NCBI GenBank assembly: GCA_003605055.1
Contig: QZKP01000012.1
Location: 62,001-126,000 of the forward strand
DNA length: 64,000 bases
Direction: 5' to 3'
From: Desulfarculus sp.
Lineage (GTDB): Bacteria; Desulfobacterota; Desulfarculia; Desulfarculales; Desulfarculaceae
A model generated the notes under the pieces. It did no database searches and was not told where the DNA came from. It saw only the letters and a program-made list of their open reading frames with translations. Position numbers and translations under genes: made by a program. Within the stretch, counting starts at the first letter, position 1. Each line of letters opens with the position of its first letter. Positions 1-64,000 of this stretch are shown here, piece after piece.

Positions 1-509
1 CCGTGGGCGTGGCCTACGCCGGCGATCACCTGAGCATGACCCTGGCCGACGGCGACAACGACTTCATCGTGGGCGACAAGTTCACCATCACCGTGGCCCC
101 GGTGGACGCCAACGTGGGCCTGTTCCAGGTGGTGAGCCCCAGCGGCTACGTGCTGCCCCCGCTCACCGTGGGCGTGGCCTACGCCGGCGATCACCTGAAC
201 ATGACCCTGGCCGACGGCGACACGGACTTCGCGGTGGGCGACCTGATCACCATCACCGTGGCCGCCGGCTCCGGCAAGTGGGCGCCCCTGACCCCGGCCG
301 CGGTGGACGGCTCGCAAAACGCGGCCGGCGTCCTGCTGTTCCCGGTCACCGTGCCCGACGGCGCGGACAAGCTCGGCGTGGCCCTGGTGGCCGACGCCGT
401 GGTGCGCCTGGGCGCCCTGACCTGGCCGGACGGCATCACCGCCGGCCAGAAGGCGGCCGCCCTGGCCCAGCTCAAGGCCCTGGGCATCGCGGCCCGGGAG
501 GAGGTGTAA
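1..509 (+). CDS. Phage head decoration protein (lambda gpD-like), 5' truncated
   Basis: The reading frame is open from the first base, so the true start lies to the left of the window. The visible part is about 168 residues. Two near-identical beta-rich copies (core VGVAYAGDHL...TITVA) precede a C-terminal domain with the look of head decoration proteins (PVTVPDGADKLGVALVADAVVRLGALTWPDGIT). Decoration proteins bind the outside of the expanded capsid as trimers and stabilise it. The major capsid gene follows after 2 bases, which fits the D-E order of lambda-type heads. Family assignment rests on the C-terminal domain and context; the repeated N-terminal part may be a surface-exposed add-on. 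Confidence 0.75.
   Translation, partial: VGVAYAGDHLSMTLADGDNDFIVGDKFTITVAPVDANVGLFQVVSPSGYVLPPLTVGVAYAGDHLNMTLADGDTDFAVGDLITITVAAGSGKWAPLTPAAVDGSQNAAGVLLFPVTVPDGADKLGVALVADAVVRLGALTWPDGITAGQKAAALAQLKALGIAAREEV
3..262 (+). repeat. Tandem 165-bp coding repeat in the decoration protein gene
   Basis: The segment beginning at position 3 recurs at position 168, a period of 165 bp or 55 codons. Over roughly the first 95 bases the copies differ at only a handful of positions, so the duplication is recent or is being homogenised. Copy 1 may be preceded by further copies outside the window. The second copy diverges after about position 258, where the C-terminal domain begins. Confidence 0.85.
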
Positions 510-511
510 CC

Positions 512-1534
512 ATGCCCGACAACATCCTCGACATCTTCAACCAGGACGCCTTCTCCACCCTGGAGATGACCGCGGCCATCAACCTGGTGCCCAACATGTA
601 CGGCCGCCTGAACCAGCTCAACCTCTTCCCGGCCAAGCCGGTGTCCACCACCGACGTGGCCATCGAGATGCGGGCCGGCACCCTCAACCTGGTGCCCAGC
701 ACCCTGCGCGGCGCGCCCGGCACCCCCAACCTGCGCGCCACCCGCAGCGTGCGCAAGTTCACCGTCCCCCACCTGGCCCTGGACGACTCCATCAAGGCGG
801 ACGAGATCCAAAACGTCCGCGCCTTCGGCTCCAGCAGCCGCCTGCTGGGGGTGATGGAAAAGGTGGCCGAGGTGCAGGACGAGATGGCCCGCAAGCTGTT
901 CATCACCCTGGAGTTCCTGCGCAACGGCGCGCTGGCCGGCGCGGTCCTGGACGCCAACGGCGACACCATCCTGGACCTGTTCTCCGAATTCGGCGTCAGC
1001 CAGAAGACGGAGAACTTCAAGCTGGCCACCGAGGGCGAGAAGATCGTCACGCACATCAACGCGGTCAAGCGGCACATCGCCCAGAACCTCCTGGGCGACA
1101 TGATGACCAACATCCGCGCCCTGTGCTCCCCCGGCTTCTGGGACGCCTTCATCACTCAGGCGGACGTGGAGCAGGCCTACAAGCTCTACCAGGGCGGCGC
1201 CAACCCCCTGCGCGACGACGTGCGCGCCGGCTTCCCCTTCCAGGGCGTCATCTGGGAGGAGTACCTGGGCCAAGCCACCACGGCCGACGGCACCACCAAG
1301 GTCTTCATCCCGGCCAACAGCGCCCTGTTCTTCCCCGAGGGCACCACCGCCACCTTCGCCACCTACTTCGCGCCGGCGGACTACATGGAGACGGTGAACA
1401 CCCCCGGCCTGCCCATCTACAGCAAGCTGGGCCGGCGGGACACCTACGACAAGGCCCAGCCCATCGAGGCCCAGAGCAACCCTCTGCCCATCTGCATGCG
1501 GCCGGCGGTGCTGGTCAAGGGCACCAAGGCCTAA
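512..1534 (+). CDS. Phage major capsid protein (gpE family)
   Basis: A 340-residue protein starting at the ATG at 512, preceded by the ribosome site GGGAGGAGG. An in-frame extension upstream to 278 exists but overlaps the decoration gene and is composed of arginine/glycine-rich shadow sequence. The sequence is typical of the phage major capsid protein E family: an N-terminal segment with NLVPNMYGRL and LFPAKPVSTT, a central region and a C-terminal PICMRPAVLVKG strand. Length matches lambda gpE (about 340 aa). It forms the HK97-fold shell of the icosahedral head. It is followed by a hairpin terminator before the joining and tail genes. Confidence 0.9.
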   Translation: MPDNILDIFNQDAFSTLEMTAAINLVPNMYGRLNQLNLFPAKPVSTTDVAIEMRAGTLNLVPSTLRGAPGTPNLRATRSVRKFTVPHLALDDSIKADEIQNVRAFGSSSRLLGVMEKVAEVQDEMARKLFITLEFLRNGALAGAVLDANGDTILDLFSEFGVSQKTENFKLATEGEKIVTHINAVKRHIAQNLLGDMMTNIRALCSPGFWDAFITQADVEQAYKLYQGGANPLRDDVRAGFPFQGVIWEEYLGQATTADGTTKVFIPANSALFFPEGTTATFATYFAPADYMETVNTPGLPIYSKLGRRDTYDKAQPIEAQSNPLPICMRPAVLVKGTKA

Positions 1535-1560
1535 GCCCAAGCCGCTAAAGCGCTGACCCA

Positions 1561-1594
1561 GGGGCCGGCCTCCTCCGCGGGGCCGGCCCCTTTT
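1561..1594 (+). terminator. Intrinsic terminator after the capsid gene
   Basis: A perfect 10-bp GC stem (GGGGCCGGCC at 1561-1570 with GGCCGGCCCC at 1581-1590) encloses a 10-nt loop and is followed by TTTT. It sits 26 bases after the capsid stop. Inside a late operon it may act as a partial terminator that lowers tail-gene expression relative to capsid. Confidence 0.7.
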
Positions 1595-1606
1595 CCTGGA
1601 GCCGTC

Positions 1607-1960
1607 GTGGTTGACTTCGCCCGCACCGCCCTGCGCGCCGCGCTGAAGGCCTTCGGCAAGGACTGGGACTACTACGCCCCCGGCCAGGACGAGCCCGCGG
1701 CCACCATCACCGGCGTCTTTAACCAGGCCCACGAAGTGGTGGAGTTGGAGGGCGAAGTGCCGGTGAACACCACCGCCCCCAGCATGCTGGCGGCCCTGGC
1801 CGGCGCCAACGTGGGCCCGGGCCTCAAGCCCTTCCCCGCGGGCCTGGCCCCGGAAAAGGGCGGCCGTTTCCTGGTGGACGGCGTGCTCTACTCAATCGTT
1901 GACCGCCACCCCGACGGCCAGGGCGGCATGCTGCTCTTGCTGCACGAGGTGACCGCGTGA
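1607..1960 (+). CDS. Phage head-tail joining protein
   Basis: A 117-residue protein from a GTG start. It has the pattern of small head-tail joining proteins found between capsid and tail genes: an N-terminal helix (ALRAALKAFGKDWDYY), a segment promoting ITGVFNQAHEVVEL, and a C-terminal strand pair ending in YSIVDRHPDGQGGMLLLLHEV. Such proteins attach to the completed head so that the tail can dock. Its stop overlaps the GTG start of the next gene by 4 bases, indicating coupled translation. The family call rests on remembered sequence pattern and position; the exact structural role is inferred. Confidence 0.65.
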   Translation: MVDFARTALRAALKAFGKDWDYYAPGQDEPAATITGVFNQAHEVVELEGEVPVNTTAPSMLAALAGANVGPGLKPFPAGLAPEKGGRFLVDGVLYSIVDRHPDGQGGMLLLLHEVTA

Positions 1961-2514
1961 TCACGCCGCCCCGCACCCTGATCCGCCGCGAGGTGGTGAA
2001 CGGCCTGATCAAGGAGCAGGCGGGCGAGCACCCGACCCCCGCCGGGGCGCGGGCCTGGCCGGCCCACGCGCTGCCCCTGGACTGGGAAGAGACCTACCCC
2101 CTGATCCTGGTCTATGACACCCGCGAGTCCGTAACCGGCGAGGTGGAGGGCGAGGACGAGCGCACCCTGGAGGTGGAGCTCGAGTGCTACGCCGCCGCCG
2201 AGAACGTCGAAACCCTGGAAGACCTCCTGGACCTGCTGGCCTTCGCGGCCGAGCAGGCGGTCGCCAACAACCAGGCCCTGTACCAGTGGGCCCATAGCGT
2301 CAAATACCAAGGCACAGACAAGACGCGCCACCACAAAGGCCGGACCTTCTACGGCCTGGCCGCCGTGCGCTTCCAGATCGCCTACATCGTCCGGCCGCTG
2401 GACGAGGGCAGCCTGGACGACTTCCTGCGCTTCCATGGTGAGTATGACCTGGCGCCGCCCGATCAGGTGGTGGACGCCACGGACGACATAAATCTACCGG
2501 CCCCGGAGGAATAA
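1957..2514 (+). CDS. Putative phage tail completion / head-tail connector protein
   Basis: A 185-residue acidic protein read from a GTG that overlaps the preceding stop (GTGA). It contains a strand-rich middle (YPLILVYDTRESVTGE, TLEVELECYAA) and a helical segment (LEDLLDLLAFAAEQAV), then a strand (FYGLAAVRFQIAYIV), in the manner of gpU/gpZ-like terminator proteins that cap the tail tube next to the head. No motif identifies it firmly. The position between the joining protein and the DUF2635/sheath pair is the main evidence. Confidence 0.5.
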   Translation: MITPPRTLIRREVVNGLIKEQAGEHPTPAGARAWPAHALPLDWEETYPLILVYDTRESVTGEVEGEDERTLEVELECYAAAENVETLEDLLDLLAFAAEQAVANNQALYQWAHSVKYQGTDKTRHHKGRTFYGLAAVRFQIAYIVRPLDEGSLDDFLRFHGEYDLAPPDQVVDATDDINLPAPEE

Positions 2515-2517
2515 CCC

Positions 2518-2721
2518 ATGAACAACGACAATCGCGCCCACCTGGCGCCCGCGCCGGGCCTGGTGGTGCGGGACCCGGAAACCTTCGCGCCTCTGCCGCC
2601 CGAAGGCGCCCCCAAGCCCCTGAACAGCTACTGGCGCCGCCGCCTGCGGGACGGCGACGTCACCCAGGGCCAGCCGCCCGCGGCCAAGCCCGGCCGGACC
2701 CCCAAGGCCAAGGAGGAGTAA
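2518..2721 (+). CDS. DUF2635 family phage protein
   Basis: A 67-residue protein with the DUF2635 signature: APGLVVRDPETFAPLPPEG followed by NSYWRRRLRDGDV, then a basic, disordered tail. In Mu-like phages a protein of this family is encoded immediately before the tail sheath gene, as here (sheath start 3 bases downstream). Its function is unknown; the placement suggests a part in sheath or tail assembly. Confidence 0.75.
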   Translation: MNNDNRAHLAPAPGLVVRDPETFAPLPPEGAPKPLNSYWRRRLRDGDVTQGQPPAAKPGRTPKAKEE

Positions 2722-2724
2722 GCC

Positions 2725-4191
2725 ATGCCTATCTCTTTCAACGAGATACCGATCTCCCTGCGCACGCCGGGCGCCTACGTGGAGTTCGACAACTCCCGGG
2801 CCCTGTCCGGCCTGCTGGGCATCCAGCAAAAGCTGCTGGTGGTCGGCCAGCGCCTGACCGCTGGCGAGACCGCGGCCGAGGTTCTCACCCGCGTGGTGTC
2901 CGAAGCCGACGCGGACCGCCAGTTCGGCTACGGCTCCATGCTGGCCCGCATGTGCAAGGCGGCCAAGGCCCAGAACCCCTACACCGAGATGTGGGCCGTG
3001 GCCCTGGACGACGCCGGCGCCGGCGTGGCCGCCGCGGGCAGCCTGGCCTTCACCGGCACCGCCACCGCCGCCGGCGTGGTGAGCCTCTATATCGCGGGCG
3101 TGCGGGTGCGCGTGTCCGTGGCCGTGGGCGACGCCGCCGCCGCGGTGGCCACCGCCGTGGCCGCGGCCATCAACGCCGAGACTGAGCTGCCGGTCACCGC
3201 CTCGGCCGACGCCGGCACGGTCACCGTCACCGCGCGGCACAAGGGCGAGGTGGGCAACTACATCGACCTGCGCGCCAACTACAACTGGGGCGAGTACCTG
3301 CCCGCCGGTCTGTCCCTGGCCATCACCGCCATGGCCAATGGCCAGGCCAACCCGGACGCGGCCGACGCCGTGGCCGTGCTGCCCGACGAGCAGTTCCACT
3401 ACATCGTGATGCCCTACACCGACGCGGCCAACCTGACCGCGGTGGAGAGCGAGCTGGCCGACCGCTGGGGCCCCTTGCAGCAGATCGCCGGCCACTGCTT
3501 CACGGCCCACCCCGGCACCAGCGCCGCCCTGGGCACCCTGGGCAACACCCGCAACAGCAAGCACGTTACCATCATGGGCGCGGGCAAGAGCCCCAGCCCG
3601 CCGGAGATATGGGCCAGCGTGGTGGGCGCCACCGCGGCCTACTACTACAACATCGATCCCGTCCGGCCGCTGCAGACCCTGGTGCTCAAGGGCGTGCTGG
3701 CCCCCAAGGCCGCGGACCTGTTCAGCCAGTCCGAGCGCAACGTCCTGCTCTACGACGGCATCAGCACCTTCACCGTGGACAGCGGCGGCCACTGCATGAT
3801 CGAGCGGCTCATCACCACCTACCAGGAGAACGCCTTCGGGGTGGAGGACCCGTCCTACCTGGACGTGAACACCATCATGACCCTGATATTCATCCGCACC
3901 CAGGTGCGCTCGCGCATCACGCAGGTGTACTCCCGCTACAAGCTGGCCGACGACGACGCGCGGGTGGGCCCCGGCCAGGCCGTGGTGCGGCCCAAGGACA
4001 TCCGGGCCGAGCTCATCGCCCTGTTCACCGAGATGGAGAGCCAGGGCATAGTGGAGAACCTGGACCAGCTCGAGGCTGACCTGATCGTGGAGCGCGACGC
4101 CAACGACCGCAACCGCGTCAACGCCCTGTTGCCGCCGGACCTGGTGGGGCAGTTCCGCGTCTTCGCCGCCCAGGTCCAGTACCGGCTGTAA
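2725..4191 (+). CDS. Tail sheath protein (Mu gpL-like)
   Basis: A 488-residue protein, close to the 495 residues of Mu gpL. It opens with ISFNEIPISLRTPGAYVEFD, typical of contractile sheath subunits, and has a variable, alanine-rich inserted domain (about residues 90-200) before the conserved C-terminal half ending in FRVFAAQVQYRL. Sheath subunits stack around the tube and contract on infection. Presence of a sheath means the virion is a myovirus. Start ATG at 2725 follows the ribosome site AGGAGG. Confidence 0.9.
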   Translation: MPISFNEIPISLRTPGAYVEFDNSRALSGLLGIQQKLLVVGQRLTAGETAAEVLTRVVSEADADRQFGYGSMLARMCKAAKAQNPYTEMWAVALDDAGAGVAAAGSLAFTGTATAAGVVSLYIAGVRVRVSVAVGDAAAAVATAVAAAINAETELPVTASADAGTVTVTARHKGEVGNYIDLRANYNWGEYLPAGLSLAITAMANGQANPDAADAVAVLPDEQFHYIVMPYTDAANLTAVESELADRWGPLQQIAGHCFTAHPGTSAALGTLGNTRNSKHVTIMGAGKSPSPPEIWASVVGATAAYYYNIDPVRPLQTLVLKGVLAPKAADLFSQSERNVLLYDGISTFTVDSGGHCMIERLITTYQENAFGVEDPSYLDVNTIMTLIFIRTQVRSRITQVYSRYKLADDDARVGPGQAVVRPKDIRAELIALFTEMESQGIVENLDQLEADLIVERDANDRNRVNALLPPDLVGQFRVFAAQVQYRL

Positions 4192-4203
4192 GGAGGAGAT
4201 CAA

Positions 4204-4611
4204 ATGGCCACCGCCAACACCCGCAAGATCACGGGCAAGCTCTACGTCCGCGTGGGCGGCGAGCTGCTGCCCATCACCAGCGAGGGCACCCACAGCGTCA
4301 AGGGCCTGGGCGGCCTGGAGCGCGAGACGGAGATGGGCCTGGACCAGGCCGTGGGCTACCGGGAAAAGGCCGTGGAGGCCTCCGTGGAGACCACCATCGC
4401 CCTCAAGGCCGGCTACTCCCTGGCCTCCCTGATCAAGATCGAGGACGCCACCGTGCAGGTGGAGTCCGACGCCGGCCAGGTCTACGTGCTGGCCAACGCC
4501 TGGTGCAAGTCCGTAGGCGACCTGGGCTCCGACGGCCGGGTCACCGTGGCCTTCGCCGGCCCGGCCTGGAAGGAAACCGCCACCTCCAACCAGGGCGCGG
4601 CCGCGGCCTAG
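4204..4611 (+). CDS. Tail tube protein (Mu gpM-like)
   Basis: A 135-residue protein directly after the sheath gene, with the tube-protein opening ANTRKITGKLYVRVGGELLP and a segment KAVEASVETTIALKAGYSLASL that matches the Mu-type tail tube family. It polymerises as hexameric rings to make the inner tube through which DNA passes. Mu gpM is about 118 residues. Start ATG is preceded by AAGGAGGAG. Confidence 0.85.
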   Translation: MATANTRKITGKLYVRVGGELLPITSEGTHSVKGLGGLERETEMGLDQAVGYREKAVEASVETTIALKAGYSLASLIKIEDATVQVESDAGQVYVLANAWCKSVGDLGSDGRVTVAFAGPAWKETATSNQGAAAA

Positions 4612-4623
4612 GGAGCGCAAGCC

Positions 4624-4986
4624 ATGAGCGACAGCAAGCCCGCGGCCCCCGCCGCCCCGGCCGGCCCGGCCGGTCCGGTCAAGGTCGCCCTGAGCCGGCC
4701 CATCATCGTGGCCGGCGAGCAGGCGAGCGAGATCACCATCAAGGAGCCCCTGCTCAAGCACTTCGAGGTCCTGGACCAGCTCCGCCTGGCCGTCAACGAC
4801 TCCGGCGCCATGGAGCTGCGCAACCTGGGCAGCCTGGCCAAGGTGGGGGCGGAGCAGCTCGCCGGGCTCACCCCCGCCGAGGCCGCCCAGATCACCTGGC
4901 CGGACATGTTCAAGATCGCCCAGGCGGTGATGGGTTTTTTCGGCTTCTCCCTGCCGGAGATTGGCGCCACGCCGTCTGGGCGATAG
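4624..4986 (+). CDS. Tail assembly chaperone, short form (Mu gp41-like)
   Basis: A 120-residue protein lying between tube and tape measure genes, the position of Mu gp41, P2 E and lambda G. An alanine/proline-rich leader precedes a folded part with ITIKEPLLKHFEVLDQL and a C-terminal AQAVMGFFGFSLPE. This class binds the tape measure protein and chaperones tail assembly without entering the virion. The short form ends at 4986, after a slippery run at 4935-4941. Confidence 0.8.
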   Translation: MSDSKPAAPAAPAGPAGPVKVALSRPIIVAGEQASEITIKEPLLKHFEVLDQLRLAVNDSGAMELRNLGSLAKVGAEQLAGLTPAEAAQITWPDMFKIAQAVMGFFGFSLPEIGATPSGR

Positions 4987-5093
4987 CCGGCAGCTTCCCC
5001 CTGCACGAACAGAGCCTCTGGGAAATGCCCATCAGCCGTCTCGACTTCTGGCTGGAGGGGATCGCCTGGCTGCGCGGCCAGATGGAGAAGTGA
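4624..5093 (+). CDS. Tail assembly chaperone, -1 frameshifted long form (E/E', G/GT-like)
   Basis: Reading through the slippery heptamer T-TTT-TTC at 4935-4941 and slipping back one base joins the first 106 codons to a second frame that runs to the TGA at 5091-5093, giving about 156 residues. The second frame encodes WEMPISRLDFWLEGIAWLRG, which resembles P2 E' extensions. The tape measure gene starts at the very next base. Conserved frameshifting in this gene pair is established for tailed phages; that it happens here is inferred from the heptamer and frame geometry. Confidence 0.75.
4935..4941 (+). other. Programmed -1 ribosomal frameshift site
   Basis: Zero-frame codons are GGT TTT TTC. 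The heptamer T TTT TTC lets both tRNAs re-pair as TTT TTT one base back, the X XXY YYZ rule for -1 frameshifting. The zero frame stops 45 bases later and the -1 frame stays open to 5093. No attempt was made to fold a downstream stimulatory structure. Confidence 0.75.
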
Positions 5094-7001
5094 TTGCCCA
5101 CCACCGCCGCCATAATCATCAAGGCCATCGACCACGCCACGGCCCCCATGCGCTACATCAGCCAGCGCTTCCAGGCCATGGACAAGCAGCAGCGCCAGGC
5201 CCTGAAGCGCACGGCCCAGGCCGCCGGCAGGTATGGCAAGTACCTCACCGGCATAGCCCTGGCCGTGGGCGCGCTCTCCCTGCGCCAGCGCGCGCAGACC
5301 GAGACGGCCCTGGGCGACCTGGCCTCCCTGGGCATCAAGAAGCTGGAGGCCCTGAGCGAGGCGGCGCGGGACTTTTCCAACCAGTGGTCCGGCACCACCG
5401 CGCCGCAGTTCCTCACCGCGGCCTATGACATCAAGAGCGCCATCGGCGACATGAGCGACGAGGGCGTGGCCGCCATGACCCGCTGGGCGGCGCTCACGGC
5501 CAAGGCCACCAAGGGCAGCGTGGGCGAGATGGCCGCCCTGTTCGCCAAGGGCTACCACATCTTCAAGGAGCAGTTCAAAGGCCTCAGCGACCTGGAGTTC
5601 GGCAAGGTCTTCGCCGCCGGCATCTCGGCCACCGTGCAGGCCTTCACCACCACCGGCCCGCAGATGTCCGCCGCCATCATCAACCTGGGCAAGGCGGCCA
5701 CCAATGCCAACGTGCCCCTGGCCGAGCAGCTCGCCATCCTGGGCGCCCTGCAGAACACCTTGCCCGGCGAGCGGGCCGGCACCGCCTACACCGCCTTCCT
5801 GCGCAAGGCAGCCGCGGCCGGCAAGGCGCTGGGCCTGCCCTTCATCAACGCCAACGGCCAGCTCAAGACCACCATGGAAATCATGGACCTATTGCGCCGC
5901 AAGTACGGCGACAAGCCCACGGCCGTCGGCAAAATGGAGATACAGGAGGCCTTCGGTGAGGAGGCCACCCGCTTTGTTGACCTGCTGATCGGCAAAGCGG
6001 AGCTGCTGCGCCAGGCCACCGAGAAAAACAAGCAGGCCATGGCCGACGGCGGCATAACCGCCAAAATGGCCCAGGAGCGCAACAAGGGCCTGGGCGAGTC
6101 CTTCGGCAAGGCGGCGCAACAGGTAGGGAACCTGGCGGAGAAGATCGGCAAGGCCCTGGCTCCGGTGGTGCGGCCGCTGATCGGAATGCTCGGCCGGGCC
6201 GCGGTGCGCATGCAGGCCTGGATTGAGAAGCATCCCCTTTTGACTCGCGCCATCCTGATCGTCGCCGCCGGCCTGGGCGTGCTGATCTCCGTCCTGGGCG
6301 CGGCCACCGTGGCCATGATCGCTTTCAACACGGCCGCGTGGGCCAACCCCATCACCTGGATCGTGGCCGCCGTCATCGCCGCCCTGGTCGCCCTGGCCGC
6401 GGCCGTGGTGGTGTTCGTCGCCTACTGGGACGACATCGCGGCCTGGTGGAAAAGATTCTGGGCCGGCTTCGCGGACACCTCGATGGCTGTCCTGAGGGCC
6501 ATCGCCGGCTTCTTCTTCCGGCCGGCGGACGCCGCCAGGGCGGCCGTGGACCTGATCACCGGCCACTGGTCCGGGATCAAGGGCTTTTTCGCCGGCCTGT
6601 GGACCTGGATAACCGAGTTCTGGGACTCCCTCGATCTGTCCGAGGCGGGCAAGTCCCTCCTGGCTTCCATGTGGGAAGGGCTCAAGGCCGCGTGGGAGGG
6701 GATCAAGGCCTGGTTCCGGGAGCAGATAGACTTCCTCTTCTCCTGGCTGCCTGACTGGGCCAAGGAAAAGCTGGGCCTCAAAATGGCCGCCACCGCGACC
6801 GGCCCTGGCGCCGCCGCCCCGTCCGCGGCCGCCGCGCGGGCTGTACCCGCGCCCGCGCCCCTGGTGGGCCGTAACACGGTTGACGGCGTGGTCAAGGTGG
6901 AGATATCCGGCCCACCGGGCACCCGCGTAACCCGCGTGGCCCAACGCGGCGACGCCGGGGTGGACGTAATGGCCGGGCTCACCATCGAGGGGCTGTACTG
7001 A
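5094..7001 (+). CDS. Tail tape measure protein
   Basis: A 635-residue protein starting at TTG 5094, immediately after the frameshift-product stop and behind GGAGAAG. It has the layout of TP901-type tape measure proteins: an N-terminal helix, a central region (ALGDLASLGI, IINLGKAATNANVPLAEQLAILGAL), and hydrophobic membrane-like segments at about residues 385-450 (LLTRAILIVAAGLGVLIS, WIVAAVIAALVALAAAVVVF). It sets tail length and probably leaves the tail with the DNA. At 635 residues it predicts a fairly short tail, assuming about 1.5 angstrom per residue. Confidence 0.9.
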   Translation: MPTTAAIIIKAIDHATAPMRYISQRFQAMDKQQRQALKRTAQAAGRYGKYLTGIALAVGALSLRQRAQTETALGDLASLGIKKLEALSEAARDFSNQWSGTTAPQFLTAAYDIKSAIGDMSDEGVAAMTRWAALTAKATKGSVGEMAALFAKGYHIFKEQFKGLSDLEFGKVFAAGISATVQAFTTTGPQMSAAIINLGKAATNANVPLAEQLAILGALQNTLPGERAGTAYTAFLRKAAAAGKALGLPFINANGQLKTTMEIMDLLRRKYGDKPTAVGKMEIQEAFGEEATRFVDLLIGKAELLRQATEKNKQAMADGGITAKMAQERNKGLGESFGKAAQQVGNLAEKIGKALAPVVRPLIGMLGRAAVRMQAWIEKHPLLTRAILIVAAGLGVLISVLGAATVAMIAFNTAAWANPITWIVAAVIAALVALAAAVVVFVAYWDDIAAWWKRFWAGFADTSMAVLRAIAGFFFRPADAARAAVDLITGHWSGIKGFFAGLWTWITEFWDSLDLSEAGKSLLASMWEGLKAAWEGIKAWFREQIDFLFSWLPDWAKEKLGLKMAATATGPGAAAPSAAAARAVPAPAPLVGRNTVDGVVKVEISGPPGTRVTRVAQRGDAGVDVMAGLTIEGLY

Positions 7002-8263
7002 TGGGCTGGCGCGAAAAGCTGCAACCCGCCAGCTTCCGCGGGGCCAAGTTCCACGTGCGGCGGCACGGGGCCCAGGTGGGCCGGCGCCTGGTGAAGCACG
7101 AGTTCCCCTTGCGCGACCTGCCCTACAACGAGGACCTGGGCCGCAAGGCGCGCTCCTACAGCATCGAGGCCTTTGTCATCGGCAAAGACTATCTGGCCCC
7201 CCGCGACGCCCTCCTGGCCGCCTGCGAGGAGGCCGGGCCCGGCACCCTGGTGCACCCCTACCTGGGCTCCATGCAGGTCACCTGCGAGGGTTGCCGCGAG
7301 GAGGAGTCCCTCGAGGACGGCGGCTACGCGCGCTTCAGCCTGACCTTCGAGGAGGCCGGCGAGCGGCGCTACCCCGCCGCCACCCAGGACTTTGCCCAGC
7401 AGGCCGGCCAGGCGGCGGCCAACACCCGCAGCGTGTCCGGCGACGTGTTCGCCCAGGTCTACCGGACGGTCGGCCCGGCCTGGCTGGCCGCGGCCGCGGC
7501 CGGGGACATAAAGGCCGCCTTGCAGCTCGCGCGCGCGGTGGTCTCGGTGCTGCCCAGCCCCTTTGACCAGGCCAAGCTGGGGCCCTTCCTGGACCAGCTC
7601 GACGCGGCCGCGGCCGCGGCCGCGGCCTCCGCCGCCGCCGGCCCCTCCAGCGCGGCCGAGCTGATCGCCGGCGCCCTGGCGGGCCTGGGCGGGCTGGGCT
7701 CCTCTGGCCAGACCGGCGGCGCGGTGTGGGCCGCCCTGGAGGTGGGCAAGTTTGGGGCCGAGCCCGGCTCGGAGGAGGCCAGCGCCTTCGGCGGGACCCT
7801 GGACCCCGTGGCGGCGACCACCGCCAACCGCAAGACCCAGGCCGACAACCGCGCCGCGGTCAAGGCCCTGGTGCGCGAGCTGGCCGCGGCCGAGGGAGTG
7901 GACGCCGCCCTGGCCGCCGACTACGCCAGCTACCAAGAGGCCGCCGCGGTCCGCGACAAGCTGCTGGCCCGCCTGGACGAGCTGATGTTGGCCGCGGGTC
8001 ATGACACCACGCCCGGCGCGGACCTGCGCTATGAGGCTCTGCGCGATCTCTACGTGGCAACTCACCGGGCCTTTGTGACCCTGGGCGCGGACCTGGCCCG
8101 GGAGGTGCCCTACCAGGTGCCCAACGGTGTCACCCCGGCCCTGGCCCTGGCCTACGACCTCTACGGCGATCTGGACCGCGCCGAGGAGATAGCCCGGCGC
8201 AACCGGGTGCGGCACCCCGGCGCCCTGCCGCCGGGCGAGACCTTGCAGGTGCTGAGTGTCTGA
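7001..8263 (+). CDS. DNA circularization / tail protein (Mu gpN-like)
   Basis: A 420-residue protein overlapping the tape measure stop by one base. The N-terminal 100 residues (WREKLQPASFRGAKFHVRRH, HEFPLRDLPYNEDLGRKA, EAFVIGKDYLAPRDALLAAC) are the DNA circulation N-terminal domain of Mu gpN. An alanine-rich linker with repeated AAAAAAA stretches follows, and the C-terminus (RNRVRHPGALPPGETLQVLS) looks like a LysM-type end. In Mu, N is a baseplate hub-associated tail protein; the DNA circularization name is historical. Confidence 0.85.
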   Translation: MGWREKLQPASFRGAKFHVRRHGAQVGRRLVKHEFPLRDLPYNEDLGRKARSYSIEAFVIGKDYLAPRDALLAACEEAGPGTLVHPYLGSMQVTCEGCREEESLEDGGYARFSLTFEEAGERRYPAATQDFAQQAGQAAANTRSVSGDVFAQVYRTVGPAWLAAAAAGDIKAALQLARAVVSVLPSPFDQAKLGPFLDQLDAAAAAAAASAAAGPSSAAELIAGALAGLGGLGSSGQTGGAVWAALEVGKFGAEPGSEEASAFGGTLDPVAATTANRKTQADNRAAVKALVRELAAAEGVDAALAADYASYQEAAAVRDKLLARLDELMLAAGHDTTPGADLRYEALRDLYVATHRAFVTLGADLAREVPYQVPNGVTPALALAYDLYGDLDRAEEIARRNRVRHPGALPPGETLQVLSV

Positions 8264-9347
8264 CGACAACCGCGTGCAGCTCGCCATCGGCGGGGCGGTG
8301 TACGAGGGCTGGAAAAGCGTGCGGGTGAGCCTGTCCCTGGCCCGCCTGTCCGGGACCTTTGAGCTGTCGGTCAGCGACCGCTTTCCCGGCCAGCCGCAGC
8401 GGTACGCCTTCCGGCTCAACCAGCGGTGCACCGTCTCCCTGCGCGGCCAGCAGGTGATCTCCGGCTTCCTGGAGGAGATCGCGCCCAGCTTCGACAGGTC
8501 CAGTCACGAGCTGTCCCTGCGCGGCCGGGACGCCACCTGCGACCTGGTGGACTGCTCCATCGAGGGGCCGCCCACCCAGTGGCGCAAGCAGTCCCTGCTG
8601 CGGATAGCGCAGGACGTGTGCAAGCCCTTCGGCATCCCGGTGCGCACCGAGGCCGCGTCCCTGGGCGAGCCCTTCGACGACGCACGCACCAATGAGGGCG
8701 ACACGGCCAGCGCCTTTCTGGTCCGCCTGTGCAAGCAGCGCGGGGTGCTGCCCCTGACCTACGGCGACGGCGCCCTGGCGCTCTCCAAGGCCGGCGCGCG
8801 CGGCCGCGGCGGCGACCTGGTCCTGGGCGACAACCTCCTGCGCGGATCGGCGGCCAGCACCAGCCAGGAGCGCTTCAGCCGCTACGTGGTCAAGGGCCAC
8901 GGCCAGCGGGCCGGCCAGCCCGCGGAAATGCTCAGCGAGGCCGAGACCAAGCTTTTCCGCGACACCTACAACAAGCCCTCGGCCCTGGCCGCGGACTCGG
9001 CCGTGCCCCGCTACCGGCCCAAGGTGATCCTGGCCGAGGCCAAGGGCAAGCCCGAGGCCTACCAGGCCCTGGCCGACTGGGAGGCCGGGGTGCGCGCCGG
9101 CCAGAGCCGCCAGGCCGACTACACGACCCAGGACTGGGGCCCCAGCGCCGGCGCCCTGTGGCGGATCAACACCCTGGTGACGGTCCGCGACGATCTGCTG
9201 TCCACCTCCGGCGAGTGGCTGGTGGAGGCGGTCGCCTACAGCATGGACCCCCAGGAGGGCACCCGGGCCGAGCTAAAGCTGGTGCACCCGCAGGCCTACC
9301 TGGCCATGCCGGCCATCGCCCAGGCCATCACCGGGGGATTCGACTAG
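8256..9347 (+). CDS. Baseplate hub protein (Mu gpP / phage late control D family)
   Basis: A 363-residue protein from a GTG start that overlaps the upstream stop by 8 bases. The N-terminal VQLAIGGAVYEGWKSVRVSL and LSLRGRDATCDLVDCSIEGP are characteristic of Mu gp44 (P) and P2 gpD hub proteins, homologous to T4 gp27 and to VgrG N-domains. It forms the trimeric hub joining the tube to the spike. The order N, P, gp45 is that of Mu. Confidence 0.85.
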   Translation: MSDDNRVQLAIGGAVYEGWKSVRVSLSLARLSGTFELSVSDRFPGQPQRYAFRLNQRCTVSLRGQQVISGFLEEIAPSFDRSSHELSLRGRDATCDLVDCSIEGPPTQWRKQSLLRIAQDVCKPFGIPVRTEAASLGEPFDDARTNEGDTASAFLVRLCKQRGVLPLTYGDGALALSKAGARGRGGDLVLGDNLLRGSAASTSQERFSRYVVKGHGQRAGQPAEMLSEAETKLFRDTYNKPSALAADSAVPRYRPKVILAEAKGKPEAYQALADWEAGVRAGQSRQADYTTQDWGPSAGALWRINTLVTVRDDLLSTSGEWLVEAVAYSMDPQEGTRAELKLVHPQAYLAMPAIAQAITGGFD

Positions 9348-10012
9348 TGAACCTGACCGCCTTTAAGCGCCTGCTGGATCCGCTGCGCCAGCGCCTGCTG
9401 CTGCTGGTGGGCCGGGCGGTGATCAAGCTGATCGAGGAGGAGGGCGGCATGCGCCGGGTGCAGGCCGCGCTCCTGGCCGGCGAGGAGGCCGAGGGCCTGG
9501 ACATATTCGAGCACTACGGCTTCGCCAGCCGGCCCCTGCCCGAGGCCGAGGCCGTGGTGCTATTCCAGGGCGGCGACCGCTCCCTGGGATACATCGTGGC
9601 CACCGACGACCCGCGCTACCGCCCCCTGGGCCTGCAGCCGGGCGAGGTGGTCATCTTCAACATGGAGGACAAGCTGGCCGAGGGCGAGGAGCTGCCCGAC
9701 CCGCCCGAGGGCGCGCCGCCCGGCTGGCCGGCCATGCCCGAAACCGAGGACGACCCGGCCCCGCCCCTGTGCCGGATCCAAATCCTGCCCGGCCGCACCG
9801 TGCGGGTGACCTGCCAGAACTTCGAGGTCAACACCCTGGGAACCATCAGCCTGGCCGCCCTGGGCGGGATCAAGTGGGGCTACCCCGGCGACCAGACCGA
9901 GCTGCTGCCCGGCGGCGAGGGCCTGGGCCGCGTGGCCCGCGTGGGCGACTGCGTGGACGTGGCCGCCGGCTCCTCGGCCGGCAAGTGGCCCATTGTGGAG
10001 AGCTGCGACTGA
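9347..10012 (+). CDS. Baseplate spike protein (Mu gp45-like)
   Basis: A 221-residue protein read from GTG 9347, which shares its G with the upstream TAG. Longer in-frame extension to 8729 is shadow sequence inside the hub gene. It has the Mu gp45 pattern: AEAVVLFQGGDRSLGYIVAT, then LGLQPGEVVIFN and a C-terminal SAGKWPIVESC region after a beta-helix-like stretch. In Mu this is the membrane-piercing central spike. Next gene starts on the overlapping stop. Confidence 0.85.
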   Translation: MNLTAFKRLLDPLRQRLLLLVGRAVIKLIEEEGGMRRVQAALLAGEEAEGLDIFEHYGFASRPLPEAEAVVLFQGGDRSLGYIVATDDPRYRPLGLQPGEVVIFNMEDKLAEGEELPDPPEGAPPGWPAMPETEDDPAPPLCRIQILPGRTVRVTCQNFEVNTLGTISLAALGGIKWGYPGDQTELLPGGEGLGRVARVGDCVDVAAGSSAGKWPIVESCD

Positions 10013-10455
10013 TGGACCTGGCGACCGAGTTCAATACCGACCATCTCAGCGGCGACCTGGTCCTCTCCGGCGGCGCCCTGCTGCAGGACGAGGGCCTACA
10101 GACCGCCGTGCTGCACAGCCTATTCACCGACCGCCGAGCCCTGGCCGACGACGTGCTGCCCGAGGGAGTCAACCGCCGCGGCTGGTGGGCGGACCTGACT
10201 CTGCCCGCCGAGGGCGACCAGTACGGCTCGCGCCTGTGGCTGCTGTTCCGGGAAAAGCAGACCGCCGCCGTATTGCGCCGCGCCGAGGAGTACGCCGAGG
10301 AGGCCCTGGCCTGGCTGATAACCGACGGCGTGGCCAGCCAGGTCAAGGTGGCCGCCGAGGTGGTGCGCCGGGGCGTGCTGGGCCTTTCCGTGGAGATACG
10401 CCTGGCGCGGGGCAACGTGTTCGTCGAGCAATACCTGCTGACCCTGGGAGGCTAG
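10012..10455 (+). CDS. Baseplate wedge protein (Mu gp46 family)
   Basis: A 147-residue protein starting at ATG 10012 (overlapping the TGA of gp45). It carries the gp46 family features RRGWWADLTLPAEGDQYGSR and LREKQ-type helix followed by AEEYAEEALAWLITDGVAS and a C-terminal strand LSVEIRL. The family is related to T4 gp25-like wedge initiators. It is co-translated with gp45 and gp47 homologues. Confidence 0.85.
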   Translation: MDLATEFNTDHLSGDLVLSGGALLQDEGLQTAVLHSLFTDRRALADDVLPEGVNRRGWWADLTLPAEGDQYGSRLWLLFREKQTAAVLRRAEEYAEEALAWLITDGVASQVKVAAEVVRRGVLGLSVEIRLARGNVFVEQYLLTLGG

Positions 10456-10456
10456 A

Positions 10457-11512
10457 GTGCCCTTCGAGCGCCCCACCCTGGAAGAGCTGATAGACCGGGC
10501 CGTGGCCGACGTGGCCACCCGCCTGCCCGGAGCGGACACCCAGACCCGCCGCGGCAACCTGGTTGTGCTGCCCCGGGTTCACGCCGGCGCCGTGCAGGGC
10601 CTCTACGGCTACCTGGAGTGGATATCCCGCCAGGTGATGCCGGACACGGCCGAGGACGAATATCTGGAGCGCTGGTCCAACGTCTGGGGCGTGGTGCGCA
10701 AGCCGGCCGCCTACGCCGCCGGCGCCGTCACCGTCTCGGGCAACGTGGGCGCGGTGGTGCCCGCCGGCGCGGTGCTCACCCGGGCGGACCTGGCCCGCTT
10801 CGTGGTGCAGGCCGAGGTCGCCCTGGCGGCGGCCACGGCCATTGTGCAGGTGCAGGCCGAGGAGGCCGGCGCCGACGGAGACACGGACGCGGGCGCGCCC
10901 ATGTCCTTCGTCTCGCCGGCGGCGGGCGTCAACAGCGTGGCCTCGGTGGGCGAGGACGGCCTGGCCGGCGGGGCCGACGCCGAGACCGACACCGAGCTAC
11001 TGGCCCGCCTGCTGATGCGCATCCAGGAGCCGCCTCGGGGCGGCGCCTCGGCCGACTACGTAGCCTGGGCCCTGGAGGTGCCGGGCGTCACCCGGGCCTG
11101 GGCCTACGCCAACCACCTGGGCCTGGGCACCGTGGGGCTCTGCTTCGTTTTGGACAACAAGGCCGGCGCCATCATCCCCGACGCCGGGGAGGTGGCCGCC
11201 GTGCAGGCCTACATTGACGAGCGCCGGCCGGTCACCGCCCAGGTCACCGTCTTCGCGCCGGTAGCCGCGCCCCTGGACTTCGAGATCTCCTTAACCCCGG
11301 ACACCACCGCGGTGCGCGCTGCGGTGCAGGCCGAGCTGGCCGACCTGGTCGCTCGCGAGGCCGAACCCAGCGGCGCCTTGCTGCTGAGCCATATCCGCGA
11401 GGCCATCAGCATCGCCGCCGGCGAGACGGACCACAGCCTGATTTCGCCCGCGGCCAACGTGCAGGCCGGCGCAGGGGAGATCATCACCATGGGCGCCATA
11501 ACCTGGAGCTAG
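10457..11512 (+). CDS. Baseplate J-like protein (Mu gp47-like)
   Basis: A 351-residue protein from GTG 10457. Baseplate J signatures are visible: LEWISRQVMPDTAEDEYLERW near residue 55, an inserted beta domain (GAVTVSGNVGAVVPAGAVLTR), then RLLMRIQEPPRGGASADYV and EVPGVTRAWAYANHLGLGTV. It forms the wedge that links the hub to the fibres. Length is close to Mu gp47 (about 360 aa). Confidence 0.88.
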   Translation: MPFERPTLEELIDRAVADVATRLPGADTQTRRGNLVVLPRVHAGAVQGLYGYLEWISRQVMPDTAEDEYLERWSNVWGVVRKPAAYAAGAVTVSGNVGAVVPAGAVLTRADLARFVVQAEVALAAATAIVQVQAEEAGADGDTDAGAPMSFVSPAAGVNSVASVGEDGLAGGADAETDTELLARLLMRIQEPPRGGASADYVAWALEVPGVTRAWAYANHLGLGTVGLCFVLDNKAGAIIPDAGEVAAVQAYIDERRPVTAQVTVFAPVAAPLDFEISLTPDTTAVRAAVQAELADLVAREAEPSGALLLSHIREAISIAAGETDHSLISPAANVQAGAGEIITMGAITWS

Positions 11513-11515
11513 GCC

Positions 11516-12172
11516 GTGCCCCTCTACGACGCCGACGGCTACACCGCCATTTTGCAGGGCCTGCTGCCCACGGGCGCCGTCTGGCCCCGCGACACGGAGG
11601 CGGTGCTCACCAAGCTGCTGGCCTCCTGGGCGGCGGAGTTCGCCCGGGTGGACGGCCGCGCCGATGACCTGGTGGACGAGGCCGACCCGCGCACCACCCT
11701 GGAGATGCTCTCCGACTGGGAGCGGGTCTGCGGCCTGCCCGACGCCTGCTCCGGGCTGGACGCGGACACGGTGGCCAAGCGGCGGGGGGCGGTGGCGGCC
11801 AAGCTCACCGAGCGCGGCGGCCAGACCCCGGCCTACTTCGCGGCCCTGGCCGCGGCCCTGGGCTACCCCATCACCGTGCACGAGCTGCGGGCCTTCACCA
11901 CCGAGTCAACCTGCGACGAGAACGTGGGCGACGACGTCTGGGCCTTTGCCTGGGAGGTGTGGGCCTCGGGCGTGGTGCGCGGCTACCTGGCTGCGGACGG
12001 CTTTTGCTCCGACCCGCTTTCCTGGTGGGGCAACGAGACCCTGGAGTGCATGATCCGGGCGGCCGCGCCGGCGCACACCCTGCCCCTGTTCATCTACGAG
12101 CACTGGTGGCTGACCGAGGACGGCCAGGCCATCGCCACCGAGGACGGCGAACAGATCGTCCTGCCCATATGA
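11516..12172 (+). CDS. Baseplate protein, DUF2313 (Mu gp48-like)
   Basis: A 218-residue protein from GTG 11516. It matches the YmfQ/DUF2313 pattern: YTAILQGLLPTGAVWPRD at the N-terminus, DPRTTLEMLSDWERVCGLPD in the middle, and AAPAHTLPLFIYE near the end. This is the last of the Mu-ordered baseplate genes and precedes the fibre region. It probably completes the wedge or attaches the fibres. Confidence 0.85.
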   Translation: MPLYDADGYTAILQGLLPTGAVWPRDTEAVLTKLLASWAAEFARVDGRADDLVDEADPRTTLEMLSDWERVCGLPDACSGLDADTVAKRRGAVAAKLTERGGQTPAYFAALAAALGYPITVHELRAFTTESTCDENVGDDVWAFAWEVWASGVVRGYLAADGFCSDPLSWWGNETLECMIRAAAPAHTLPLFIYEHWWLTEDGQAIATEDGEQIVLPI

Positions 12173-12179
12173 GGAAGCC

Positions 12180-12590
12180 ATGTCCGTAAGAATCTCAGAG
12201 CTGCCGGTGGCCACCGCCCCTCAGCCCGACGACGAGATGGTCATCAACCAGGGCGGCGCCACCAAAAAGGTGCCCTGGTCCGAGGTCTCGCCGGACGTGG
12301 CCAACATCAACGAAAAGGTGGCCGCGGCCGAGGCAGCGGCCACCAACTCCCAGACCGCGCAGGGCCTGGCCGAGGATGCAAAAGCTGCGGCGGAGCAGGC
12401 GGAGACCAACGCCGAGGCGGCCGCGGCGGCGGCCGAGGCAGCGGCGGCCACGATCCCGGCCATCGCCCCGGGCGACGCCGGGAAGGCGGTGGTTGTAAAG
12501 GGGACCGAAGACGGCTACGAACTGAGCGCCACCGCTCCCGCAACCCAGGCATATGTGATCGAAGCCCTACAGCGTGCGGGCGCTTTGTAA
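12180..12590 (+). CDS. Putative tail fibre or fibre-associated protein, coiled coil
   Basis: A 136-residue protein. A short globular start (ISELPVATAPQPDDEMVINQ) is common at the N-terminus of phage fibre or structural proteins. A long alanine/glutamate-rich coiled coil follows (about residues 43-95, with repeats of AAAEAAA), then a small C-terminal domain. The coiled coil predicts a trimeric rod. Its place right after the last baseplate gene supports a fibre role; no family was recognised with certainty. Confidence 0.5.
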   Translation: MSVRISELPVATAPQPDDEMVINQGGATKKVPWSEVSPDVANINEKVAAAEAAATNSQTAQGLAEDAKAAAEQAETNAEAAAAAAEAAAATIPAIAPGDAGKAVVVKGTEDGYELSATAPATQAYVIEALQRAGAL

Positions 12591-12600
12591 GGAGGGAGAT

Positions 12601-12957
12601 ATGGCCTATATCCACAAGTGGCTGGCGGACCCGTCCTATGCGCCCAGCACGGCCGCGGCGCTGATCGACAACGGCGCGAACAAGCGCAGCATGCCTCGCT
12701 GCATCATCATGCACAACACCCATACTGCGGCGCTGGAGATCGAGTTGTACGCCGTCCCGGCCTCTGGCGGCGCGCTGGGCGCAGCTTCCGCGGCCAATCG
12801 TTTCCTGAAGAAGTCAATCCCCGCAGGCGACACCCTAATCTTTGAGGCTCCGGGCCAGGGCTTGGTCCTGGACGCTGAGCACGACAGCATCCAGTACTAC
12901 TGCGCCACCCCAAGCAAGATTGTGACTATGGCCTTCGGGGGGGAGGAGGACACCTAA
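12601..12957 (+). CDS. Hypothetical phage structural protein
   Basis: A 118-residue protein from ATG 12601, behind the ribosome site GGAGGGAG; an in-frame upstream ATG at 12574 lies inside the preceding gene and was not used. The sequence is beta-rich (RCIIMHNTHTAALEIELYAV, GDTLIFEAPGQGLVLDAEHD, IVTMAFGGEED) and lacks a signal peptide or membrane segment. It shares its terminal A with the next start. Position in the fibre region suggests a virion component. Confidence 0.5.
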   Translation: MAYIHKWLADPSYAPSTAAALIDNGANKRSMPRCIIMHNTHTAALEIELYAVPASGGALGAASAANRFLKKSIPAGDTLIFEAPGQGLVLDAEHDSIQYYCATPSKIVTMAFGGEEDT

Positions 12958-13547
12958 TGCCGCTGCGGTTGCCCGGACCGGCGGACGGCTGGAGCCGCCT
13001 GGCGCAGGCGGGGCTGCGGCTGAGGTCCGCGCCGCAGATTTTCGACCGCAACGGCACCATGGCGGCGCAGTACGAAGACCCCCAAAACGTCACCATCGCG
13101 GCCGTGGATATGACCAAGGCCCTGCTCTTTCTCTCGGGTGGAGTGGTCGCGTCGCGACCACTCATTTCCGGGCAGCTAACTGCCCCCACAAACGCGCTGG
13201 TCACGGTCCAAAACATAGACAACGTGACTTCCCTTTACGCATACCGGCTGGTGGTGGCCGAATTCGAGAATATCGAGGTGCAGCGCGGCACCCTCTCCTA
13301 TAGCTGTTCAGCCGCCACCTACAACACGGCCCAGACGGTGAGCATCAACCCGGTGCCTCTCGATCGGGGGTTCCCGGTGCCCGCGGGGGCGCACCGCTCC
13401 GACGCCGCCTCGGGCGGGACGGGGCCGGCCTTCGCCGGTTTCTGTCAGAGCCTGATTAACGCCCTGGCCTTTTCTTTCGGCAACGCGGACGCCTCCGCCC
13501 GCACCATCGTCTGCCCCTGGCAGATCGCCAGGGTCTATCACGCTTAG
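12957..13547 (+). CDS. Hypothetical phage tail-region protein
   Basis: A 196-residue protein coupled to the preceding gene by a 1-base overlap (TAATG). It is beta-rich and has small repeated turns (APTNALVTVQNIDNVTSLYA, FENIEVQRGTLSYSC), with no recognised family. It contains a perfect 23-bp palindrome at DNA level (13141-13163). It is likely a fibre or baseplate accessory protein by position only. Confidence 0.45.
   Translation: MPLRLPGPADGWSRLAQAGLRLRSAPQIFDRNGTMAAQYEDPQNVTIAAVDMTKALLFLSGGVVASRPLISGQLTAPTNALVTVQNIDNVTSLYAYRLVVAEFENIEVQRGTLSYSCSAATYNTAQTVSINPVPLDRGFPVPAGAHRSDAASGGTGPAFAGFCQSLINALAFSFGNADASARTIVCPWQIARVYHA
13141..13163. repeat. Perfect odd palindrome inside a tail-region gene
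   Basis: GAGTGGTCGCG, one central T, then CGCGACCACTC: 11 perfectly paired bases on each side, within coding sequence. It would fold into a tight hairpin only as a cruciform or with a short loop. It could be a protein-binding site or a chance outcome of the encoded peptide GVVASRPL. Confidence 0.6.
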
Positions 13548-13562
13548 GGAGTAGGAGTGAGG

Positions 13563-14039
13563 ATGCACGCCTATTTTTTCATTCAGCCGGACGGCCAGAT
13601 AGTCTCCCGCGTGGTGTACCAGGAGCCTCCGGCAGAGGTGCCCACGCCAGAGGGGCTGCTCGCCTTTGCGACCACAGAGGCGACCCTGCTGGACGCTCCG
13701 TTTGAGGCCCTGGCGGTGAGCATCGGCGGCGGCCAGGTGCAGGCCGTGGCCCTCAAGCCGCGGGTGATCTTCACGCCCGACAAGTGGGTCATCGTGGCGG
13801 CGGACCCGCCCGTGGATAAGGCCGTGGTGGGCGTGCGGGTGGAGGGGGCCGATCCCATGCCGCCGGCCATCGCTGTGGACGTGAATGGCCTGGAGGAGAC
13901 CGTGGCGCTAACGGAGGGCGTTGGCTCCCTGGAGGTCTATGCCCGCCAGGCCTGCAACCCACAGATCAGCGTAGTGGACGCCGCCGCCTACTACGACGGC
14001 GGCGGGATAACCCTGACTGCGGAGGCAGCCGGTGCCTAA
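13563..14039 (+). CDS. Hypothetical phage tail-region protein
   Basis: A 158-residue protein. The ATG at 13563 has AGGAG five bases upstream; a GTG six bases earlier (13557) is the alternative start. The N-terminus (HAYFFIQPDGQIVSRVVYQE) recalls small proteins near phage fibres. The rest is beta-rich with several valine runs. No known family was recognised. The next small gene starts inside its last codons. Confidence 0.45.
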   Translation: MHAYFFIQPDGQIVSRVVYQEPPAEVPTPEGLLAFATTEATLLDAPFEALAVSIGGGQVQAVALKPRVIFTPDKWVIVAADPPVDKAVVGVRVEGADPMPPAIAVDVNGLEETVALTEGVGSLEVYARQACNPQISVVDAAAYYDGGGITLTAEAAGA

Positions 14040-14205
14040 GAAACCCAAGAAGGACAAGGCCGAGCGGGACGCCCAGGGCCGCATCGTTTGCTACTCCGGC
14101 CTGGAGGCGGACCTGATGGCGGCAGGCGTAAAAAAGCAGGACGTGGACAAGGTGCTGGCGGTGGTTAAGGCCCACGGGGCCGCGGCCACGGTTGAGCATT
14201 TATAG
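14032..14205 (+). CDS. Small basic phage protein, 57 aa
   Basis: A GTG at 14032 opens a 57-residue frame overlapping the upstream stop by 8 bases and ending at TAG 14203-14205. The product begins with PKKPKKDKAERDAQGRIV and continues as a charged helical protein (DLMAAGVKKQDVDKVLAVVK). The overlap and the lack of any other gene in this stretch argue that it is real. Function unknown. Confidence 0.45.
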   Translation: MPKKPKKDKAERDAQGRIVCYSGLEADLMAAGVKKQDVDKVLAVVKAHGAAATVEHL

Positions 14206-14286
14206 TCGAAGCCCCCTAAACAACCAGCACTCGCTTACGTCTCCCTCTCCCCGGCCACTGCCCGGCAGGGAAGCTAAGGAGTCACT

Positions 14287-14988
14287 ATGCACAGAATTGA
14301 CGAGCCCGGGAACATCGCCGGCCAGTTCACCCTGGGCAATCCGGCCACCGGCACCCCGCCCACCCGCATCGGCGCGGACTGGCCCAACGCGGTGCAGGAG
14401 GAGATCTGCGCCGTCATCGCGGCCGCCGGCATCACCCTGGACAAGGAAGACCAGGCCCAGCTCCTGGCGGCCATCCAGACGCTGATGAGCGCAGGCAGCG
14501 CGGAGGTGGGCGAGCCCCGGGGGTTCTTCGCCGAGACCCCGCCCGACGGCTGGCTGGAGGCCGACGGCAGCGCCGTGAGCCGCGCCACCTACGCGGCCCT
14601 GTTCGCGGCCATCGGGGTGATGTTCGGCAACGGCGACGGCTCCACCACCTTCAACCTCCCGGACCTGCGCGGCCGCTTCCTGCGCGGCTGGGACCACGGC
14701 GCCGGAGTGGACCCGGACGCGGCCTCCCGCGCCGACCGCGGCGACGGCACCACCGGCGACCACGTGGGCACCAAGCAGGCCCACGCCCTCGAGGAGCACG
14801 AGCATAAGCTCGACGTGGGCGTGGACACCGGCTCGGACCAGATGGCCTACAAGGCCGACAACGTCTCCACCACCCTCAACCCCCTGCCCAACAACGTGGT
14901 GGCCACCGCCGGCGCCCACGTGGCCAACGTGTCCCAGAACGAGACCCGTCCGGTGAACATCGCCGTGATGTGGTGCGTCAAATACTAG
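14287..14988 (+). CDS. Tail fibre protein with phage tail collar domain
   Basis: A 233-residue protein. It opens with a conserved fibre-like start (ANWPNAVQEE-type: RIGADWPNAVQEEICAVIAA), then has a collar domain, GFFAETPPDGWLEADGSAVS followed by YAALFAAIGVMFGNGDGSTT and FNLPDLRGRFLRGWD. The C-terminus ends ETRPVNIAVMWCVKY, the usual collar-domain ending. This is the probable receptor-binding fibre tip. Unlike the neighbouring genes it stands after an 81-base gap. Confidence 0.8.
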   Translation: MHRIDEPGNIAGQFTLGNPATGTPPTRIGADWPNAVQEEICAVIAAAGITLDKEDQAQLLAAIQTLMSAGSAEVGEPRGFFAETPPDGWLEADGSAVSRATYAALFAAIGVMFGNGDGSTTFNLPDLRGRFLRGWDHGAGVDPDAASRADRGDGTTGDHVGTKQAHALEEHEHKLDVGVDTGSDQMAYKADNVSTTLNPLPNNVVATAGAHVANVSQNETRPVNIAVMWCVKY

Positions 14989-14997
14989 GAGGACCCC

Positions 14998-15759
14998 ATG
15001 CAGATTTGGGACTATGACCGCAATACGCACGAGCTGATCGGCAACCCCGCTGGCCGCCCGGCCCGGGAGGACCCCCTGGAGACCAAAAAGGCCGGCGAGC
15101 CGCGCTACACGGTCCCCGCCTTTGCCACCGACGTGGAGCCGCCGGCCGCCGCCGCCAACCAGAAGCCGGTGTTCGACCCCGCGGCCGGCGCCTGGAGCCT
15201 GGTCCCCGACTACCGCGGCAAGGCGTTTTACGACCCGGCCACCGGCGAGGCGGCCGCCTGCGCCCTGGGGGCCGAGCCGCCCGAGGGCTGGCCGGATACG
15301 CCCCCGCCCGCCGGCCTGGTGGGCCCCGCCTGGGACGGCGCCAAGTGGGTGGGCGACCTGGCCCTGGCCAAAAAGCTGCGCTACCGCGAGCTGGAGCAGG
15401 CCAGCGACGCCTACCTGAGCGAGCGGGGCTATTCCTCGGCCTGGCTGGTCAAGGCCATGGAGGCCCGCTACCTGGCCCAAGAGCTGTTCGACGACCCGGC
15501 GTCCACCGCCGCGCAGAAGAACGAAGCCGCCTCCGCCCTGGAGCGCTTCAAGACGCTGCGCGCCTGGATGATGGGCACGGTGCGCGCCTACTTCGTGGCC
15601 CGGGCCCAGGAGATTTACGCGGCCCAGACCGCCGAGGAGGCGTCGGCGGTGGCCTGGGACTTCGGCGCCCTGGACGCCAGCGACCCCGGGGTGCGCCTGG
15701 GCACCGAGATTTACCCCAAGCTGGACCAGGCCGGCGCCGCCGGCAAGCTGAGCCGGTAG
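14998..15759 (+). CDS. Putative tail fibre assembly protein
   Basis: A 253-residue protein directly after the collar-domain fibre gene, behind GGAGGA. The N-terminal half is a chain of beta hairpins (QKPVFDPAAGAWSLVPDYRG, KAFYDPATGEAAACALG) typical of proteins in fibre-assembly positions; the C-terminal half is helical (LALAKKLRYRELEQASDAYL). Such proteins help fold or attach fibres. The assignment is from context and general pattern. Confidence 0.5.
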   Translation: MQIWDYDRNTHELIGNPAGRPAREDPLETKKAGEPRYTVPAFATDVEPPAAAANQKPVFDPAAGAWSLVPDYRGKAFYDPATGEAAACALGAEPPEGWPDTPPPAGLVGPAWDGAKWVGDLALAKKLRYRELEQASDAYLSERGYSSAWLVKAMEARYLAQELFDDPASTAAQKNEAASALERFKTLRAWMMGTVRAYFVARAQEIYAAQTAEEASAVAWDFGALDASDPGVRLGTEIYPKLDQAGAAGKLSR

Positions 15760-15867
15760 CGGGCGCCGCGAGGTCTTTCCCCGCAAACTCGAGAGCCACG
15801 CGGCCGCGACAAGATCGGGGCGCGGTCCGCCCTGCCCAGAGACAACCACGTTGGGGGGGCCTCGCCA

Positions 15868-16209
15868 ATGACCCTAGCGCAGCAGATATTGCTCACGATA
15901 GCGGCCGCCGTGGCCAGCGGCCTTCTGGTGCACCTGATCAAGGAGTGGCGGGCTCAGGCCAAGCGGGGCCGCCAGGCCGATGAGCACCAGGGCCTGGTGA
16001 CCACCGGAGACTGCGAATTGTGCAGGGAGGAGCAAAGCCGGGAGCTGCGCGTGGGCAGCGACCTGTTCCGGCTGATCCTCGAGGGCCAAGCGCTGCACAC
16101 CCAGGCCCTGATCCGGCTCTGCGACAACGACGACGGGTGCCGCGAGCTGCGGGCCAAGCTGCAAGATTACCTGGGCCGGCTGGCCACCCGCCAGATCGGG
16201 GGAAGGTGA
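15868..16209 (+). CDS. Membrane-anchored phage protein, lysis region
   Basis: A 113-residue protein with one N-terminal membrane segment (ILLTIAAAVASGLLVHLI, residues 6-23) and a cytoplasmic or periplasmic soluble part with CELC and a helical end. It opens the lysis cassette, two bases upstream of the transglycosylase gene. It could be an i-spanin-like or holin-related protein; sequence alone does not decide. Confidence 0.5.
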   Translation: MTLAQQILLTIAAAVASGLLVHLIKEWRAQAKRGRQADEHQGLVTTGDCELCREEQSRELRVGSDLFRLILEGQALHTQALIRLCDNDDGCRELRAKLQDYLGRLATRQIGGR

Positions 16210-16210
16210 C

Positions 16211-16738
16211 ATGTCGCCCGCCGCCGCCCCGCTCCCCTACGAAACCACCACCGCCGTGGTGGAGCGCGTCCTGGGCTACATGATCGAGATCAGGGTCCAG
16301 GCCCAGAACTTCGGCCTGCCGCCCGAGATCGTGGCCGGCGTGATCTGCCAGGAGTCCCACGGCATCACCTGGGCCCAGCGCCACGAGCGGGGCTACCGCT
16401 GGCTCTGGGGCGACGACCCCGGCGAGAACCTGGTCCGACCGCCCCTGGAGTCGCTCAATACCGAGATGGTCAACCAGGCCCAGTCCTGGGGCCTGATGCA
16501 GATCATGGGCGCCACCGCCCGCGGGGAGGGCTTCCGCGGCTGGTTCACCGAGTTGTGCCAGCCGGACGTGGGGCTGTTCTGGGGCTGCAAGCACCTGGCC
16601 TGGTGCGTCAGGCGCTCGGGCGGCGACCTGCGCACCGGGGTGCGCCGCTACAACGGCGATCCGCGCCTGCCCCAGACCGACAGCTACGCCAACTCGGTGT
16701 ACTGGTGGGCCGGGCGCTTTGAGCAGAGGCGGCAATGA
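16211..16738 (+). CDS. Phage endolysin, lytic transglycosylase (SLT) fold
   Basis: A 175-residue protein. The SLT motifs are present: catalytic Glu in VICQESHGI (about residue 47), then SWGLMQIMGATARGEGF and a final motif RYNGDPRLPQTDSYANSVYW. It cleaves the beta-1,4 glycosidic bond of peptidoglycan, forming 1,6-anhydro products. No signal peptide is visible, so export would depend on the holin. The stop overlaps the start of the holin-like gene. Confidence 0.8.
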   Translation: MSPAAAPLPYETTTAVVERVLGYMIEIRVQAQNFGLPPEIVAGVICQESHGITWAQRHERGYRWLWGDDPGENLVRPPLESLNTEMVNQAQSWGLMQIMGATARGEGFRGWFTELCQPDVGLFWGCKHLAWCVRRSGGDLRTGVRRYNGDPRLPQTDSYANSVYWWAGRFEQRRQ

Positions 16739-17037
16739 TGGCGGCTGAGGCCCCGGCCCTGCGCGACGGCGCGGAAACCAGCGAGTACCGGCTGACCGTG
16801 CGGGCGCTGGTGGCCGGCCTGGCCATGGCCGGCTGCGGGGTGCTCCTGGCCCTGGCCGGGGCCCTGCTGGCCGCCGAGCCCGCGCACGCCCGCGACCTGA
16901 TGGACCTGGCCCGGACCTTGATCTGGGCCGGCGTGGCCACCCTGGGCGGCCCGACCGTCAACTACCAGCTCAGCCGCACCCGGCTGAAAGCGAGCCTACC
17001 CGGCCCCACGGGGCCAAGAAAAAGGAGCAAGGAATGA
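16735..17037 (+). CDS. Putative holin
   Basis: A 100-residue protein with two membrane segments: LVAGLAMAGCGVLLALAGAL (about residues 29-48) and a second around LIWAGVATLGGPTVNYQL. The C-terminus is basic (RKRSKE). Size, two membrane spans and position between endolysin and lipoprotein genes fit a class II holin. Its start overlaps the endolysin stop and its stop overlaps the next start (ATGA). Confidence 0.6.
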   Translation: MMAAEAPALRDGAETSEYRLTVRALVAGLAMAGCGVLLALAGALLAAEPAHARDLMDLARTLIWAGVATLGGPTVNYQLSRTRLKASLPGPTGPRKRSKE

Positions 17038-17567
17038 AGCGGTCGCTGATCATCGTGGCCGTGCTGGCGCTCACCCTGGCCCTGCTGGGCGGGTGCGCCA
17101 CCAACAAAATGAACGTGCCCCTACGGGACGGCGATGGAAAGATGATCGCGGGGACGGATGGCAAGCCCATCATGCAAACCTACGACCTCAGCGACTCCGC
17201 CGTTTTTCACCAGGTGCAGAACGAGTTGGCCAAGCTGCGCAAGCCCGTGGCCGAGGTGGTCTTCCCCCAGGGTGGGACCGTCCCGCCAGGCATGACCATA
17301 ACCGTCTGGGGGCCCAACGGCCTGCCGCAAATCGCGCAGTACAGGGAGCCGTGGCTAGAGGCCTTCAAGGCCGGCTCCGGCATCTTCGGCATGGGCTGGC
17401 TGGGCTATGTCTTGGGATGGGGCCCCAACACCCAGCGCGGCGGCGGCAACACCTACAACGTGAGCAACTCCGGGGCCAACAGCTCCGTGGTCAACGCGCC
17501 CAGCGCCGGCGCCATCACTCCCAGCGTGAGCGTTCCCACCACCACGACCACCACCCCGGCGCCCTAG
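17034..17567 (+). CDS. Phage-encoded lipoprotein, lysis region
   Basis: A 177-residue protein with a type II signal peptide: KR, hydrophobic core, lipobox LLGGC (Cys at residue 21). The mature part has a small domain with PVAEVVFPQGGTVPPGMTI and a hydrophobic glycine-rich segment, then a low-complexity Ser/Thr/Pro tail (VPTTTTTTPAP). It could be an outer-membrane o-spanin or a superinfection-exclusion lipoprotein; its length exceeds typical o-spanins. Confidence 0.55.
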   Translation: MKRSLIIVAVLALTLALLGGCATNKMNVPLRDGDGKMIAGTDGKPIMQTYDLSDSAVFHQVQNELAKLRKPVAEVVFPQGGTVPPGMTITVWGPNGLPQIAQYREPWLEAFKAGSGIFGMGWLGYVLGWGPNTQRGGGNTYNVSNSGANSSVVNAPSAGAITPSVSVPTTTTTTPAP

Positions 17568-17568
17568 C

Positions 17569-18153
17569 ATGTTCTGCGCCCTCTCGCCCCGATACGGCCG
17601 GGACTACTGGCTCGGGGACGCGGCCTTCACCCGCCGGCCCGGCGACTACCTGAGCGACGGCATAGCCCTGGACGGCTACCGGGCCCTGGTCCTGGCCGGC
17701 GAGCTGGTGGCCAGCCACGCGGCGGTGATCATCAGCGCGACGCACCTGATCGAGGCCGTGACGCCCAAGGTGCGCCGCTGGCCCATCGCCGAGTACGTCC
17801 GCGACCCGCGCACGCTGTTCTGGGTCCGGCGGCCCCTCAGCCAAACCCGCGCCTCGGCCGAGGTCATGGCCCGCTTCGCCGCCGGCCTGGAGGGCGAGCC
17901 CTACGACGTGAGCGCCATCGCGGGGCTGCTGTTCAGCGATCGGGACGACCAGGGCGCCAACCCCAACCGCTGGGCGGACGACGGCGAGTGGATATGCTCC
18001 CGCCTGGTGGACATGGCGCTCAGGTTCAGCGACGGGGCCCGACCCGCGCCCCTGCCCGAAATGTTCACCCGCGTGCACCCGACGTGGCGCACGCCCCAGG
18101 GCCTCAACGGCGCTCCCATCTGGGAGCCCGAGATCACCGGCCCGCCCGCCTAA
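17569..18153 (+). CDS. Permuted papain-like (YiiX/NlpC-P60-type) enzyme
   Basis: A 194-residue protein with the order of circularly permuted papain-fold enzymes: a His in VASHAAVIISATHLIE, later EPYDVSAIAG, and the nucleophile Cys in EWICSRLVDMAL. Enzymes of this group hydrolyse amide or ester bonds in peptidoglycan peptides or lipids. In this place it may act in lysis, or at DNA entry. It is the last gene of the late operon and is followed by a strong hairpin. Confidence 0.55.
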   Translation: MFCALSPRYGRDYWLGDAAFTRRPGDYLSDGIALDGYRALVLAGELVASHAAVIISATHLIEAVTPKVRRWPIAEYVRDPRTLFWVRRPLSQTRASAEVMARFAAGLEGEPYDVSAIAGLLFSDRDDQGANPNRWADDGEWICSRLVDMALRFSDGARPAPLPEMFTRVHPTWRTPQGLNGAPIWEPEITGPPA

Positions 18154-18171
18154 CTCCTTTCCCTTCCCCCC

Positions 18172-18210
18172 GCGCCGGGGGCGGCGCCCGCAGCACGCCG
18201 CCCCCGGCGC
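18172..18210 (+). terminator. Strong GC hairpin after the late operon
   Basis: A perfect 15-bp stem (GCGCCGGGGGCGGCG with its complement at 18196-18210) around a 9-nt loop, 18 bases after the last late-gene stop. There is no T tract directly after it, so it may be a Rho-assisted or processing structure. It separates the late operon from the AT-rich promoter downstream. Confidence 0.6.
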
Positions 18211-18285
18211 CCCTCTCGGGGCCGCAGCGCCCCACCTCCTGCTCGTTTCTCCCAAAACAACTACGCCTGTATAGTTATTTTTATG

Positions 18286-18314
18286 TTGACGGGGATATAG
18301 CTATATAATATAGT
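18286..18314 (+). promoter_or_regulatory. Sigma-70 type promoter with overlapping palindromes
   Basis: TTGACG (18286-18291), 17-base spacer, TATAGT (18309-18314). The spacer contains ATATAGCTATAT (18295-18306), a perfect 12-bp palindrome, and the CTATATAATATAG inverted repeat overlaps the -10, so a repressor could bind there. The surrounding 60 bases are strikingly AT-rich within GC-rich DNA. It would drive the gene at 18391. Confidence 0.65.
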
Positions 18315-18390
18315 TGTAGCCAGATAAGCGGCTGGCAGCGAGCCACCGCCACCAGCCGCGGGGCACAACCTCAAACAGGGAGATGAGATC

Positions 18391-19062
18391 ATGCCCAGCA
18401 ACGATAATATCAGATACGAGAGCCAGAGCCTACCCGCCCACGCCATTGCGCTCGCCTACCGCGATGGCCAGAGCATCGGGAGCTACCGCGCCCGCCTCCT
18501 GCTGAAGGAGGACGGCCGCATCCTGCTGGAGCCCGAGGGCGACCCCCTCTGGCACGACGACGGCACCAGGATGGATATCTGGCACCGGCAGACGCTGCAC
18601 TGGGGCATCCCCTGCGACGCCGCCGCGGATGATCTGGAGGAGTTGCTGGCCGATCCCGAGAGCGAGCTGCACCGGCTGTTGGCGCGCATCCACGCGGGGC
18701 ACACTGTGGAGTGGGACGGCTCCAACCATCGGGGCCGCGTGAGCGAGGACGCCCAGGAGGCGGCCGACGAGCTGGGCTACTGGCTGGAGAGCGACTATCC
18801 CCGTTACGAGGGGATGCCCGTGGGGGACGCCCACTATTGGATCAGCGCTGACGGCAACCGGAGCGCGCTGGATATATTGACTGATCTACTGGAGCGGGAG
18901 CGCGCTGCGATCACGGAGGAGACGCTGCCCGCCCAGGACGCCCTGGCGGCCCTGATCCGCGAGTACGCCGAGGGAGAGGCGATCCTGTGGGATATCGAGG
19001 AGGCCGCCGCGCAGATACTCAGCGAGGCGCGGGAGCAGATCGAGGCGCGGGAGGAGGAGTAA
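18391..19062 (+). CDS. Hypothetical acidic protein, right-end prophage module
   Basis: A 223-residue, very acidic protein. It has no membrane segment; the sequence mixes WHRQTLHWGIPC, a middle with AADELGYWLESDYPRYEGMP and a C-terminal helix rich in Glu (EEAAAQILSEAREQIEAREE). No family was recognised. It is first in a four-gene module read from the promoter at 18286-18314 and its stop overlaps the next start. Such late-end modules are often accessory (lysogenic conversion or anti-phage) genes. Confidence 0.55.
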   Translation: MPSNDNIRYESQSLPAHAIALAYRDGQSIGSYRARLLLKEDGRILLEPEGDPLWHDDGTRMDIWHRQTLHWGIPCDAAADDLEELLADPESELHRLLARIHAGHTVEWDGSNHRGRVSEDAQEAADELGYWLESDYPRYEGMPVGDAHYWISADGNRSALDILTDLLERERAAITEETLPAQDALAALIREYAEGEAILWDIEEAAAQILSEAREQIEAREEE

Positions 19063-19646
19063 TGCCCGCCGTTGATGAGTGCCACGCCCCGCGCTGCGTT
19101 GTCTGCGGCGAGCCCTTGCCCGCCGGCTCCCGGAGCAATACGTGCTCGCCCGAGTGCCGCCAGGAGCGCCGCCGCCAGAGTTGGCGGGCCTACTATTGCC
19201 GCAGACAGGAGGCCGATCCCGAGCACAATCGCCGGCGGCACGCCCGGCGGAGGGAGCGACTGCTGGCCGATCCCCAACTGCTGGCCGATCATCGCGCGCG
19301 GGAGAGGGAGCGCGAGCGGGCCCGCATGCGCGATCCACAGTATCGGCAGAGGGCCAGAGCCCATGCACGGACGCGCTATGCCAGAGATGCTCAGCGCGTC
19401 CAGGCCAGGCGGCGGGAGATTGCCGCCATCCTGCCACCACAGGAGGCCGACCGCCGGCGCGAGCAATCCCGTGCCCATGGCCGGCGCTATCGCCGTAAGT
19501 GGCGCCGCCGGCTGTGGGCCGATGCCGGCGCGCACCGCGCCTACAAACGACAGATGGCCGAGTATCGCCGCCGGGCGGCCCTGCGCAATCTAGTCGGAGT
19601 TGTCGCCCCCATCCTGGCCGAGCGCCGGGACAAATTAGAGGAGTAG
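19062..19646 (+). CDS. Basic zinc-ribbon protein
   Basis: A 194-residue protein, starting at ATG 19062 (the in-frame extension to 18987 lies in the upstream gene). The N-terminus has a CxxC-x(13)-CxxxC zinc-binding knuckle (CVVCGEPLPAGSRSNTCSPEC). The rest is extremely arginine-rich and helical, with repeated RERERER and RRR runs, suggesting DNA or RNA binding. Nothing specific identifies it. It resembles small replication or regulatory proteins of prophages in overall composition. Confidence 0.5.
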   Translation: MPAVDECHAPRCVVCGEPLPAGSRSNTCSPECRQERRRQSWRAYYCRRQEADPEHNRRRHARRRERLLADPQLLADHRARERERERARMRDPQYRQRARAHARTRYARDAQRVQARRREIAAILPPQEADRRREQSRAHGRRYRRKWRRRLWADAGAHRAYKRQMAEYRRRAALRNLVGVVAPILAERRDKLEE

Positions 19647-19649
19647 ATC

Positions 19650-20411
19650 ATGCCTCAATTGCCCACGATCACACCGGAGGAGATCGCGGCCCTGCCCACC
19701 GAGCAGCTCCGGGCCGAACTGGCCCAGGCGCTGGAGGTGTCCGCTGCGTCCCTGCTGCGGCTGGCCATGATCTGGCGCGAGCTGGAGCGCCGGGGGGAGG
19801 ATCTCAGCGATCTGCGCACCGGGCTGGCCGTCTATTTACCCGCCATTGCCGCGGGCGAGATCATGCCCGAACTGGTGGTGCGCTACGCCGGCAAACGCAT
19901 GCTCCTGCGGGCCCTCAGCCAACTGCCCCTGGACGAGCAGGGACGCTATGCCGGCGACGCAACGGTGCCATTGGTGCGCCGGGACGCGCATGGCCAGCCC
20001 CAGCGCCAGGACGTGCCGCTCTCGGCGCTCAGGGCGGGCGAGATCGGCCTGGTGTTCGGCCCCGACGGCATCCGCCCCTGCGCGGAGCAAGAGGCGCTCC
20101 TGACTCGGCGCGGCCTACGCCGGCGCCGGGCCCGGCCTCCGGTGCTCATCGAGCCGGACGCCGGGAGGCTACGAGTGGGCAACGCTGTAGTCAGCCGCGG
20201 CGATATTGTGGCGGCCCTCGCCTCGGCCATGCCTCCGGGCAGGGAGGCCACTCCGGAAATTTCGCTGCCCCTGGGGCTCTCACGAAATGAGATATGCGCC
20301 CTACAGCGTCAGGCCGGCCGGGCGGGGCTGGGCGTGCAGGAATACGTGCGCGCCGCGCTGGCCCTCACGGGAGCATTCGATGACGATGAGGAGGTGATCG
20401 ATGCCCAATAA
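19650..20411 (+). CDS. Hypothetical protein, right-end prophage module
   Basis: A 253-residue protein with an N-terminal helical domain (ITPEEIAALPTEQLRAELAQ), a beta-rich middle and a C-terminal part (LSRNEICALQRQAGRAGLGV) that has a ribbon-helix or arm-like basic look. The last ten bases overlap the start of the next gene. Function unknown. Confidence 0.5.
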   Translation: MPQLPTITPEEIAALPTEQLRAELAQALEVSAASLLRLAMIWRELERRGEDLSDLRTGLAVYLPAIAAGEIMPELVVRYAGKRMLLRALSQLPLDEQGRYAGDATVPLVRRDAHGQPQRQDVPLSALRAGEIGLVFGPDGIRPCAEQEALLTRRGLRRRRARPPVLIEPDAGRLRVGNAVVSRGDIVAALASAMPPGREATPEISLPLGLSRNEICALQRQAGRAGLGVQEYVRAALALTGAFDDDEEVIDAQ

Positions 20412-20778
20412 TCCCACCACGTTCGCGCTGGCCGGCCCGGAGCGCGCGCGCCTAGAGCGCGGCGCGGGGACCATGGCCGATCAACTGCGCGAGGATATCG
20501 CCGTGGTCGAGGCCCTGGAGCGCGTGGGCCGGCGCGCCTGGGCCGGCCTGGCCGAGGCCGAGCAAAATTATCTGCGAGATCTCCTGGGCAGCACATGGAT
20601 GGAGCCGGCCAGCATCCCCAGCCTGCCGGCCATGCTGGCCATGGAGGTGGAGGACGGCGCCGCGCTGGACGGCCTGGACGCTAAATGGGAGGTGGATGCC
20701 AAGACGCTGGCGGGCAAGCTGCGGGCGATGCACCCGGCGGACGCATGGGCGATCTATAAGCAGGCGCGGGGGGCGTGA
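20401..20778 (+). CDS. Hypothetical protein, right-end prophage module
   Basis: A 125-residue, mostly helical protein without membrane segments or known motif (ALERVGRRAWAGLAEAEQNY, LAGKLRAMHPADAWAIYKQA). It overlaps the preceding gene by 11 bases, so the two are co-translated. It is the last prophage gene before the attachment region. Confidence 0.5.
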   Translation: MPNNPTTFALAGPERARLERGAGTMADQLREDIAVVEALERVGRRAWAGLAEAEQNYLRDLLGSTWMEPASIPSLPAMLAMEVEDGAALDGLDAKWEVDAKTLAGKLRAMHPADAWAIYKQARGA

Positions 20779-21055
20779 GCCCTACTCTGGCCCCCGTGTC
20801 GATCTCCCGCCATTTCGCGGCCAGCCGGACGCTGGCGCGACGCAGGGCGCGAGCCCTGCCCTAGGCCCCACCCCCGGGAGCGCGCGCCTACGGGGCTACT
20901 AAGGGCCCTTGAGACGATTTTTGAGACGATTTACCCATCGGCCTCGCTGCTTTTCACCGCCGGGGCCATGAATTGCTGTAAATTGTGTGGGATATTATGC
21001 TTGATATTATAGGGTGTTATAAAAATTACGCTGGGTTGGCCACAAATAGATAGTA
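20779..21055 (+). other. Prophage right-end intergenic region
   Basis: About 280 bases without a gene. The first part is GC-rich; from about 20900 it becomes AT-rich and repetitive, with the tandem repeats listed separately and two copies of GATATTAT at 20991-20998 and 21003-21010. This is the composition expected of an attP arm. Confidence 0.5.
20909..20932. repeat. Tandem 12-bp repeat near the attachment site
   Basis: TTGAGACGATTT occurs twice with no gap (20909-20920 and 20921-20932), about 125 bases from the tRNA fragment. Short direct repeats at this distance are typical arm-type sites for tyrosine integrases or excisionases. The integrase itself is not in the window. Confidence 0.55.
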
Positions 21056-21101
21056 CCCTCTCACGCCGAAGACACGGGTTCGAACCCCGTTGGGACTGCC
21101 A
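21056..21101 (+). other. Prophage attachment site: 3' part of tRNA-Glu(CTC)
   Basis: The sequence reads as the 3' half of a tRNA: anticodon loop CTCTCAC (anticodon CTC at 21060-21062), a 3' anticodon stem GCCGA, T arm ACGGG-TTCGAAC-CCCGT, acceptor strand TGGGACT, discriminator G and encoded CCA (21099-21101). The 5' half is absent and the 5' side of the anticodon stem does not pair, so this is a fragment. Discriminator G and loop fit tRNA-Glu. It marks the right junction of the prophage; the intact gene should be at the left end. Confidence 0.7.
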
Positions 21102-21112
21102 AGTCAATTACG

Positions 21113-21158
21113 GAAAGCTCCCGCCCACCGTTTCCGGTAGTCGTGGGAGCTTTCTGTT
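21113..21158 (+). terminator. tRNA terminator hairpin
   Basis: Ten-bp stem GAAAGCTCCC (21113-21122) with GGGAGCTTTC (21145-21154), followed by TGTTT. It lies 12 bases after the CCA, so it is probably the original terminator of the tRNA-Glu gene. It could also stop leftward transcription from the kinase gene ending at 21244. Confidence 0.7.
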
Positions 21159-21243
21159 TGGCCAAGATGTTGGTCTTAACCTGAAATAGCTCGGACTTAA
21201 TCTGACAGGGAGCCATGTAGCAGGGTGATTACTGCGCGGCAGT

Positions 21244-23760
21244 TCAGCCTCTAAGTAGAGCTTGACGGATAACCTTGGCTATTTGATCTTCTCCAAATGG
21301 CTTTAACAAAATATGCTCGATCTCAAGTCCGTGGTCTTTTCTGGTGATTGAGTTATCTCTAGAGCCGGTCATGATGATGGTGGCGATGTCCGGTCTAATT
21401 TCCAACGCATTACGCACCAAATCCGTGCCCAAAAGGTGAGGCATGATTTGATCCGTAAGAATCAAGTCGAACTTTTCAGGATTGGCGATGAACATCTCCA
21501 ATGCCTTCTCTCCGGAGTCCAGGCTGGTGACTCTGTAGCCTAGCTTTTGCAGTAAGCGCGAGATCACATAAAGCACATCTTTCTCGTCATCCACGAGTAA
21601 AATGTGTTCCGACCCATTTTTGACCAGCGGATTTTCTGGTTCTTGTTTTTTATCGCTCTCGTCAATTCTGGGGAGATAGATATGGAAAGTAGTGCCGTGG
21701 CCCACTTGGGATGCCACGGTAATTTCTCCGCCACAACTTTTCACGATGCCATGCACCACGGCCAAGCCCATGCCGGTGCCGTGGCCAGATCTTTTGGTGG
21801 TGAAGAACGGCTCGAATATGCGCTCCAGTATCTTGGGCTCGATGCCCACTCCATTGTCGGCAAAGGTGATCAGGTGGTATGCGCCCGGAGGTAAGTCAGT
21901 GAAATTGCGGTTGTCATCTCCGCGGATTTTCACCTGGGTCAGGGATATGCTCAAGCGGCCGCCCTGGTCATTCATGGCATGCGCCGCGTTGGTCCCCAAG
22001 TTAATTATCATTTGCTGTATCTGGCTTGAGTCGGCCATCACCAATCCCGGATCGTCGGGGATGTCGCTGGAAATCTCTATGTCGGAAGGAAGGGAAGCCC
22101 TTAAGAAATTGAGGCCTTCCGTTAGGAGGGCGCCCAGGCGCACGAGTGATTTGTTGGCCTTGGACTGACGGCTGAAGCTGAGTATCTGACACACCATGTC
22201 CTTGGCGTTGTTGGATGCCTTCAGGGCGAGCTCCAAGTGGGGGAGGCAATCGTGGCTTGCGGGGATGTCATTGATGGCCAACTGGAGGCAGCCTAGGATC
22301 ACGGACAGGTAGTTGTTGAAGTCGTGGGTGATGCCGCTGGCCAAGGTGCCGAGCGCTTCCATCTTCTCGGCAATTTGAAGGCGTTTCTCCAGCCGCTTGG
22401 TTTCCTCCTCCGCTTGCTTTTGCTCAGTAATGTCAATTCCGGTGCCCAACATGCGCACCGCCCTGCCCTCACTATCCCGAATTGCGTGCCCCCTGGCATA
22501 TACCCAGCGGACCGAGCCGTCCTGGTGCAGCAGCCGGAATTGGCATATGAATTCGGATTTGTCGCCGGCAAGGTGTCCCTTGAAGCCTTCAATCAAGGCT
22601 TGGCGGTCATCTGGGTGGGCCATGTCCAGCCAATCATTTATATTGTGCAGGGGGGCTTGGTCGTGACTAAGGCCTATAAATTCCCATATCCTGGGGTCTA
22701 GGTACGCCTTCCCTGTAACTAAGTCCCAATCCCACACCCCCACTTTGGCGGCCCGCGTGGCGAGGTTGTAGCGCTCCTCGCTTTCCTTAAGCTTTTCCTC
22801 GAATCTCCTTTTCTCGGTCACGTCCAATCCCACGGCCCAACTGACCCAGCCTTGGATGGGAAACTGTTCCGAGATATTGGACCACGAGACAATCCTCTTG
22901 GCGCCATCCTTGCTGGTGAGTTCAGCTTCCAGGTTCCTGAACCCGCGTTTCTGGTTTTTTTGCAGGTTGTTGACGTGCCTGTTTTGCCTCGAGTCGGGGT
23001 ACAAAAGCCGCAGGGCCTCGGGGTTTCCCACTATTTCCTTGGCCGAATACCCGGTGACCCGCTCGCACTCCTGGTTCCAAAAAACCAGGTTGCCCTGTTC
23101 ATCGTGGGCGTGCAGCATCACCGGCATGCTGCTGATGATCTGCCTGAGTCTCTCCCGGGTTTCCCAGATGTTCTTTTCGTGGTCCTTGCGCTCCCTGATA
23201 TCGTGGAAAATATGTATGCCCCCTTTTATCCGTCCCTGCTGATCCACGGTGGGGGCGAAGGTAAGCGAGAAATCCCCCCCCAGGATGCTGGCTTCGATGC
23301 CCACGACCTGCTTGCCGCCGTTGGCAAGGCATTTGACGTACGGGCAATAAGGGGGAGGTTCGTCCAGGCCGCAGATCAATTTGTAGCAGGGCTGGCCCAG
23401 AGCCTCCCGGAACTCGACGCCCAGGCGTCGGGCAAGGGCTAGGTTTATCCTCTCCAGCCGGTAATCCTGGTCGATAATGGCTATGAGGTCCGGAACGGCG
23501 TCAAAGGTTCGTTCCCATTCCAGCTTGGCGTGAATGATGTTTTCTTGGAGATCGCGTAGCTCGGATAGCTCCTTGCTAAGTTTTCGGTTGTCATGGGAAA
23601 GCTCCGCGGCCTTCTGCCGCCATTGTCGGGTTTCAGCAAGTTTGAGGTGGGTGGGCATTTCCCCTCGCAGCCGTCGTAGTCTGCTAGTCTCCCGCCTTAT
23701 CTCGGGGCGTGACGCAGCCAAGCAAAAAAGGTGCCCTTGTCCCTCCAGCCAGCAGGGCAT
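21244..23760 (-). CDS. Hybrid PAS sensor histidine kinase with receiver domain
   Basis: An 838-residue cytoplasmic sensor kinase without membrane segments. In order: a coiled-coil start, three PAS domains (the first with a Cys cluster CGLDEPPPYCPYVKC, about residues 130-145), an H-box (GITHDFNNYLSVIL), the ATPase domain (DNGVGIE, GHGTGMGLAVV) and a C-terminal receiver with the phospho-acceptor Asp in DLILTDQIMP. An alternative start at the Met 34 codons further in (23658) is possible. It closes the gas-vesicle cluster on the same strand and may feed its phosphorelay, or be an unrelated neighbour. Confidence 0.85.
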   Translation of the reverse strand: MPCWLEGQGHLFCLAASRPEIRRETSRLRRLRGEMPTHLKLAETRQWRQKAAELSHDNRKLSKELSELRDLQENIIHAKLEWERTFDAVPDLIAIIDQDYRLERINLALARRLGVEFREALGQPCYKLICGLDEPPPYCPYVKCLANGGKQVVGIEASILGGDFSLTFAPTVDQQGRIKGGIHIFHDIRERKDHEKNIWETRERLRQIISSMPVMLHAHDEQGNLVFWNQECERVTGYSAKEIVGNPEALRLLYPDSRQNRHVNNLQKNQKRGFRNLEAELTSKDGAKRIVSWSNISEQFPIQGWVSWAVGLDVTEKRRFEEKLKESEERYNLATRAAKVGVWDWDLVTGKAYLDPRIWEFIGLSHDQAPLHNINDWLDMAHPDDRQALIEGFKGHLAGDKSEFICQFRLLHQDGSVRWVYARGHAIRDSEGRAVRMLGTGIDITEQKQAEEETKRLEKRLQIAEKMEALGTLASGITHDFNNYLSVILGCLQLAINDIPASHDCLPHLELALKASNNAKDMVCQILSFSRQSKANKSLVRLGALLTEGLNFLRASLPSDIEISSDIPDDPGLVMADSSQIQQMIINLGTNAAHAMNDQGGRLSISLTQVKIRGDDNRNFTDLPPGAYHLITFADNGVGIEPKILERIFEPFFTTKRSGHGTGMGLAVVHGIVKSCGGEITVASQVGHGTTFHIYLPRIDESDKKQEPENPLVKNGSEHILLVDDEKDVLYVISRLLQKLGYRVTSLDSGEKALEMFIANPEKFDLILTDQIMPHLLGTDLVRNALEIRPDIATIIMTGSRDNSITRKDHGLEIEHILLKPFGEDQIAKVIRQALLRG

Positions 23761-23919
23761 GACCCAGCCCTGAATCGGTGGGAGGGCCCGAGACAGCCGA
23801 TGGTGTTAACAAAGAAAATCCCCCCTCGGGTCGTGCTAACCGGGTATCTGGTTCATGCCACTCGGGTCAAATGGCTCTCGGTGCTTGCCTTGCGTTGCTC
23901 CGGGGCTGACCATTGGCGC

Positions 23920-24237
23920 TCATCCTGCGGTGGGAACAGGCAGGCAGGCCTCCAGGCTGTTCAGCCTCTGTTCCATCCGCCGTAAGGCATCATCCTCCGG
24001 CGGTGGCGCGGTCTGCGCCTTGAACGCGGGGTTGTTCACCCACCAGTCGATGCCCATTTCCCTGGCTTTGTCCACTGAACAGATGACCAAACGAATTTGC
24101 AGGGTGAGTAGCTCTACCTCCACCAGCTTGATCTTTATGTCGCCCGCGATCACCACGCCCTTGTCCAGGATGCGTTCAATTAGATCGGCGAGGTTGGCGC
24201 TTTCCACCGAATGCGCTGTGGCGCGTTGTATTGGCAT
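23920..24237 (-). CDS. Gas vesicle structural protein GvpA/GvpJ family
   Basis: A 105-residue protein whose first 60 residues contain the conserved GvpA core: LADLIERILDKGVVIAGDI followed by KLVEVELLTLQIRLVICSVD. The C-terminal extension (about residues 68-105) is beyond the minimal GvpA length and is typical of GvpJ/GvpM-type minor proteins. GvpA-family proteins assemble the ribbed shell. ATG 24237 is preceded by a GTG alternative. The GvpK gene lies 21 bases upstream. Confidence 0.85.
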   Translation of the reverse strand: MPIQRATAHSVESANLADLIERILDKGVVIAGDIKIKLVEVELLTLQIRLVICSVDKAREMGIDWWVNNPAFKAQTAPPPEDDALRRMEQRLNSLEACLPVPTAG

Positions 24238-24258
24238 CACATATCCTATAGTTATTTA

Positions 24259-24636
24259 TTATAGCAGCTTGCCCAAAGGGCCCAAGTCCAGATTTAGGTC
24301 CTCTTCCTCTAGATTGAACTCCAGCCTCAGCCGCTCTATCTCCTCGGTCTGCCGCAGCAAGGTCGCACCGATTTTCTCTATCTGCTCCTCGCTTAGGGAG
24401 CCCGCCTCCAGTCGGCGAATGGCTTGGCGCTCCATGAGCTCATGCAATAGCTTCACCAAGGTGAGCACCAGCTTTCCCAGGCCGTTCTTGAGGTCCTCGG
24501 GCTCCAGGTTCAGGCGGGGCCCCGGCGCGGCCGGTGCGACGGCATCCTCCTCCATCCTCGGCCCTGGTGCACGCATGGCCTGGAGAAAGTCGCCCATGCT
24601 CTCCGTGTAAATCTCCGGCCCATTGTCCAGACTCAT
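24259..24636 (-). CDS. gvpK: Gas vesicle protein GvpK
   Basis: A 125-residue protein from ATG 24636; the longer in-frame extension upstream runs through the neighbouring gvp gene and is rejected. GvpK features are present: a helical stretch LNLEPEDLKNGLGKLVLTLV, then LLHELMERQAIRRLEAGSLS and a leucine-rich acidic end. GvpK is needed for vesicle formation, probably in nucleation. Its start overlaps the stop of the next gene (ATGA). Confidence 0.85.
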   Translation of the reverse strand: MSLDNGPEIYTESMGDFLQAMRAPGPRMEEDAVAPAAPGPRLNLEPEDLKNGLGKLVLTLVKLLHELMERQAIRRLEAGSLSEEQIEKIGATLLRQTEEIERLRLEFNLEEEDLNLDLGPLGKLL

Positions 24637-24848
24637 ATTTTGGCTCCCAAGCTGATTTTGGCATCCTGCGCCGAGCGCGTGGCCGTATCCAACGAACAGA
24701 CGATGAGTTGCAGGCCAAGGTAGACTAGGTCCACCTCCGCCACGGAAATAGTGAGTTCGCCCATGATGACGGCGCCCTTGTGCAGGATGCGGTCCAGGAC
24801 CTCGCACAGGGATAGATGCTCTTGGTCGTGGTAGGCCGATTCACTCAT
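24633..24848 (-). CDS. Gas vesicle protein, GvpA/J/S family
   Basis: A 71-residue protein with the GvpA core LCEVLDRILHKGAVIMGEL and VAEVDLVYLGLQLIVCSLDT. It differs from the main GvpA by its terminal sequences and lacks a long tail. Together with the gene at 23920 it brings the GvpA-family count to three in this cluster. It is translationally coupled to gvpK. Confidence 0.85.
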   Translation of the reverse strand: MSESAYHDQEHLSLCEVLDRILHKGAVIMGELTISVAEVDLVYLGLQLIVCSLDTATRSAQDAKISLGAKI

Positions 24849-24930
24849 GTCACGCAAGCCGTTTCATTTCCGTCGAGGTGGCTCCTGGGTTGGCCCACGC
24901 GGCCGGCCGTTCTAGCGAGTCCGGCGCTGG

Positions 24931-25197
24931 CTAATCCCGCTCGGATGACTCTTCATCCCCACTGTTGCCTTCGCGTTGATTTATCTCCTCCAACCGATCC
25001 AATATCTCTGCCTCCTTTTGGTCGAACTCCTCATCGCTGATGTTCCCGCTCTCCAGCAACAGGTACAACTCGCTCAACTGGGCGGTAAGGTTCTCGGCCT
25101 CGCTGGCCATCTCCTGCTCGGCCGCGTTGTGTATTTCGCGGAAGATCCACAACAGGCCGCGGAAGGGGGCCATCAGGAGGTCGTCTATCAGCAACAT
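24931..25197 (-). CDS. gvpG: Gas vesicle protein GvpG
   Basis: An 88-residue protein with the GvpG start LLIDDLLMAPFRGLLWIFRE and an acidic coiled-coil tail (LYLLLESGNISDEEFDQKEA). GvpG is a small essential assembly factor, often next to gvpF/L, as here (28 bases from the F/L gene). The length is normal for the family. Confidence 0.88.
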   Translation of the reverse strand: MLLIDDLLMAPFRGLLWIFREIHNAAEQEMASEAENLTAQLSELYLLLESGNISDEEFDQKEAEILDRLEEINQREGNSGDEESSERD

Positions 25198-25225
25198 GGT
25201 AAAATGACTTTCCTGCCTTTGTTCA

Positions 25226-25984
25226 TTACAAATCCAAGTCTATATCCACAAAATTATGTGGCGCCCAGGGTCCGTTGTAGTCAAAGGCGTAGTTGTTGTC
25301 GAAAGCGCCAGCCGCCTTGAACACTCCCTTTTCGAATTCGGGCTGAGCCTGGCGTTCTACCAGGCAGGCCAGATTGGCCACCACCCGCTCGTCGCGCGGG
25401 TTGTTGACCTTGATTTCATGGCAATAGGGGCTGAGCATCTCCAAGACGGCGTCGGTGTGCTCTTCACGGTCCTCGCTCAGGATCCGGTCGAAGGTGCGCC
25501 CCACCTCGATCATGTCTTCCTGGCTGGGTTCGCGGTTGGTTACGAAGTAGCGGTCGCGCACGCTCCTTAGCTCGGAACGGGTATTGACGAAGTACTCGAA
25601 AATGTTGGGTACGTCCCAGGTGATCCGCACCCCCATCTCTACCTTGTCGGCCACGCGCCTCAGCTCGTTTAGAAAGACCTTCTGGTTTTCGGAGAGGATT
25701 TTTTGGATGGCTCCGGGGCCGTCGGCGATTATGCCAAAGGCCATGGGCAGCGGCGTGGTGTCGGCCATCAATGCCTTGAGCACTGCCTGGTGGGCCGCCA
25801 GGTTCCGCCTTTCCGGCCGGATTTTCCGGTTGGGCAGGTCGCTGACAACGGCGGACACTTTGCCGTCGCTCACGCAGTAGACCCGGCCGCTGCCCACGCC
25901 GATGGTGCCCAGCTCCCGCTCCCCGGCGTCGGCCACGATGGCGTAGAGATAGCGTCCGTCTGTTCCTTGGGATCTATCGTCCAT
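25226..25984 (-). CDS. Gas vesicle protein GvpF/L family
   Basis: A 252-residue protein from ATG 25984 (further in-frame sequence upstream to 26113 has no ribosome site and is rejected). GvpF/L features: an N-terminal YLYAIVADAGERELG strand, a middle KKLR-type helical domain with HQAVLKALMADTTPLPMAFG, and the terminal GPWAPHNFVDI, the counterpart of GPWPPYSF. GvpF/L binds GvpA and acts in nucleation of vesicles. This is one of three such proteins in the cluster. Confidence 0.85.
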   Translation of the reverse strand: MDDRSQGTDGRYLYAIVADAGERELGTIGVGSGRVYCVSDGKVSAVVSDLPNRKIRPERRNLAAHQAVLKALMADTTPLPMAFGIIADGPGAIQKILSENQKVFLNELRRVADKVEMGVRITWDVPNIFEYFVNTRSELRSVRDRYFVTNREPSQEDMIEVGRTFDRILSEDREEHTDAVLEMLSPYCHEIKVNNPRDERVVANLACLVERQAQPEFEKGVFKAAGAFDNNYAFDYNGPWAPHNFVDIDLDL

Positions 25985-26341
25985 GGGCCCCAATCCTTCC
26001 TGATCAAAAGCGGAGTGATTGAGTGCGCCCGGGGATGCTTCCCCGGCGGAAAGGCCGGCGCTCGGACAAAACCCGCATCCCCAGGGGAAGCCGGAAAGCC
26101 TTGCCCAGGCCAACCAGCCTTCGCACTTGTCGCTGGGTCAGTTTCTGGTCGGCCAGGTCCCTGCGAGCTCGATCCCAAAGGAGGGTCCAAAAGCTGGTTC
26201 CGGTTCGCAGGGACGCACACCCTTTGATATTTCCGCGCCGGCGGATGTGATCCGCTGTCTTGATCCGCAACAAGGTCCGCCTCACTCTGGCCTGGCCCGC
26301 AGGCCGCCCTGGTTGGCGTCGGTTGTGGAAGCGCCGCCGCC
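25985..26341 (-). other. Gap in the gvp cluster; possible extra small gene
   Basis: A 357-base stretch separates the GvpF/L gene and the small helical protein gene. A 113-residue minus-strand frame starting with TTG (26345) and ending at 26004 occupies it, with a mixed Arg-rich N-terminus and a plausible helical segment (ARRDLADQKLTQRQVRRLVG). An opposing frame on the plus strand also fits. Codon use does not clearly favour coding, so it is recorded as uncertain. Confidence 0.3.
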
Positions 26342-26686
26342 TCAATACCTTACCTTGAAAATCGGGGCCTTATCCGTGGCTCCCCTGGAGGATGCCTCGC
26401 CTTGCGGCTGGGCAGACCTCTGTCTGGCCGCGGCGGTTTGGGTCACATGCCCATAAACGGCCACCAGCTCGGCCTCTTCGGCCTCGATCTCTCTAAATCG
26501 TTGTTCTATGAGGCCCACCCGGTGCAGGGCGCTGTCGCGTTCCTTGCCCTTGCGCGCCTTTTCCATCTCCAGGCAGGAGATGCGCATGAAGGCCCGGTAG
26601 GGCTCGGACAGGGGGCTGACCCGCCCGCTGTGGGTTTTGATGTCCTGCACGCCCCGCAGGCTGGTCTTGGGTCTGGTCATGGCCAT
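26342..26686 (-). CDS. Small helical protein of the gas-vesicle cluster
   Basis: A 114-residue protein, largely helical and charged (SCLEMEKARKGKERDSALHR, IEQRFREIEAEEAELVAVYG). No recognised family; it might be a cluster-specific vesicle accessory. It starts at ATG 26686 behind AAAGGAAAGG. It lies 14 bases downstream of gvpN in the transcript, so it belongs to the same operon. Confidence 0.6.
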   Translation of the reverse strand: MAMTRPKTSLRGVQDIKTHSGRVSPLSEPYRAFMRISCLEMEKARKGKERDSALHRVGLIEQRFREIEAEEAELVAVYGHVTQTAAARQRSAQPQGEASSRGATDKAPIFKVRY

Positions 26687-26700
26687 ATGCCTTTCCTTTA

Positions 26701-27696
26701 TTAATGGCTCGCCGTCTCCTTGAAGTCCTCTCGTCCCCTGCCGCAGATGTTTTGAAATGCCTCGTTGATCTTCTCGTTCATGAGGGAAAGGCCTTCGCGG
26801 GTGACCTTGGCGGTGTCGGTGTTCAGCACATCCCGGCAGACCCAGGCGAAGCGAGGATCATCCAGGGTGGCCCCGACCTCCAGGTGGGCCAGGATGCGGG
26901 CGATGGCGATAGTGGCGCGGATGGTGGGGCGGTGGTTCCGCACCCCCACTCCCCTGAGTTCCCGCACCAGATCCACTATCACTTCGGCGTCCTGGCGGGG
27001 AATCCCGGATTTGCGTATGGCCACCGCCACCTCTGTCTCACGGTCGAAATGGCCCAGGGTGATGGTGATGAGGCGGTCCAGCAGGGCGTCCTGGGTCTTG
27101 TGCACACCCGCGTATTCCTCGGGGTTGGAGGTGAAGATAGCCCGGAACTCGGGGTGAACCTGGAGGTATCCCTCCCCGGCCCGGCGCAGCTTGGGCAGAT
27201 TGAGGATTTTCTCCTCCAAGACGCTTAGCAGGGCGTTGTTGGCCTCGGGGCGGGAGCGGGTGAATTCATCGTAGACCAGAGTGTAGCCTTCGCTGCAGGC
27301 GGTGGTGAGGCGGTTGTCCTCCCAAATGGTGTGCATGCTTTCCTCGGTCCGCAGAACCGAGTGGATGTAATTGTCCACCAGCCTGGACTTGCGATAGCCG
27401 GAGTCGCGCCCCACCAGGTCCGAGCCGGCGAACTCATCATCTCCGTGTACGAGCACCACGGGCCGGCCCAGTTGGGCGGCTACGTGAAAAGCCAGGGTGG
27501 TTTTGCCGGTGCCCGCCGGCCCCGCGAAGTGGACAGGATAACCAACCTTCAGATAGGCCAACGCTCTTTGGGTGAGGTCATTCACATAGGAGCTGGTGAC
27601 GAACTCGTCGCTGGCCTCGGGCTGAACGCTGTCGCCGGGGATGTCGGCCCGCACCGTGGCATGGGAAAGGGTTTTCAAGCCCGCGTGTTCGCTCAT
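26701..27696 (-). CDS. gvpN: Gas vesicle AAA+ ATPase GvpN
   Basis: A 331-residue MoxR/GvpN-type AAA+ protein. Walker A is GPAGTGKT (about residues 59-66), Walker B YTLVYDEFTRSRPE, sensor region AIFTSNPEEYAGVHKTQDAL. GvpN proteins are thought to power a step in vesicle assembly or widening, together with GvpO-like partners. The length is normal. It follows the GvpC-like gene in the transcript. Confidence 0.9.
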   Translation of the reverse strand: MSEHAGLKTLSHATVRADIPGDSVQPEASDEFVTSSYVNDLTQRALAYLKVGYPVHFAGPAGTGKTTLAFHVAAQLGRPVVLVHGDDEFAGSDLVGRDSGYRKSRLVDNYIHSVLRTEESMHTIWEDNRLTTACSEGYTLVYDEFTRSRPEANNALLSVLEEKILNLPKLRRAGEGYLQVHPEFRAIFTSNPEEYAGVHKTQDALLDRLITITLGHFDRETEVAVAIRKSGIPRQDAEVIVDLVRELRGVGVRNHRPTIRATIAIARILAHLEVGATLDDPRFAWVCRDVLNTDTAKVTREGLSLMNEKINEAFQNICGRGREDFKETASH

Positions 27697-27820
27697 TTCT
27701 CTTTTCCTTTTGCCGGCAAGGAGGCCACCTGGGACGTCTCCCGGGAGCTGCGGGGCCGGGGAGAGCGGCTTGCCATGGCCGTGGGCCCTTTGGCTCCAGG
27801 CCGGCCCCGGGGTAACATAA

Positions 27821-28972
27821 CTAAATTAGTTTCTTGGCCTGCTTTATCCAATTCTCCACGTTGGCGTTCCTGGCCGCCTGGTCCAGGATTTCGCGCAGCT
27901 TGGCGGGATCGCTTTTAGCGAGCTTGGCGTAGGTGTCGATGCCGGCCAGGTAAAGCTTGCTCTGTAGGCGGGGCCCGATGCCCTTGATCACCGTTAGCTG
28001 GTCCAGGTGGAGCGCGCCAGGCTCACCGGTCTGGAACTTTTTCTCAGCCTGGGCGGGCTTTTCTTTCTCAAGCTCGGGCCTGGGTGGCTTCGCCAGAGGG
28101 GCCGTGGCCTTGCGGCCCTGCCAGGACGCCTTGGCACCTTCCAGGTCATCGGAGAATTCGCGCCGCATGATCCCCACCGCGGCCTTCAGTTCCTTCACGT
28201 AGAGCTTGATGTCTTCCTCGAAGGGCCTTAGCTGATCCATTATCTCCTGGGCCCTGCGGCGTCGGTCCTGGGCAAACCGGGCCTGCTGGTCGGTCACCTC
28301 GGTTCGTAGTCCCGAGACGAACCTTTGGCGGGAGCCGCGGTCTTCAGCAGCCGTTTTCTTCTGGCCCCGCCGGAGGCCGTCCATCATGTCAGCCACTTGG
28401 TCCATGAATTGGTTTACGAAGGCCACTTGGTCGGCCAAAAAGGAAAGCCGCTCCTTGCGCGAGCTCCGGGCGGCCCTGGCTTGGGCTTTGCGTATGGCCG
28501 CCAATAAGTCGTCGGTCTCCTTCTGCAGGGCGGCGGCGTCGCTCTTGAGTCCGTCACAAAAAGCGCCCAACTCGGTCTGGATCTCCGCGGACATGCTGGT
28601 TCGGGCATCCAAGAAGCCATCCAGCATGGTGGTAACCGTGCCCGCCAGGTCGGTTATGAAGGCGTTGCGTTCGGTCCTCTGGTCGCGGGCCATCTCGCCG
28701 TGGGTCTGCCGCAGGGCCTGCCGCATGTCCGCGCTCTGTTCCTTCAGCTCCGCTACCCGATCCTTGATTTTTTCAACCGCATCTTCCAGCGTGACCTTCA
28801 TGTCCGCGGCCATATTTTCACGGGCCTTGCTGAAGTCGGCCCGCATCTCCACGGTGACTTCCCGCAGATTGGCCACGGCGTCTTTCACGCCCGCCAGGAA
28901 GTCCGCCCGCTTTCCCCGTCCTGCGATTATTTCATCGCGCAACCGGGTCATGTCCTCAGTCATCCGGCCCAT
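27821..28972 (-). CDS. GvpC-like coiled-coil protein with C-terminal helix-hairpin-helix domain
   Basis: A 383-residue protein from ATG 28972 (AGGAG seven bases upstream). Residues 1-280 are an almost continuous helix in which a Phe-based motif (FLAGV, FITDL, FCDGL, FLADQ, FVSGL) recurs at residues 25, 105, 138, 178 and 218, giving spacings of 33, 40 and 40 residues between the last four. This recalls the repeats with which GvpC lies on the vesicle shell. After a Pro/Lys linker, residues 334-370 form a helix-hairpin-helix domain (LTVIKGIGPRLQSKLY). The gene follows gvpA and precedes gvpN, the place of gvpC. The GvpC call is inferred from repeat pattern and position. Confidence 0.6.
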   Translation of the reverse strand: MGRMTEDMTRLRDEIIAGRGKRADFLAGVKDAVANLREVTVEMRADFSKARENMAADMKVTLEDAVEKIKDRVAELKEQSADMRQALRQTHGEMARDQRTERNAFITDLAGTVTTMLDGFLDARTSMSAEIQTELGAFCDGLKSDAAALQKETDDLLAAIRKAQARAARSSRKERLSFLADQVAFVNQFMDQVADMMDGLRRGQKKTAAEDRGSRQRFVSGLRTEVTDQQARFAQDRRRRAQEIMDQLRPFEEDIKLYVKELKAAVGIMRREFSDDLEGAKASWQGRKATAPLAKPPRPELEKEKPAQAEKKFQTGEPGALHLDQLTVIKGIGPRLQSKLYLAGIDTYAKLAKSDPAKLREILDQAARNANVENWIKQAKKLI

Positions 28973-29041
28973 GTGCCTTCTCCTTTGACTTGCGCCCATC
29001 TTCCCGGCGTCGGTTCACCACGCCGAGCTACGCGGTGATGG

Positions 29042-29096
29042 GAATTGAGCTTCCGCGGGGGGCCGTGGAAGACAAGCCCCCCACGGAGCTCAATTC
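29042..29096 (-). promoter_or_regulatory. Stem-loop between gvpA and the gvpC-like gene
   Basis: GAATTGAGCT (29042-29051) pairs with AGCTCAATTC (29087-29096), and inside it CCGCGGGGGGC pairs with GCCCCCCACGG with one mismatch, beginning 18 bases after the gvpA stop. There is no T tract on the minus strand, so it is not a classic terminator. It may stabilise the gvpA message or partly block read-through, keeping GvpA in excess. Confidence 0.6.
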
Positions 29097-29114
29097 TGGC
29101 CCATTGCCTTTGAC

Positions 29115-29333
29115 CTACGCCGGGGCGGCGGCGGTCGCGGTCAGGCCGATGGCCTCGGCGTACTTCAGATAGGTTTCGACCGAAGCGATCACCACCCTAG
29201 CCTCCACGGACAGCAGCTCGATGCCCACCAGGGACACCTTGGCCCAGGCGTCGATGACGATGCCCTTGTCCAAAATCCGATCCACAACCTCCGCCAGGCT
29301 GGAAGAGTCTGTGGTCTTCTGCACCTTTGCCAT
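29115..29333 (-). CDS. gvpA: Main gas vesicle structural protein GvpA
   Basis: A 72-residue protein of the usual GvpA length. It carries the conserved core [20 protein letters not shown] and [20 protein letters not shown], then [12 protein letters not shown]. GvpA builds the ribs of the gas-filled shell. It is preceded by an ideal ribosome site (GGAGG, 6-base spacing) and by a sigma-54 promoter (29398-29413), marking it as the highly expressed head gene of the structural operon. Confidence 0.95.
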
Positions 29334-29397
29334 GAAAAACCTCCTTCTTTCGGGTTGATCCTAAACCAGCGCCGGTTTCCGGTATGTCCCCTGACAT

Positions 29398-29413
29398 TGC
29401 CAGAGACGTGCCA
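29398..29413 (-). promoter_or_regulatory. Sigma-54 (-24/-12) promoter of gvpA
   Basis: On the minus strand TGGCACG-TCTC-TGGCA fits the consensus TGGCACG-N4-TTGCW with one mismatch, and the invariant GG and GC dinucleotides are at the right spacing. It lies about 65 bases upstream of the gvpA start, giving a 5' leader of roughly 55 bases. Confidence 0.8.
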
Positions 29414-29504
29414 ACCGGACCGCTGGTCGGTGAAAAATATGATCTAATTGTTATGACTGAAGAATATTAGATCTGGCGTAGACGGATGCGATTGGCGGAA
29501 GCAG

Positions 29505-29540
29505 CATTCCTATGGAAGCTGCACCCATTCCTAGGGAAGC
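29505..29540 (-). promoter_or_regulatory. Paired upstream activator boxes for the sigma-54 promoter
   Basis: Two near-identical boxes, CATTCCTATGGAAGC (29505-29519) and CATTCCTAGGGAAGC (29526-29540), are each an imperfect palindrome (TTCC..GGAA) and are 21 bp apart, that is two helical turns. They lie about 90-130 bp upstream of the -24 element, the normal location for NtrC-type enhancer sites. The likely protein is the response regulator encoded at 35801-37222. Confidence 0.65.
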
Positions 29541-29605
29541 CATGCCATAGTAAAGCAATCCTCTCCCCAACATAAAACCCCGGTGGAACCACAACCGGAA
29601 GCCAT

Positions 29606-29971
29606 CTAGGGCAAGGACCTCAAAATGTCCTCGTTTTTGAAGGGCTTGCTGATGAAATCAGCGATTATCTTTTCGGACAGGGCCTTTTGCACCGCATCGT
29701 CGTCTTTGTAGAAGTAGCCGGAAACCACCACGATGCGCAGGCCGGAGGCCAGTTCGCGCAGGCGGCCGGCCAACTCCAGGCCTTCCATGTCGGGCAGCTT
29801 TGCATCCACGAAGGCCAAGGCCGGATTATGGGCCTCGGCCAGGCGAAGGGCTTCCTGGCCGCTCAAGGCCTTGATTACCCGCCGGCCGGTTTTGCGCAAG
29901 ATGTGTTCCAGGGCCCAGCACATTTCCGGTTCGTCGTCCACGATGAGGATCAATTGATCATCTTTTCCCAT
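29606..29971 (-). CDS. Single-domain response regulator (receiver)
   Basis: A 121-residue CheY-like receiver: acidic pocket IVDDEPE, phospho-acceptor Asp in ALAFVDAKLPDMEG (about residue 56), Thr/Ser switch in IVVVSGYF, Lys in ISKPFKNED. No output domain. It is read just after the PAS kinase gene (77 bases) and just before gvpA, so it may relay a signal within the vesicle circuit. Confidence 0.85.
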   Translation of the reverse strand: MGKDDQLILIVDDEPEMCWALEHILRKTGRRVIKALSGQEALRLAEAHNPALAFVDAKLPDMEGLELAGRLRELASGLRIVVVSGYFYKDDDAVQKALSEKIIADFISKPFKNEDILRSLP

Positions 29972-30047
29972 GGGTCGAGCCTCCAGCGGGTGGCGGCCTG
30001 AAGCGCCGCGGGGCAGGCTGTGCGGCCACCGCGCATCTAGGGCTGGT

Positions 30048-31580
30048 TCACAATCCGGTGGAGCGTCTCTCCTTGCGGGACATGATCACCGGCAATCGCA
30101 CCCAAAAGGAGCATCCCTGCCCCGGCGCGCTCTCCACCTCGATAGAGCCGAAGTGCTGCTTGATGATGCTGTAGGAAATCGACAGGCCCAGGCCGGTGCC
30201 TTGGCCCACCGGCGAGGTGGTGTAAAAGGGATCGAAGATTTTGTCGATCTCCCCCGGGGAAATGCCCTTGCCGGTGTCGGTCACGCCAACTCGCACTTCC
30301 CGCTTTCCCAGGCTCTCCACCGAGACTTCCATTACCCCTCCCCCGGGCATGGCGTTGATGGCGTTCAGGAAAAGGTTCATGAACACCTGCTGCAAAAGGC
30401 TGCCCACGCCGCTGACCAAGACCTGCTCCTGGGGGAAATTGGTAGTTGTGGTCACCTTTTGAAGGCGGGCCTGGTTGGCCACCAGGGACAGGGTTTCCTT
30501 TATCGTGGAAACCAGGTCCACCAACTCCACGGCCGCCTTTTCCTTGGGCCGCGCGAACCGGAGCAGGTTCTCGATTATCTCGGAAGCCTTGCGTATGCCC
30601 CTGTAGATTTTTTCGGAGCACTCTCGGCGAAGGACTGGCTCCAGATCATCCTCCATGAGGAACTGAGCGGCGGAGGAGCAGACCGCCAAGGGGTTTCTGA
30701 TCTCGTGGGCGATGCCGCCGGCCATGACCCCCAAGGCGGCCAGCTTCTGGGATTGCAGTATCTGCATCTCGAACTTGCGGCGTTCGCTTAAATCCCGGCC
30801 CACGGCCACCACTCCCACGACCTTGGACAAGGCATCCTTCATGGGGGAAAGGACCCAGGAAACCGAAACCCTGGCTCCCTGCTTGGTGAGCAGGTCCCAT
30901 TCCGCCATGTGATAGTTGCCGCCTTTCTTTTGCATATCCAGGGCGCGGGTCACTTCCTCCCTGATGTCCGGGGCGCAATAGCTGGAAAAAAGCTCGCCTT
31001 GAATCTCCCGCAAGGCATAGCCGGACACCCTTTCGGCGGCGGTGTTCCAGGTCAGAATCCCGCCATTTATGTCCATGGACAGCACAATGTCGCTGGCGCT
31101 CTCCACCACGCTGGAGAGGTGCCGCTCCACCCGGCGCACCTCCTCGCTCAGCCGAACCTGTTCGGTGATGTCCTCCATGAGCAACATGACGTTGTACACT
31201 TCTCCCTCACGGGAAAAGGGCATGATCCGGTAATAGTAGTAACGCATGGGCACGCCCGGAACCCGGTAGGTCAGGCGCTCGCCGTCGGTGGGCTGGTTGC
31301 TATCAAAGACCTGCTGAATTCGGCCGATTATGTCCAGATTGTCCAAGATGACAGCCGGGAATATCTCCTCCAGCCGGCGGCCGATGGTTCCCTCGGCGGG
31401 ACGCCGGCTTTTCTCCAGGAAGTTGCGGTTGGCCGAGACCACCCGTAAGCTCCGGTCAATCAAGAGTATGGAAGAAGGAATGGCCTCCAGGAGCAGGTGG
31501 TAGAGCATCTCATAGTAGCTTTCCACTTCCTGAGGTTTGTGGCCGTTCGGGTTGGTGATCACCGGCCAGGCCCTTTTCAT
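30048..31580 (-). CDS. PAS-domain sensor histidine kinase
   Basis: A 510-residue soluble kinase. Two PAS domains (about residues 25-145 and 155-270), then an H-box with GGIAHEIRNPLAVCS, an N-box region MNLFLNAINAMPGGG, G1 DTGKGISPGEIDK and G2 GQGTGLGLSISYSI. The form is that of NtrB-like kinases that pair with sigma-54 activators, so the NtrC-type regulator at 35801 is the natural partner. Its start overlaps the stop of the GvpF/L gene upstream. Confidence 0.88.
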   Translation of the reverse strand: MKRAWPVITNPNGHKPQEVESYYEMLYHLLLEAIPSSILLIDRSLRVVSANRNFLEKSRRPAEGTIGRRLEEIFPAVILDNLDIIGRIQQVFDSNQPTDGERLTYRVPGVPMRYYYYRIMPFSREGEVYNVMLLMEDITEQVRLSEEVRRVERHLSSVVESASDIVLSMDINGGILTWNTAAERVSGYALREIQGELFSSYCAPDIREEVTRALDMQKKGGNYHMAEWDLLTKQGARVSVSWVLSPMKDALSKVVGVVAVGRDLSERRKFEMQILQSQKLAALGVMAGGIAHEIRNPLAVCSSAAQFLMEDDLEPVLRRECSEKIYRGIRKASEIIENLLRFARPKEKAAVELVDLVSTIKETLSLVANQARLQKVTTTTNFPQEQVLVSGVGSLLQQVFMNLFLNAINAMPGGGVMEVSVESLGKREVRVGVTDTGKGISPGEIDKIFDPFYTTSPVGQGTGLGLSISYSIIKQHFGSIEVESAPGQGCSFWVRLPVIMSRKERRSTGL

Positions 31581-32344
31581 CGCCCGTAATCCTGCGAAGG
31601 AGCTGCGAAGCTGTAGGGGGGCCAGGGCCCGCTGAGCAGCAGCTTGACGTTCTCCTCACGTGAATACGCTGCGAAGGTCAGGCGAAAGGCTCCTACCCAA
31701 GGCCGGGGAACCAGGAAATACATGGATAGTAGTTGGTGGTCGTCTTCGGCCCCCTGGGCCGGGACCGGCCCCTGGCTCAGGGAGCGGACGAACAAACCGG
31801 CCAGGGCGGCCCGGCACCGGCTGGGCCAATCGCCGCCCGCCCGGCCCTGCTGGGCCCCCCGCTCGTGGTTCCCGCGCCGGGCGGAGAGGTAGGCCAGACC
31901 CGGATGCTCCGAGGCCTTGGCCCGGGCCGCGCAGGCCAGGCGCGAGGGAGGGGCCTTTGGCTGGGAGGCCGCTTCCTCCTTGGTCCCGGCGGGCAACAGG
32001 GCCCGGACGCCCATTTCCACGCACCCGGCCAACTCGGCCAGGAGCGGCTGGAAACGACCGCGCCCCGCTTCCAGGAGGGTGAGGACCTGGTCCCGGTCCC
32101 GGCACAGGCAACCATAGCGCAGGGGAATGACCGTGCGCTGGGCATGGAACGCCGCCACCACCTTGCCGTAAGCCAACAGATCCTCCACCGGGGCCGCGGA
32201 GCGGGGCCTATCCATCCAGGAAAGCGCGGCGCCCAAGCCGGCGCGGCCTGTCACCTCCACCTTGCCTCCTGCCACCCCGGGCGGGGTTTGGGGAGGCGGG
32301 GGGGCTTGACCGGCGAACAGGCAATAGAGCAGGCAGGTCATCAT
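31577..32344 (-). CDS. Gas vesicle protein GvpF/L family
   Basis: A 255-residue protein from ATG 32344, coupled to the upstream GvpF/L gene through ATGATGA. It has the C-terminal GvpF/L signature GPWPPYSFAA and the central HAQRTVIPLRYGCLCRDRDQ segment. The N-terminal start (MMTCLLYCLFAGQ) replaces the usual YLYAIV strand. It is the second of two tandem F/L genes. Confidence 0.8.
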   Translation of the reverse strand: MMTCLLYCLFAGQAPPPPQTPPGVAGGKVEVTGRAGLGAALSWMDRPRSAAPVEDLLAYGKVVAAFHAQRTVIPLRYGCLCRDRDQVLTLLEAGRGRFQPLLAELAGCVEMGVRALLPAGTKEEAASQPKAPPSRLACAARAKASEHPGLAYLSARRGNHERGAQQGRAGGDWPSRCRAALAGLFVRSLSQGPVPAQGAEDDHQLLSMYFLVPRPWVGAFRLTFAAYSREENVKLLLSGPWPPYSFAAPSQDYGR

Positions 32345-33144
32345 GCTTGCTCGTTGGCCAGACGAGGGGCGAAGCTGTAGGGCGGCCAGGGCCCCGAACA
32401 CTCAAAAAACAAGCCTTGCCTGGAATTGGCGGCTGAGTTCTGCTGAAGCTGGGCCTGGAAATCAGCCACCTGTTCGCGGGGCACCCAAAAGGCCCAGTTG
32501 GCGGCCATCTCCCGGTTGTCGCCGCTGGAGCGCATGTTCAGCAAGCCGCGCTGGCGAAACTCCGCCGCCTGCCGCGCCAAGGCCTGGCCCATGGCCTCAC
32601 AGGTCCGACTCAGCCACTGGCCAAGCTCCTCCTGGGCCGCCGCGGCCAGCTTCTTCTCCTCAAAATAGCGTTGACCCGGGCCCAGGGCCGCCAGGCGCTC
32701 CGAGGCCTGCCGCTGCTTTTCCTGGCTCAGCCGCTTCAGGGCCTGGGCCTTATCCCAATAGCCCTTGACCGCCCATTCCTCCCGGCCGGCGGCCAGGTTC
32801 AAAAACTCCGCGACGGCCTCCTGATGCGGCCGCACCCGTTCCGCCAGGGCCTCTAGCGAAGAGAAGATGGTCCCAAAGCGCAGGGGCAGCACCGGCGACA
32901 GGGCCATGGCCCGCTCCACCACCTCCTCGTGGCGGCAGATCCGCGGCACCAGCCAGGCCGTGTCCTGGAGCCGGTCTTCGGCATCCGCGCCGCTATAATC
33001 ATCCAGGGAAACCGGGCAAACCACCGCGGCCAGGCTGCCCAGGCCGTGCAGGCGCAGCGGAAACCCCTCCTCCAGGCCCGGGCCGTCCAAGGAATGCGCC
33101 AGCTCAGCCTTGGTCAGGCAAAACACGTAAAGCGCTTGTTTCAT
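32341..33144 (-). CDS. Gas vesicle protein GvpF/L family
   Basis: A 267-residue protein from ATG 33144, which overlaps the CDC48 stop (ATGA). A longer in-frame extension to 33630 is arginine-rich shadow inside the CDC48 gene. Conserved points: ALYVFCLTKAELAHS at the N-terminus, HEEVVERAMALSPVLPLRFG in the middle and CSGPWPPYSFAP at the end. It is the third GvpF/L-family protein of the cluster. Confidence 0.85.
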   Translation of the reverse strand: MKQALYVFCLTKAELAHSLDGPGLEEGFPLRLHGLGSLAAVVCPVSLDDYSGADAEDRLQDTAWLVPRICRHEEVVERAMALSPVLPLRFGTIFSSLEALAERVRPHQEAVAEFLNLAAGREEWAVKGYWDKAQALKRLSQEKQRQASERLAALGPGQRYFEEKKLAAAAQEELGQWLSRTCEAMGQALARQAAEFRQRGLLNMRSSGDNREMAANWAFWVPREQVADFQAQLQQNSAANSRQGLFFECSGPWPPYSFAPRLANEQA

Positions 33145-35270
33145 TTTCTCGCCATCACCGTGGCCAACGCCTGGCCCAGGTCGTCGGGAGTCAACTCGAC
33201 CTTGGTCTCCTCGCCGGCTGCATCCCCGGCCTCGGCCACCACCCGGCTCACGCTGCGCAGGGCGGCCAGGTTGCAGATGGAGGCGATCTCGGCTCCGCTG
33301 AGGTCCCCGCTCTCGGCGGCCAACTGCCGGGCGCTTATACCCGGGGCCAAGGGCTTGTTGGCCAAATGGACCGCGAAGATGGCCTCCCGGTCCTCGGCGT
33401 CGGGATGGCCTATCTCCACCACTTCGTCGAAACGCCCGGGGCGCAGCACGGCGGAGTCCAGCATGTCGGGCCGGTTGGTGGCCCCCAGCACCACCACGCC
33501 CTTGAGTTCCTCCACCCCGTCCATCTCCACCAGAAACTGGCTGAGCACGCGGTCGGACACGTGGGAATCGGAGGAATTGCCTCCCCGGGCCGGCAGCAGG
33601 GCGTCTATCTCGTCGAAGAACAGGATGCAAGGGGCGGCCTGGCGGGCGGTGCGGAAGACCTCGCGCACGCCCCGCTCGGATTCACCTACATACTTCGACA
33701 ACAGGGCCGGGCCCTTGACCGAGATGAAGTTTACCTGGCTCTCGTTGGCCACGGCCTTGGCCAACAAGGTCTTGCCGCAACCGGGCGGGCCGGCCAGCAG
33801 GATGCCCTTGGGCGGGTTCACGCCGGCCCGGCGATAAATGGGGGCGTATTGCAAGGGCCACTCCACCGCCTTGCGCAGGCGCTCCTTTACCTCCGACAAG
33901 CCCCCCACGTCGTCCCAGCCCACGTCGGGCACCTCCACGAAGACCTCCCGGATGGCCGAGGGCTCCACCCCCTTTAGGGCCGAGACGAAGTCGTCCGCCT
34001 GCACCTCCAGGCGCGACAGTTGTTCGTAAGGGATGCTGGCCTGGGAGAAATCTATGTCGGCCATTATGCGGCGCAGACAACTCATGGCCGCTTCCCGGCA
34101 CAGGGCCTCCAGGTCGGCGCCCACGAAGCCGTGGGTGATGGCCGCCAGACGGTCCAGCTCCACGTCATCGGCCAGGGGCATGCCCCGGCTGTGTATCTCC
34201 AGGATTTCGCGGCGGGCGTTGCGGTCCGGGATGGGGATGGTTATCTCGCGGTCGAAGCGGCCCGGTCGGCGCAGGGCGGGGTCCAGGGCGTGGGGCAGGT
34301 TGGTGGCCGCGATGACGATTAGGTTCTGCCGGCGGTTCAAGCCATCCATCAGGGCCAGGAGCTGGGCCACCACCCGCTTCTCCACGTCACCCACCACGTT
34401 CTCTCGTTTGGGGGCGATGGCGTCTATCTCGTCCAGGAAGACTATGCTGGGGCCCTTGGCGGCCGCCTCCTGGAAGATCTTGCGCAGATGGGCCTCGCTC
34501 TCGCCATAAAATTTATGGATCACCTCCGGACCGCTCACCGAGAAGAACCTGGCCTCGGTCTCATGGGCGATGGCCCGGGCGATGAGGGTTTTGCCGCAGC
34601 CGGGCGGGCCGTGCAGCAGCACTCCCTTGGGCGCGTCTATGCCCAGGCGTTCGAAGACTTCGGGATAACGCAGGGGAAGCTCGATCATCTCGCGGACGCG
34701 TTGCAACTGGGGGCCCAGCCCGCCGATGTCCTCGTAGGAAAGTTCGCGTCCCCTGTCCTCCTGTTGGGGCTTGCCCACGGTCAATTGGGTGGTGGGGTTT
34801 ATCAACACCGGTCCCTTGGGCACGGTCCGTTCCACCTTGAAGCTGGCCGAGCGGCTGCCGAAGAGATTGGCCCGTATGCGGTCGCCCTCCACCACGGGCA
34901 GTCCGTCCAAAAGCCCGCCGATGTAGGGCAGGTCCCGCGGGGCCGGCCGGATGTTGGTGGGCCCCAACACCACCTGTTCGGCCGGGTGGCAGGCGCCTTT
35001 GCGCACCAGGACCGTCTCGTCCACACCTACCCCTGCGTTGTCCCGGCTCAAGCCGTCTAACTGCACGCGGGCCTGGCCCCTGAGCTCTTTGTAGGCCGGC
35101 ATGGCCTTGCAAAAGGTATGGCGGGCGCCCTCTACCTCCACGATGTCGCCGATGGTCACCTGGAGGCGGTCCATGTCCTCGGGACCCATGCGGGCGAAGG
35201 CCCGGCCCATGTCCTTGGCCAGGGCCTCGGTTACGCGCAGCTTGATGGCTTTGACGTTGCGTTTGGGCAT
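33141..35270 (-). CDS. CDC48/VAT-type double AAA+ ATPase
   Basis: A 709-residue protein. An N-terminal substrate-binding double-psi barrel region (residues 1-190; RVTEALAKDMGRAFARMGPE, VLGPTNIRPAPRDL) precedes two AAA modules, each with Walker A GPPGCGKT and Walker B (VFLDEIDAIAPKRE; LFFDEIDALLPARG). The architecture is that of archaeal VAT and eukaryotic p97. It extracts or unfolds proteins. Such ATPases occur in some gas-vesicle clusters; a role in folding or removing Gvp proteins is inferred. Confidence 0.9.
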   Translation of the reverse strand: MPKRNVKAIKLRVTEALAKDMGRAFARMGPEDMDRLQVTIGDIVEVEGARHTFCKAMPAYKELRGQARVQLDGLSRDNAGVGVDETVLVRKGACHPAEQVVLGPTNIRPAPRDLPYIGGLLDGLPVVEGDRIRANLFGSRSASFKVERTVPKGPVLINPTTQLTVGKPQQEDRGRELSYEDIGGLGPQLQRVREMIELPLRYPEVFERLGIDAPKGVLLHGPPGCGKTLIARAIAHETEARFFSVSGPEVIHKFYGESEAHLRKIFQEAAAKGPSIVFLDEIDAIAPKRENVVGDVEKRVVAQLLALMDGLNRRQNLIVIAATNLPHALDPALRRPGRFDREITIPIPDRNARREILEIHSRGMPLADDVELDRLAAITHGFVGADLEALCREAAMSCLRRIMADIDFSQASIPYEQLSRLEVQADDFVSALKGVEPSAIREVFVEVPDVGWDDVGGLSEVKERLRKAVEWPLQYAPIYRRAGVNPPKGILLAGPPGCGKTLLAKAVANESQVNFISVKGPALLSKYVGESERGVREVFRTARQAAPCILFFDEIDALLPARGGNSSDSHVSDRVLSQFLVEMDGVEELKGVVVLGATNRPDMLDSAVLRPGRFDEVVEIGHPDAEDREAIFAVHLANKPLAPGISARQLAAESGDLSGAEIASICNLAALRSVSRVVAEAGDAAGEETKVELTPDDLGQALATVMARK

Positions 35271-35303
35271 TCGGTCACCCCCGGACCCTGGGCTCGACTA
35301 AAC

Positions 35304-35804
35304 CTAGTTGGTGCATTTGATTTCCAGGATGCCGTTGTTGCAGGAGACCCGCATCTGTTCCCTGGAATAGGCGCGGGGCAGCAGCACCTCCTTTTGATAT
35401 TTCTTGTCACCGCTTTCGGCCTGGATGGTCAGCAGGTCATCAATCACCTCCAGGCGGACGTCCTCGGCGCTGATGCCGGGCATTTCAGCCACCACCAGGG
35501 TGTGGTCCGCCTCCTCGAAGATGTCCACCATGGGCTCGCGCACCTCGTGGATCACCGATTCGCCGCTTTTCTCGTCCTTGCGGATATTGCCGAAGGGCTC
35601 GACCTTCATCTCCTGGTCGCCCAGACCCATCTTGACCGAAAAGCCGTAAACTCCCTTCATGCCCTTTCCCTTGGGCTCGAAATCGACCTCGCCCGTGCGG
35701 GAAAGGCTCTCCCCCTTTTCAGCCAACTCACCGAGCTTCTCCACCAGCTCACCCAGGCCCTTGAGCAATCCCCCCACGCCCTCACCGGTTCGTTTGCCGC
35801 TCAT
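35304..35804 (-). CDS. gvpH: Hsp20-like gas vesicle protein (GvpH)
   Basis: A 166-residue protein with an alpha-crystallin-type C-terminal domain (MVDIFEEADHTLVVAEMPGI, LEVIDDLLTIQAESGDKKY, LLPRAYSREQMRVSCNNGIL) after a charged N-terminal part (GGLLKGLGELVEKLGELAEK). It lacks the terminal I-x-I oligomerisation motif. GvpH is a small chaperone in gas-vesicle clusters. Start ATG 35804 overlaps the stop of the regulator gene. Confidence 0.8.
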   Translation of the reverse strand: MSGKRTGEGVGGLLKGLGELVEKLGELAEKGESLSRTGEVDFEPKGKGMKGVYGFSVKMGLGDQEMKVEPFGNIRKDEKSGESVIHEVREPMVDIFEEADHTLVVAEMPGISAEDVRLEVIDDLLTIQAESGDKKYQKEVLLPRAYSREQMRVSCNNGILEIKCTN

Positions 35805-37222
35805 CCTTCCCATCCCTTCTCGCCATCCGGGGCCTTGAGCCCCAGGGTTTTCAGCTTGGTGTGCAGGGTTTTGTAATCCACTTGCAACAGGCGTGCCGCC
35901 TTGGCCTTGTTGCCGCCGGTCCTTTGCAGCACCTGCTGGATCACCCGCCGTTCCACAATGACCGTGCAGCGCTGCGCGATCTCGCGCAGGGATTCGCCCT
36001 GCCAGGGGACGTCGGTGGCGCTGGTTGGCAGCTCAGCCGCGCCGCCAAAACTATTTTTCAAATCCAGGTGCTGTCCCCTGACCACCTCCTCGGCCAGCAA
36101 CACGGCCCGCCGGATGGTGGCCTTTAGCTGGCGCACATTGCCCGGCCAGGCATGGGACACCAAGGCCCTCACTGCGTTTTCGCTAAGGCCTTTCACTGAT
36201 TTGTCCAACTCTTTGCTGGCCTGGTCCAGGAAACGCTTGGCCAGATATAGAATGTCTTCCTTGCGTTCGCGCAAGGGGGGGACCCTTATGGTGAACTCGT
36301 TCAGGCGGTAGAAAAGGTCGTTCCTGAAGTCCCCCTTGACCGCCTGGGCTTCCAGGTCCATATTGCTGGCCGCTAGCAACCTGACGTCAATCTCGCGGGG
36401 TTTAGTGTCGCCCACCCGGTAGATTTTCTTCTCTTGCAGGGCCCGCAGCAGCTTGGACTGAGAGCCCATGGGCATGTTGTATATCTCATCCAGGAAAAAG
36501 GTGCCGCCATGGGCCATCTCGATCTTGCCGGGCTTCTGGTGATCGGCCCCGGTGTAGGCTCCTTTTTCGTGCCCAAACACCTCGCTTTCAAAGAGAGATT
36601 CTGGTATGGCCCCGCAGTCAATAGCTATGAACGGGGCCTCGGAGCGCAGGCTGCAACGGTGCAAGGCCTGGCTCACCAACTCCTTGCCGGAGCCGGTTTC
36701 CCCCAGGATAAGCACGCTGAAATCGGTGTCGGCCACGCTGTTGACATTGGTGATCAGCCGGGTCACCGCGTCGCTGGGCCCCATCAGTTCGCGCAGGAAG
36801 TCCTTGGCTTGGATGCGCCCGGTGAGACTCCTGAGCTTACGCTTCAAGCGCACTTCAGACAGGGCGCGGTGTATGACGCGAATCACGTCTCGGTTGTCAA
36901 AGGGCTTGGCCAGGTAATCATAAAAACCGACCCGTATGGCTTCCACCGCGCCCTCAATGTCGGCATAGGCGGTGATCATGACCACCGGGAGGTCGGGATC
37001 CAGGGCCTTGGCCTTGGTCATGACCTCCATTCCGTTCATTCCGGGCATCTTGAAGTCCACCAGCAGGAGATCTGGTTTTTCCGAAGACACTTTTTTGAGT
37101 GCCGATTCTCCGTCGGGGGCCAGCAGGGACACAAAGCCTTCTTTTTGAACGATGTGGGCAAGCATTTCCCGTACTAATTCATCATCATCCACGATCATTA
37201 TGCGCGGTTTGTTATCTGGCAT
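35801..37222 (-). CDS. NtrC-family sigma-54-dependent response regulator
   Basis: A 473-residue activator. Receiver domain (acidic pocket VDDDE, phospho-Asp in LLVDFKMPGMNG), AAA+ domain with Walker A GETGSGKE, the sigma-54 loop as GAYTGA (Tyr for the usual Phe), Walker B GGTFFLDEI, and an Fis-type C-terminal helix-turn-helix (GNKAKAARLLQVDYKTLHTK). It should bind enhancer sites and remodel sigma-54 polymerase. The ATG 37222 has AGAAGG nine bases upstream; 37228 is an alternative. With the kinase and the gvpA sigma-54 promoter it forms one circuit. Confidence 0.92.
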   Translation of the reverse strand: MPDNKPRIMIVDDDELVREMLAHIVQKEGFVSLLAPDGESALKKVSSEKPDLLLVDFKMPGMNGMEVMTKAKALDPDLPVVMITAYADIEGAVEAIRVGFYDYLAKPFDNRDVIRVIHRALSEVRLKRKLRSLTGRIQAKDFLRELMGPSDAVTRLITNVNSVADTDFSVLILGETGSGKELVSQALHRCSLRSEAPFIAIDCGAIPESLFESEVFGHEKGAYTGADHQKPGKIEMAHGGTFFLDEIYNMPMGSQSKLLRALQEKKIYRVGDTKPREIDVRLLAASNMDLEAQAVKGDFRNDLFYRLNEFTIRVPPLRERKEDILYLAKRFLDQASKELDKSVKGLSENAVRALVSHAWPGNVRQLKATIRRAVLLAEEVVRGQHLDLKNSFGGAAELPTSATDVPWQGESLREIAQRCTVIVERRVIQQVLQRTGGNKAKAARLLQVDYKTLHTKLKTLGLKAPDGEKGWEG

Positions 37223-37862
37223 GGTCATGGGCCTTCTGGTGTTGAGGAAAATAAAGTGGATAGACGGTTTCTATATCCACCGCCAGCCAGGGGCTCAGGT
37301 TGTGAAGCATGCCCAGAAACACGATCCCCACGTCCCCGGGCTCCAAGGTGTCGCTTATCCTGTGGGCGATGAATTCATCCCGACTTGCCAGGATCGTCTC
37401 CAATATCTCCGCGGGCTGTTTCGAGCGGGACTCTGATCTGGAATGATGTTTATTGCCCAGCCCTTGCTTTATTACCTCGTACTCCCGCACCAGCAGATCA
37501 GCCGATTCGGTGCCCATCAGGCGGGCGCCTCGCTCCACCAGCTTTAAAACCAAGCGGTGGTTGGGGCTGCCCAACTTGGCCAGGTCCCGCACGATGTTTA
37601 TTTCTTTCCTGCAGATGGGTAGACCGTCCTGGTATATCTTGATCTGCGGATAGCTCAACTCCAGGGCATCCAGGGCCTTTTCGGTCTCCTGCCACATCCG
37701 GTGGATGAGCTCTTTTTTGCGCTGCCAACCTTCCTGGCCGCTATGCTGGACAGAAAGCCAGCGAACGGCTTGTTCAAGCCCCCCCATGTCGCTAGGAGCG
37801 TGGATTATAGGGAAGTAGTAGAGCAGCCTTTTAGGCTTGGTTGGTTGACCGCGGCGATCCAT
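37212..37862 (-). CDS. Hypothetical protein heading the gas-vesicle cluster
   Basis: A 216-residue soluble protein that overlaps the regulator start by 11-17 bases. It begins RRGQPTKPKRLLYYFPIIHA and has an alpha-helical interior (RLVLKLVERGARLMGTESAD) and a C-terminal GDVGIVFLGMLHNLSPWL. No family was recognised. The tight overlap with the regulator suggests a functional link, perhaps signal sensing. Confidence 0.6.
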   Translation of the reverse strand: MDRRGQPTKPKRLLYYFPIIHAPSDMGGLEQAVRWLSVQHSGQEGWQRKKELIHRMWQETEKALDALELSYPQIKIYQDGLPICRKEINIVRDLAKLGSPNHRLVLKLVERGARLMGTESADLLVREYEVIKQGLGNKHHSRSESRSKQPAEILETILASRDEFIAHRISDTLEPGDVGIVFLGMLHNLSPWLAVDIETVYPLYFPQHQKAHDHAR

Positions 37863-38025
37863 TTCATCCCCGGCTGATGAATTGGACGTGCTATGTAGAC
37901 AAGCGCTGTGGAATTAATTCTATGGAATGGTTTACCTATATTTCTGGAACCAACTCACCAATGATTCATCCTACCACCTCACCGCTATGAAGGTTTCAAC
38001 TTTGATTTTGGTTGATATAGAGCGC

Positions 38026-38041
38026 TGCAATATTGGAGCCA
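38026..38041 (-). promoter_or_regulatory. Candidate second sigma-54 promoter
   Basis: The minus strand reads TGGCTCC-AATA-TTGCA: perfect TGGC at -24, perfect TTGCA at -12, correct spacing, weaker at the ACG positions. It is about 165 bases upstream of the 37862 start. It would put the regulatory end of the cluster under sigma-54 as well. Confidence 0.5.
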
Positions 38042-38098
38042 AGTATCGCCAACCAAAATGATTTACCCCTTACAATTGTAGAAGACCTCGATTTATTA

Positions 38099-38134
38099 AG
38101 TAAGTTTCCACCCCCTCTGGGGTGGAAACTTACT
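38099..38134. terminator. Perfect 16-bp hairpin, probable terminator
   Basis: AGTAAGTTTCCACCCC (38099-38114) and GGGGTGGAAACTTACT (38119-38134) pair perfectly around a 4-nt CTCT loop, followed on the plus strand by CTTTT. It would stop transcription running left from the lipoate-ligase-like gene, and insulates the gvp cluster. Confidence 0.7.
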
Positions 38135-38352
38135 CTTTTGGGACGTTTCTTGAGAGGTTTTGAAGGGCGGGATTCCGGTTTAGGGGCTCAGGGGACTCCG
38201 GGGGTCGCTGTAATTTGGCCGCTGCTTAGGGCGGGCACCCCCAGCGCCAAATAATTTCAGAAAACCTCTGGCGTGCCCCGGCGATCAGATCAGAGCGGGC
38301 AAATGGCGCCATGGCATCTGATGGGGATAACACCCCCTGCACGGGAAGGTGC

Positions 38353-39450
38353 TCAGGACGCCTGCTCAAAGGCCTTGGCAAAGGCGGAAACAAAATCAGC
38401 CACCTCAATGCCGGCCATCTCCACGCCCGGCCGGGCGTATATCTCCTCGAGCTTCCGCCGCACCACGGCCAGGCTGCACGGCTCCCCCCGCAGGGCGTCT
38501 TCCATGTCCTTTATCACCCCGTAGGGAGAGGGGTGGAAGTCGCCGGTGATGATCAGGTCGCGTATCTTGTGGTCCCGGGCGAGGAGGGTGACGCGGATGA
38601 GGCCGGCCACCGCCTTCTGGCAGCCCTCGGTCTTTCTGGCCTCTGCCGGGGCGTCTTTGAATCGCAGCCTTTCGGAGTTGGCGAAGAACCACTCTTCCGA
38701 GTTGTACCGGTCCTGATATTCCGCGAAGTATTTTTCTTCCTGCGGGGTCAACGCCCCGGGGGTCAGGGCCATTTCCTGGCCGAAGATATTGGACACGGTA
38801 AGTCTGGCCAGCGCCTCCAGGTCGGCCACCTCTATCTTGCGGCCGAGCTCGCTTTCCAGGCAGGTGAAGCGCTGCCCCAGGTCCTTGATCTGCTTGTCCT
38901 GGACCTTCTCGGGGATGGTGATTATGGCCTTGCGCAGAATGTCCCGGTCGGTGTTGACCACGTTTATCATCAGCCGGAGGCTGAGGATGCCCCTTTCCAG
39001 ACGGGCCGAGCTGGGAACCACCTTGCGGCCTTCCACCTCCACGTCGTTCAGCGGCCGGTATTGGGCGTTGAGCCCCCACAGCTCCCGCAGGGCGTCGGCG
39101 ATGGCGTTGAGGGAGATGCGGAAGGCGTCTTTGATGTTGGTGAGAGGTACTCCCAGCCGAACCGGCTCCAGGTAAAAACAGAGGAAGGCGCCGCCCCGGG
39201 GCCCGAAGACAGCCCCCCCGGTGTTCTGGCGCCGGCGCACTACGATGCCCTGCCGCCGGCAGTAGTCCAGGGCTATGGCCTTTTCCGGGTCGTCCAGGTA
39301 GCCCGAGGTGATGCTGTCGGTGGAAAAGACGTTCAGCACCACCGTGCTGGGGACGGTTTTTTCATCCAAGCCGCGTTCGATGGCCGGCGAGATGCTGATG
39401 GAGTAGTCCGCGTAGGAGTAATTGCACAGGATGTATCTCAGTTCTGGCAC
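38353..39450 (-). CDS. Lipoate-protein ligase A-like protein
   Basis: A 365-residue member of the biotin/lipoate A/B ligase family. The lipoyl-AMP-binding motif RRRQNTGGAVFGPRG (residues 72-86; RRxSGGGAVFHD in E. coli LplA) and Lys143 in NDVEVEGRKVVPSSARLE are kept. A C-terminal domain (residues 250-365) resembles the LplA accessory domain. It would attach lipoate or a related acyl group to a carrier lysine. A paralogue is at 47322. It is last in the leftward group, after a crotonase and a PaaK-like gene. Confidence 0.75.
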   Translation of the reverse strand: MPELRYILCNYSYADYSISISPAIERGLDEKTVPSTVVLNVFSTDSITSGYLDDPEKAIALDYCRRQGIVVRRRQNTGGAVFGPRGGAFLCFYLEPVRLGVPLTNIKDAFRISLNAIADALRELWGLNAQYRPLNDVEVEGRKVVPSSARLERGILSLRLMINVVNTDRDILRKAIITIPEKVQDKQIKDLGQRFTCLESELGRKIEVADLEALARLTVSNIFGQEMALTPGALTPQEEKYFAEYQDRYNSEEWFFANSERLRFKDAPAEARKTEGCQKAVAGLIRVTLLARDHKIRDLIITGDFHPSPYGVIKDMEDALRGEPCSLAVVRRKLEEIYARPGVEMAGIEVADFVSAFAKAFEQAS

Positions 39451-39500
39451 GCAGTCACCTTCTTGGTTAGTTGGCCCTGGGAGCCGGCCTGGCGCGGCCG

Positions 39501-40301
39501 CTACTCCCCTTTAAAGCGCGGCTTCCTTTTTTCCAGAAAGGCGTCGCGGCCCTCTTGGAAGTCCTGGCTGTTCAGGGCGACGGCCTGCATGCTGGCCTCC
39601 ATCTCCAGAAAGTTCGGCAGGCTCATGGGCCAGCAGTTCAGCGCGGCCTTGGCAAGGGCGTAGGCCTGGGAGGGCCCCTGGGCCAGGCTGGCCGCCCAGG
39701 CCCAGGCCTCCTGGGCCAGGTTTTCGGCGGGCACCACCCGGTTCACCAGGCCGATGCGCGCGGCCTCCTCGGCGGCGAGGGGCCCGCCGCTGAACATCAG
39801 CTCCTTGGCCCGGGCCATGCCCACCCGCAGCGGCAGGAAATAATATTGCCCCCAGTCCGGAGCCAGGCCCACCTTGACGAAGGAGAAGAAGAACCTGGCC
39901 CGGTCGGAGGCGATCACCAGGTCCGCGGCCAGGGCCAGGCTCACCCCGGCGCCGGCGGCGGCCCCGTCCACCTGGGCGATGATCGGCTTCTCCAGGTTCA
40001 CCATGTTCTGGATCAGCCGCTGGCCCAGCTTCATCCGTTTCCTGGCCGCCACCGGGCCCTTGATCTCCTGCATGGAGCGTATGTCGCTGCCGCCGCAGAA
40101 GTGCCCGCCCACGCCGGCCAGGATCACCACCTTCACCCCGTCGTCGTCGTTCAACTGCCGAAAGACCTCGATCAGTTCCGGCCGCACCTCCAGGTCCAAG
40201 GCGTTGCGGGCCTCGGGCAGGTTCAGGAGCACCCTCAGCACCGGGCCCTCTTGTTCAAAAAGGAGCCTGGTATAGCCCCGGCTCTCGGCTTCGGCGTTCA
40301 T
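39501..40301 (-). CDS. Crotonase-fold protein, PaaG-like isomerase subgroup
   Basis: A 266-residue crotonase. The oxyanion-hole loops (GGHFCGGSDI; GAAAGAGVSLALAAD) are present. Both catalytic Glu of enoyl-CoA hydratases are absent: the positions corresponding to rat Glu144 and Glu164 are Ser121 and Phe141. Instead there is Asp149 in LAPDWG, like 1,2-epoxyphenylacetyl-CoA isomerase (PaaG) and other isomerases. An isomerase or related activity is more likely than hydration. Neighbour PaaK-like gene supports an aromatic or unusual acyl-CoA substrate. Confidence 0.75.
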   Translation of the reverse strand: MNAEAESRGYTRLLFEQEGPVLRVLLNLPEARNALDLEVRPELIEVFRQLNDDDGVKVVILAGVGGHFCGGSDIRSMQEIKGPVAARKRMKLGQRLIQNMVNLEKPIIAQVDGAAAGAGVSLALAADLVIASDRARFFFSFVKVGLAPDWGQYYFLPLRVGMARAKELMFSGGPLAAEEAARIGLVNRVVPAENLAQEAWAWAASLAQGPSQAYALAKAALNCWPMSLPNFLEMEASMQAVALNSQDFQEGRDAFLEKRKPRFKGE

Positions 40302-40363
40302 AATCCTCGCTCACCCTTCCGCCCGCCGCGGTCGTCTCCGGCCAGTGCCCGCGGCGAGGCCTC

Positions 40364-41560
40364 TTAAAATTTGCGCCCGGCGCGGCCGTCCACGACCAAG
40401 GGCCCCGGGGCCAGCTTTTCCACGATCTCAATTTGGTTGAATTTCACCAGGGTCTCGGTCTTCAGGCGCTCGGCCAGGCCATCCAGCAGGGCTGAGTTGG
40501 CCGGGTCGCCCTCCAGCAGCAGGCGCAGGCTGTCCACGCCTCGGCTGGAGCTGACCTGCACCCGGTAGCGGTTAAAGAGGCCAGGATAGCTGCGCAGGAC
40601 GGTGCCGACCTGGCTGGGCCAGAACTTGACCCCCTTGACCTTGAGCATGTCGTCGGTGCGCCCGATTATGCCCTTGGGCATGGTCAGGCGCCGGCCGCAG
40701 GCGCAAGGCGTTTCTTCGATGACAGTAAGGTCGCCGGTCCGGTAGCGCAGCAGGGGGGCGGCCTGCTTGTGCAGGTGGGTCAGCACCAGCTCGCCCTTTT
40801 CGCCGGGGGCCACCAACTGGCCGCTGGCCGGGTCTATCACCTCGGCGTAGACGAACTCGTCCATGATGTGCAGGCCGGTCTCGCGCTGGCAGCTCCTGGC
40901 GATGGGCATGCAGTTGGCCATGCTGTAGGAGTCGATGATGGCCACCGGGCGGCTGAAGGCGGCCTTGACCCGGGCCGGATACCCCTCCACCGAGGTGAAG
41001 GGCTCCCCGCCCACGAACAGGGTGCGCAGCGAGGGGATGCCTTGTTCGGCCAGTTTCATGGCGAAGGTGGGGTTGGAGACTAAGACGGTGACCTCGTAGT
41101 CGTTGATGATCCGCACGGCCCGCTCCGACTCCCCCGGCCCCAGGGGGATCGCCTTGGCGCCGTAATACTCGAACTGGTTCTGGTAAAACAGGCCGGCGAT
41201 GAACAGGTGGTAGCCGAAGGTGATTGCCGCCAGGTCTTGGCTGGTCACCCCGGCCGCCCGCAGGGTGCGGGCGCAGACCTGGTGCATCCGCTCCAGGTCC
41301 GCCGCGGTCTGGTAAACCGGGTATAGATCCTCGCCCGAGGGGGAGAAGTTGATGCGGGTCACCTGGGGGTTGTACAAGGAGCACTCGCGGGGCTTCTTGC
41401 GTATCTCGGCCTGGAACTCCGCCGAGCTGGTGAAGGGAATCCGCGCGAAATCCGCCAGGGACTTGATGTCCGCCGGCTTGAGCGAGGCCTGCGCAAGCCT
41501 CCGGCGATAAAAGTCCAGTTGGTACAGCTTCTCGATCTGAGCCCGCAACAGCTCCAGCAT
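40364..41560 (-). CDS. PaaK-like adenylate-forming protein, degenerate
   Basis: A 398-residue protein of the phenylacetate-CoA ligase family, from ATG 41560 (GGAGG seven bases upstream; 41566 is the alternative). Late motifs are conserved: RYRTGDLTVIEETPCACGRR and GRTDDMLKVKGVKFWPSQVG. But the SSGTTGKP phosphate loop is replaced by FSPSGEDLYPVY and the YGLSE-type motif by YSMANCMPIA. It may therefore be an inactive or altered ligase, or a CoA-ester-binding protein. Confidence 0.65.
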   Translation of the reverse strand: MLELLRAQIEKLYQLDFYRRRLAQASLKPADIKSLADFARIPFTSSAEFQAEIRKKPRECSLYNPQVTRINFSPSGEDLYPVYQTAADLERMHQVCARTLRAAGVTSQDLAAITFGYHLFIAGLFYQNQFEYYGAKAIPLGPGESERAVRIINDYEVTVLVSNPTFAMKLAEQGIPSLRTLFVGGEPFTSVEGYPARVKAAFSRPVAIIDSYSMANCMPIARSCQRETGLHIMDEFVYAEVIDPASGQLVAPGEKGELVLTHLHKQAAPLLRYRTGDLTVIEETPCACGRRLTMPKGIIGRTDDMLKVKGVKFWPSQVGTVLRSYPGLFNRYRVQVSSSRGVDSLRLLLEGDPANSALLDGLAERLKTETLVKFNQIEIVEKLAPGPLVVDGRAGRKF

Positions 41561-41671
41561 TGCCATGCCTCCGCTCCCGGCCCTTAGGCCCTGCCCGGCC
41601 GCACGCGGACCGGTCGTTCGTTCAGCAATCTGGCTGGGGGCATGCTCGCTGCCTCCCGGGGCGCCGCCGCA

Positions 41672-43609
41672 TCAGGCCGGCCGCGGAGTCTTGTCCAGGC
41701 GGAAGGGCCCGTATTTGCTGGCCAGGTATATCACAATCAACGAAGCCGTCCCCAGCAGGTCGGTGGGCAGGTCCGGGACCAGGAAAAGAAAAGCCGTGCA
41801 GAATAGAACGGCCCGGTACGCCAGGGAGAGCTTGCCGAAGAAGTACAGGTGTCCCTCCAGGCTGCCGGCCAGCAGCACGCAGCCCACCAGGGAGGAGATG
41901 ACGGCCGTGGTCACCTCCAGGGGCGGGCCGGAGAGGATCATGGCCGGGTTGAGCACGAACAAGAACGGCACGATGTACTTGGCCGAGCCCAGGCGCATGG
42001 ACAGCAGGGCGGTGCGCATGGGGTCGGCGCCGGAGATGGCCGCGGCGGTGATGGCGCCCAGGGCCACCGGCGGGGTTATGTAGGACAGGCAGCCCCAGTA
42101 CAGGACGAACAGGTGGGCGCCCATCTCGTTCAGGCCCACGCCCACCAGGGCCGGCACCAAGACGATGGCCAGGAAAACGTAGCAGGCGGTTACGGTCATG
42201 CCGATGCCCAGCACGAAGCTGGTCAGGGCGCCGAAGATGAGCAGCAGGGCCGTGTTGCCGCCGGCGTAGGTCACCAGCTCCCGGGAAAAGGAGTTGGCCA
42301 CGCCGGTGCCGGACAGTGCGCCGATGATCAGGCCTATACCCGCCAGGATGCCGGTGATCTGCGCCAGGAGCCTGCCGGACTCAACCAAGAAGGAAACGAA
42401 CTTTTTAAAATTTAACCGGGTCTCTTTGCGGAACATGGAACAGGCGAAGAGGAAGATCATCACTAGGAAGGGCGCCCAGGCCTCGGTGCGCATGTAGAAG
42501 AGGGTGATCACCAGTAGGATGATGGTGCCCAAGAAGAACCACCCTTTTTTCAGAGTTTGGCCGAACCTGGGCAGTTCATCCCTGCTGAGGCCTCCCATGT
42601 CATGGGCTACGGCGTGCAGGTCCACCTGCAGAAGCAGGGTGAAGTAGTAGAGGAAGGCCGGGAAGAAGGCGGCCAGCATGACCGCGGAATAGGGAACATT
42701 CAAGAATGAGGCGATCAAGAACCCGGCCGCGCCCATGACCGGCGGCATGATCGAACCGCCGGTGGAGGCGCAGGCCTCCACCGCCCCGGCCCAGGTGGAG
42801 CTGTAGCCGGTTTTTTTCATGGCCGGTATGGTGATGGTGCCCGTGGTGACCACGTTGGAGATCACGCTGCCGCTCAGGCTGGCCATGAAGGCGCTGGAGA
42901 TCACCGATACCTTGGCCGCCCCGCCCCTGGTGTGCCCCATGAGGGACATGGCGAAGTCCATAAAGAACTGTCCGCCGCCGGTGACGACCAAGGCCACGCC
43001 AAAGATGATGAAGCCCACCAGCAGGTCCCCCACCACCCGGGTGGGGATGCCGATGATGCTCTCCACCCCCATGGAGTGGTAGCGCACCGTCTCCAGGAAC
43101 AGCAGCGAGTTGCCCCAGAGGAAGCCGGGCATGTAGCCGGCGAACAGGGGGTAGAAAGAGAAACCTAGGCACACGTAAAAGAGGAAGGTGCCCCCGGTGC
43201 GCCGGATGCCCTCCAGGGCCAGCAGCCACAGCAGGCCGCCGGCCAGGGTGGGCAGGAACGGGGCGCTGTATTCCCACCCCTTGGTGAGGATGTTGTAGGC
43301 GTTCAGCCCCAGGTAGATGCTGGAGGCTATGCAGAGCAGAAATAGCAACCAGTCGTACCACAAAACCTTTTTATAGCCGGACCGGCCGCCGGGGAAGATA
43401 AGGAACGCAAGCGATAAATAAAAAGCGAGGATGTAGTAATAATAGGCGTTGCCAATGGGCATGAACCCGGCCAGCTTCAGGTGAAAAATCTGATTGATGC
43501 ACAGCAGCGTGGCCAAAGCCGAGATCACCGCGGCCACCCCAAAGACCAGCCTGGATGATCTGATGCTCTTCTGGGGCGTCTTGACCTCTTCCCGGAGCGT
43601 CTCCGACAT
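41672..43609 (-). CDS. TRAP transporter fused permease (4TM/12TM, DctQM-type)
   Basis: A 645-residue integral membrane protein with some 16 hydrophobic segments. The N-terminal part (about residues 20-190) corresponds to the small DctQ subunit and the rest to DctM, with the conserved stretches SGSVISNVVTTGTITIPAMK and ACASTGGSIMPPVMGAAGFL. Such fused permeases pair with TAXI-type binding proteins and use an ion gradient to import organic acids. The partner is the next gene upstream (43713). Confidence 0.9.
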   Translation of the reverse strand: MSETLREEVKTPQKSIRSSRLVFGVAAVISALATLLCINQIFHLKLAGFMPIGNAYYYYILAFYLSLAFLIFPGGRSGYKKVLWYDWLLFLLCIASSIYLGLNAYNILTKGWEYSAPFLPTLAGGLLWLLALEGIRRTGGTFLFYVCLGFSFYPLFAGYMPGFLWGNSLLFLETVRYHSMGVESIIGIPTRVVGDLLVGFIIFGVALVVTGGGQFFMDFAMSLMGHTRGGAAKVSVISSAFMASLSGSVISNVVTTGTITIPAMKKTGYSSTWAGAVEACASTGGSIMPPVMGAAGFLIASFLNVPYSAVMLAAFFPAFLYYFTLLLQVDLHAVAHDMGGLSRDELPRFGQTLKKGWFFLGTIILLVITLFYMRTEAWAPFLVMIFLFACSMFRKETRLNFKKFVSFLVESGRLLAQITGILAGIGLIIGALSGTGVANSFSRELVTYAGGNTALLLIFGALTSFVLGIGMTVTACYVFLAIVLVPALVGVGLNEMGAHLFVLYWGCLSYITPPVALGAITAAAISGADPMRTALLSMRLGSAKYIVPFLFVLNPAMILSGPPLEVTTAVISSLVGCVLLAGSLEGHLYFFGKLSLAYRAVLFCTAFLFLVPDLPTDLLGTASLIVIYLASKYGPFRLDKTPRPA

Positions 43610-43712
43610 GGCTGCAACCCCTATAGTTCACAGTTTGGGCGGACGGGGTCCCCTACCGAGTCAAGGGCGGCTGGCCGGCCCCAGGGAAAGGCCGGCCAGC
43701 CGGGTCGCGTGA

Positions 43713-44867
43713 TCAATCGCCCAGGGTCTGGGCCCGCACCTTGAGCCAGCGCACGGCGAACTCTTTTTCCGGCAGGCCCTTGACCTTCTTATCCTGCATG
43801 AGCTTTTTCCACGCCTGCTGCAGCTTCTTCATGTGGGTTATGCGCTCGTTGTTCCAGGCCTCGGCCTCCGCGGTCCAGACGCCCTTTTCCTTGAGATAGC
43901 GGACAGCGCCCGCATGGAAGGGGGCGTCGGCCGGCGGCAGGCCGGACTTCTTGATGGCCCAGAGGGGCATCACCTTGTGCGTGCCTTGATAAATCCCAAA
44001 GGCCTCGTCCATGGCCTTGGTCATGTTGTAGGCCCACTTGTCGTCGGCCTTGGCGTACACAGTGATCATGGGGTAACGGTACTCAGGCAACCAAACCGGG
44101 TGTTGTTTGGATATGCCCGCGCCGATGGTCTCCTGGGCGGGGCCCAGGAAGGGGGCGATTTTATTCATGCGCTTCCAGGCAGCCTTGTCTTCCGGCGGGA
44201 ACGGCGGCCAGTACAGCCCCCGGGCCGAGGTTTCCAGCTCGTACATGGTGGCCGCGGAGGTGGAGACCACCGAGGCGTCGGTCTTGCCCTGGATCAGGGC
44301 CTTGCAGGCGGCCCCGTAGCTGGGGAACTCGACCTTTTGCACGTCCTTCCAGGTGAGGCCGGCAAAGGCCAGGAAGGCGTCCATCTTGACGTTCAGGGTG
44401 GGGGCGCCGGGGATGTAGGAGACGCGCTTGCCCTTGACGTCCTTAACGGACTTGATGCCCGAGTCCTTGGTGGTGGCCATGGCGATGTTGCCCGGATGGG
44501 CCAGGATCAGGCGCAGGTCCTGGGGGCCCCACTGGGGCGTGGCGAAGTCGTACAGGCCCTCGACGGCGAAGTACACCTCATTGGCCAGGAACCCGCAGGC
44601 CACCCGGCCCGAGGCCAGGGGCATGATCCGCCCGATGGAGGTGCCCGAGGGCAGCAGGCGGATCTTCATGCCGAACTTTTTGACAAAGGCATCGGCAATG
44701 GCCGAGGCCTGCATGTAGCCGGAGGCGCCCACGTCGTAGCAGCTCCAGACCATGGTGCCGGGCAGGACGCCCTTGTCCGCGGCCAGGGCCCCAGGCGCCG
44801 CGCACACCGCGGTTATGGCCAAGGCGGCCACGGCCAACCAGATTTTTCCCCTTGCGGAAGACGCCAT
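43713..44867 (-). CDS. TAXI-family TRAP transporter solute-binding protein
   Basis: A 384-residue periplasmic protein with an N-terminal signal peptide (about residues 1-29, AAPGALAAD cleavage area). TAXI features: GTMVWSCYDVGASGYMQASA, LPSGTSIGRIMPLASGRVAC, and RVSYIPGAPTLNVKMDAFLA. It captures the substrate for the fused permease, probably a carboxylic acid related to the acyl-CoA genes around it. The gene starts behind GGAGGG. Confidence 0.9.
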   Translation of the reverse strand: MASSARGKIWLAVAALAITAVCAAPGALAADKGVLPGTMVWSCYDVGASGYMQASAIADAFVKKFGMKIRLLPSGTSIGRIMPLASGRVACGFLANEVYFAVEGLYDFATPQWGPQDLRLILAHPGNIAMATTKDSGIKSVKDVKGKRVSYIPGAPTLNVKMDAFLAFAGLTWKDVQKVEFPSYGAACKALIQGKTDASVVSTSAATMYELETSARGLYWPPFPPEDKAAWKRMNKIAPFLGPAQETIGAGISKQHPVWLPEYRYPMITVYAKADDKWAYNMTKAMDEAFGIYQGTHKVMPLWAIKKSGLPPADAPFHAGAVRYLKEKGVWTAEAEAWNNERITHMKKLQQAWKKLMQDKKVKGLPEKEFAVRWLKVRAQTLGD

Positions 44868-45190
44868 CGCTCAACCCTCCTTTGCAAAAAAACCAAATCC
44901 TCTCCCACAGGTCCAAGCGCCGCGCTGCTCCCTCAGGTTGCCGTGGCCAATGGGCGCATTTTTAACCGGATGGATGGTCTCAAGGTCGGTTCGTCAGGTT
45001 GCAAAGGGACGATCAAGGAGGCCGCGGCCGGGGCGCCGGACGGGTGGGCGGCCCCCGCCCCAGAGGCCCTGGCCAGACGCCCAGCTAAGGGGATTTTCAG
45101 CGATGCAAGGTTCACGGCCTTCCTCGGTCCACAAATCTGGAAAGCCAGGCGGGCTTCCGCGGGCGAGGGCTCGCCAAACAAGCTGCCGGC
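44868..45190. other. Intergenic region, TAXI gene to IclR gene
   Basis: A 323-base stretch. It must contain the promoter of the TRAP genes; I see no convincing -35/-10 or -24/-12 pair. A minus-strand frame of 82 codons (44933-45181) lacks a ribosome site and was not accepted. Confidence 0.4.
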
Positions 45191-45991
45191 CTAACGGGTG
45201 ATGGCCGGGTAGGGCCCGTCGTAACCAAGGCCCTGGGATATCTGCTGCCCCGCCGCAAAGAGTTTGGCCTTGGCCCGCTCCAGGAGCTTGGGGTCGTCCT
45301 TGTCCCGGACATTCAGTGAAATGGATACGCTGGCCACCACCTCGTTGCTGTGGTTCAGCAAGGGGACGCCGATGGCGTACAGGTCCAGGGAAAACTCCTG
45401 GTCCACGATGGCGTAGCCCCGTTCCCTGGTCTTTTTGGCCTCTTTAAAAATCGCGGTCTTGCTCACCACGGTCTTGGCGGTGACCTTGAACAGGTTGGCC
45501 CGCTCCAACAGGGCCTTCAGCTCGTCATCCTCCAAGGCGGCCAAGAGCACCTTGCCCATGGCCGTGCAGTAGCTGGGCGTCTTGGAGCCGACGTACACCG
45601 CGAAGGGATAAAACCGGGTCCTCTCCTTGCGGAAGATCACCAGGACCTCGGTGTCGTCCAGGACGCCCATGCTGACGCTCCGCTCCAGCTCGCTGGACAG
45701 ATCCTCCAGATAGGGGCGGGCGTGGCTGAACACGCCCTCGCTGTGCAGGAACCGGAAGGCCAGGCTGAGGACCTTGTGGCCCAGGAGATATTTTTTGCCG
45801 TCCGCCCGGCGGACGTATCCCAACTGAATGAGGGTATTGAGAAAGCGCTGGGCCGTGGTCTTGGTGGTTTCCAGGTGATTGGCGATCTGGGTGAGGGACA
45901 GGGGCTCGGTGGCGCCGCCCAACAGCTCCATGACCGCTATCCCCTTGGCGAAGGACTTGATGTAATTTTTGTCACGCAATGCGTTACTCAA
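45191..45991 (-). CDS. IclR-family transcriptional regulator
   Basis: A 266-residue regulator. N-terminal winged helix-turn-helix (KGIAVMELLGGATEPLSLTQ, IANHLETTKTTAQRFLNTLI) and a C-terminal effector domain with VSMGVLDDTEVLVIFRKERT and GKVLLAALEDDELKALLERA and RERGYAIVDQEFSLDLYAIG. IclR proteins bind small aromatic or organic acids. It is divergent from the acyl-CoA dehydrogenase gene at 46134 and lies upstream of the TRAP genes, so it probably controls one or both. Confidence 0.9.
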   Translation of the reverse strand: MSNALRDKNYIKSFAKGIAVMELLGGATEPLSLTQIANHLETTKTTAQRFLNTLIQLGYVRRADGKKYLLGHKVLSLAFRFLHSEGVFSHARPYLEDLSSELERSVSMGVLDDTEVLVIFRKERTRFYPFAVYVGSKTPSYCTAMGKVLLAALEDDELKALLERANLFKVTAKTVVSKTAIFKEAKKTRERGYAIVDQEFSLDLYAIGVPLLNHSNEVVASVSISLNVRDKDDPKLLERAKAKLFAAGQQISQGLGYDGPYPAITR

Positions 45992-46024
45992 TTTCGATTT
46001 GCGTTATTTTAGATTTTCTTGTAG

Positions 46025-46036
46025 CTTGACGTCAAG
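46025..46036. promoter_or_regulatory. Palindromic operator candidate in the IclR/acyl-CoA dehydrogenase divergent region
   Basis: CTTGACGTCAAG is a perfect 12-bp palindrome midway between the IclR start (45991) and the dehydrogenase start (46134), in an otherwise AT-rich stretch. IclR dimers bind such sites. The TTGACG part may also serve as a -35 element. Confidence 0.5.
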
Positions 46037-46133
46037 TGTCTTTTTGACCTGGCGGGCGGACGGGGAGCTGGTGTCCGCAGGAGCCGGCCACCCCGGATTT
46101 TGGCTAGGGATTCATCGGCAGGGAGGGTGTCGC

Positions 46134-47303
46134 GTGGAGTCTATTTTCTTCAGCGAGCAGGAGCGGGCCTACGCCCAGGAGGCCCGCGAGTTTTTTGAGC
46201 GCGAGGCGCGTCCCCACGTGTTGGCCATGGACCGGGAGAACAAATACCCCTTTGAGCTGCTCAAGAAGATGGGAGAGCGCAAATACATCGGCGTGCGGTT
46301 TCCCGCCCAATACGGCGGCGGCGGGCGGGACATGATGCACGAGGCCATCGTCAACGAGGAGACGGCGGCCCAGTCCTACGCCTTGGCCTGCGCCCGCAGC
46401 GTGCCCCACCACTGCGCCTTCATCATCGCCAACTACGGCAGCGAGGAGCAGAAGCGCCGCTGGCTGCCCGGCACCTTCAGCGCCGAGCTAATCACCGCCG
46501 AGTGCATCACCGAGCCCACCGGCGGCTCGGACGCCGCCCGCATGAAGACCCGGGCCGTGCGCCAGGGTGGCCACTACGTCCTCACCGGCGAGAAGCGCTT
46601 TCAGGCCAGCGGCGCGGTGGCCGACCTTTTCGTGGTCTTCGCCATCACCAACCCCGAGGTGCACCCCAGCCAGGGCATGAGCGTCTTCGCGGTGGAGAAG
46701 GGCCACCCCAACATCGTGGCCATGGAGGAGTTCGACACCCTGGGCTGGCGGGGCCTGCGCATCGTCTCGGAGCTTATCTTCGACAAGGTGGAGGTGCCGG
46801 CCGCCAACCTCATCGGCACCGAGGGCCAGGGCTTCCCCATCCTGATGGACATGCTCAACAGCGAGCGCATCCTGGTGGCCAGCGGGCTGTTGGGCACCGC
46901 GCGCACCTGCCTGGAGATCGCCACCCGCTACTCCATGGAGCGGGAGGCCTTCCACCGTCCCATCCGCAACTTCGAGGGCATCAGCTTCAAGATCGCGGAG
47001 ATGGCCACCCGCCTGGAGGCGGCCCAGCTCCTGCGCACCAAGGCGGCCCGCATGTTGGACCAGGGCCAGGACGTGACCAAGATCGCGGCCATGGCCAAGG
47101 GATTCGCCGCCGAAAACGCCTTCTGGGTGGCCAACGAGGCCTTGCAGGTCATGGGCGGCATCGGTTACACCACCAAGCACGACATGGAGCGCCACTTCCG
47201 CGACATAAGAGGCGGCATGGTGGCCGTGGGGACCAACGAGATCATGCGCCTGGTGGTTCAGCGGGAGCACTACCGGGAGTTCGCTGAGGGACGCGCTGAG
47301 TAA
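46134..47303 (+). CDS. Acyl-CoA dehydrogenase, LCAD/IVD-type catalytic Glu
   Basis: A 389-residue flavoprotein from GTG 46134 (GGGAGGG upstream). Motifs: ITAECITEPTGGSDAA, YSMEREAFHRPIRNFE, and GGIGYTTKHDMERHFRDIRG. The usual catalytic Glu in YEGT is Val365 here (AVGTNEIM), but Glu244 in LNSERIL occupies the alternative position used by isovaleryl- and long-chain acyl-CoA dehydrogenases. It oxidises an acyl-CoA to the enoyl-CoA and passes electrons to ETF. First gene of the rightward group, divergent from IclR. Confidence 0.85.
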   Translation: MESIFFSEQERAYAQEAREFFEREARPHVLAMDRENKYPFELLKKMGERKYIGVRFPAQYGGGGRDMMHEAIVNEETAAQSYALACARSVPHHCAFIIANYGSEEQKRRWLPGTFSAELITAECITEPTGGSDAARMKTRAVRQGGHYVLTGEKRFQASGAVADLFVVFAITNPEVHPSQGMSVFAVEKGHPNIVAMEEFDTLGWRGLRIVSELIFDKVEVPAANLIGTEGQGFPILMDMLNSERILVASGLLGTARTCLEIATRYSMEREAFHRPIRNFEGISFKIAEMATRLEAAQLLRTKAARMLDQGQDVTKIAAMAKGFAAENAFWVANEALQVMGGIGYTTKHDMERHFRDIRGGMVAVGTNEIMRLVVQREHYREFAEGRAE

Positions 47304-47321
47304 CCGCCGCGGGAGGGGGCC

Positions 47322-48416
47322 ATGCCTGCCGTCAGGTTTCTTACCACGGACTACACCTACGCCGATCTTTCCACCGGCATCTCTCCGGCCATAGAGCGCG
47401 CCCTGGAGGAGAAAAAGGGGCAGAGCACCCTGCTGGTGAACCTATTCAGCCAGGACAGCTTCACGGTGGGCGTCCTGGAGGACCCGGAGAAATCCCTGGA
47501 CATGGATTTCTGCCGGGAGAAGGGGATCGTGGTGCGCCGCCGCCAGAACCCCGGCGGGACGGTGTTTGGGGTCAAGGGCTCGGCCATGCAGTGCCTGTAC
47601 CTGGACCTGAACGAGCCCTGGGTGCCCTTCCAGACCATCCGCGAGGCCTTCCCCTTTTTCCTGGAACGCATGGCCCTGGTCACCGGCGAACTCTTCGGCC
47701 TGGAGGCCAACTACCGGCCGGTAAACGACATCGAGGTAGAGGGCCGCAAGCTGGTGGCCACCTCGGCGCGGCTGGAGAACAACGTCCTCACCCTGCGCAG
47801 CGTGGTGAACGTCACGCCGGCGGACCGCGCCACCATGTCCCGGGCCCTCATCGCCCGGCCGGAGAAGTTCCAGGACAAGAAATACAAGGACGGGGGCAGC
47901 CGCTTCACCTGCCTCCAGGAGGAGGTGAGCCGGGAGATCGGCTGGCAGGAGGTGCTGGCCCTGGCCCGGGAAACCGTGGCCCGGGTGTTCGGTTCGGAAG
48001 TGAACATAATCACTGGCCAGATGAGCGACCTGGAGCGGAGTTTCTTTGACCGGTACCAGGCCCGTTATAGCTCGGAGGAATGGCTCTACGCCAACTCCGA
48101 GCGCAGCCGCTTCCGGGACGTTCCGGCCGACGCCCGCAAGGCGGAGGCCTTTTTCAAGGCGCCGGCCGGGCTCATGGGCGCGACCATCCTGGCCCGGCGG
48201 GGCAGGATCCACGACCTGATCCTGCTAGCCGACTTCCACCCCAGCCCGCAGACGGTCCTGGCCGACATGGAGCAGGCCCTGCGCGGCCAGGATCTCTCCC
48301 TGGCGGCCATCCAGGAGCAGGTGGCCGCGGTGTACAACCGGCCCGGGGTGGAAATCCCCGGCACCGGCCTGGAGGACTTCGCGGCCCTGTTCACCAAGGC
48401 CCTGGCCCTGCTCTGA
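47322..48416 (+). CDS. Lipoate-protein ligase A-like protein, second copy
   Basis: A 364-residue paralogue of the protein at 38353, alike along its length (TTDYTYADLSTGISPAIERA; EEWLYANSERSRFRDVPADA). The ligase motif RRRQNPGGTVFGVKG (about residues 72-86) and the Lys in NDIEVEGRKLVATSARLE are retained. The gene lies between an acyl-CoA dehydrogenase and an IscU-like gene. Duplication with similar neighbours suggests that the two act on different carrier proteins or acyl groups. Confidence 0.75.
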   Translation: MPAVRFLTTDYTYADLSTGISPAIERALEEKKGQSTLLVNLFSQDSFTVGVLEDPEKSLDMDFCREKGIVVRRRQNPGGTVFGVKGSAMQCLYLDLNEPWVPFQTIREAFPFFLERMALVTGELFGLEANYRPVNDIEVEGRKLVATSARLENNVLTLRSVVNVTPADRATMSRALIARPEKFQDKKYKDGGSRFTCLQEEVSREIGWQEVLALARETVARVFGSEVNIITGQMSDLERSFFDRYQARYSSEEWLYANSERSRFRDVPADARKAEAFFKAPAGLMGATILARRGRIHDLILLADFHPSPQTVLADMEQALRGQDLSLAAIQEQVAAVYNRPGVEIPGTGLEDFAALFTKALALL

Positions 48417-48460
48417 ATTAGACCCGGCCGGATCAGCCCCGGCCAAGGCGATGCGCACCC

Positions 48461-48826
48461 ATGCTCAGCGAGCTGATAAAGGACCACATCCGCAATCCCC
48501 GCAACGAGGGGTTTCTCCCGGCCGCGGACGGGGCGGGAGAGCTGGTGGGCCCCGTGTGCGGCGACCAGGTGACCTTCTACCTAAAGGTCCGGGAGGGGCG
48601 GATCACTGCGGCCAGCTTCACCACCCCCGGCTGCTGGGCGCTCATTGCCGTGTGCTCCTATCTCACGGAGCTGGTGCAGGGGAAGACCCTGGAAGAGGCC
48701 CTGGCCGTTGACGGCCTGCGCCTGGCCCAAGAGGAGGCCGGCCTGCCCGAGGACAAATGGCCCTGCGCGGGGTTGGCCGCCGCGGCCCTGCATCAAGCCG
48801 CGCGCCACTGCCGGCGGGGAGGGTGA
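48461..48826 (+). CDS. IscU/NifU-like iron-sulfur scaffold protein
   Basis: A 121-residue protein with IscU pattern: DHIRNPRNEGFLPAADGAGE, Cys33 in PVCGDQ, Cys58 in PGCWALIAVCS, GKTLEEAL, and Cys102 in WPCAGLAAAALH. The three ligand Cys and the Asp after the first Cys (Asp35) are present, so cluster binding is possible. No IscS, HscA or NifU C-domain gene is nearby. Lipoyl synthase consumes a cluster per turnover, so a link to the adjacent lipoate-ligase-like gene is possible but speculative. Confidence 0.75.
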   Translation: MLSELIKDHIRNPRNEGFLPAADGAGELVGPVCGDQVTFYLKVREGRITAASFTTPGCWALIAVCSYLTELVQGKTLEEALAVDGLRLAQEEAGLPEDKWPCAGLAAAALHQAARHCRRGG

Positions 48827-48895
48827 CGGCAGGCCGCCAAAGGGGCAGGCCAGGACTGTCGCCCCAGCGGCGGCGCCGGAAAAAGCTTGCCAAGA

Positions 48896-48909
48896 ATTAT
48901 AAATATAAT
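48896..48909. promoter_or_regulatory. AT-rich inverted repeat before the GntR gene
   Basis: ATTATA-AA-TATAAT within a 40-base run of A/T (48893-48930) in GC-rich DNA, 57-70 bases before the GntR start. It is a likely promoter and autoregulatory operator. Confidence 0.5.
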
Positions 48910-48965
48910 TAAAATAATGATTAAATAAAAGCGGTAAACGGGCGTCTCCGGGGCGAACAGGACGT

Positions 48966-49667
48966 ATGAAGTTGCAAGCGGCAGACAAGGGCAAGACCTC
49001 GGCGAATAAACGCGGCCTGGCCATTGAGGAGGCCTACCTCAAGATAAAGAACATGATTTACCTCAACCGGCTGGCGCCGGGGCAGAAGATCGTCTACGGC
49101 GACCTGGGCCAGAGGCTCAACATAAGCATCACCCCGGTGATACAGGCCTTGAACCGCCTTGAGGCCAGCGGGTTTGTCACCTACGTGCCCAACAAGGGCT
49201 ATTTCGTCGGCGAGATAACTGAAGAGGAGGCCCTGGAGCTGTACGCGGCTCGGGAGGCGTTGGAACTCTACCTCATCCCAAACATCATAAAAAACATCGA
49301 TAACCGGACCATCGAACAGATACGGGCCTCTTTCAAAAAGCACAGCGACCAGGCCCAAAATCAGCCCAGCCGCAAGATCATCCTGGTTGACGCCCAGTTT
49401 CACCTCAAACTGGCCGAGTTCGGGGGCAATGAGGTCATTGAGAGGCTGCTGAGGGAGGTCTTTGAAAAGCTGTACCTGAAGTACAGGCCCGAGTACCTGG
49501 AGGCGCCCCGGGTCAAGGAGGTCGCGGCCGAGCACCGCGCCATCCTGGACGCCCTGCGCTGGCGCGACGCGCAAAAGGCCGCCGTGGCCATCCGGACCCA
49601 CATCTGGCAGAGCAAGGAGCGGGTGACCAAGCAGTTGCGCCTGCGTCAGGAAGGCGGCCTCTTGTAG
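48966..49667 (+). CDS. GntR-family regulator, FCD type
   Basis: A 233-residue protein. Winged helix-turn-helix (LAPGQKIVYGDLGQRLNISI, TPVIQALNRLEASGFVTYVP) and a helical FCD effector domain (AAREALELYLIPNIIKNID, FHLKLAEFGGNEVIERLLRE, EHRAILDALRWRDAQKAAVA). Metal/carboxylate-binding residues of the FCD fold (Asp in LVDAQFH, His in AEHR) are present. It is a close paralogue of the protein at 59029. It likely controls the genes that follow. Confidence 0.9.
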   Translation: MKLQAADKGKTSANKRGLAIEEAYLKIKNMIYLNRLAPGQKIVYGDLGQRLNISITPVIQALNRLEASGFVTYVPNKGYFVGEITEEEALELYAAREALELYLIPNIIKNIDNRTIEQIRASFKKHSDQAQNQPSRKIILVDAQFHLKLAEFGGNEVIERLLREVFEKLYLKYRPEYLEAPRVKEVAAEHRAILDALRWRDAQKAAVAIRTHIWQSKERVTKQLRLRQEGGLL

Positions 49668-49713
49668 CCCAGGGCGGCGGAGGCGGGGTTAGGTCATTGG
49701 CAAAGGCAAGACC

Positions 49714-50499
49714 ATGGAATTCCAACACGTAATTTATGAAGTAAGCGAGGGCATCGGCCATCTGATCATCAACCGCCCCGAGGCGCGCAACGCCCTGAAT
49801 CGCGCCACCCGCCGGGAGATGGCCGCGGTGCTGGAAGAGGTGCGGCAAAACCCCGCGGTCAGGGTGCTGGTGGTCTCCGGGGCCGGGGGCAAGGCCTTTG
49901 TGGCCGGCGCGGACGTCAAGGAGCTGTCCCAATACGACGCCCTGGCCATGGAGCACTTCATGGACACCCTGGCCCAGGGCTTTTACACCCGCTTCGAGGA
50001 GCTGGACCGGCCGGTGATCGCCATGATCGACGGGCTTTGCCTGGGCGGGGGGCTGGAGCTGGCCCTGGCCTGCGACCTGCGCATCGCCTCGGACCGCTCC
50101 CTGATCGGCCTGCCCGAGATACGCCTGGGCATCATGCCCGGCGGCGGCGGCACCCAGCGTTTGCCGCGCCTGGTGGGGACGGCCAAGGCCAAGGAGCTCA
50201 TATTCACCGGCGAGTTGCTCAAGGCCCAGGAGGCCGAGCGCCTGGGCATCCTCAACCAGGTCCACCCCGCCGAGGAGCTGGAGGCGCGGGTGATGGAGCT
50301 GGCCCGGAAAATCGCGGCCAAGGGCAGCCTGGCCTTGAAGTGGGCCAAGAAGGCCATCAATGCCTCCCATGAGTCGGGTCTGCGCATGGGCCTGGCCTAC
50401 GAGGCCATGGTGGAATGCCTGCTGTTCACCAGCGAGGATCGCCAGGAAGGGTTCCAGGCCCTGTTCGAGAAGAGGGAGCCGGAGTTCAAGGGGAGATAA
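49714..50499 (+). CDS. Enoyl-CoA hydratase
   Basis: A 261-residue crotonase. Both catalytic Glu are present: Glu115 in GGGLELALAC and Glu135 in LPEIRLG, twenty residues apart as in rat ECH (Glu144, Glu164). Oxyanion loops GKAFVAGADVKE and LCLGGGLELA fit. It adds water to trans-2-enoyl-CoA. The contrast with the crotonase at 39501 is clear. Translation start ATG 49714. Confidence 0.92.
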   Translation: MEFQHVIYEVSEGIGHLIINRPEARNALNRATRREMAAVLEEVRQNPAVRVLVVSGAGGKAFVAGADVKELSQYDALAMEHFMDTLAQGFYTRFEELDRPVIAMIDGLCLGGGLELALACDLRIASDRSLIGLPEIRLGIMPGGGGTQRLPRLVGTAKAKELIFTGELLKAQEAERLGILNQVHPAEELEARVMELARKIAAKGSLALKWAKKAINASHESGLRMGLAYEAMVECLLFTSEDRQEGFQALFEKREPEFKGR

Positions 50500-50533
50500 T
50501 CCAGTCTGAGTTTTCAAGCATAGTGAGGTTGCA

Positions 50534-51685
50534 ATGGCTGCGCAGTATCACGAACTCACGGAAGAGCAGCGCATCTTCCTGGAAATGATGACGGACTTCG
50601 CGGATAAAGAGGTGGCGCCCTTGGTGGAACAGGCCGAGCGCACGGGCCAGACCCCCCGCCGGCTCTTCACGCGCATGGGCGAGATGGGCTTTCTGGGCCC
50701 CCGCTATCCCGAGGAATTGGGCGGCGGCGGCGGCGACAAGATCACCGAGTGCATCATGGTGGAGCAGCTGGGCCGGGTCTGCGCCGGCATGTGCGGAGCC
50801 GTGGTGGCCCACAGCGGCCTGGGCACCATGCCCATCTATTTGCACGGCTCCGAGGAGCAGAAGGAGCGCTTTCTCAAGCCCGCCATCCGGGGCGAGAAGA
50901 TCGCCGCCTTCGGCCTCACCGAGCCCAACGTGGGCTCGGACGTCGCCTCCATCCAAACCCGGGCGGTGCGCGACGGGGACAACTACGTCATCAACGGGGC
51001 CAAGATGTTCATCACTAACGGCCCCATCTGCGATTACGTCATCGTGGCCGCCTACACCCAGCCGGAAAAACGGGGCCTGGGCATTAACCTGTTCATCGTG
51101 GAAAAGGGCACCCCGGGCTTCACGGTCAGCAAGAAGCTGGAAAAGGTGGGCAACCACGCGGCCGAAACCGGCGAGCTGACCTTCGAGGACTGCGTGGTGC
51201 CCGCGGCCAACCTGATCGGGGGCCGGGAGTGCGGCGGCTTCCAGCAGCTGGAGGACACCCTGCTCTCGGGCCGCATCACTTACGGCGCCCGCTGCCTGGG
51301 CACCGCCCAGGCCTCCTACGACCTCACCGTGGCCTACGCCAAGCAGCGGGTGCAGTTCGGCAAGCCCATCATCAAGTTCCAGGTCAACAGCTTCCGCCTG
51401 GCCGAGATGGCCATGTACATAGACATCATGCGCTCCTATCTCTGGCGGGTGGCCCGCCTCTATGACGCCGGGGTCAACGTCAAGAAGGAATCCTCCATGG
51501 TCAAGCTCTTTTGCTCGGAGATACTGCAGAAGCTCACCGGCGACGCCATGCAGATCCACGGCGGCTACGGCTACATGTCGGAGTACGCCATCCAGAGGCA
51601 CTGGCGGGACGGCCGCCTGTTCACGGTGACCGAGGGCACCTCCGAGGTGCAGCACATGGTGATCGCCCGCCAACTGGGTTTTTAA
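50534..51685 (+). CDS. Acyl-CoA dehydrogenase, SCAD/MCAD-type catalytic Glu
   Basis: A 383-residue flavoprotein. The catalytic base is Glu367 in TEGTSEVQ; the alternative helix position is Gly (LLSGRITY). Motifs AFGLTEPNVGSDVAS and YAKQRVQFGKPIIKFQ are typical. Together with the next gene (7 bases away) it forms part of the same operon. Overall it looks like short/branched-chain acyl-CoA dehydrogenases. Confidence 0.92.
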   Translation: MAAQYHELTEEQRIFLEMMTDFADKEVAPLVEQAERTGQTPRRLFTRMGEMGFLGPRYPEELGGGGGDKITECIMVEQLGRVCAGMCGAVVAHSGLGTMPIYLHGSEEQKERFLKPAIRGEKIAAFGLTEPNVGSDVASIQTRAVRDGDNYVINGAKMFITNGPICDYVIVAAYTQPEKRGLGINLFIVEKGTPGFTVSKKLEKVGNHAAETGELTFEDCVVPAANLIGGRECGGFQQLEDTLLSGRITYGARCLGTAQASYDLTVAYAKQRVQFGKPIIKFQVNSFRLAEMAMYIDIMRSYLWRVARLYDAGVNVKKESSMVKLFCSEILQKLTGDAMQIHGGYGYMSEYAIQRHWRDGRLFTVTEGTSEVQHMVIARQLGF

Positions 51686-51691
51686 GAGGCC

Positions 51692-53233
51692 ATGGACCAT
51701 CTGATAAAACAACTGCGTCAAAAAAGCGAGCAGGCCCGCCTGGGGGGCGGGGCCGCGGCCATCGCCAAGGAGCACGCCAAGGGCAAGCTCACCGCCCGGG
51801 AGCGCCTGGATCTCTTGTTCGACCCGGGCAGCTTCATCGAGGTGGGCCTACTCACCGACCACACCTGCCACAACTTCGGCCTGGAGGAGAAGTCCCTGCC
51901 CGGCGACGCGGTGGTGACCGGCTACGGACTGGTGGAGGAGCGGCCGGTCTTCGCCTTTGCCCAGGATGCCACGGTCATGGGCGGCGCCCTGGGCGGCATG
52001 CACTCGCAGAAGATCTGCACCATCATGGATCTGGCCCTCAAGGCCGCCGCCCCCATCGTGGGCCTCAACGACTCGGCCGGGGCCCGGGTGCAGGAGGGGG
52101 CCGACTCCCTGGCCGGCTACGGACTCATCTTCAAGCGCAACGTGGAGGCCAGCGGGGTGGTGCCCCAGATATCGGCCATCATGGGCAACTGCGCCGGCGG
52201 GGCGGTGTACTCCCCGGCCATGACCGACGTAATCTTCATGGTCCAGAAAAGCTCCTACATGTTCATCACCGGCCCCAAGGTGATCAAGTCGGTCACCGGC
52301 GAGGCGGTGGACATGCAGACCCTGGGCGGGGCGCGCATCCATTCCAAGATATCGGGCAACTGCGACCTGGCCTGCAAAGACGACGCCGAGTGCCTGCGCC
52401 AAATCCGGCGGCTGTTGTCCTTTCTGCCCAGCAACTGCGGCCAGCAGCCGCCCCGGCGGCCCAGCGGCAGCCCCAACGCCTTCGACCCGGAGATTCACCA
52501 GCTCATCCCCGAGGACCGCAAGAAGTTCTTCGACGTGCGCCGGGTGATAGAGCGCCTGGTGGACCAGGGCGACTTCCTGGAGATCAAGGCCCAATTCGCC
52601 CCCAACGTGGTCTGCGGCCTGGGGCGGGTGGACGGCTACAGCGTGGGACTGGTGGCCAACCAGTCGCGCTGTCTGGGCGGGGCCCTGGACAGCGATGCCT
52701 CGGACAAGGCCTCGCGGTTCGTGCGCTTCTGCGACGCCTTTAACATCCCCCTGGTGAGCCTGGTGGACGTGCCCGGCTATCTGCCCGGGGTCAAGCACGA
52801 ATACAGCGGCATCATCCGCCACGGGGCCAAGATGATCTACGCCTACGCTGAGGCCACGGTGCCCAAGATAACCATCATCCTGCGCAAGGCCTACGGCGGG
52901 GCCTACCAGGCCATGTGCAGCAAGCAACTGGGCGCCGACCAGGTTTGGGCCTGGCCCTCGGCCGAGATCGCGGTGATGGGGGCCGAGGGGGCGGTGGACA
53001 TCGTCTTCGCCAAGGAAGTGGCCGCCGCCGTGGACCCGGCCGCGGCCCGGCAGGCCCGGATAGAGGAGTACCGGGACAAGTTCACCAGCCCCTATTACAC
53101 GGCCAAGCTGTTGCACGTGGACGCTGTGATCGAGCCCGGCCACACCCGGCCTTATCTGATCCAGGCCCTGCTGGCCCTGCGCCACAAGCGCGAGCAAAAG
53201 CCGGTGCGCCGGCACGGCAACATCCCGCTTTGA
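51692..53233 (+). CDS. Biotin-dependent carboxyltransferase subunit (propionyl-CoA carboxylase beta / methylmalonyl-CoA decarboxylase alpha type)
   Basis: A 513-residue crotonase-superfamily carboxyltransferase: N-terminal KGKLTARERLDLLFDPGSF, acyl-CoA-binding loop LNDSAGARVQEGADSLAGYG, and C-terminal biotin-binding loop VDVPGYLPGVKHEYSGIIRH and KAYGGAYQAMCSKQLGAD. No biotin carboxylase or biotin carrier gene is in the window, so direction (carboxylase or sodium-pumping decarboxylase) cannot be read. Next to the B12 mutase it would act on propionyl-/methylmalonyl-CoA. Confidence 0.85.
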   Translation: MDHLIKQLRQKSEQARLGGGAAAIAKEHAKGKLTARERLDLLFDPGSFIEVGLLTDHTCHNFGLEEKSLPGDAVVTGYGLVEERPVFAFAQDATVMGGALGGMHSQKICTIMDLALKAAAPIVGLNDSAGARVQEGADSLAGYGLIFKRNVEASGVVPQISAIMGNCAGGAVYSPAMTDVIFMVQKSSYMFITGPKVIKSVTGEAVDMQTLGGARIHSKISGNCDLACKDDAECLRQIRRLLSFLPSNCGQQPPRRPSGSPNAFDPEIHQLIPEDRKKFFDVRRVIERLVDQGDFLEIKAQFAPNVVCGLGRVDGYSVGLVANQSRCLGGALDSDASDKASRFVRFCDAFNIPLVSLVDVPGYLPGVKHEYSGIIRHGAKMIYAYAEATVPKITIILRKAYGGAYQAMCSKQLGADQVWAWPSAEIAVMGAEGAVDIVFAKEVAAAVDPAAARQARIEEYRDKFTSPYYTAKLLHVDAVIEPGHTRPYLIQALLALRHKREQKPVRRHGNIPL

Positions 53234-53255
53234 GCAGCCGGAAAGTGAGAGAGAA

Positions 53256-53663
53256 GTGGGTGCGGCAAACAGAAGGATAAGGGTCTTGGCGGCCAAACCC
53301 GGCCTGGACGGCCACGACCGGGGCATAAAGGTGGTTTGCGCCGGGCTCAAGGACGCGGGGATGGAGGTGATCTACGCCGGCCTGCGCCAGACCCCGGAGG
53401 CCATAGTCAACACCGCCCTGCAGGAGGACGTGGACGTGATCGCCCTGAGCACCCTGTCCGGGGCCCACAACCAGCACCTGCCCCGGGTGGCCAAGCTGCT
53501 CAAGGAAAAAGGGGCCGGGCACATCCTGCTGGTGGCCGGGGGGGTGGTGCCCAAGAAAGACCGCCTGGCCTTGAAAGAGCAGGGCGTCAAGGAAATCTAC
53601 GGGCCCGGCGCCAGCATGGCCGAGATCGCGGCCTTCATCCGGGACAATGTGTCGTTGTCCTGA
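53256..53663 (+). CDS. B12-binding subunit of an acyl-CoA mutase
   Basis: A 135-residue protein from GTG 53256, corresponding to the C-terminal cobalamin-binding domain of methylmalonyl-CoA mutase. The DxHxxG motif is present (GLDGHDRGIKVV, Asp-Gly-His-Asp-Arg-Gly), as are ALSTLSGAHNQHLP and LVAGGVVPKKD. It supplies the histidine that displaces the dimethylbenzimidazole base. It is split from the catalytic subunit that follows after 21 bases. Confidence 0.92.
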   Translation: MGAANRRIRVLAAKPGLDGHDRGIKVVCAGLKDAGMEVIYAGLRQTPEAIVNTALQEDVDVIALSTLSGAHNQHLPRVAKLLKEKGAGHILLVAGGVVPKKDRLALKEQGVKEIYGPGASMAEIAAFIRDNVSLS

Positions 53664-53684
53664 GGGCGGAATGGAACGGCGTTT

Positions 53685-55334
<1,650 letters not shown>

Positions 55335-55379
55335 GGCGGGGCTGCCCCTAGCCAAGCAACCAGCGGGAGGAAGCGATCC

Positions 55380-56792
55380 ATGGCGGGCATCATATCGGCC
55401 GCGGCCCACATTCCCTATCTCAAAATGGAGCGCAAGGTCATAGGCGGCGCCTGGGAGCGGGGCTCCCTGCCCGGCTGCCGCAGCGTGGCCGGCAGCGACG
55501 AGGACTCCCTGACCATGGCCGCCGAGGCCGCCGCGGCCTGCCTGGGCCAGGGCGACCGCGCGGGGGTGGAGGGGGTATTCTTCGCCTCCACCACGGCGCC
55601 CTACCGCGAAAAGCAGAGCGCCAGCCTGCTGGCCACCGTCCTGGACCTGCCCGTGGAGCTGCAGACGGTGGACCTGGGCAACTCGCTGCGCGCGGGTCTG
55701 AGCGCCTTGAGGCTGGCCCTGGACTCGGTGGCCAGCGGGGCGGCCGGCCAACTGCTGGTGGCCAGCGGGGAGCAGCGCCTGGGCTACCCGCGCTCGGACC
55801 AGGAGCAGTTGTTCGGCGACGCCGGGGCCGCGGTGCTGGTGGGCGGGGATGATGCGCCGCTGGCCTATCTGGGCGGCTTCCGGGTGTCGGATGAAATCAC
55901 CGACGTCTGGCGCACGGACCAGGACCGCTACGTGCGCACCTGGGAGGGGCGCTTCGTGTCCGGCGAGGGCTACCTGGCCGTCATGACCAAGGCCATCAAG
56001 GGGCTCTTGGCCAAGACGGGGCTCCAGCCCGGCGACATTGACCGGGCGCTGATACCGGCGCCCGAGGCCCGCTCCCTGCAGGACCTGCTCAAGAAAACCG
56101 GCCTGACCGGGGACGGCCAGGCGGCCGACCCCCTGCTGGACCAGGTGGGCTTCTGCGGCGCGGCCCAGCCCCTGCTCATGCTGGCCGCGGCCCTGGAGCA
56201 GGCCTCGGTGGGCCAGAAGGTTCTCCTGGCCGCCTACGGCGACGGCGCCGAGGCCCTGTTGTTCGAGGTCCGCGGCCCGCTGGCCAAGCCCGCCAGCGAC
56301 CTGGCCCGCCAACTGGCCAACCGGCGGGCCCTCAACTCCTACGCCCGCTTCCTGAGCTTTCGGGACACGGTGGAGCCCCTGCCCGGCGAGCCGTTCCGCC
56401 TGGTGCCCTCGGCCACGGTGACCTGGCGGGAGCGGGACTCTCTGCTGCGCTGCCAGGGCAGCCGTTGTCAGGTCTGCGGCACCGCGGCCTATCCCATCCA
56501 GCGTATCTGCGACCACTGCCGCAGCCAGGACCAGTTTGAAGCGGTGCGCCTGAGCGGCATGACCGGCGAGGTCTTCACCTTCAGCCGGGACAACCTGGCC
56601 GGCCGTCCCGACGACCCGGTGGCGGTGCAGACCGTGGTGCAGATGGAAAACGGGGCCCGTTTCTACGGCCTGATGACCGACTGCGACCCCGCCCAGGTGG
56701 AGTTGGGCCTGCCGGTGCGGCTCACCCTGCGCCGCTTCCACGACCTGGGGGGGTTCCACAACTACTTTTGGAAATGCCGGCCGGTCAGGTAA
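55380..56792 (+). CDS. HMG-CoA-synthase-like protein fused to a DUF35 zinc-ribbon/OB domain
   Basis: A 470-residue fusion. Residues 1-340 are a thiolase-fold domain like HMG-CoA synthase/KAS III; the nucleophile Cys position reads DLGNSLRAG (Ser102), so it probably lacks condensing activity. Residues 350-470 carry a zinc ribbon (CQGSRCQVCG...CDHC) and an OB fold, the DUF35 architecture. In archaea thiolase, HMG-CoA synthase and DUF35 proteins form a channelling complex; the next gene here is a thiolase. Confidence 0.8.
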   Translation: MAGIISAAAHIPYLKMERKVIGGAWERGSLPGCRSVAGSDEDSLTMAAEAAAACLGQGDRAGVEGVFFASTTAPYREKQSASLLATVLDLPVELQTVDLGNSLRAGLSALRLALDSVASGAAGQLLVASGEQRLGYPRSDQEQLFGDAGAAVLVGGDDAPLAYLGGFRVSDEITDVWRTDQDRYVRTWEGRFVSGEGYLAVMTKAIKGLLAKTGLQPGDIDRALIPAPEARSLQDLLKKTGLTGDGQAADPLLDQVGFCGAAQPLLMLAAALEQASVGQKVLLAAYGDGAEALLFEVRGPLAKPASDLARQLANRRALNSYARFLSFRDTVEPLPGEPFRLVPSATVTWRERDSLLRCQGSRCQVCGTAAYPIQRICDHCRSQDQFEAVRLSGMTGEVFTFSRDNLAGRPDDPVAVQTVVQMENGARFYGLMTDCDPAQVELGLPVRLTLRRFHDLGGFHNYFWKCRPVR

Positions 56793-56805
56793 CGGGGAGA
56801 TAGTC

Positions 56806-57993
56806 ATGGGAAGCATCAAGGATAAAGTGGCCATCATCGGCATGGGCTGTAGCCAGTTCGGCGAGCGTTGGGACGCCGGCACCAGCGATCTGGCCATCGA
56901 GGCGGCCGGCGAGGCCTTGGCCGACGCCGGGGTGGGGCCCCAGGACATAGAGGCCTGCTACTTCAGCACGGTCTACGCGCCCATGGGCGGGGTGGGCGGC
57001 ACCATCGCCGCCGACGCCCTGAAGCTGCGCGACATCCCCATCATCCGCAACGAGAACTGGTGCACCAGCGGGCACATCGCCCTGTTCGAGGCCTGCCTGG
57101 CCGTGGCCAGCGGCATGTACGACGTGGTCATGGCCCTGGGCGTGGAGAAGCTAAAGGACACCGGCTACCCCGGCCTGGGCATGGGCCGCGGCATGAACCC
57201 GGTGCTGGAGGCGCGGCGCACCGCGCCCGGCTCCTTCGCCCTCATCGCCAAGCGCTATTTCCAGGCCCACGGCCTCAGCGACCAGGAGGGCAAGGAGCTG
57301 ATAGGCCGCATCGCGGTGAAGAACCACGACAACGGCAGCCGCACCCCCAAGGCCCATTTCCACAACAAGGTGACCCTGGAGAAGGTGGTGGCCGCGCCGC
57401 TGATCGCCTGGCCCCTGGGCCTGTTCGACTGCTGCGGCAACAGCGACGGCGCTGCCTGCGCCATCGTCACCCGCGCCGACCTGGCCCGCAAGTTCCGCGA
57501 CGACCCCATCTACGTCAAGGGCGTGGGCGTGGCCATGGACTCCAGCATGCCCCACCTGCGCCCGGGCTTCGACTGGATTCACTTCGGGGCCCTGATGAAC
57601 TCCTCGCGCCAGGCCTATGAGATGGCCGGCATAAAAAACCCCCGGGAGGAGCTGGATGTGGCCGAGGTGCACGACTGCTTCACCATCACCGAGCTGGCCA
57701 TCTACGAGAACTTCGGCTTCAGCCCCGAGGGCGGCGCCCGCGCGGACATCGAGGGGGGCTTTTTCGAGCGCGGGGGAGGGCTGCCGGTGAACATAGACGG
57801 CGGCCTGAAATGCTTCGGCCACCCCATCGGGGCCAGCGGCCTGCGCATGACCTACGAGATCTACAAGCAGTTGCAGCAAAAGGTGGACAACCCGGCCCGC
57901 CAGGTCCAGAACCCGCGCCTGGGTTTGTCCCACACCTTTGGCGGCCCGCCCCAGATAAGCGCGGTGGCCATCCTGGGCAACGAGCGCGGTTAG
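56806..57993 (+). CDS. Thiolase (acetyl-CoA acyltransferase, archaeal/SCP2 type)
   Basis: A 395-residue thiolase. The nucleophile is Cys86 in NENWCTSGH; later motifs VAEVHDCFTITELAIYENFG and KCFGHPIGASGLRMTYEIYK carry the His and Cys of the second and third catalytic loops. It cleaves 3-ketoacyl-CoA or condenses acetyl-CoA. It follows the DUF35 fusion after 13 bases, which suggests a complex. Confidence 0.9.
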   Translation: MGSIKDKVAIIGMGCSQFGERWDAGTSDLAIEAAGEALADAGVGPQDIEACYFSTVYAPMGGVGGTIAADALKLRDIPIIRNENWCTSGHIALFEACLAVASGMYDVVMALGVEKLKDTGYPGLGMGRGMNPVLEARRTAPGSFALIAKRYFQAHGLSDQEGKELIGRIAVKNHDNGSRTPKAHFHNKVTLEKVVAAPLIAWPLGLFDCCGNSDGAACAIVTRADLARKFRDDPIYVKGVGVAMDSSMPHLRPGFDWIHFGALMNSSRQAYEMAGIKNPREELDVAEVHDCFTITELAIYENFGFSPEGGARADIEGGFFERGGGLPVNIDGGLKCFGHPIGASGLRMTYEIYKQLQQKVDNPARQVQNPRLGLSHTFGGPPQISAVAILGNERG

Positions 57994-58025
57994 ATAAGCC
58001 GAAGCAAAGCGGAGGAGGCGCTGTC

Positions 58026-58898
58026 ATGCAGATAAAGAAAGTGATGGTGGTGGGCTGCGGCACCATGGGGGCCGGCATTGCCCAGGTTTGCGCCCAGTGC
58101 GGCTTGCAGGTGGTGATGACCGACGTTTCCAATACCATGCTGGAAAAGGCGGTCAAGACCATTGCCTGGTCCGTGGGCAAGCTGGCCGAGAAGGGCAAGC
58201 TCAAGGAAAACAAGCAGGTGGTGTTGGACCGCATCCAGGCCAGCGAGGATTACGCCCCGGGCGCCGACGCCGAGTTGGTGATCGAGGCGGTCTTTGAAAG
58301 CCTGGAGGTGAAAAAGAAGGTTTTCGCCGAGTTGGAGAAGGCCGTGGGCGCGGACGCGCTGCTGGCCTCCAACACCTCGGCCATCCCCATCAGCGCCATC
58401 GGCGGGGCCCTGCAGCGCCCCCAGCGCATGCTGGGTCTGCACTTCTTCAACCCCGTGCCCATGCTGGAGGCGGTGGAGGTGATCAAGGGCATCTCCACCA
58501 GCGAGGAGACCATGCTGGCGGGCGTGGAGTTCATCCGCTTCATCGGCAAGAAGCCCATCCGGGTGGATGCGGACATCGCCGGCTTCATCCTGAACCGCTG
58601 CAACATGCTCGCCAACATGGAGGCCTATCGCTTGGTGGAGATGAAGGTGGCCACGCCCGAGGACATCGACACCGGCTTCCGCCTGGCCTTCGGCCGCAAA
58701 ATGGGGCCCCTGGAGACCTCGGACCTGGTGGGCCTGGACGTGCAGTTGATGGCCTACACCAACGTGTACAACGAGGAAAAGGACCCGCGCTTCTACCCGC
58801 CTTCCATCCTGCGCCGCAAGGTGGAGGCCGGCCACCTGGGCCGCAAGACCGGCAAGGGCTGGTACGAGTACAACCCGGACGGGACGCGCAAGCAGTAG
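58026..58898 (+). CDS. 3-Hydroxyacyl-CoA dehydrogenase
   Basis: A 290-residue protein from ATG 58026; the in-frame extension to 57810 lies inside the thiolase gene. NAD-binding GxGxxG: VGCGTMGAGIAQ; catalytic His in LHFFNPVPMLEAVEV; C-terminal dimer part GPLETSDLVGLDVQLM. It oxidises 3-hydroxyacyl-CoA with NAD+. With hydratase, thiolase and dehydrogenases it completes a beta-oxidation set. Last gene of the rightward group, followed by a convergent GntR gene. Confidence 0.92.
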   Translation: MQIKKVMVVGCGTMGAGIAQVCAQCGLQVVMTDVSNTMLEKAVKTIAWSVGKLAEKGKLKENKQVVLDRIQASEDYAPGADAELVIEAVFESLEVKKKVFAELEKAVGADALLASNTSAIPISAIGGALQRPQRMLGLHFFNPVPMLEAVEVIKGISTSEETMLAGVEFIRFIGKKPIRVDADIAGFILNRCNMLANMEAYRLVEMKVATPEDIDTGFRLAFGRKMGPLETSDLVGLDVQLMAYTNVYNEEKDPRFYPPSILRRKVEAGHLGRKTGKGWYEYNPDGTRKQ

Positions 58899-59028
58899 CC
58901 GGACGGGGCCGGAGTCAGCCAGGGCAGGGCGCTGGTGCCCCTGTGGGGGCCGGCCCCGGATGCGATGGACGGGCGGGACCCCAGCGGCCCGCCCAAATTT
59001 TTCCGGCGGATTGCCGCGCGGGGGCCGG

Positions 59029-59745
59029 CTAGGCGCTCTCGGAAAGGGGGAAGGCGCTCTCCTGCTGGGAGATGAGGCTGTCTATCACGCGGGCGCGGCC
59101 GGAGATGATGTGGCTGCGGATGGTGGCCACGGCCCCCTCCACGTCCCGGCGTTGCAGGGCCTCCAGGACCATGCGGTGTTCCTGGGCTATCTCCTTGACC
59201 CGGTCCTGGTGCAGATACTCCGGCCGGTATTTCAGGTAAAGCTTCTCGAATATCTCCTGCAACATCTTGCAGATCACCTCGTTGCCGGAGAATCCCACGA
59301 TCTTGAGGTGAAACTGGGCGTCCAGGAGAATCAGCCGGCGCCCTAGAATGTTGTTCTGCTCCGTGCGGTGCCGGCCAAAGGCCTCCTTGATCTCTTGCAG
59401 GTTCTTGGGGTTCAGGTTCTCGATCACCTTGGGTACGATGTATATCTCCAACGCCTCGCGGGCCTCGTACAGTTGCATGGCCTCCTGCACGGTAATCTCG
59501 CCCACGAAATAACCCTTGTTCGGCGTGTAGGTCACGAAGCCCGAGGCCTCCAGGCGGTTCAGGGCCTGGATGACCGGCGTCACGCTGATGTTCAGGCGCT
59601 TGCCCAGGTCGTTGTAGATTATCTTCTGCCCGGGGGCCAGTTGGTTGAGGTAGATCATCTTCTTGATCTTCTGGTAGGCCTCCTCAATGGCGATGCCCCG
59701 GCGGTTGACTTTTCTTTTGTCCGCAGGCTTTGCTGTGCCCTTCAT
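59029..59745 (-). CDS. GntR-family regulator, FCD type (paralogue)
   Basis: A 238-residue protein nearly colinear with the regulator at 48966 (LAPGQKIIYNDLGKRLNISV, TPVIQALNRLEASGFVTYTP are almost identical in both). The FCD domain keeps LLDAQFHLKIVGFSGNEVIC and EHRMVLEALQRRDVEGAVA. It is convergent with the 3-hydroxyacyl-CoA dehydrogenase gene. Being so close in the DNA-reading helix, the two may recognise the same operator with different effectors. Confidence 0.9.
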   Translation of the reverse strand: MKGTAKPADKRKVNRRGIAIEEAYQKIKKMIYLNQLAPGQKIIYNDLGKRLNISVTPVIQALNRLEASGFVTYTPNKGYFVGEITVQEAMQLYEAREALEIYIVPKVIENLNPKNLQEIKEAFGRHRTEQNNILGRRLILLDAQFHLKIVGFSGNEVICKMLQEIFEKLYLKYRPEYLHQDRVKEIAQEHRMVLEALQRRDVEGAVATIRSHIISGRARVIDSLISQQESAFPLSESA

Positions 59746-60054
59746 CGGCTTTTCCCCTTGGCCCGGCGAAACCTGATTCTGCCCGGCCGCTCCAGGTGAC
59801 CCCCCGAAGCCATAAAATCTTATCTATTAACCATACCTAAAATTTGCGACCAAGGCCCTGGGGTCCGAAATCTTTTTTAACGCACCACGCCTGCCCGGCC
59901 CTGGCCGGCCGATGCCCGCCGCCCGTTGCGCGGTACCCCGTGCGCACCAGGCATGTCTTGCAGAACAACGAAAGTAACTACCAGATGCCCCACGCATAAG
60001 CAACGGCCTACTGAGATTCGGGCTACGATGAAGGGGCACGCCTTTTCCTCGCGC
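59746..60054. other. Intergenic region upstream of the second GntR gene
   Basis: A 309-base stretch. An AT-rich block at 59811-59846 is the probable promoter of the GntR gene, like the block before its paralogue. The remainder is GC-rich with no gene. The dehydrogenase operon of the far right ends at 60055 without a clear terminator. Confidence 0.5.
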
Positions 60055-61206
60055 CTAGCGGGGGTAAAGCTCGCGGGCCAGGATCAGGTGCATGATCTCC
60101 GAGGTGCCCTCGAAGATGCGGAACACTCGGGCGTCGCGGTAGAGCTTCTCCACCAGGTATTCCTGCATGTAGCCGTACCCGCCCAGGACCTGGATGGCCT
60201 GGTCCGCCACCCAGGTGGCCGTTTCCGCGGCGTAGAGCTTGGCCATGGCGCTTTCCTTGGTGATGCGCCTGCCCTGGCTGGCCAGCCAGGCCGCGCGCCA
60301 GGTGAGCAGCCGGGCGGCCTCGATGCGAGTGGTCATCTCGGCCAGCTTGAAGGAGACGGCCTGGAACTTGTTGAGGGTCTTGCCGAACTGGCTCCTCTGC
60401 CCGGCGTACTCCACCGCGATCTCCATGGCCGCGCGGGCGATGCCCAGGGCCAGGGCCGCCACCATGATCCGGCTCTCGTCGAACATGCGCATGGACATGA
60501 GGAAGGCCTGGCCCTCGGGCCCCAGGCGGTCCTCCGCGGACACCTCCACATCCTCCAGGACGAGTTCGGCGGTGCGGGAGGCCCGGATGCCCATCTTGAC
60601 CTCCTCCTTGCCCATGGCAAAGCCCGGCGGGTGGCCGTCGATGATGAAGGCGGTCATGCCCTCCGCCCCCCGGCTGCCGGCCAGACGCGCGTAGACCACG
60701 GTTATGTCGGCGATGCCCCCGTTGGTGATGAAGGTCTTGCGGCCGTTGAGGACGTAGCGGTCGCCCTTCTTGACCGCCGTGGTGCGGATGGCGGTCACGT
60801 CGCTGCCCGCGCCGGGTTCGGTCATGCCCATGGCGGCCAGGGTTATGCGCTGCGGGTCGCACAACCGGGTGAGGTACTTCTTTTTCTGCTCCGGAGTGCC
60901 CATGTGCATGACGGGCGTGGCGGCCAGGTTGGAGGCCAGCATGGCGATGGTCAGGCTGGCGCAGCCCCAGGCCAGCTCCTCGCGCACCAGGGCCCAGCAG
61001 AGCTGATCCTCCACCCCCGCCCCGCCGTACTCCTCGGGGTAGCGGAAGGCGATCAGCCCCACCTCGTGGCCCTTGCGAATCAGCTCCGGCGGGTAGCTGT
61101 GGGAGGCGTCGCAGGGCAGGGCCAGGGGGCGCAGCTCCTTGGCCGCGAAGTCGTGGGCCGTCTTCTGGAACAGCCGCTGCTCCTGGCTCAATTCAAAGCC
61201 GATCAT
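60055..61206 (-). CDS. Acyl-CoA dehydrogenase, SCAD/MCAD-type catalytic Glu
   Basis: A 383-residue flavoprotein. Catalytic Glu366 in FEGTSEIM; helix position is Ser (FDESRIMV). Motifs [17 protein letters not shown] and YAGQRSQFGKTLNKFQ. It is downstream of the acyl-CoA ligase and another dehydrogenase on the same strand (spacing 48 bases), forming an activation-plus-oxidation operon. Confidence 0.92.
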   Translation of the reverse strand: MIGFELSQEQRLFQKTAHDFAAKELRPLALPCDASHSYPPELIRKGHEVGLIAFRYPEEYGGAGVEDQLCWALVREELAWGCASLTIAMLASNLAATPVMHMGTPEQKKKYLTRLCDPQRITLAAMGMTEPGAGSDVTAIRTTAVKKGDRYVLNGRKTFITNGGIADITVVYARLAGSRGAEGMTAFIIDGHPPGFAMGKEEVKMGIRASRTAELVLEDVEVSAEDRLGPEGQAFLMSMRMFDESRIMVAALALGIARAAMEIAVEYAGQRSQFGKTLNKFQAVSFKLAEMTTRIEAARLLTWRAAWLASQGRRITKESAMAKLYAAETATWVADQAIQVLGGYGYMQEYLVEKLYRDARVFRIFEGTSEIMHLILARELYPR

Positions 61207-61254
61207 GCACCTTGTCCTCTATGACCGCGGCGTTTGCCACCCCTGGCTTCACCC

Positions 61255-62823
61255 CTAGACGAACTTCTCGGGATACAGTTTTTTCAGCTCCTGCTTGACC
61301 ACCTTGCCCGAGGCGTTGAGCGGCAGCTCCTCCACGAAGTGGATGCCGCCGCGCGGCTGCTTGTAGTCGGCCAGCCTCTCTTTGAGCAGGGCCAGAAGCT
61401 CCGCCTCGGACGGCCGGGGCGCCCCGGGACGGGGCACCACGAAGGCCACTGTCGTCTCGCCCCAGACCGGGTGGCCCCTGCCCGCCACCGCCGCCTGGGC
61501 CACCGCCGGGTGGTGGAGCAGGGCGTCCTCGATCTCCTTGGGGTACACGTTGAAGCCGCCGCTGATGATCATGTCCTTCTTGCGGTCCACCAGGAACAGG
61601 TAGCCCTGGCGGTCCAGGTAGCCCAGGTCGCCGGTGTGGTACCAGCCCCCGCGCAGGACATCGGCGGTCTGCTCGGGCTGGCGCCAGTAGCCGGCCATCA
61701 CGTTGGTTCCGCGCAGCACGATCTCGCCCACCGCCTCCGGGGGCAGCTCCTGATCCTGCTCGTCGAAGACGCGCACCTCGGCGTTGATGCTCTCCTGGCC
61801 GATGGAGCCCAGGCGCTTTTCCATCTCGGGCGAGCCATCCAGCACGTGGTCCTGGTGGCCCAGGAAGGCGATGTAGCCGGGGGAGGTCTCGGTGGCCCCG
61901 CAGGCCCCCATGAACTGCCAGTCGAAGCGGGCCATGGCCCGCCGCAGGGTCTGGGCAGGCATGGGTGCGGAGCCGTAGCAGATGGTCCGCAGGCTGGACA
62001 GATCGTAGCGGTCCAGCTCCGGGCACTCCAGCAGCTTCTGCAGCATGACCGGCACCAGGAAGGCGGTGGTCACTTTTTCCCGCTCTATAGTGGCCAGATA
62101 GGCGGCCGTGTCGAACTTGCCCAGCAGCACCACCGTATTGCCGCGGAAGGTGCTGGACAGGAGCGTGCCCACGCCCGCGGCCTGGTAGATGGGCGCGGCC
62201 AACAGGGCCACGTCCTCGGGCCGGGTGCGGCGGCTGATGGCCGAGGCCTGGGCCGAGGAGAACAGGTTGCGGTGGGTCCACATCACGCCCTTGGGCCGGC
62301 CGGTGGTGCCGCTGGTGTAAATGAGGGCCGCCAGGTCATCATCGCGGCGCTCGGTCTCCAGGCGCGCCGCGGGCTCCCCCTCTAGAGCCGCCTCATAGGC
62401 CTGTCCCGGCGAGGCGGCCGGGCCCAGGGCCAAGACCTGGCAGCCGGCCGCCTTGAGACGGCCCAGGTCCAGCTTGTCCAGGTATTCCCGGCCGGCCACC
62501 AGCAGGGCCGGCCGGGCGTCGTCCAGGATGGCCGCCACCTCCGGCGGGGCCAGACGGACGTTGAGCGGGCAGAAGGCGCCGCCGGCCTTCATGGCCGCGA
62601 AGAAGACCTCCACGTTTTCGCTGGCGTTGTGGTTGAGCACGCATACCCGGTCGCCGGGCCGCAGCCCCCGGGCCAGCAGGCCCCGGGCCAACTGATTGGT
62701 CCTCTCGTTGAACCGGCCGAAGCTCAGGCGCCGGTCGACCTCCACCAGGTAGTCCTTGGCCGGGTGATACTTGGCGTTCTTCTCGGCCAGATAGGAAAAA
62801 AGCATCTGGTCGGGCCGGACCAT
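61255..62823 (-). CDS. AMP-dependent acyl-CoA ligase
   Basis: A 522-residue ANL-family ligase from ATG 62823 (a TTG three bases earlier gives a one-residue longer alternative). Full set of motifs: YTSGTTGRPKGVMWTHRN, YGSAPMPAQTLR, GACGATETSPG, GWYHTGDLGYLDRQGYL, and DRKKDMIISGGFNVYPKEIE with the catalytic Lys in GKVVKQELKK. It activates a fatty or other carboxylic acid to its CoA ester. It is intact, unlike the PaaK-like protein at 40364. Confidence 0.92.
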   Translation of the reverse strand: MVRPDQMLFSYLAEKNAKYHPAKDYLVEVDRRLSFGRFNERTNQLARGLLARGLRPGDRVCVLNHNASENVEVFFAAMKAGGAFCPLNVRLAPPEVAAILDDARPALLVAGREYLDKLDLGRLKAAGCQVLALGPAASPGQAYEAALEGEPAARLETERRDDDLAALIYTSGTTGRPKGVMWTHRNLFSSAQASAISRRTRPEDVALLAAPIYQAAGVGTLLSSTFRGNTVVLLGKFDTAAYLATIEREKVTTAFLVPVMLQKLLECPELDRYDLSSLRTICYGSAPMPAQTLRRAMARFDWQFMGACGATETSPGYIAFLGHQDHVLDGSPEMEKRLGSIGQESINAEVRVFDEQDQELPPEAVGEIVLRGTNVMAGYWRQPEQTADVLRGGWYHTGDLGYLDRQGYLFLVDRKKDMIISGGFNVYPKEIEDALLHHPAVAQAAVAGRGHPVWGETTVAFVVPRPGAPRPSEAELLALLKERLADYKQPRGGIHFVEELPLNASGKVVKQELKKLYPEKFV

Positions 62824-62890
62824 CAAGCCCCTCCCCCCGGGATCATGACGCCGCCGCCCGCCGCCCGCTGCCCGCTGCGCCCCGGCGTCC

Positions 62891-64000
62891 TCACTCCCGC
62901 AGAAGCTCCCGCGCGATGATCATCTTCTGTATCTCCGAGGTGCCCCCGCCGATCTCCACCAGCTTGGCGTCGCGCATGTAGCGCTCCACGGGGTACTCCC
63001 GCATGTAGCCGTACCCGCCGTGGATCTGGATGGCGTCCAGGGCGGCCTTGGTGGCCATGGTGGAGGCGTAGTACTTGGCGATGGCGGCCTCCTTGGGGAG
63101 CTTCAGGCCCTTGTCCACCAGGGGGCACAGGGAGTAGGTGTATTGGCGCACTATGTCCAGGCGGGTGGCCATCTCGGCCAGCATGTTGCGCACCAGTTGA
63201 AACTCGGCGATGGGCTTGCCGAACTGCTGGCGCTCCTGGGCGTATTTCAGGGAGCACTCCAGGCAGGCGTGGGCGAGGCCGATGCTGGTGACGGCGCCCA
63301 GGATGCGCTCCTCGTCCAGGGTCTCGAAGAGTATGCGGAAGCCCTGGCCCTCCTTGCCCAGCACCTGCGCGGGGGAGGCCTCCACGTCGTCCAGGAACAC
63401 CTCGCCGGTGGGCGAGCAGCGCATGCCCATCTTCTTGAAGGCCGGCCCGGTGGAGACCCCCGGCATCTCCCGATCCAACAGGAACAGGGTGCCGCCCTGG
63501 GCCCCCCGGGAGCCCTTCTCCCGGGCCGCCACCAGGAAGTACCTGGCCAGGGGCGCGTTGGTGATGAAGGTCTTGGAGCCCTTGAGCAGGTAGGCGGCGC
63601 CCTTCTTGGTGTAGCTGGTGGTCAGGGACAGGGCGTCGGAGCCGGCGCCGGGCTCGGTGAGGCAAAAGGCGGCCAGCTCCCGGCCGCTGATCACCGGCGG
63701 GATGTAGGTCCGCTTCTGCTGCTCGCTGCCGTACTTAGAGATGAAGAAGGAGAAGTTGGTGGTGCACATGTTCACCGACATGCCGAAGCCGGCGGCCACG
63801 CGGCAGAACTCCTCCTTGATCAGGGCGTTGGTCAGCAGGTCCGCGCCGCCGCCGCCGTACTCCGCCGGCGTGGTGGAGCCGATGAGCCCGTTGTCGCCGG
63901 CCTTGCGGTACACCTCCAGGGGAAAGCGCTCGTTTTCGTCTATCTCCTGGGCGATGGGCGCCAACTCCTGCTCAGCGAAGCGGCGCGTGGCCTGGCGCAC
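62891..64000 (-). CDS. Acyl-CoA dehydrogenase, LCAD/IVD-type catalytic Glu, 5' truncated
   Basis: The frame is open to the edge of the window, so the N-terminus is missing. The visible part is about 369 residues. The YEGT position is GGGTSEIQ (no Glu), but Glu in LDEERILGA is at the isovaleryl/long-chain dehydrogenase position. Motifs [16 protein letters not shown] and [16 protein letters not shown] confirm the family. First visible gene of the leftward operon with the ligase and the dehydrogenase at 60055. Confidence 0.9.

Follow-up and report, generated by a model that had tools for sequence, protein, structure and literature searches.

The window, a 64,000-nucleotide stretch of a Desulfarculus sp. 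genome, probably contains a gas-vesicle cluster regulated by GvrABC, in which the activator GvrA acts on a 20-bp dyad and drives the sigma-54 promoter of gvpA1. The genes, the promoter element and the conservation of the operator are established by sequence; dependence on sigma-54 and a requirement for GvrA, GvrB and GvrC have been demonstrated experimentally in Serratia and would apply here by analogy. Over a wider range of bacteria, the evidence leans towards GvrA-type activators of three phyla (the window's own, Pseudomonadota and that of a Calditrichaeota genome) sharing the operator CTAKGG-N8-CCMTAG, frequently accompanied by another half-site at a distance of 21 bp. It leans, too, towards this operator and the palindrome GGCATGCC together forming a conserved, so far undescribed control region of gas-vesicle operons, that of the laboratory model among them. 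Since the predicted operator extends to a tractable enterobacterial cluster, binding of GvrA is directly testable. The dyad also allows gvr-type control to be recognized from sequence in uncultured bacteria, and the operator could serve builders of inducible gas-vesicle reporters.

All genes of the cluster described here lie on the minus strand, in the order gvpY-like, gvrA, gvpH, a gene for a Cdc48-type AAA ATPase, gvpF2, gvpF3, gvrB, gvrC, a gap and gvpA1, followed by a gene for a coiled-coil-looking protein, gvpN and more gvp genes, to about 23920. The first gene of the gvr operon (37212–37862) is 39–40% identical to the enterobacterial ORF after gvpA3, the position from which the name gvpY was assigned; a gvpY-like gene precedes gvrA elsewhere as well, for example in L083, L086, L092 and L094–L097. 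The gvrA gene (35801–37228) encodes an NtrC-type sigma-54 activator composed of a receiver, a sigma-54 AAA+ domain with a GAYTGA loop and an HTH_8 domain whose second helix reads DYKT, and its product is 47% identical to enterobacterial GvrA over the aligned part. The GAFTGA-type loop of such activators contacts sigma-54. The gvrB product (30048–31580), a histidine kinase with the domain matches PAS-PAS-HisKA-HATPase, is 57% identical to its enterobacterial counterpart. Domain searches thus bear out the first-pass annotation, which had placed an NtrC-type activator and an NtrB-like kinase in the cluster, and add a third regulator, the response regulator GvrC (29606–29971), in which Response_reg covers nearly the whole protein and which is 49–50% identical to the enterobacterial gene in the matching position.

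Between gvrA and gvrB lie gvpH (35304–35813), an Hsp20-like gene matching both Pfam HSP20 and GvpH above their cut-offs; the Cdc48-type gene (33141–35270; NCBIfam CDC48, 863.9 bits, above cut-off), which would be gvpZ by position and has a 64% identical counterpart between the enterobacterial gvpH and gvpF2; gvpF2 (32341–33144), a GvpF/L family member named by position and 35% identical in the enterobacterial loci; and gvpF3 (31577–32335, start approximate), named by position from its neighbourhood and the enterobacterial comparison. The shell protein gene gvpA1 (29115–29333, ATG at 29333) encodes 72 aa (Pfam PF00741, E 1.5e-16), and gvpN (26701–27696; NCBIfam TIGR02640, 349.5 bits, above cut-off) lies in the operon downstream of it. 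The end of gvrC and the start of gvpA1 are separated by a 272-bp gap that holds the promoter element and the boxes described below. The genome encodes sigma-54 itself (rpoN; Sigma54_DBD 211.8 bits, open frame of 515 aa). Neither gvpD nor gvpE, the genes of the haloarchaeal control system, was found among the Pfam matches of the ten cluster proteins scanned, and Rfam gave no match in the 20–40 kb part of the window. A strong GC-rich inverted repeat, seen by eye at 29041–29096 (minus strand) between gvpA1 and the next gene, is perhaps a processing or attenuation hairpin. The gvp genes are followed, likewise on the minus strand, by a gene at 21244–23760 for a large PAS histidine kinase that apparently ends in a C-terminal receiver; the parts of the literature available to us name no such kinase for the Serratia gvp locus.

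Control of this kind had been described in the first-pass annotation as different from that of other organisms. Some of the work bearing on this point goes back to Hill 2021, which is reportedly a thesis. In the available text on Serratia sp. ATCC 39006, gvpA1 has a mapped start behind a sigma-54 consensus, GvrA is a sigma-54, NtrC-like regulator, and mutants in gvrA, gvrB or gvrC show reduced gvpA1 expression (PMC4982088), and an rpoN insertion is reported to abolish vesicles and gvpA1 transcription and to leave gvrA-gvrC expression unchanged (PMC11778176, citing Hill 2021). Given this GvrABC precedent with homologous gvr genes, the idea that this control is of a new kind is unsupported, and the novelty of sigma-54 control of gas vesicles is ruled out by what these reports (PMC4982088, PMC11778176) contain in the portions seen: the circuit in the window is a further GvrABC-type system, and the circuit itself is already known. 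The proposal of a dedicated two-component sigma-54 switch is, its newness apart, probably right, as it is backed by the anatomy of the locus, its conservation and the homologous Serratia system. GvrA and GvrC homologues have also been reported from a purple sulfur bacterium, in the part of PMC5944118 available.

The Serratia locus (PMC4982088, PMC11778176, as far as their available text goes) resembles the window in its gvr genes, gene order, sigma-54 site and NtrC-family GvrA. It differs in that the gvr operon follows gvpA1, whereas in the window the gvr operon, with the gvpY-like gene first, precedes it; the same inverted operon order is given for Desulfomonile tiedjei and Psychromonas ingrahamii in the text seen of PMC4982088, which does not describe the promoters or boxes of these two clusters. 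Among 392 Enterobacteriaceae genomes searched, gvpA was found in two (loci L242 and L243). Both carry the published Serratia order for all matchable genes over about 16.5 kb, and their GvpA is 93% identical to the window's; these genomes are probably those of the Serratia strain or its sister species. The domain plan of kinase and activator and the enhancer/sigma-54 logic are also those of NtrB/NtrC nitrogen regulation. The dyad in the window, however, differs from what we take to be the NtrC operator. GvrA is likewise distinct from NtrC proper, scoring 419.1 bits against a cut-off of 558.6 for NCBIfam TIGR01818 (ntrC).

Upstream of gvpA1, two near-identical palindromic boxes 21 bp apart had been proposed, and both are present on the minus strand: TTCCCTAGGAA at 29528–29538 and TTCCATAGGAA at 29507–29517, 21 bp from start to start, with the nearer box 94 bp above the −24 element. 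The shared pattern TTCCNTAGGAA (TTCCnTAGGAA) occurs in these two copies and nowhere else in the 64 kb, against 0.03 expected, and none of 100 shuffles held two; a search for the pair with up to 3 mismatches gave a single hit in the 3.6-Mb genome and none in the control. As a conserved unit the 11-bp palindrome did not stand up. Of 37 gvpA1 upstream regions only that of the window contains TTCC-N3-GGAA, and of 73 gvpA-like hits two are preceded by it: the gvpA1 of the window and, in L092, a minor gvpA copy. It was therefore rejected as the binding unit. The relatives are instead explained by a half-site, TTCC[AC]TAG, and then by a 20-bp dyad, CTAKGG-N8-CCMTAG. The full dyad in the window, CTATGGCATGGCTTCCCTAG (29531–29550, minus strand, 0 mismatches), is the predicted GvrA operator; it includes most of box 1 as its right half, and its left half, CTATGG, falls outside box 1. 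Box 2 completes only half of the dyad and supplies a second predicted half-site, TTCCATAG (29510–29517, minus strand), which is separated by 21 bp from the corresponding half of the dyad.

In the 3.6-Mb genome the only perfect copy of the dyad is that at 29531–29550. A further 11 places match with one mismatch, and these are mostly chance, since the reversed control still scored 8 hits per strand to the 12 of the dyad pattern. The half-site word is no commoner in the window than expected (3 copies, 3.21 expected), and the dyad pattern first tried, at up to 3 mismatches, was found 3 times against 0.95 expected, with as many in 8 of 100 shuffles; for both, only location is telling. The core dyad with up to 2 mismatches occurs four times in the window: the perfect site, a site before the gvpY-gvrA operon, and two in the prophage part.

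The case for the dyad as an operator comes from comparison of gvpA1 upstream regions. From 63 hits in 60 sequences, 35 of 46 first-copy gvpA regions were kept after removal of those whose upstream sequence was shorter than 150 bp or identical over the last 120 bp, and two enterobacterial regions were added later to give 37. When all 8-mers, exact or with one wildcard, were ranked in the 35 regions against 30 shuffles, TTCCATAG was the most over-represented, present in 15 of 35 regions against 0.27 expected. It was followed by overlapping versions of itself and then by other words; one of these, TACTTTTA, sits far upstream in the apparent end of gvrC, and several others were taken, by eye, as gvrC coding words. 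Alignment of the regions on TTCCATAG revealed a second half 12 bp upstream, and hence the 20-bp dyad.

Regions were labelled by hand as gvr-type (type I) or other (type II) from gene neighbourhoods and GvpA identity, L093 and L098 being imperfect members of type I. The core dyad was present at 0, up to 1 and up to 2 mismatches in 4, 17 and 19 of 23 gvr-type regions (shuffles 0.00, 0.09 and 1.09), in 2, 2 and 3 of 14 other-type regions, and in 0, 0 and 17 of 659 control segments from the same loci. At up to 2 mismatches the difference between the two types (19/23 vs 3/14) gives a Fisher value of 0.0004. The four gvr-type regions lacking such a dyad are L086, L088, L096 and L207, of which the first three still have a match to a position weight matrix (PWM) at p ≤0.015. 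These region counts overstate independence, because a single family, f8, accounts for 9 regions out of 35 and for 8 of the 15 that carry TTCCATAG; counted by family, the dyad is present at up to 2 mismatches in 9 of 11 gvr-type families, being missing in f11 (L086) and f13 (L096).

The K/M core pattern was chosen after inspection of the data, as was the HTH grouping below, and since it was refined on the very regions that it scores, a held-out test is the fairer one. With a PWM built from 13 relatives' sites, leaving out the window and the enterobacteria, the window dyad was recovered at p 0.005 (none of 200 shuffles as good) and the dyads of both enterobacterial loci at p 0.015 and 0.005. The enterobacterial operator reads TTAGGG-N8-CCATAG and lies about −195 from the −12 element; the window has the perfect dyad. 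In a leave-one-out version, 22 of 37 regions matched at p ≤0.015, namely 20 of the 23 gvr-type regions and 2 of the 14 others. The gvr-type regions missed were L092 (0.100), L093 (0.333) and L207 (0.299); L093 has a perfect core dyad despite the miss, and its inner bases differ. A Calditrichaeota genome (L104/L234) also has a gvr-type cluster with gvrA, gvpH, the Cdc48-type gene and the operator; no match to gvrB or gvrC was found in the stretch of that cluster examined. Among the best 80 of 157 GvrA-matching loci in a contig scan, only L103 and L104 (59 and 58%) rose above ordinary EBPs (≤43%). The available text of PMC4982088, PMC5601083, PMC6617781 and PMC11778176 does not mention a GvrA operator, the word "enhancer" is absent from that of the first three, and a full-text literature search surfaced no other paper on GvrA binding. 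CTAKGG-N8-CCMTAG is thus likely a new predicted GvrA operator, undescribed in the literature searched.

The link between the dyad and GvrA is strengthened by the recognition helix. The gvr-type proteins have DYKT in the second HTH helix, a sequence shared by several further proteins, and others have DRMT or DRVT. Of 23 regions with a DYKT-type GvrA, 17 contain a dyad with up to 2 mismatches, as against none of four with DRMT or DRVT (Fisher 0.012), a small, post hoc comparison covering 27 of the 37 regions. The ten regions outside the grouping are nine without a GvrA in the alignment and L073, left out because the best match of its genome (L059, 363 bits) was taken for a paralogue. By eye, no word is common to the palindromes of the four DRMT/DRVT-type regions. 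An unlikely alternative accepts the sigma-54 promoter and the GvrABC regulators, and assigns the dyad and boxes to a different protein, which would be either a repressor or an accessory factor; GvrA would then bind at some other place or act from solution. The available text of PMC4982088, PMC11778176, PMC5601083 and PMC6617781 reports no DNA binding by GvrA, and that of PMC4982088 offers a Serratia precedent in the quorum-sensing input SmaR, which directly represses gvpA1. Among PWM matches at p ≤0.015 the distance from the dyad to −12 varies widely, from about −97 to −315, which would suit such a protein but is also what an enhancer allows; and the dyad tracks both the gvr-type cluster and the recognition helix of GvrA, and recurs before gvpY-like genes.

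That recurrence begins with the window itself, where a weaker predicted GvrA site, ATAGGTAAACCATTCCATAG (37920–37939, minus strand, 2 mismatches), lies about 60–80 bp before the gvpY-gvrA operon and holds the window's third, and only other, copy of TTCCNTAG. Alone the site is weak, given the two further 2-mismatch sites in the prophage part. Upstream of gvpY-like genes, however, dyads with up to 2 mismatches were found in 5 of 18 cases (the window copy, L037, L043, L045 and L103), against about 0.85 expected by scaling the shuffle rate of the gvpA1-region count. These sites suggest that GvrA may regulate its own gene. The enterobacterial loci have no dyad at up to 2 mismatches before the gvpY-like gene or gvrA (the best before gvrA have 3 and 4), so self-regulation would at best be lineage-specific; their lack of a gvrA dyad fits the sigma-70 promoter reported for Serratia gvrA in the available text of PMC4982088.

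The first-pass annotation had also read the 21-bp spacing as two helical turns, and this is moderately supported by its recurrence in relatives. When a CCMTAG-like second half-site was sought at offsets of −45 to +45 (L243 being dropped as a near copy of L242), the best offset was −21, with a mean of 3.80 of 6 against 1.77 (sd 0.61), followed by +14 (3.43). At −21, 8 of 20 regions match at least 5 of 6 positions, six of the eight belonging to f8. The window's own partner half-site lies at +21.

An activator other than GvrA could act on gvpA1, since the source genome contains 25 GvrA matches at E ≤1e-60. The promoter itself was found as proposed, 65 nt before the gvpA ATG at 29333: the −24/−12 element TGGCACGTCTCTGGCA (29413–29398, minus strand) matches 11 of 12 consensus positions with correct GG/GC spacing. 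Counting against it, its −12 half reads TGGC, not TTGC. By shuffle tests the match is unremarkable at the 64-kb scale (2 sites at ≤1 mismatch where 0.75 would be expected, and 17 of 100 shuffles with as many), yet remarkable within the 250 bp before gvpA (P = 0.0015, 2000 shuffles), and an element of at least 10/12 is present in 24 of 37 gvpA1 upstream regions against 0.37 in shuffles. That the match is fortuitous, with gvpA transcribed instead from a sigma-70 promoter or by transcripts running on from the gvr operon before it, as the chance level of such sites in the whole window and the end of gvrC only 272 bp away on the same strand might suggest, is very improbable in view of this conservation and of Serratia, where the available text of PMC4982088 describes a mapped start fitting sigma-54 and no detected read-through between gvp operons, with the operon order there reversed. 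In the gvpA1 promoters of families f8 and f52 the −24 is kept and the −12 reads TTGA or TTGG (L072, L084, L088, L089, L092, L199, L204, L212, L216 and L218). Between boxes and promoter, an AT-rich stretch at 29441–29473 contains, by eye, an 8-bp inverted repeat, GATCTAAT/ATTAGATC; its IHF match, also judged by eye, is poor.

We propose a model for the GvrABC circuit in which GvrB, a PAS kinase that looks soluble from its sequence, would sense the signal (low oxygen, if Serratia is a guide) and pass phosphate to GvrA, the presumed direction of flow, with the receiver-only GvrC as a possible second phosphate acceptor. Phosphorylated GvrA would then bind CTAKGG-N8-CCMTAG about 120–150 bp upstream of the gvpA1 −12, using the full dyad at 29531–29550 and, on the same helix face, the half-site that lies 21 bp closer to the promoter. 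Its GAYTGA loop would remodel the sigma-54 polymerase held at 29413–29398, so that transcription starts near 29387 (−12 C at 29399) and gvpA1 and the following genes are turned on. Through the weaker site before gvpY-gvrA, the activator may in addition regulate itself.

A further conserved element lies near the transcript start. In gvr-type regions the 8-bp palindrome GGCATGCC starts 14–17 nt downstream of the −12 C, between about +3 and +6 of the expected gvpA1 transcript, and falls within about +3 to +13. Exact copies are present in 12 of 22 such regions (L083, L088, L092, L094–L098, L199, L204, L216 and L218) and copies with up to 2 mismatches in 21 of 22, against a mean of 1.39 in base shuffles. 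The window has a degenerate copy with 2 mismatches, GACATACC (29381–29388, minus strand), starting at about −1 of the expected transcript. This palindrome may be a repressor site or an mRNA 5' element.

The distribution of gvpA is patchy, suggesting that the whole cluster (about 23900–37900) was gained horizontally. In a sample of the phylum, 35 of 395 genomes have a GvpA-family match, and 24 of these 35 have GvrA matches of at least 413 bits; in the window's class the source genome is the only one of 63 with gvpA. Among Pseudomonadota the gene was found in 4 of 398 genomes, and in the class of G006 in 14 of 29. Adjoining the gas-vesicle cluster, positions 1–20800 contain a contractile-tail prophage with major head protein, tail sheath, tape measure and baseplate genes; 8 of 10 proteins scanned matched PHROGs, and its GC content is higher, about 0.67–0.73.
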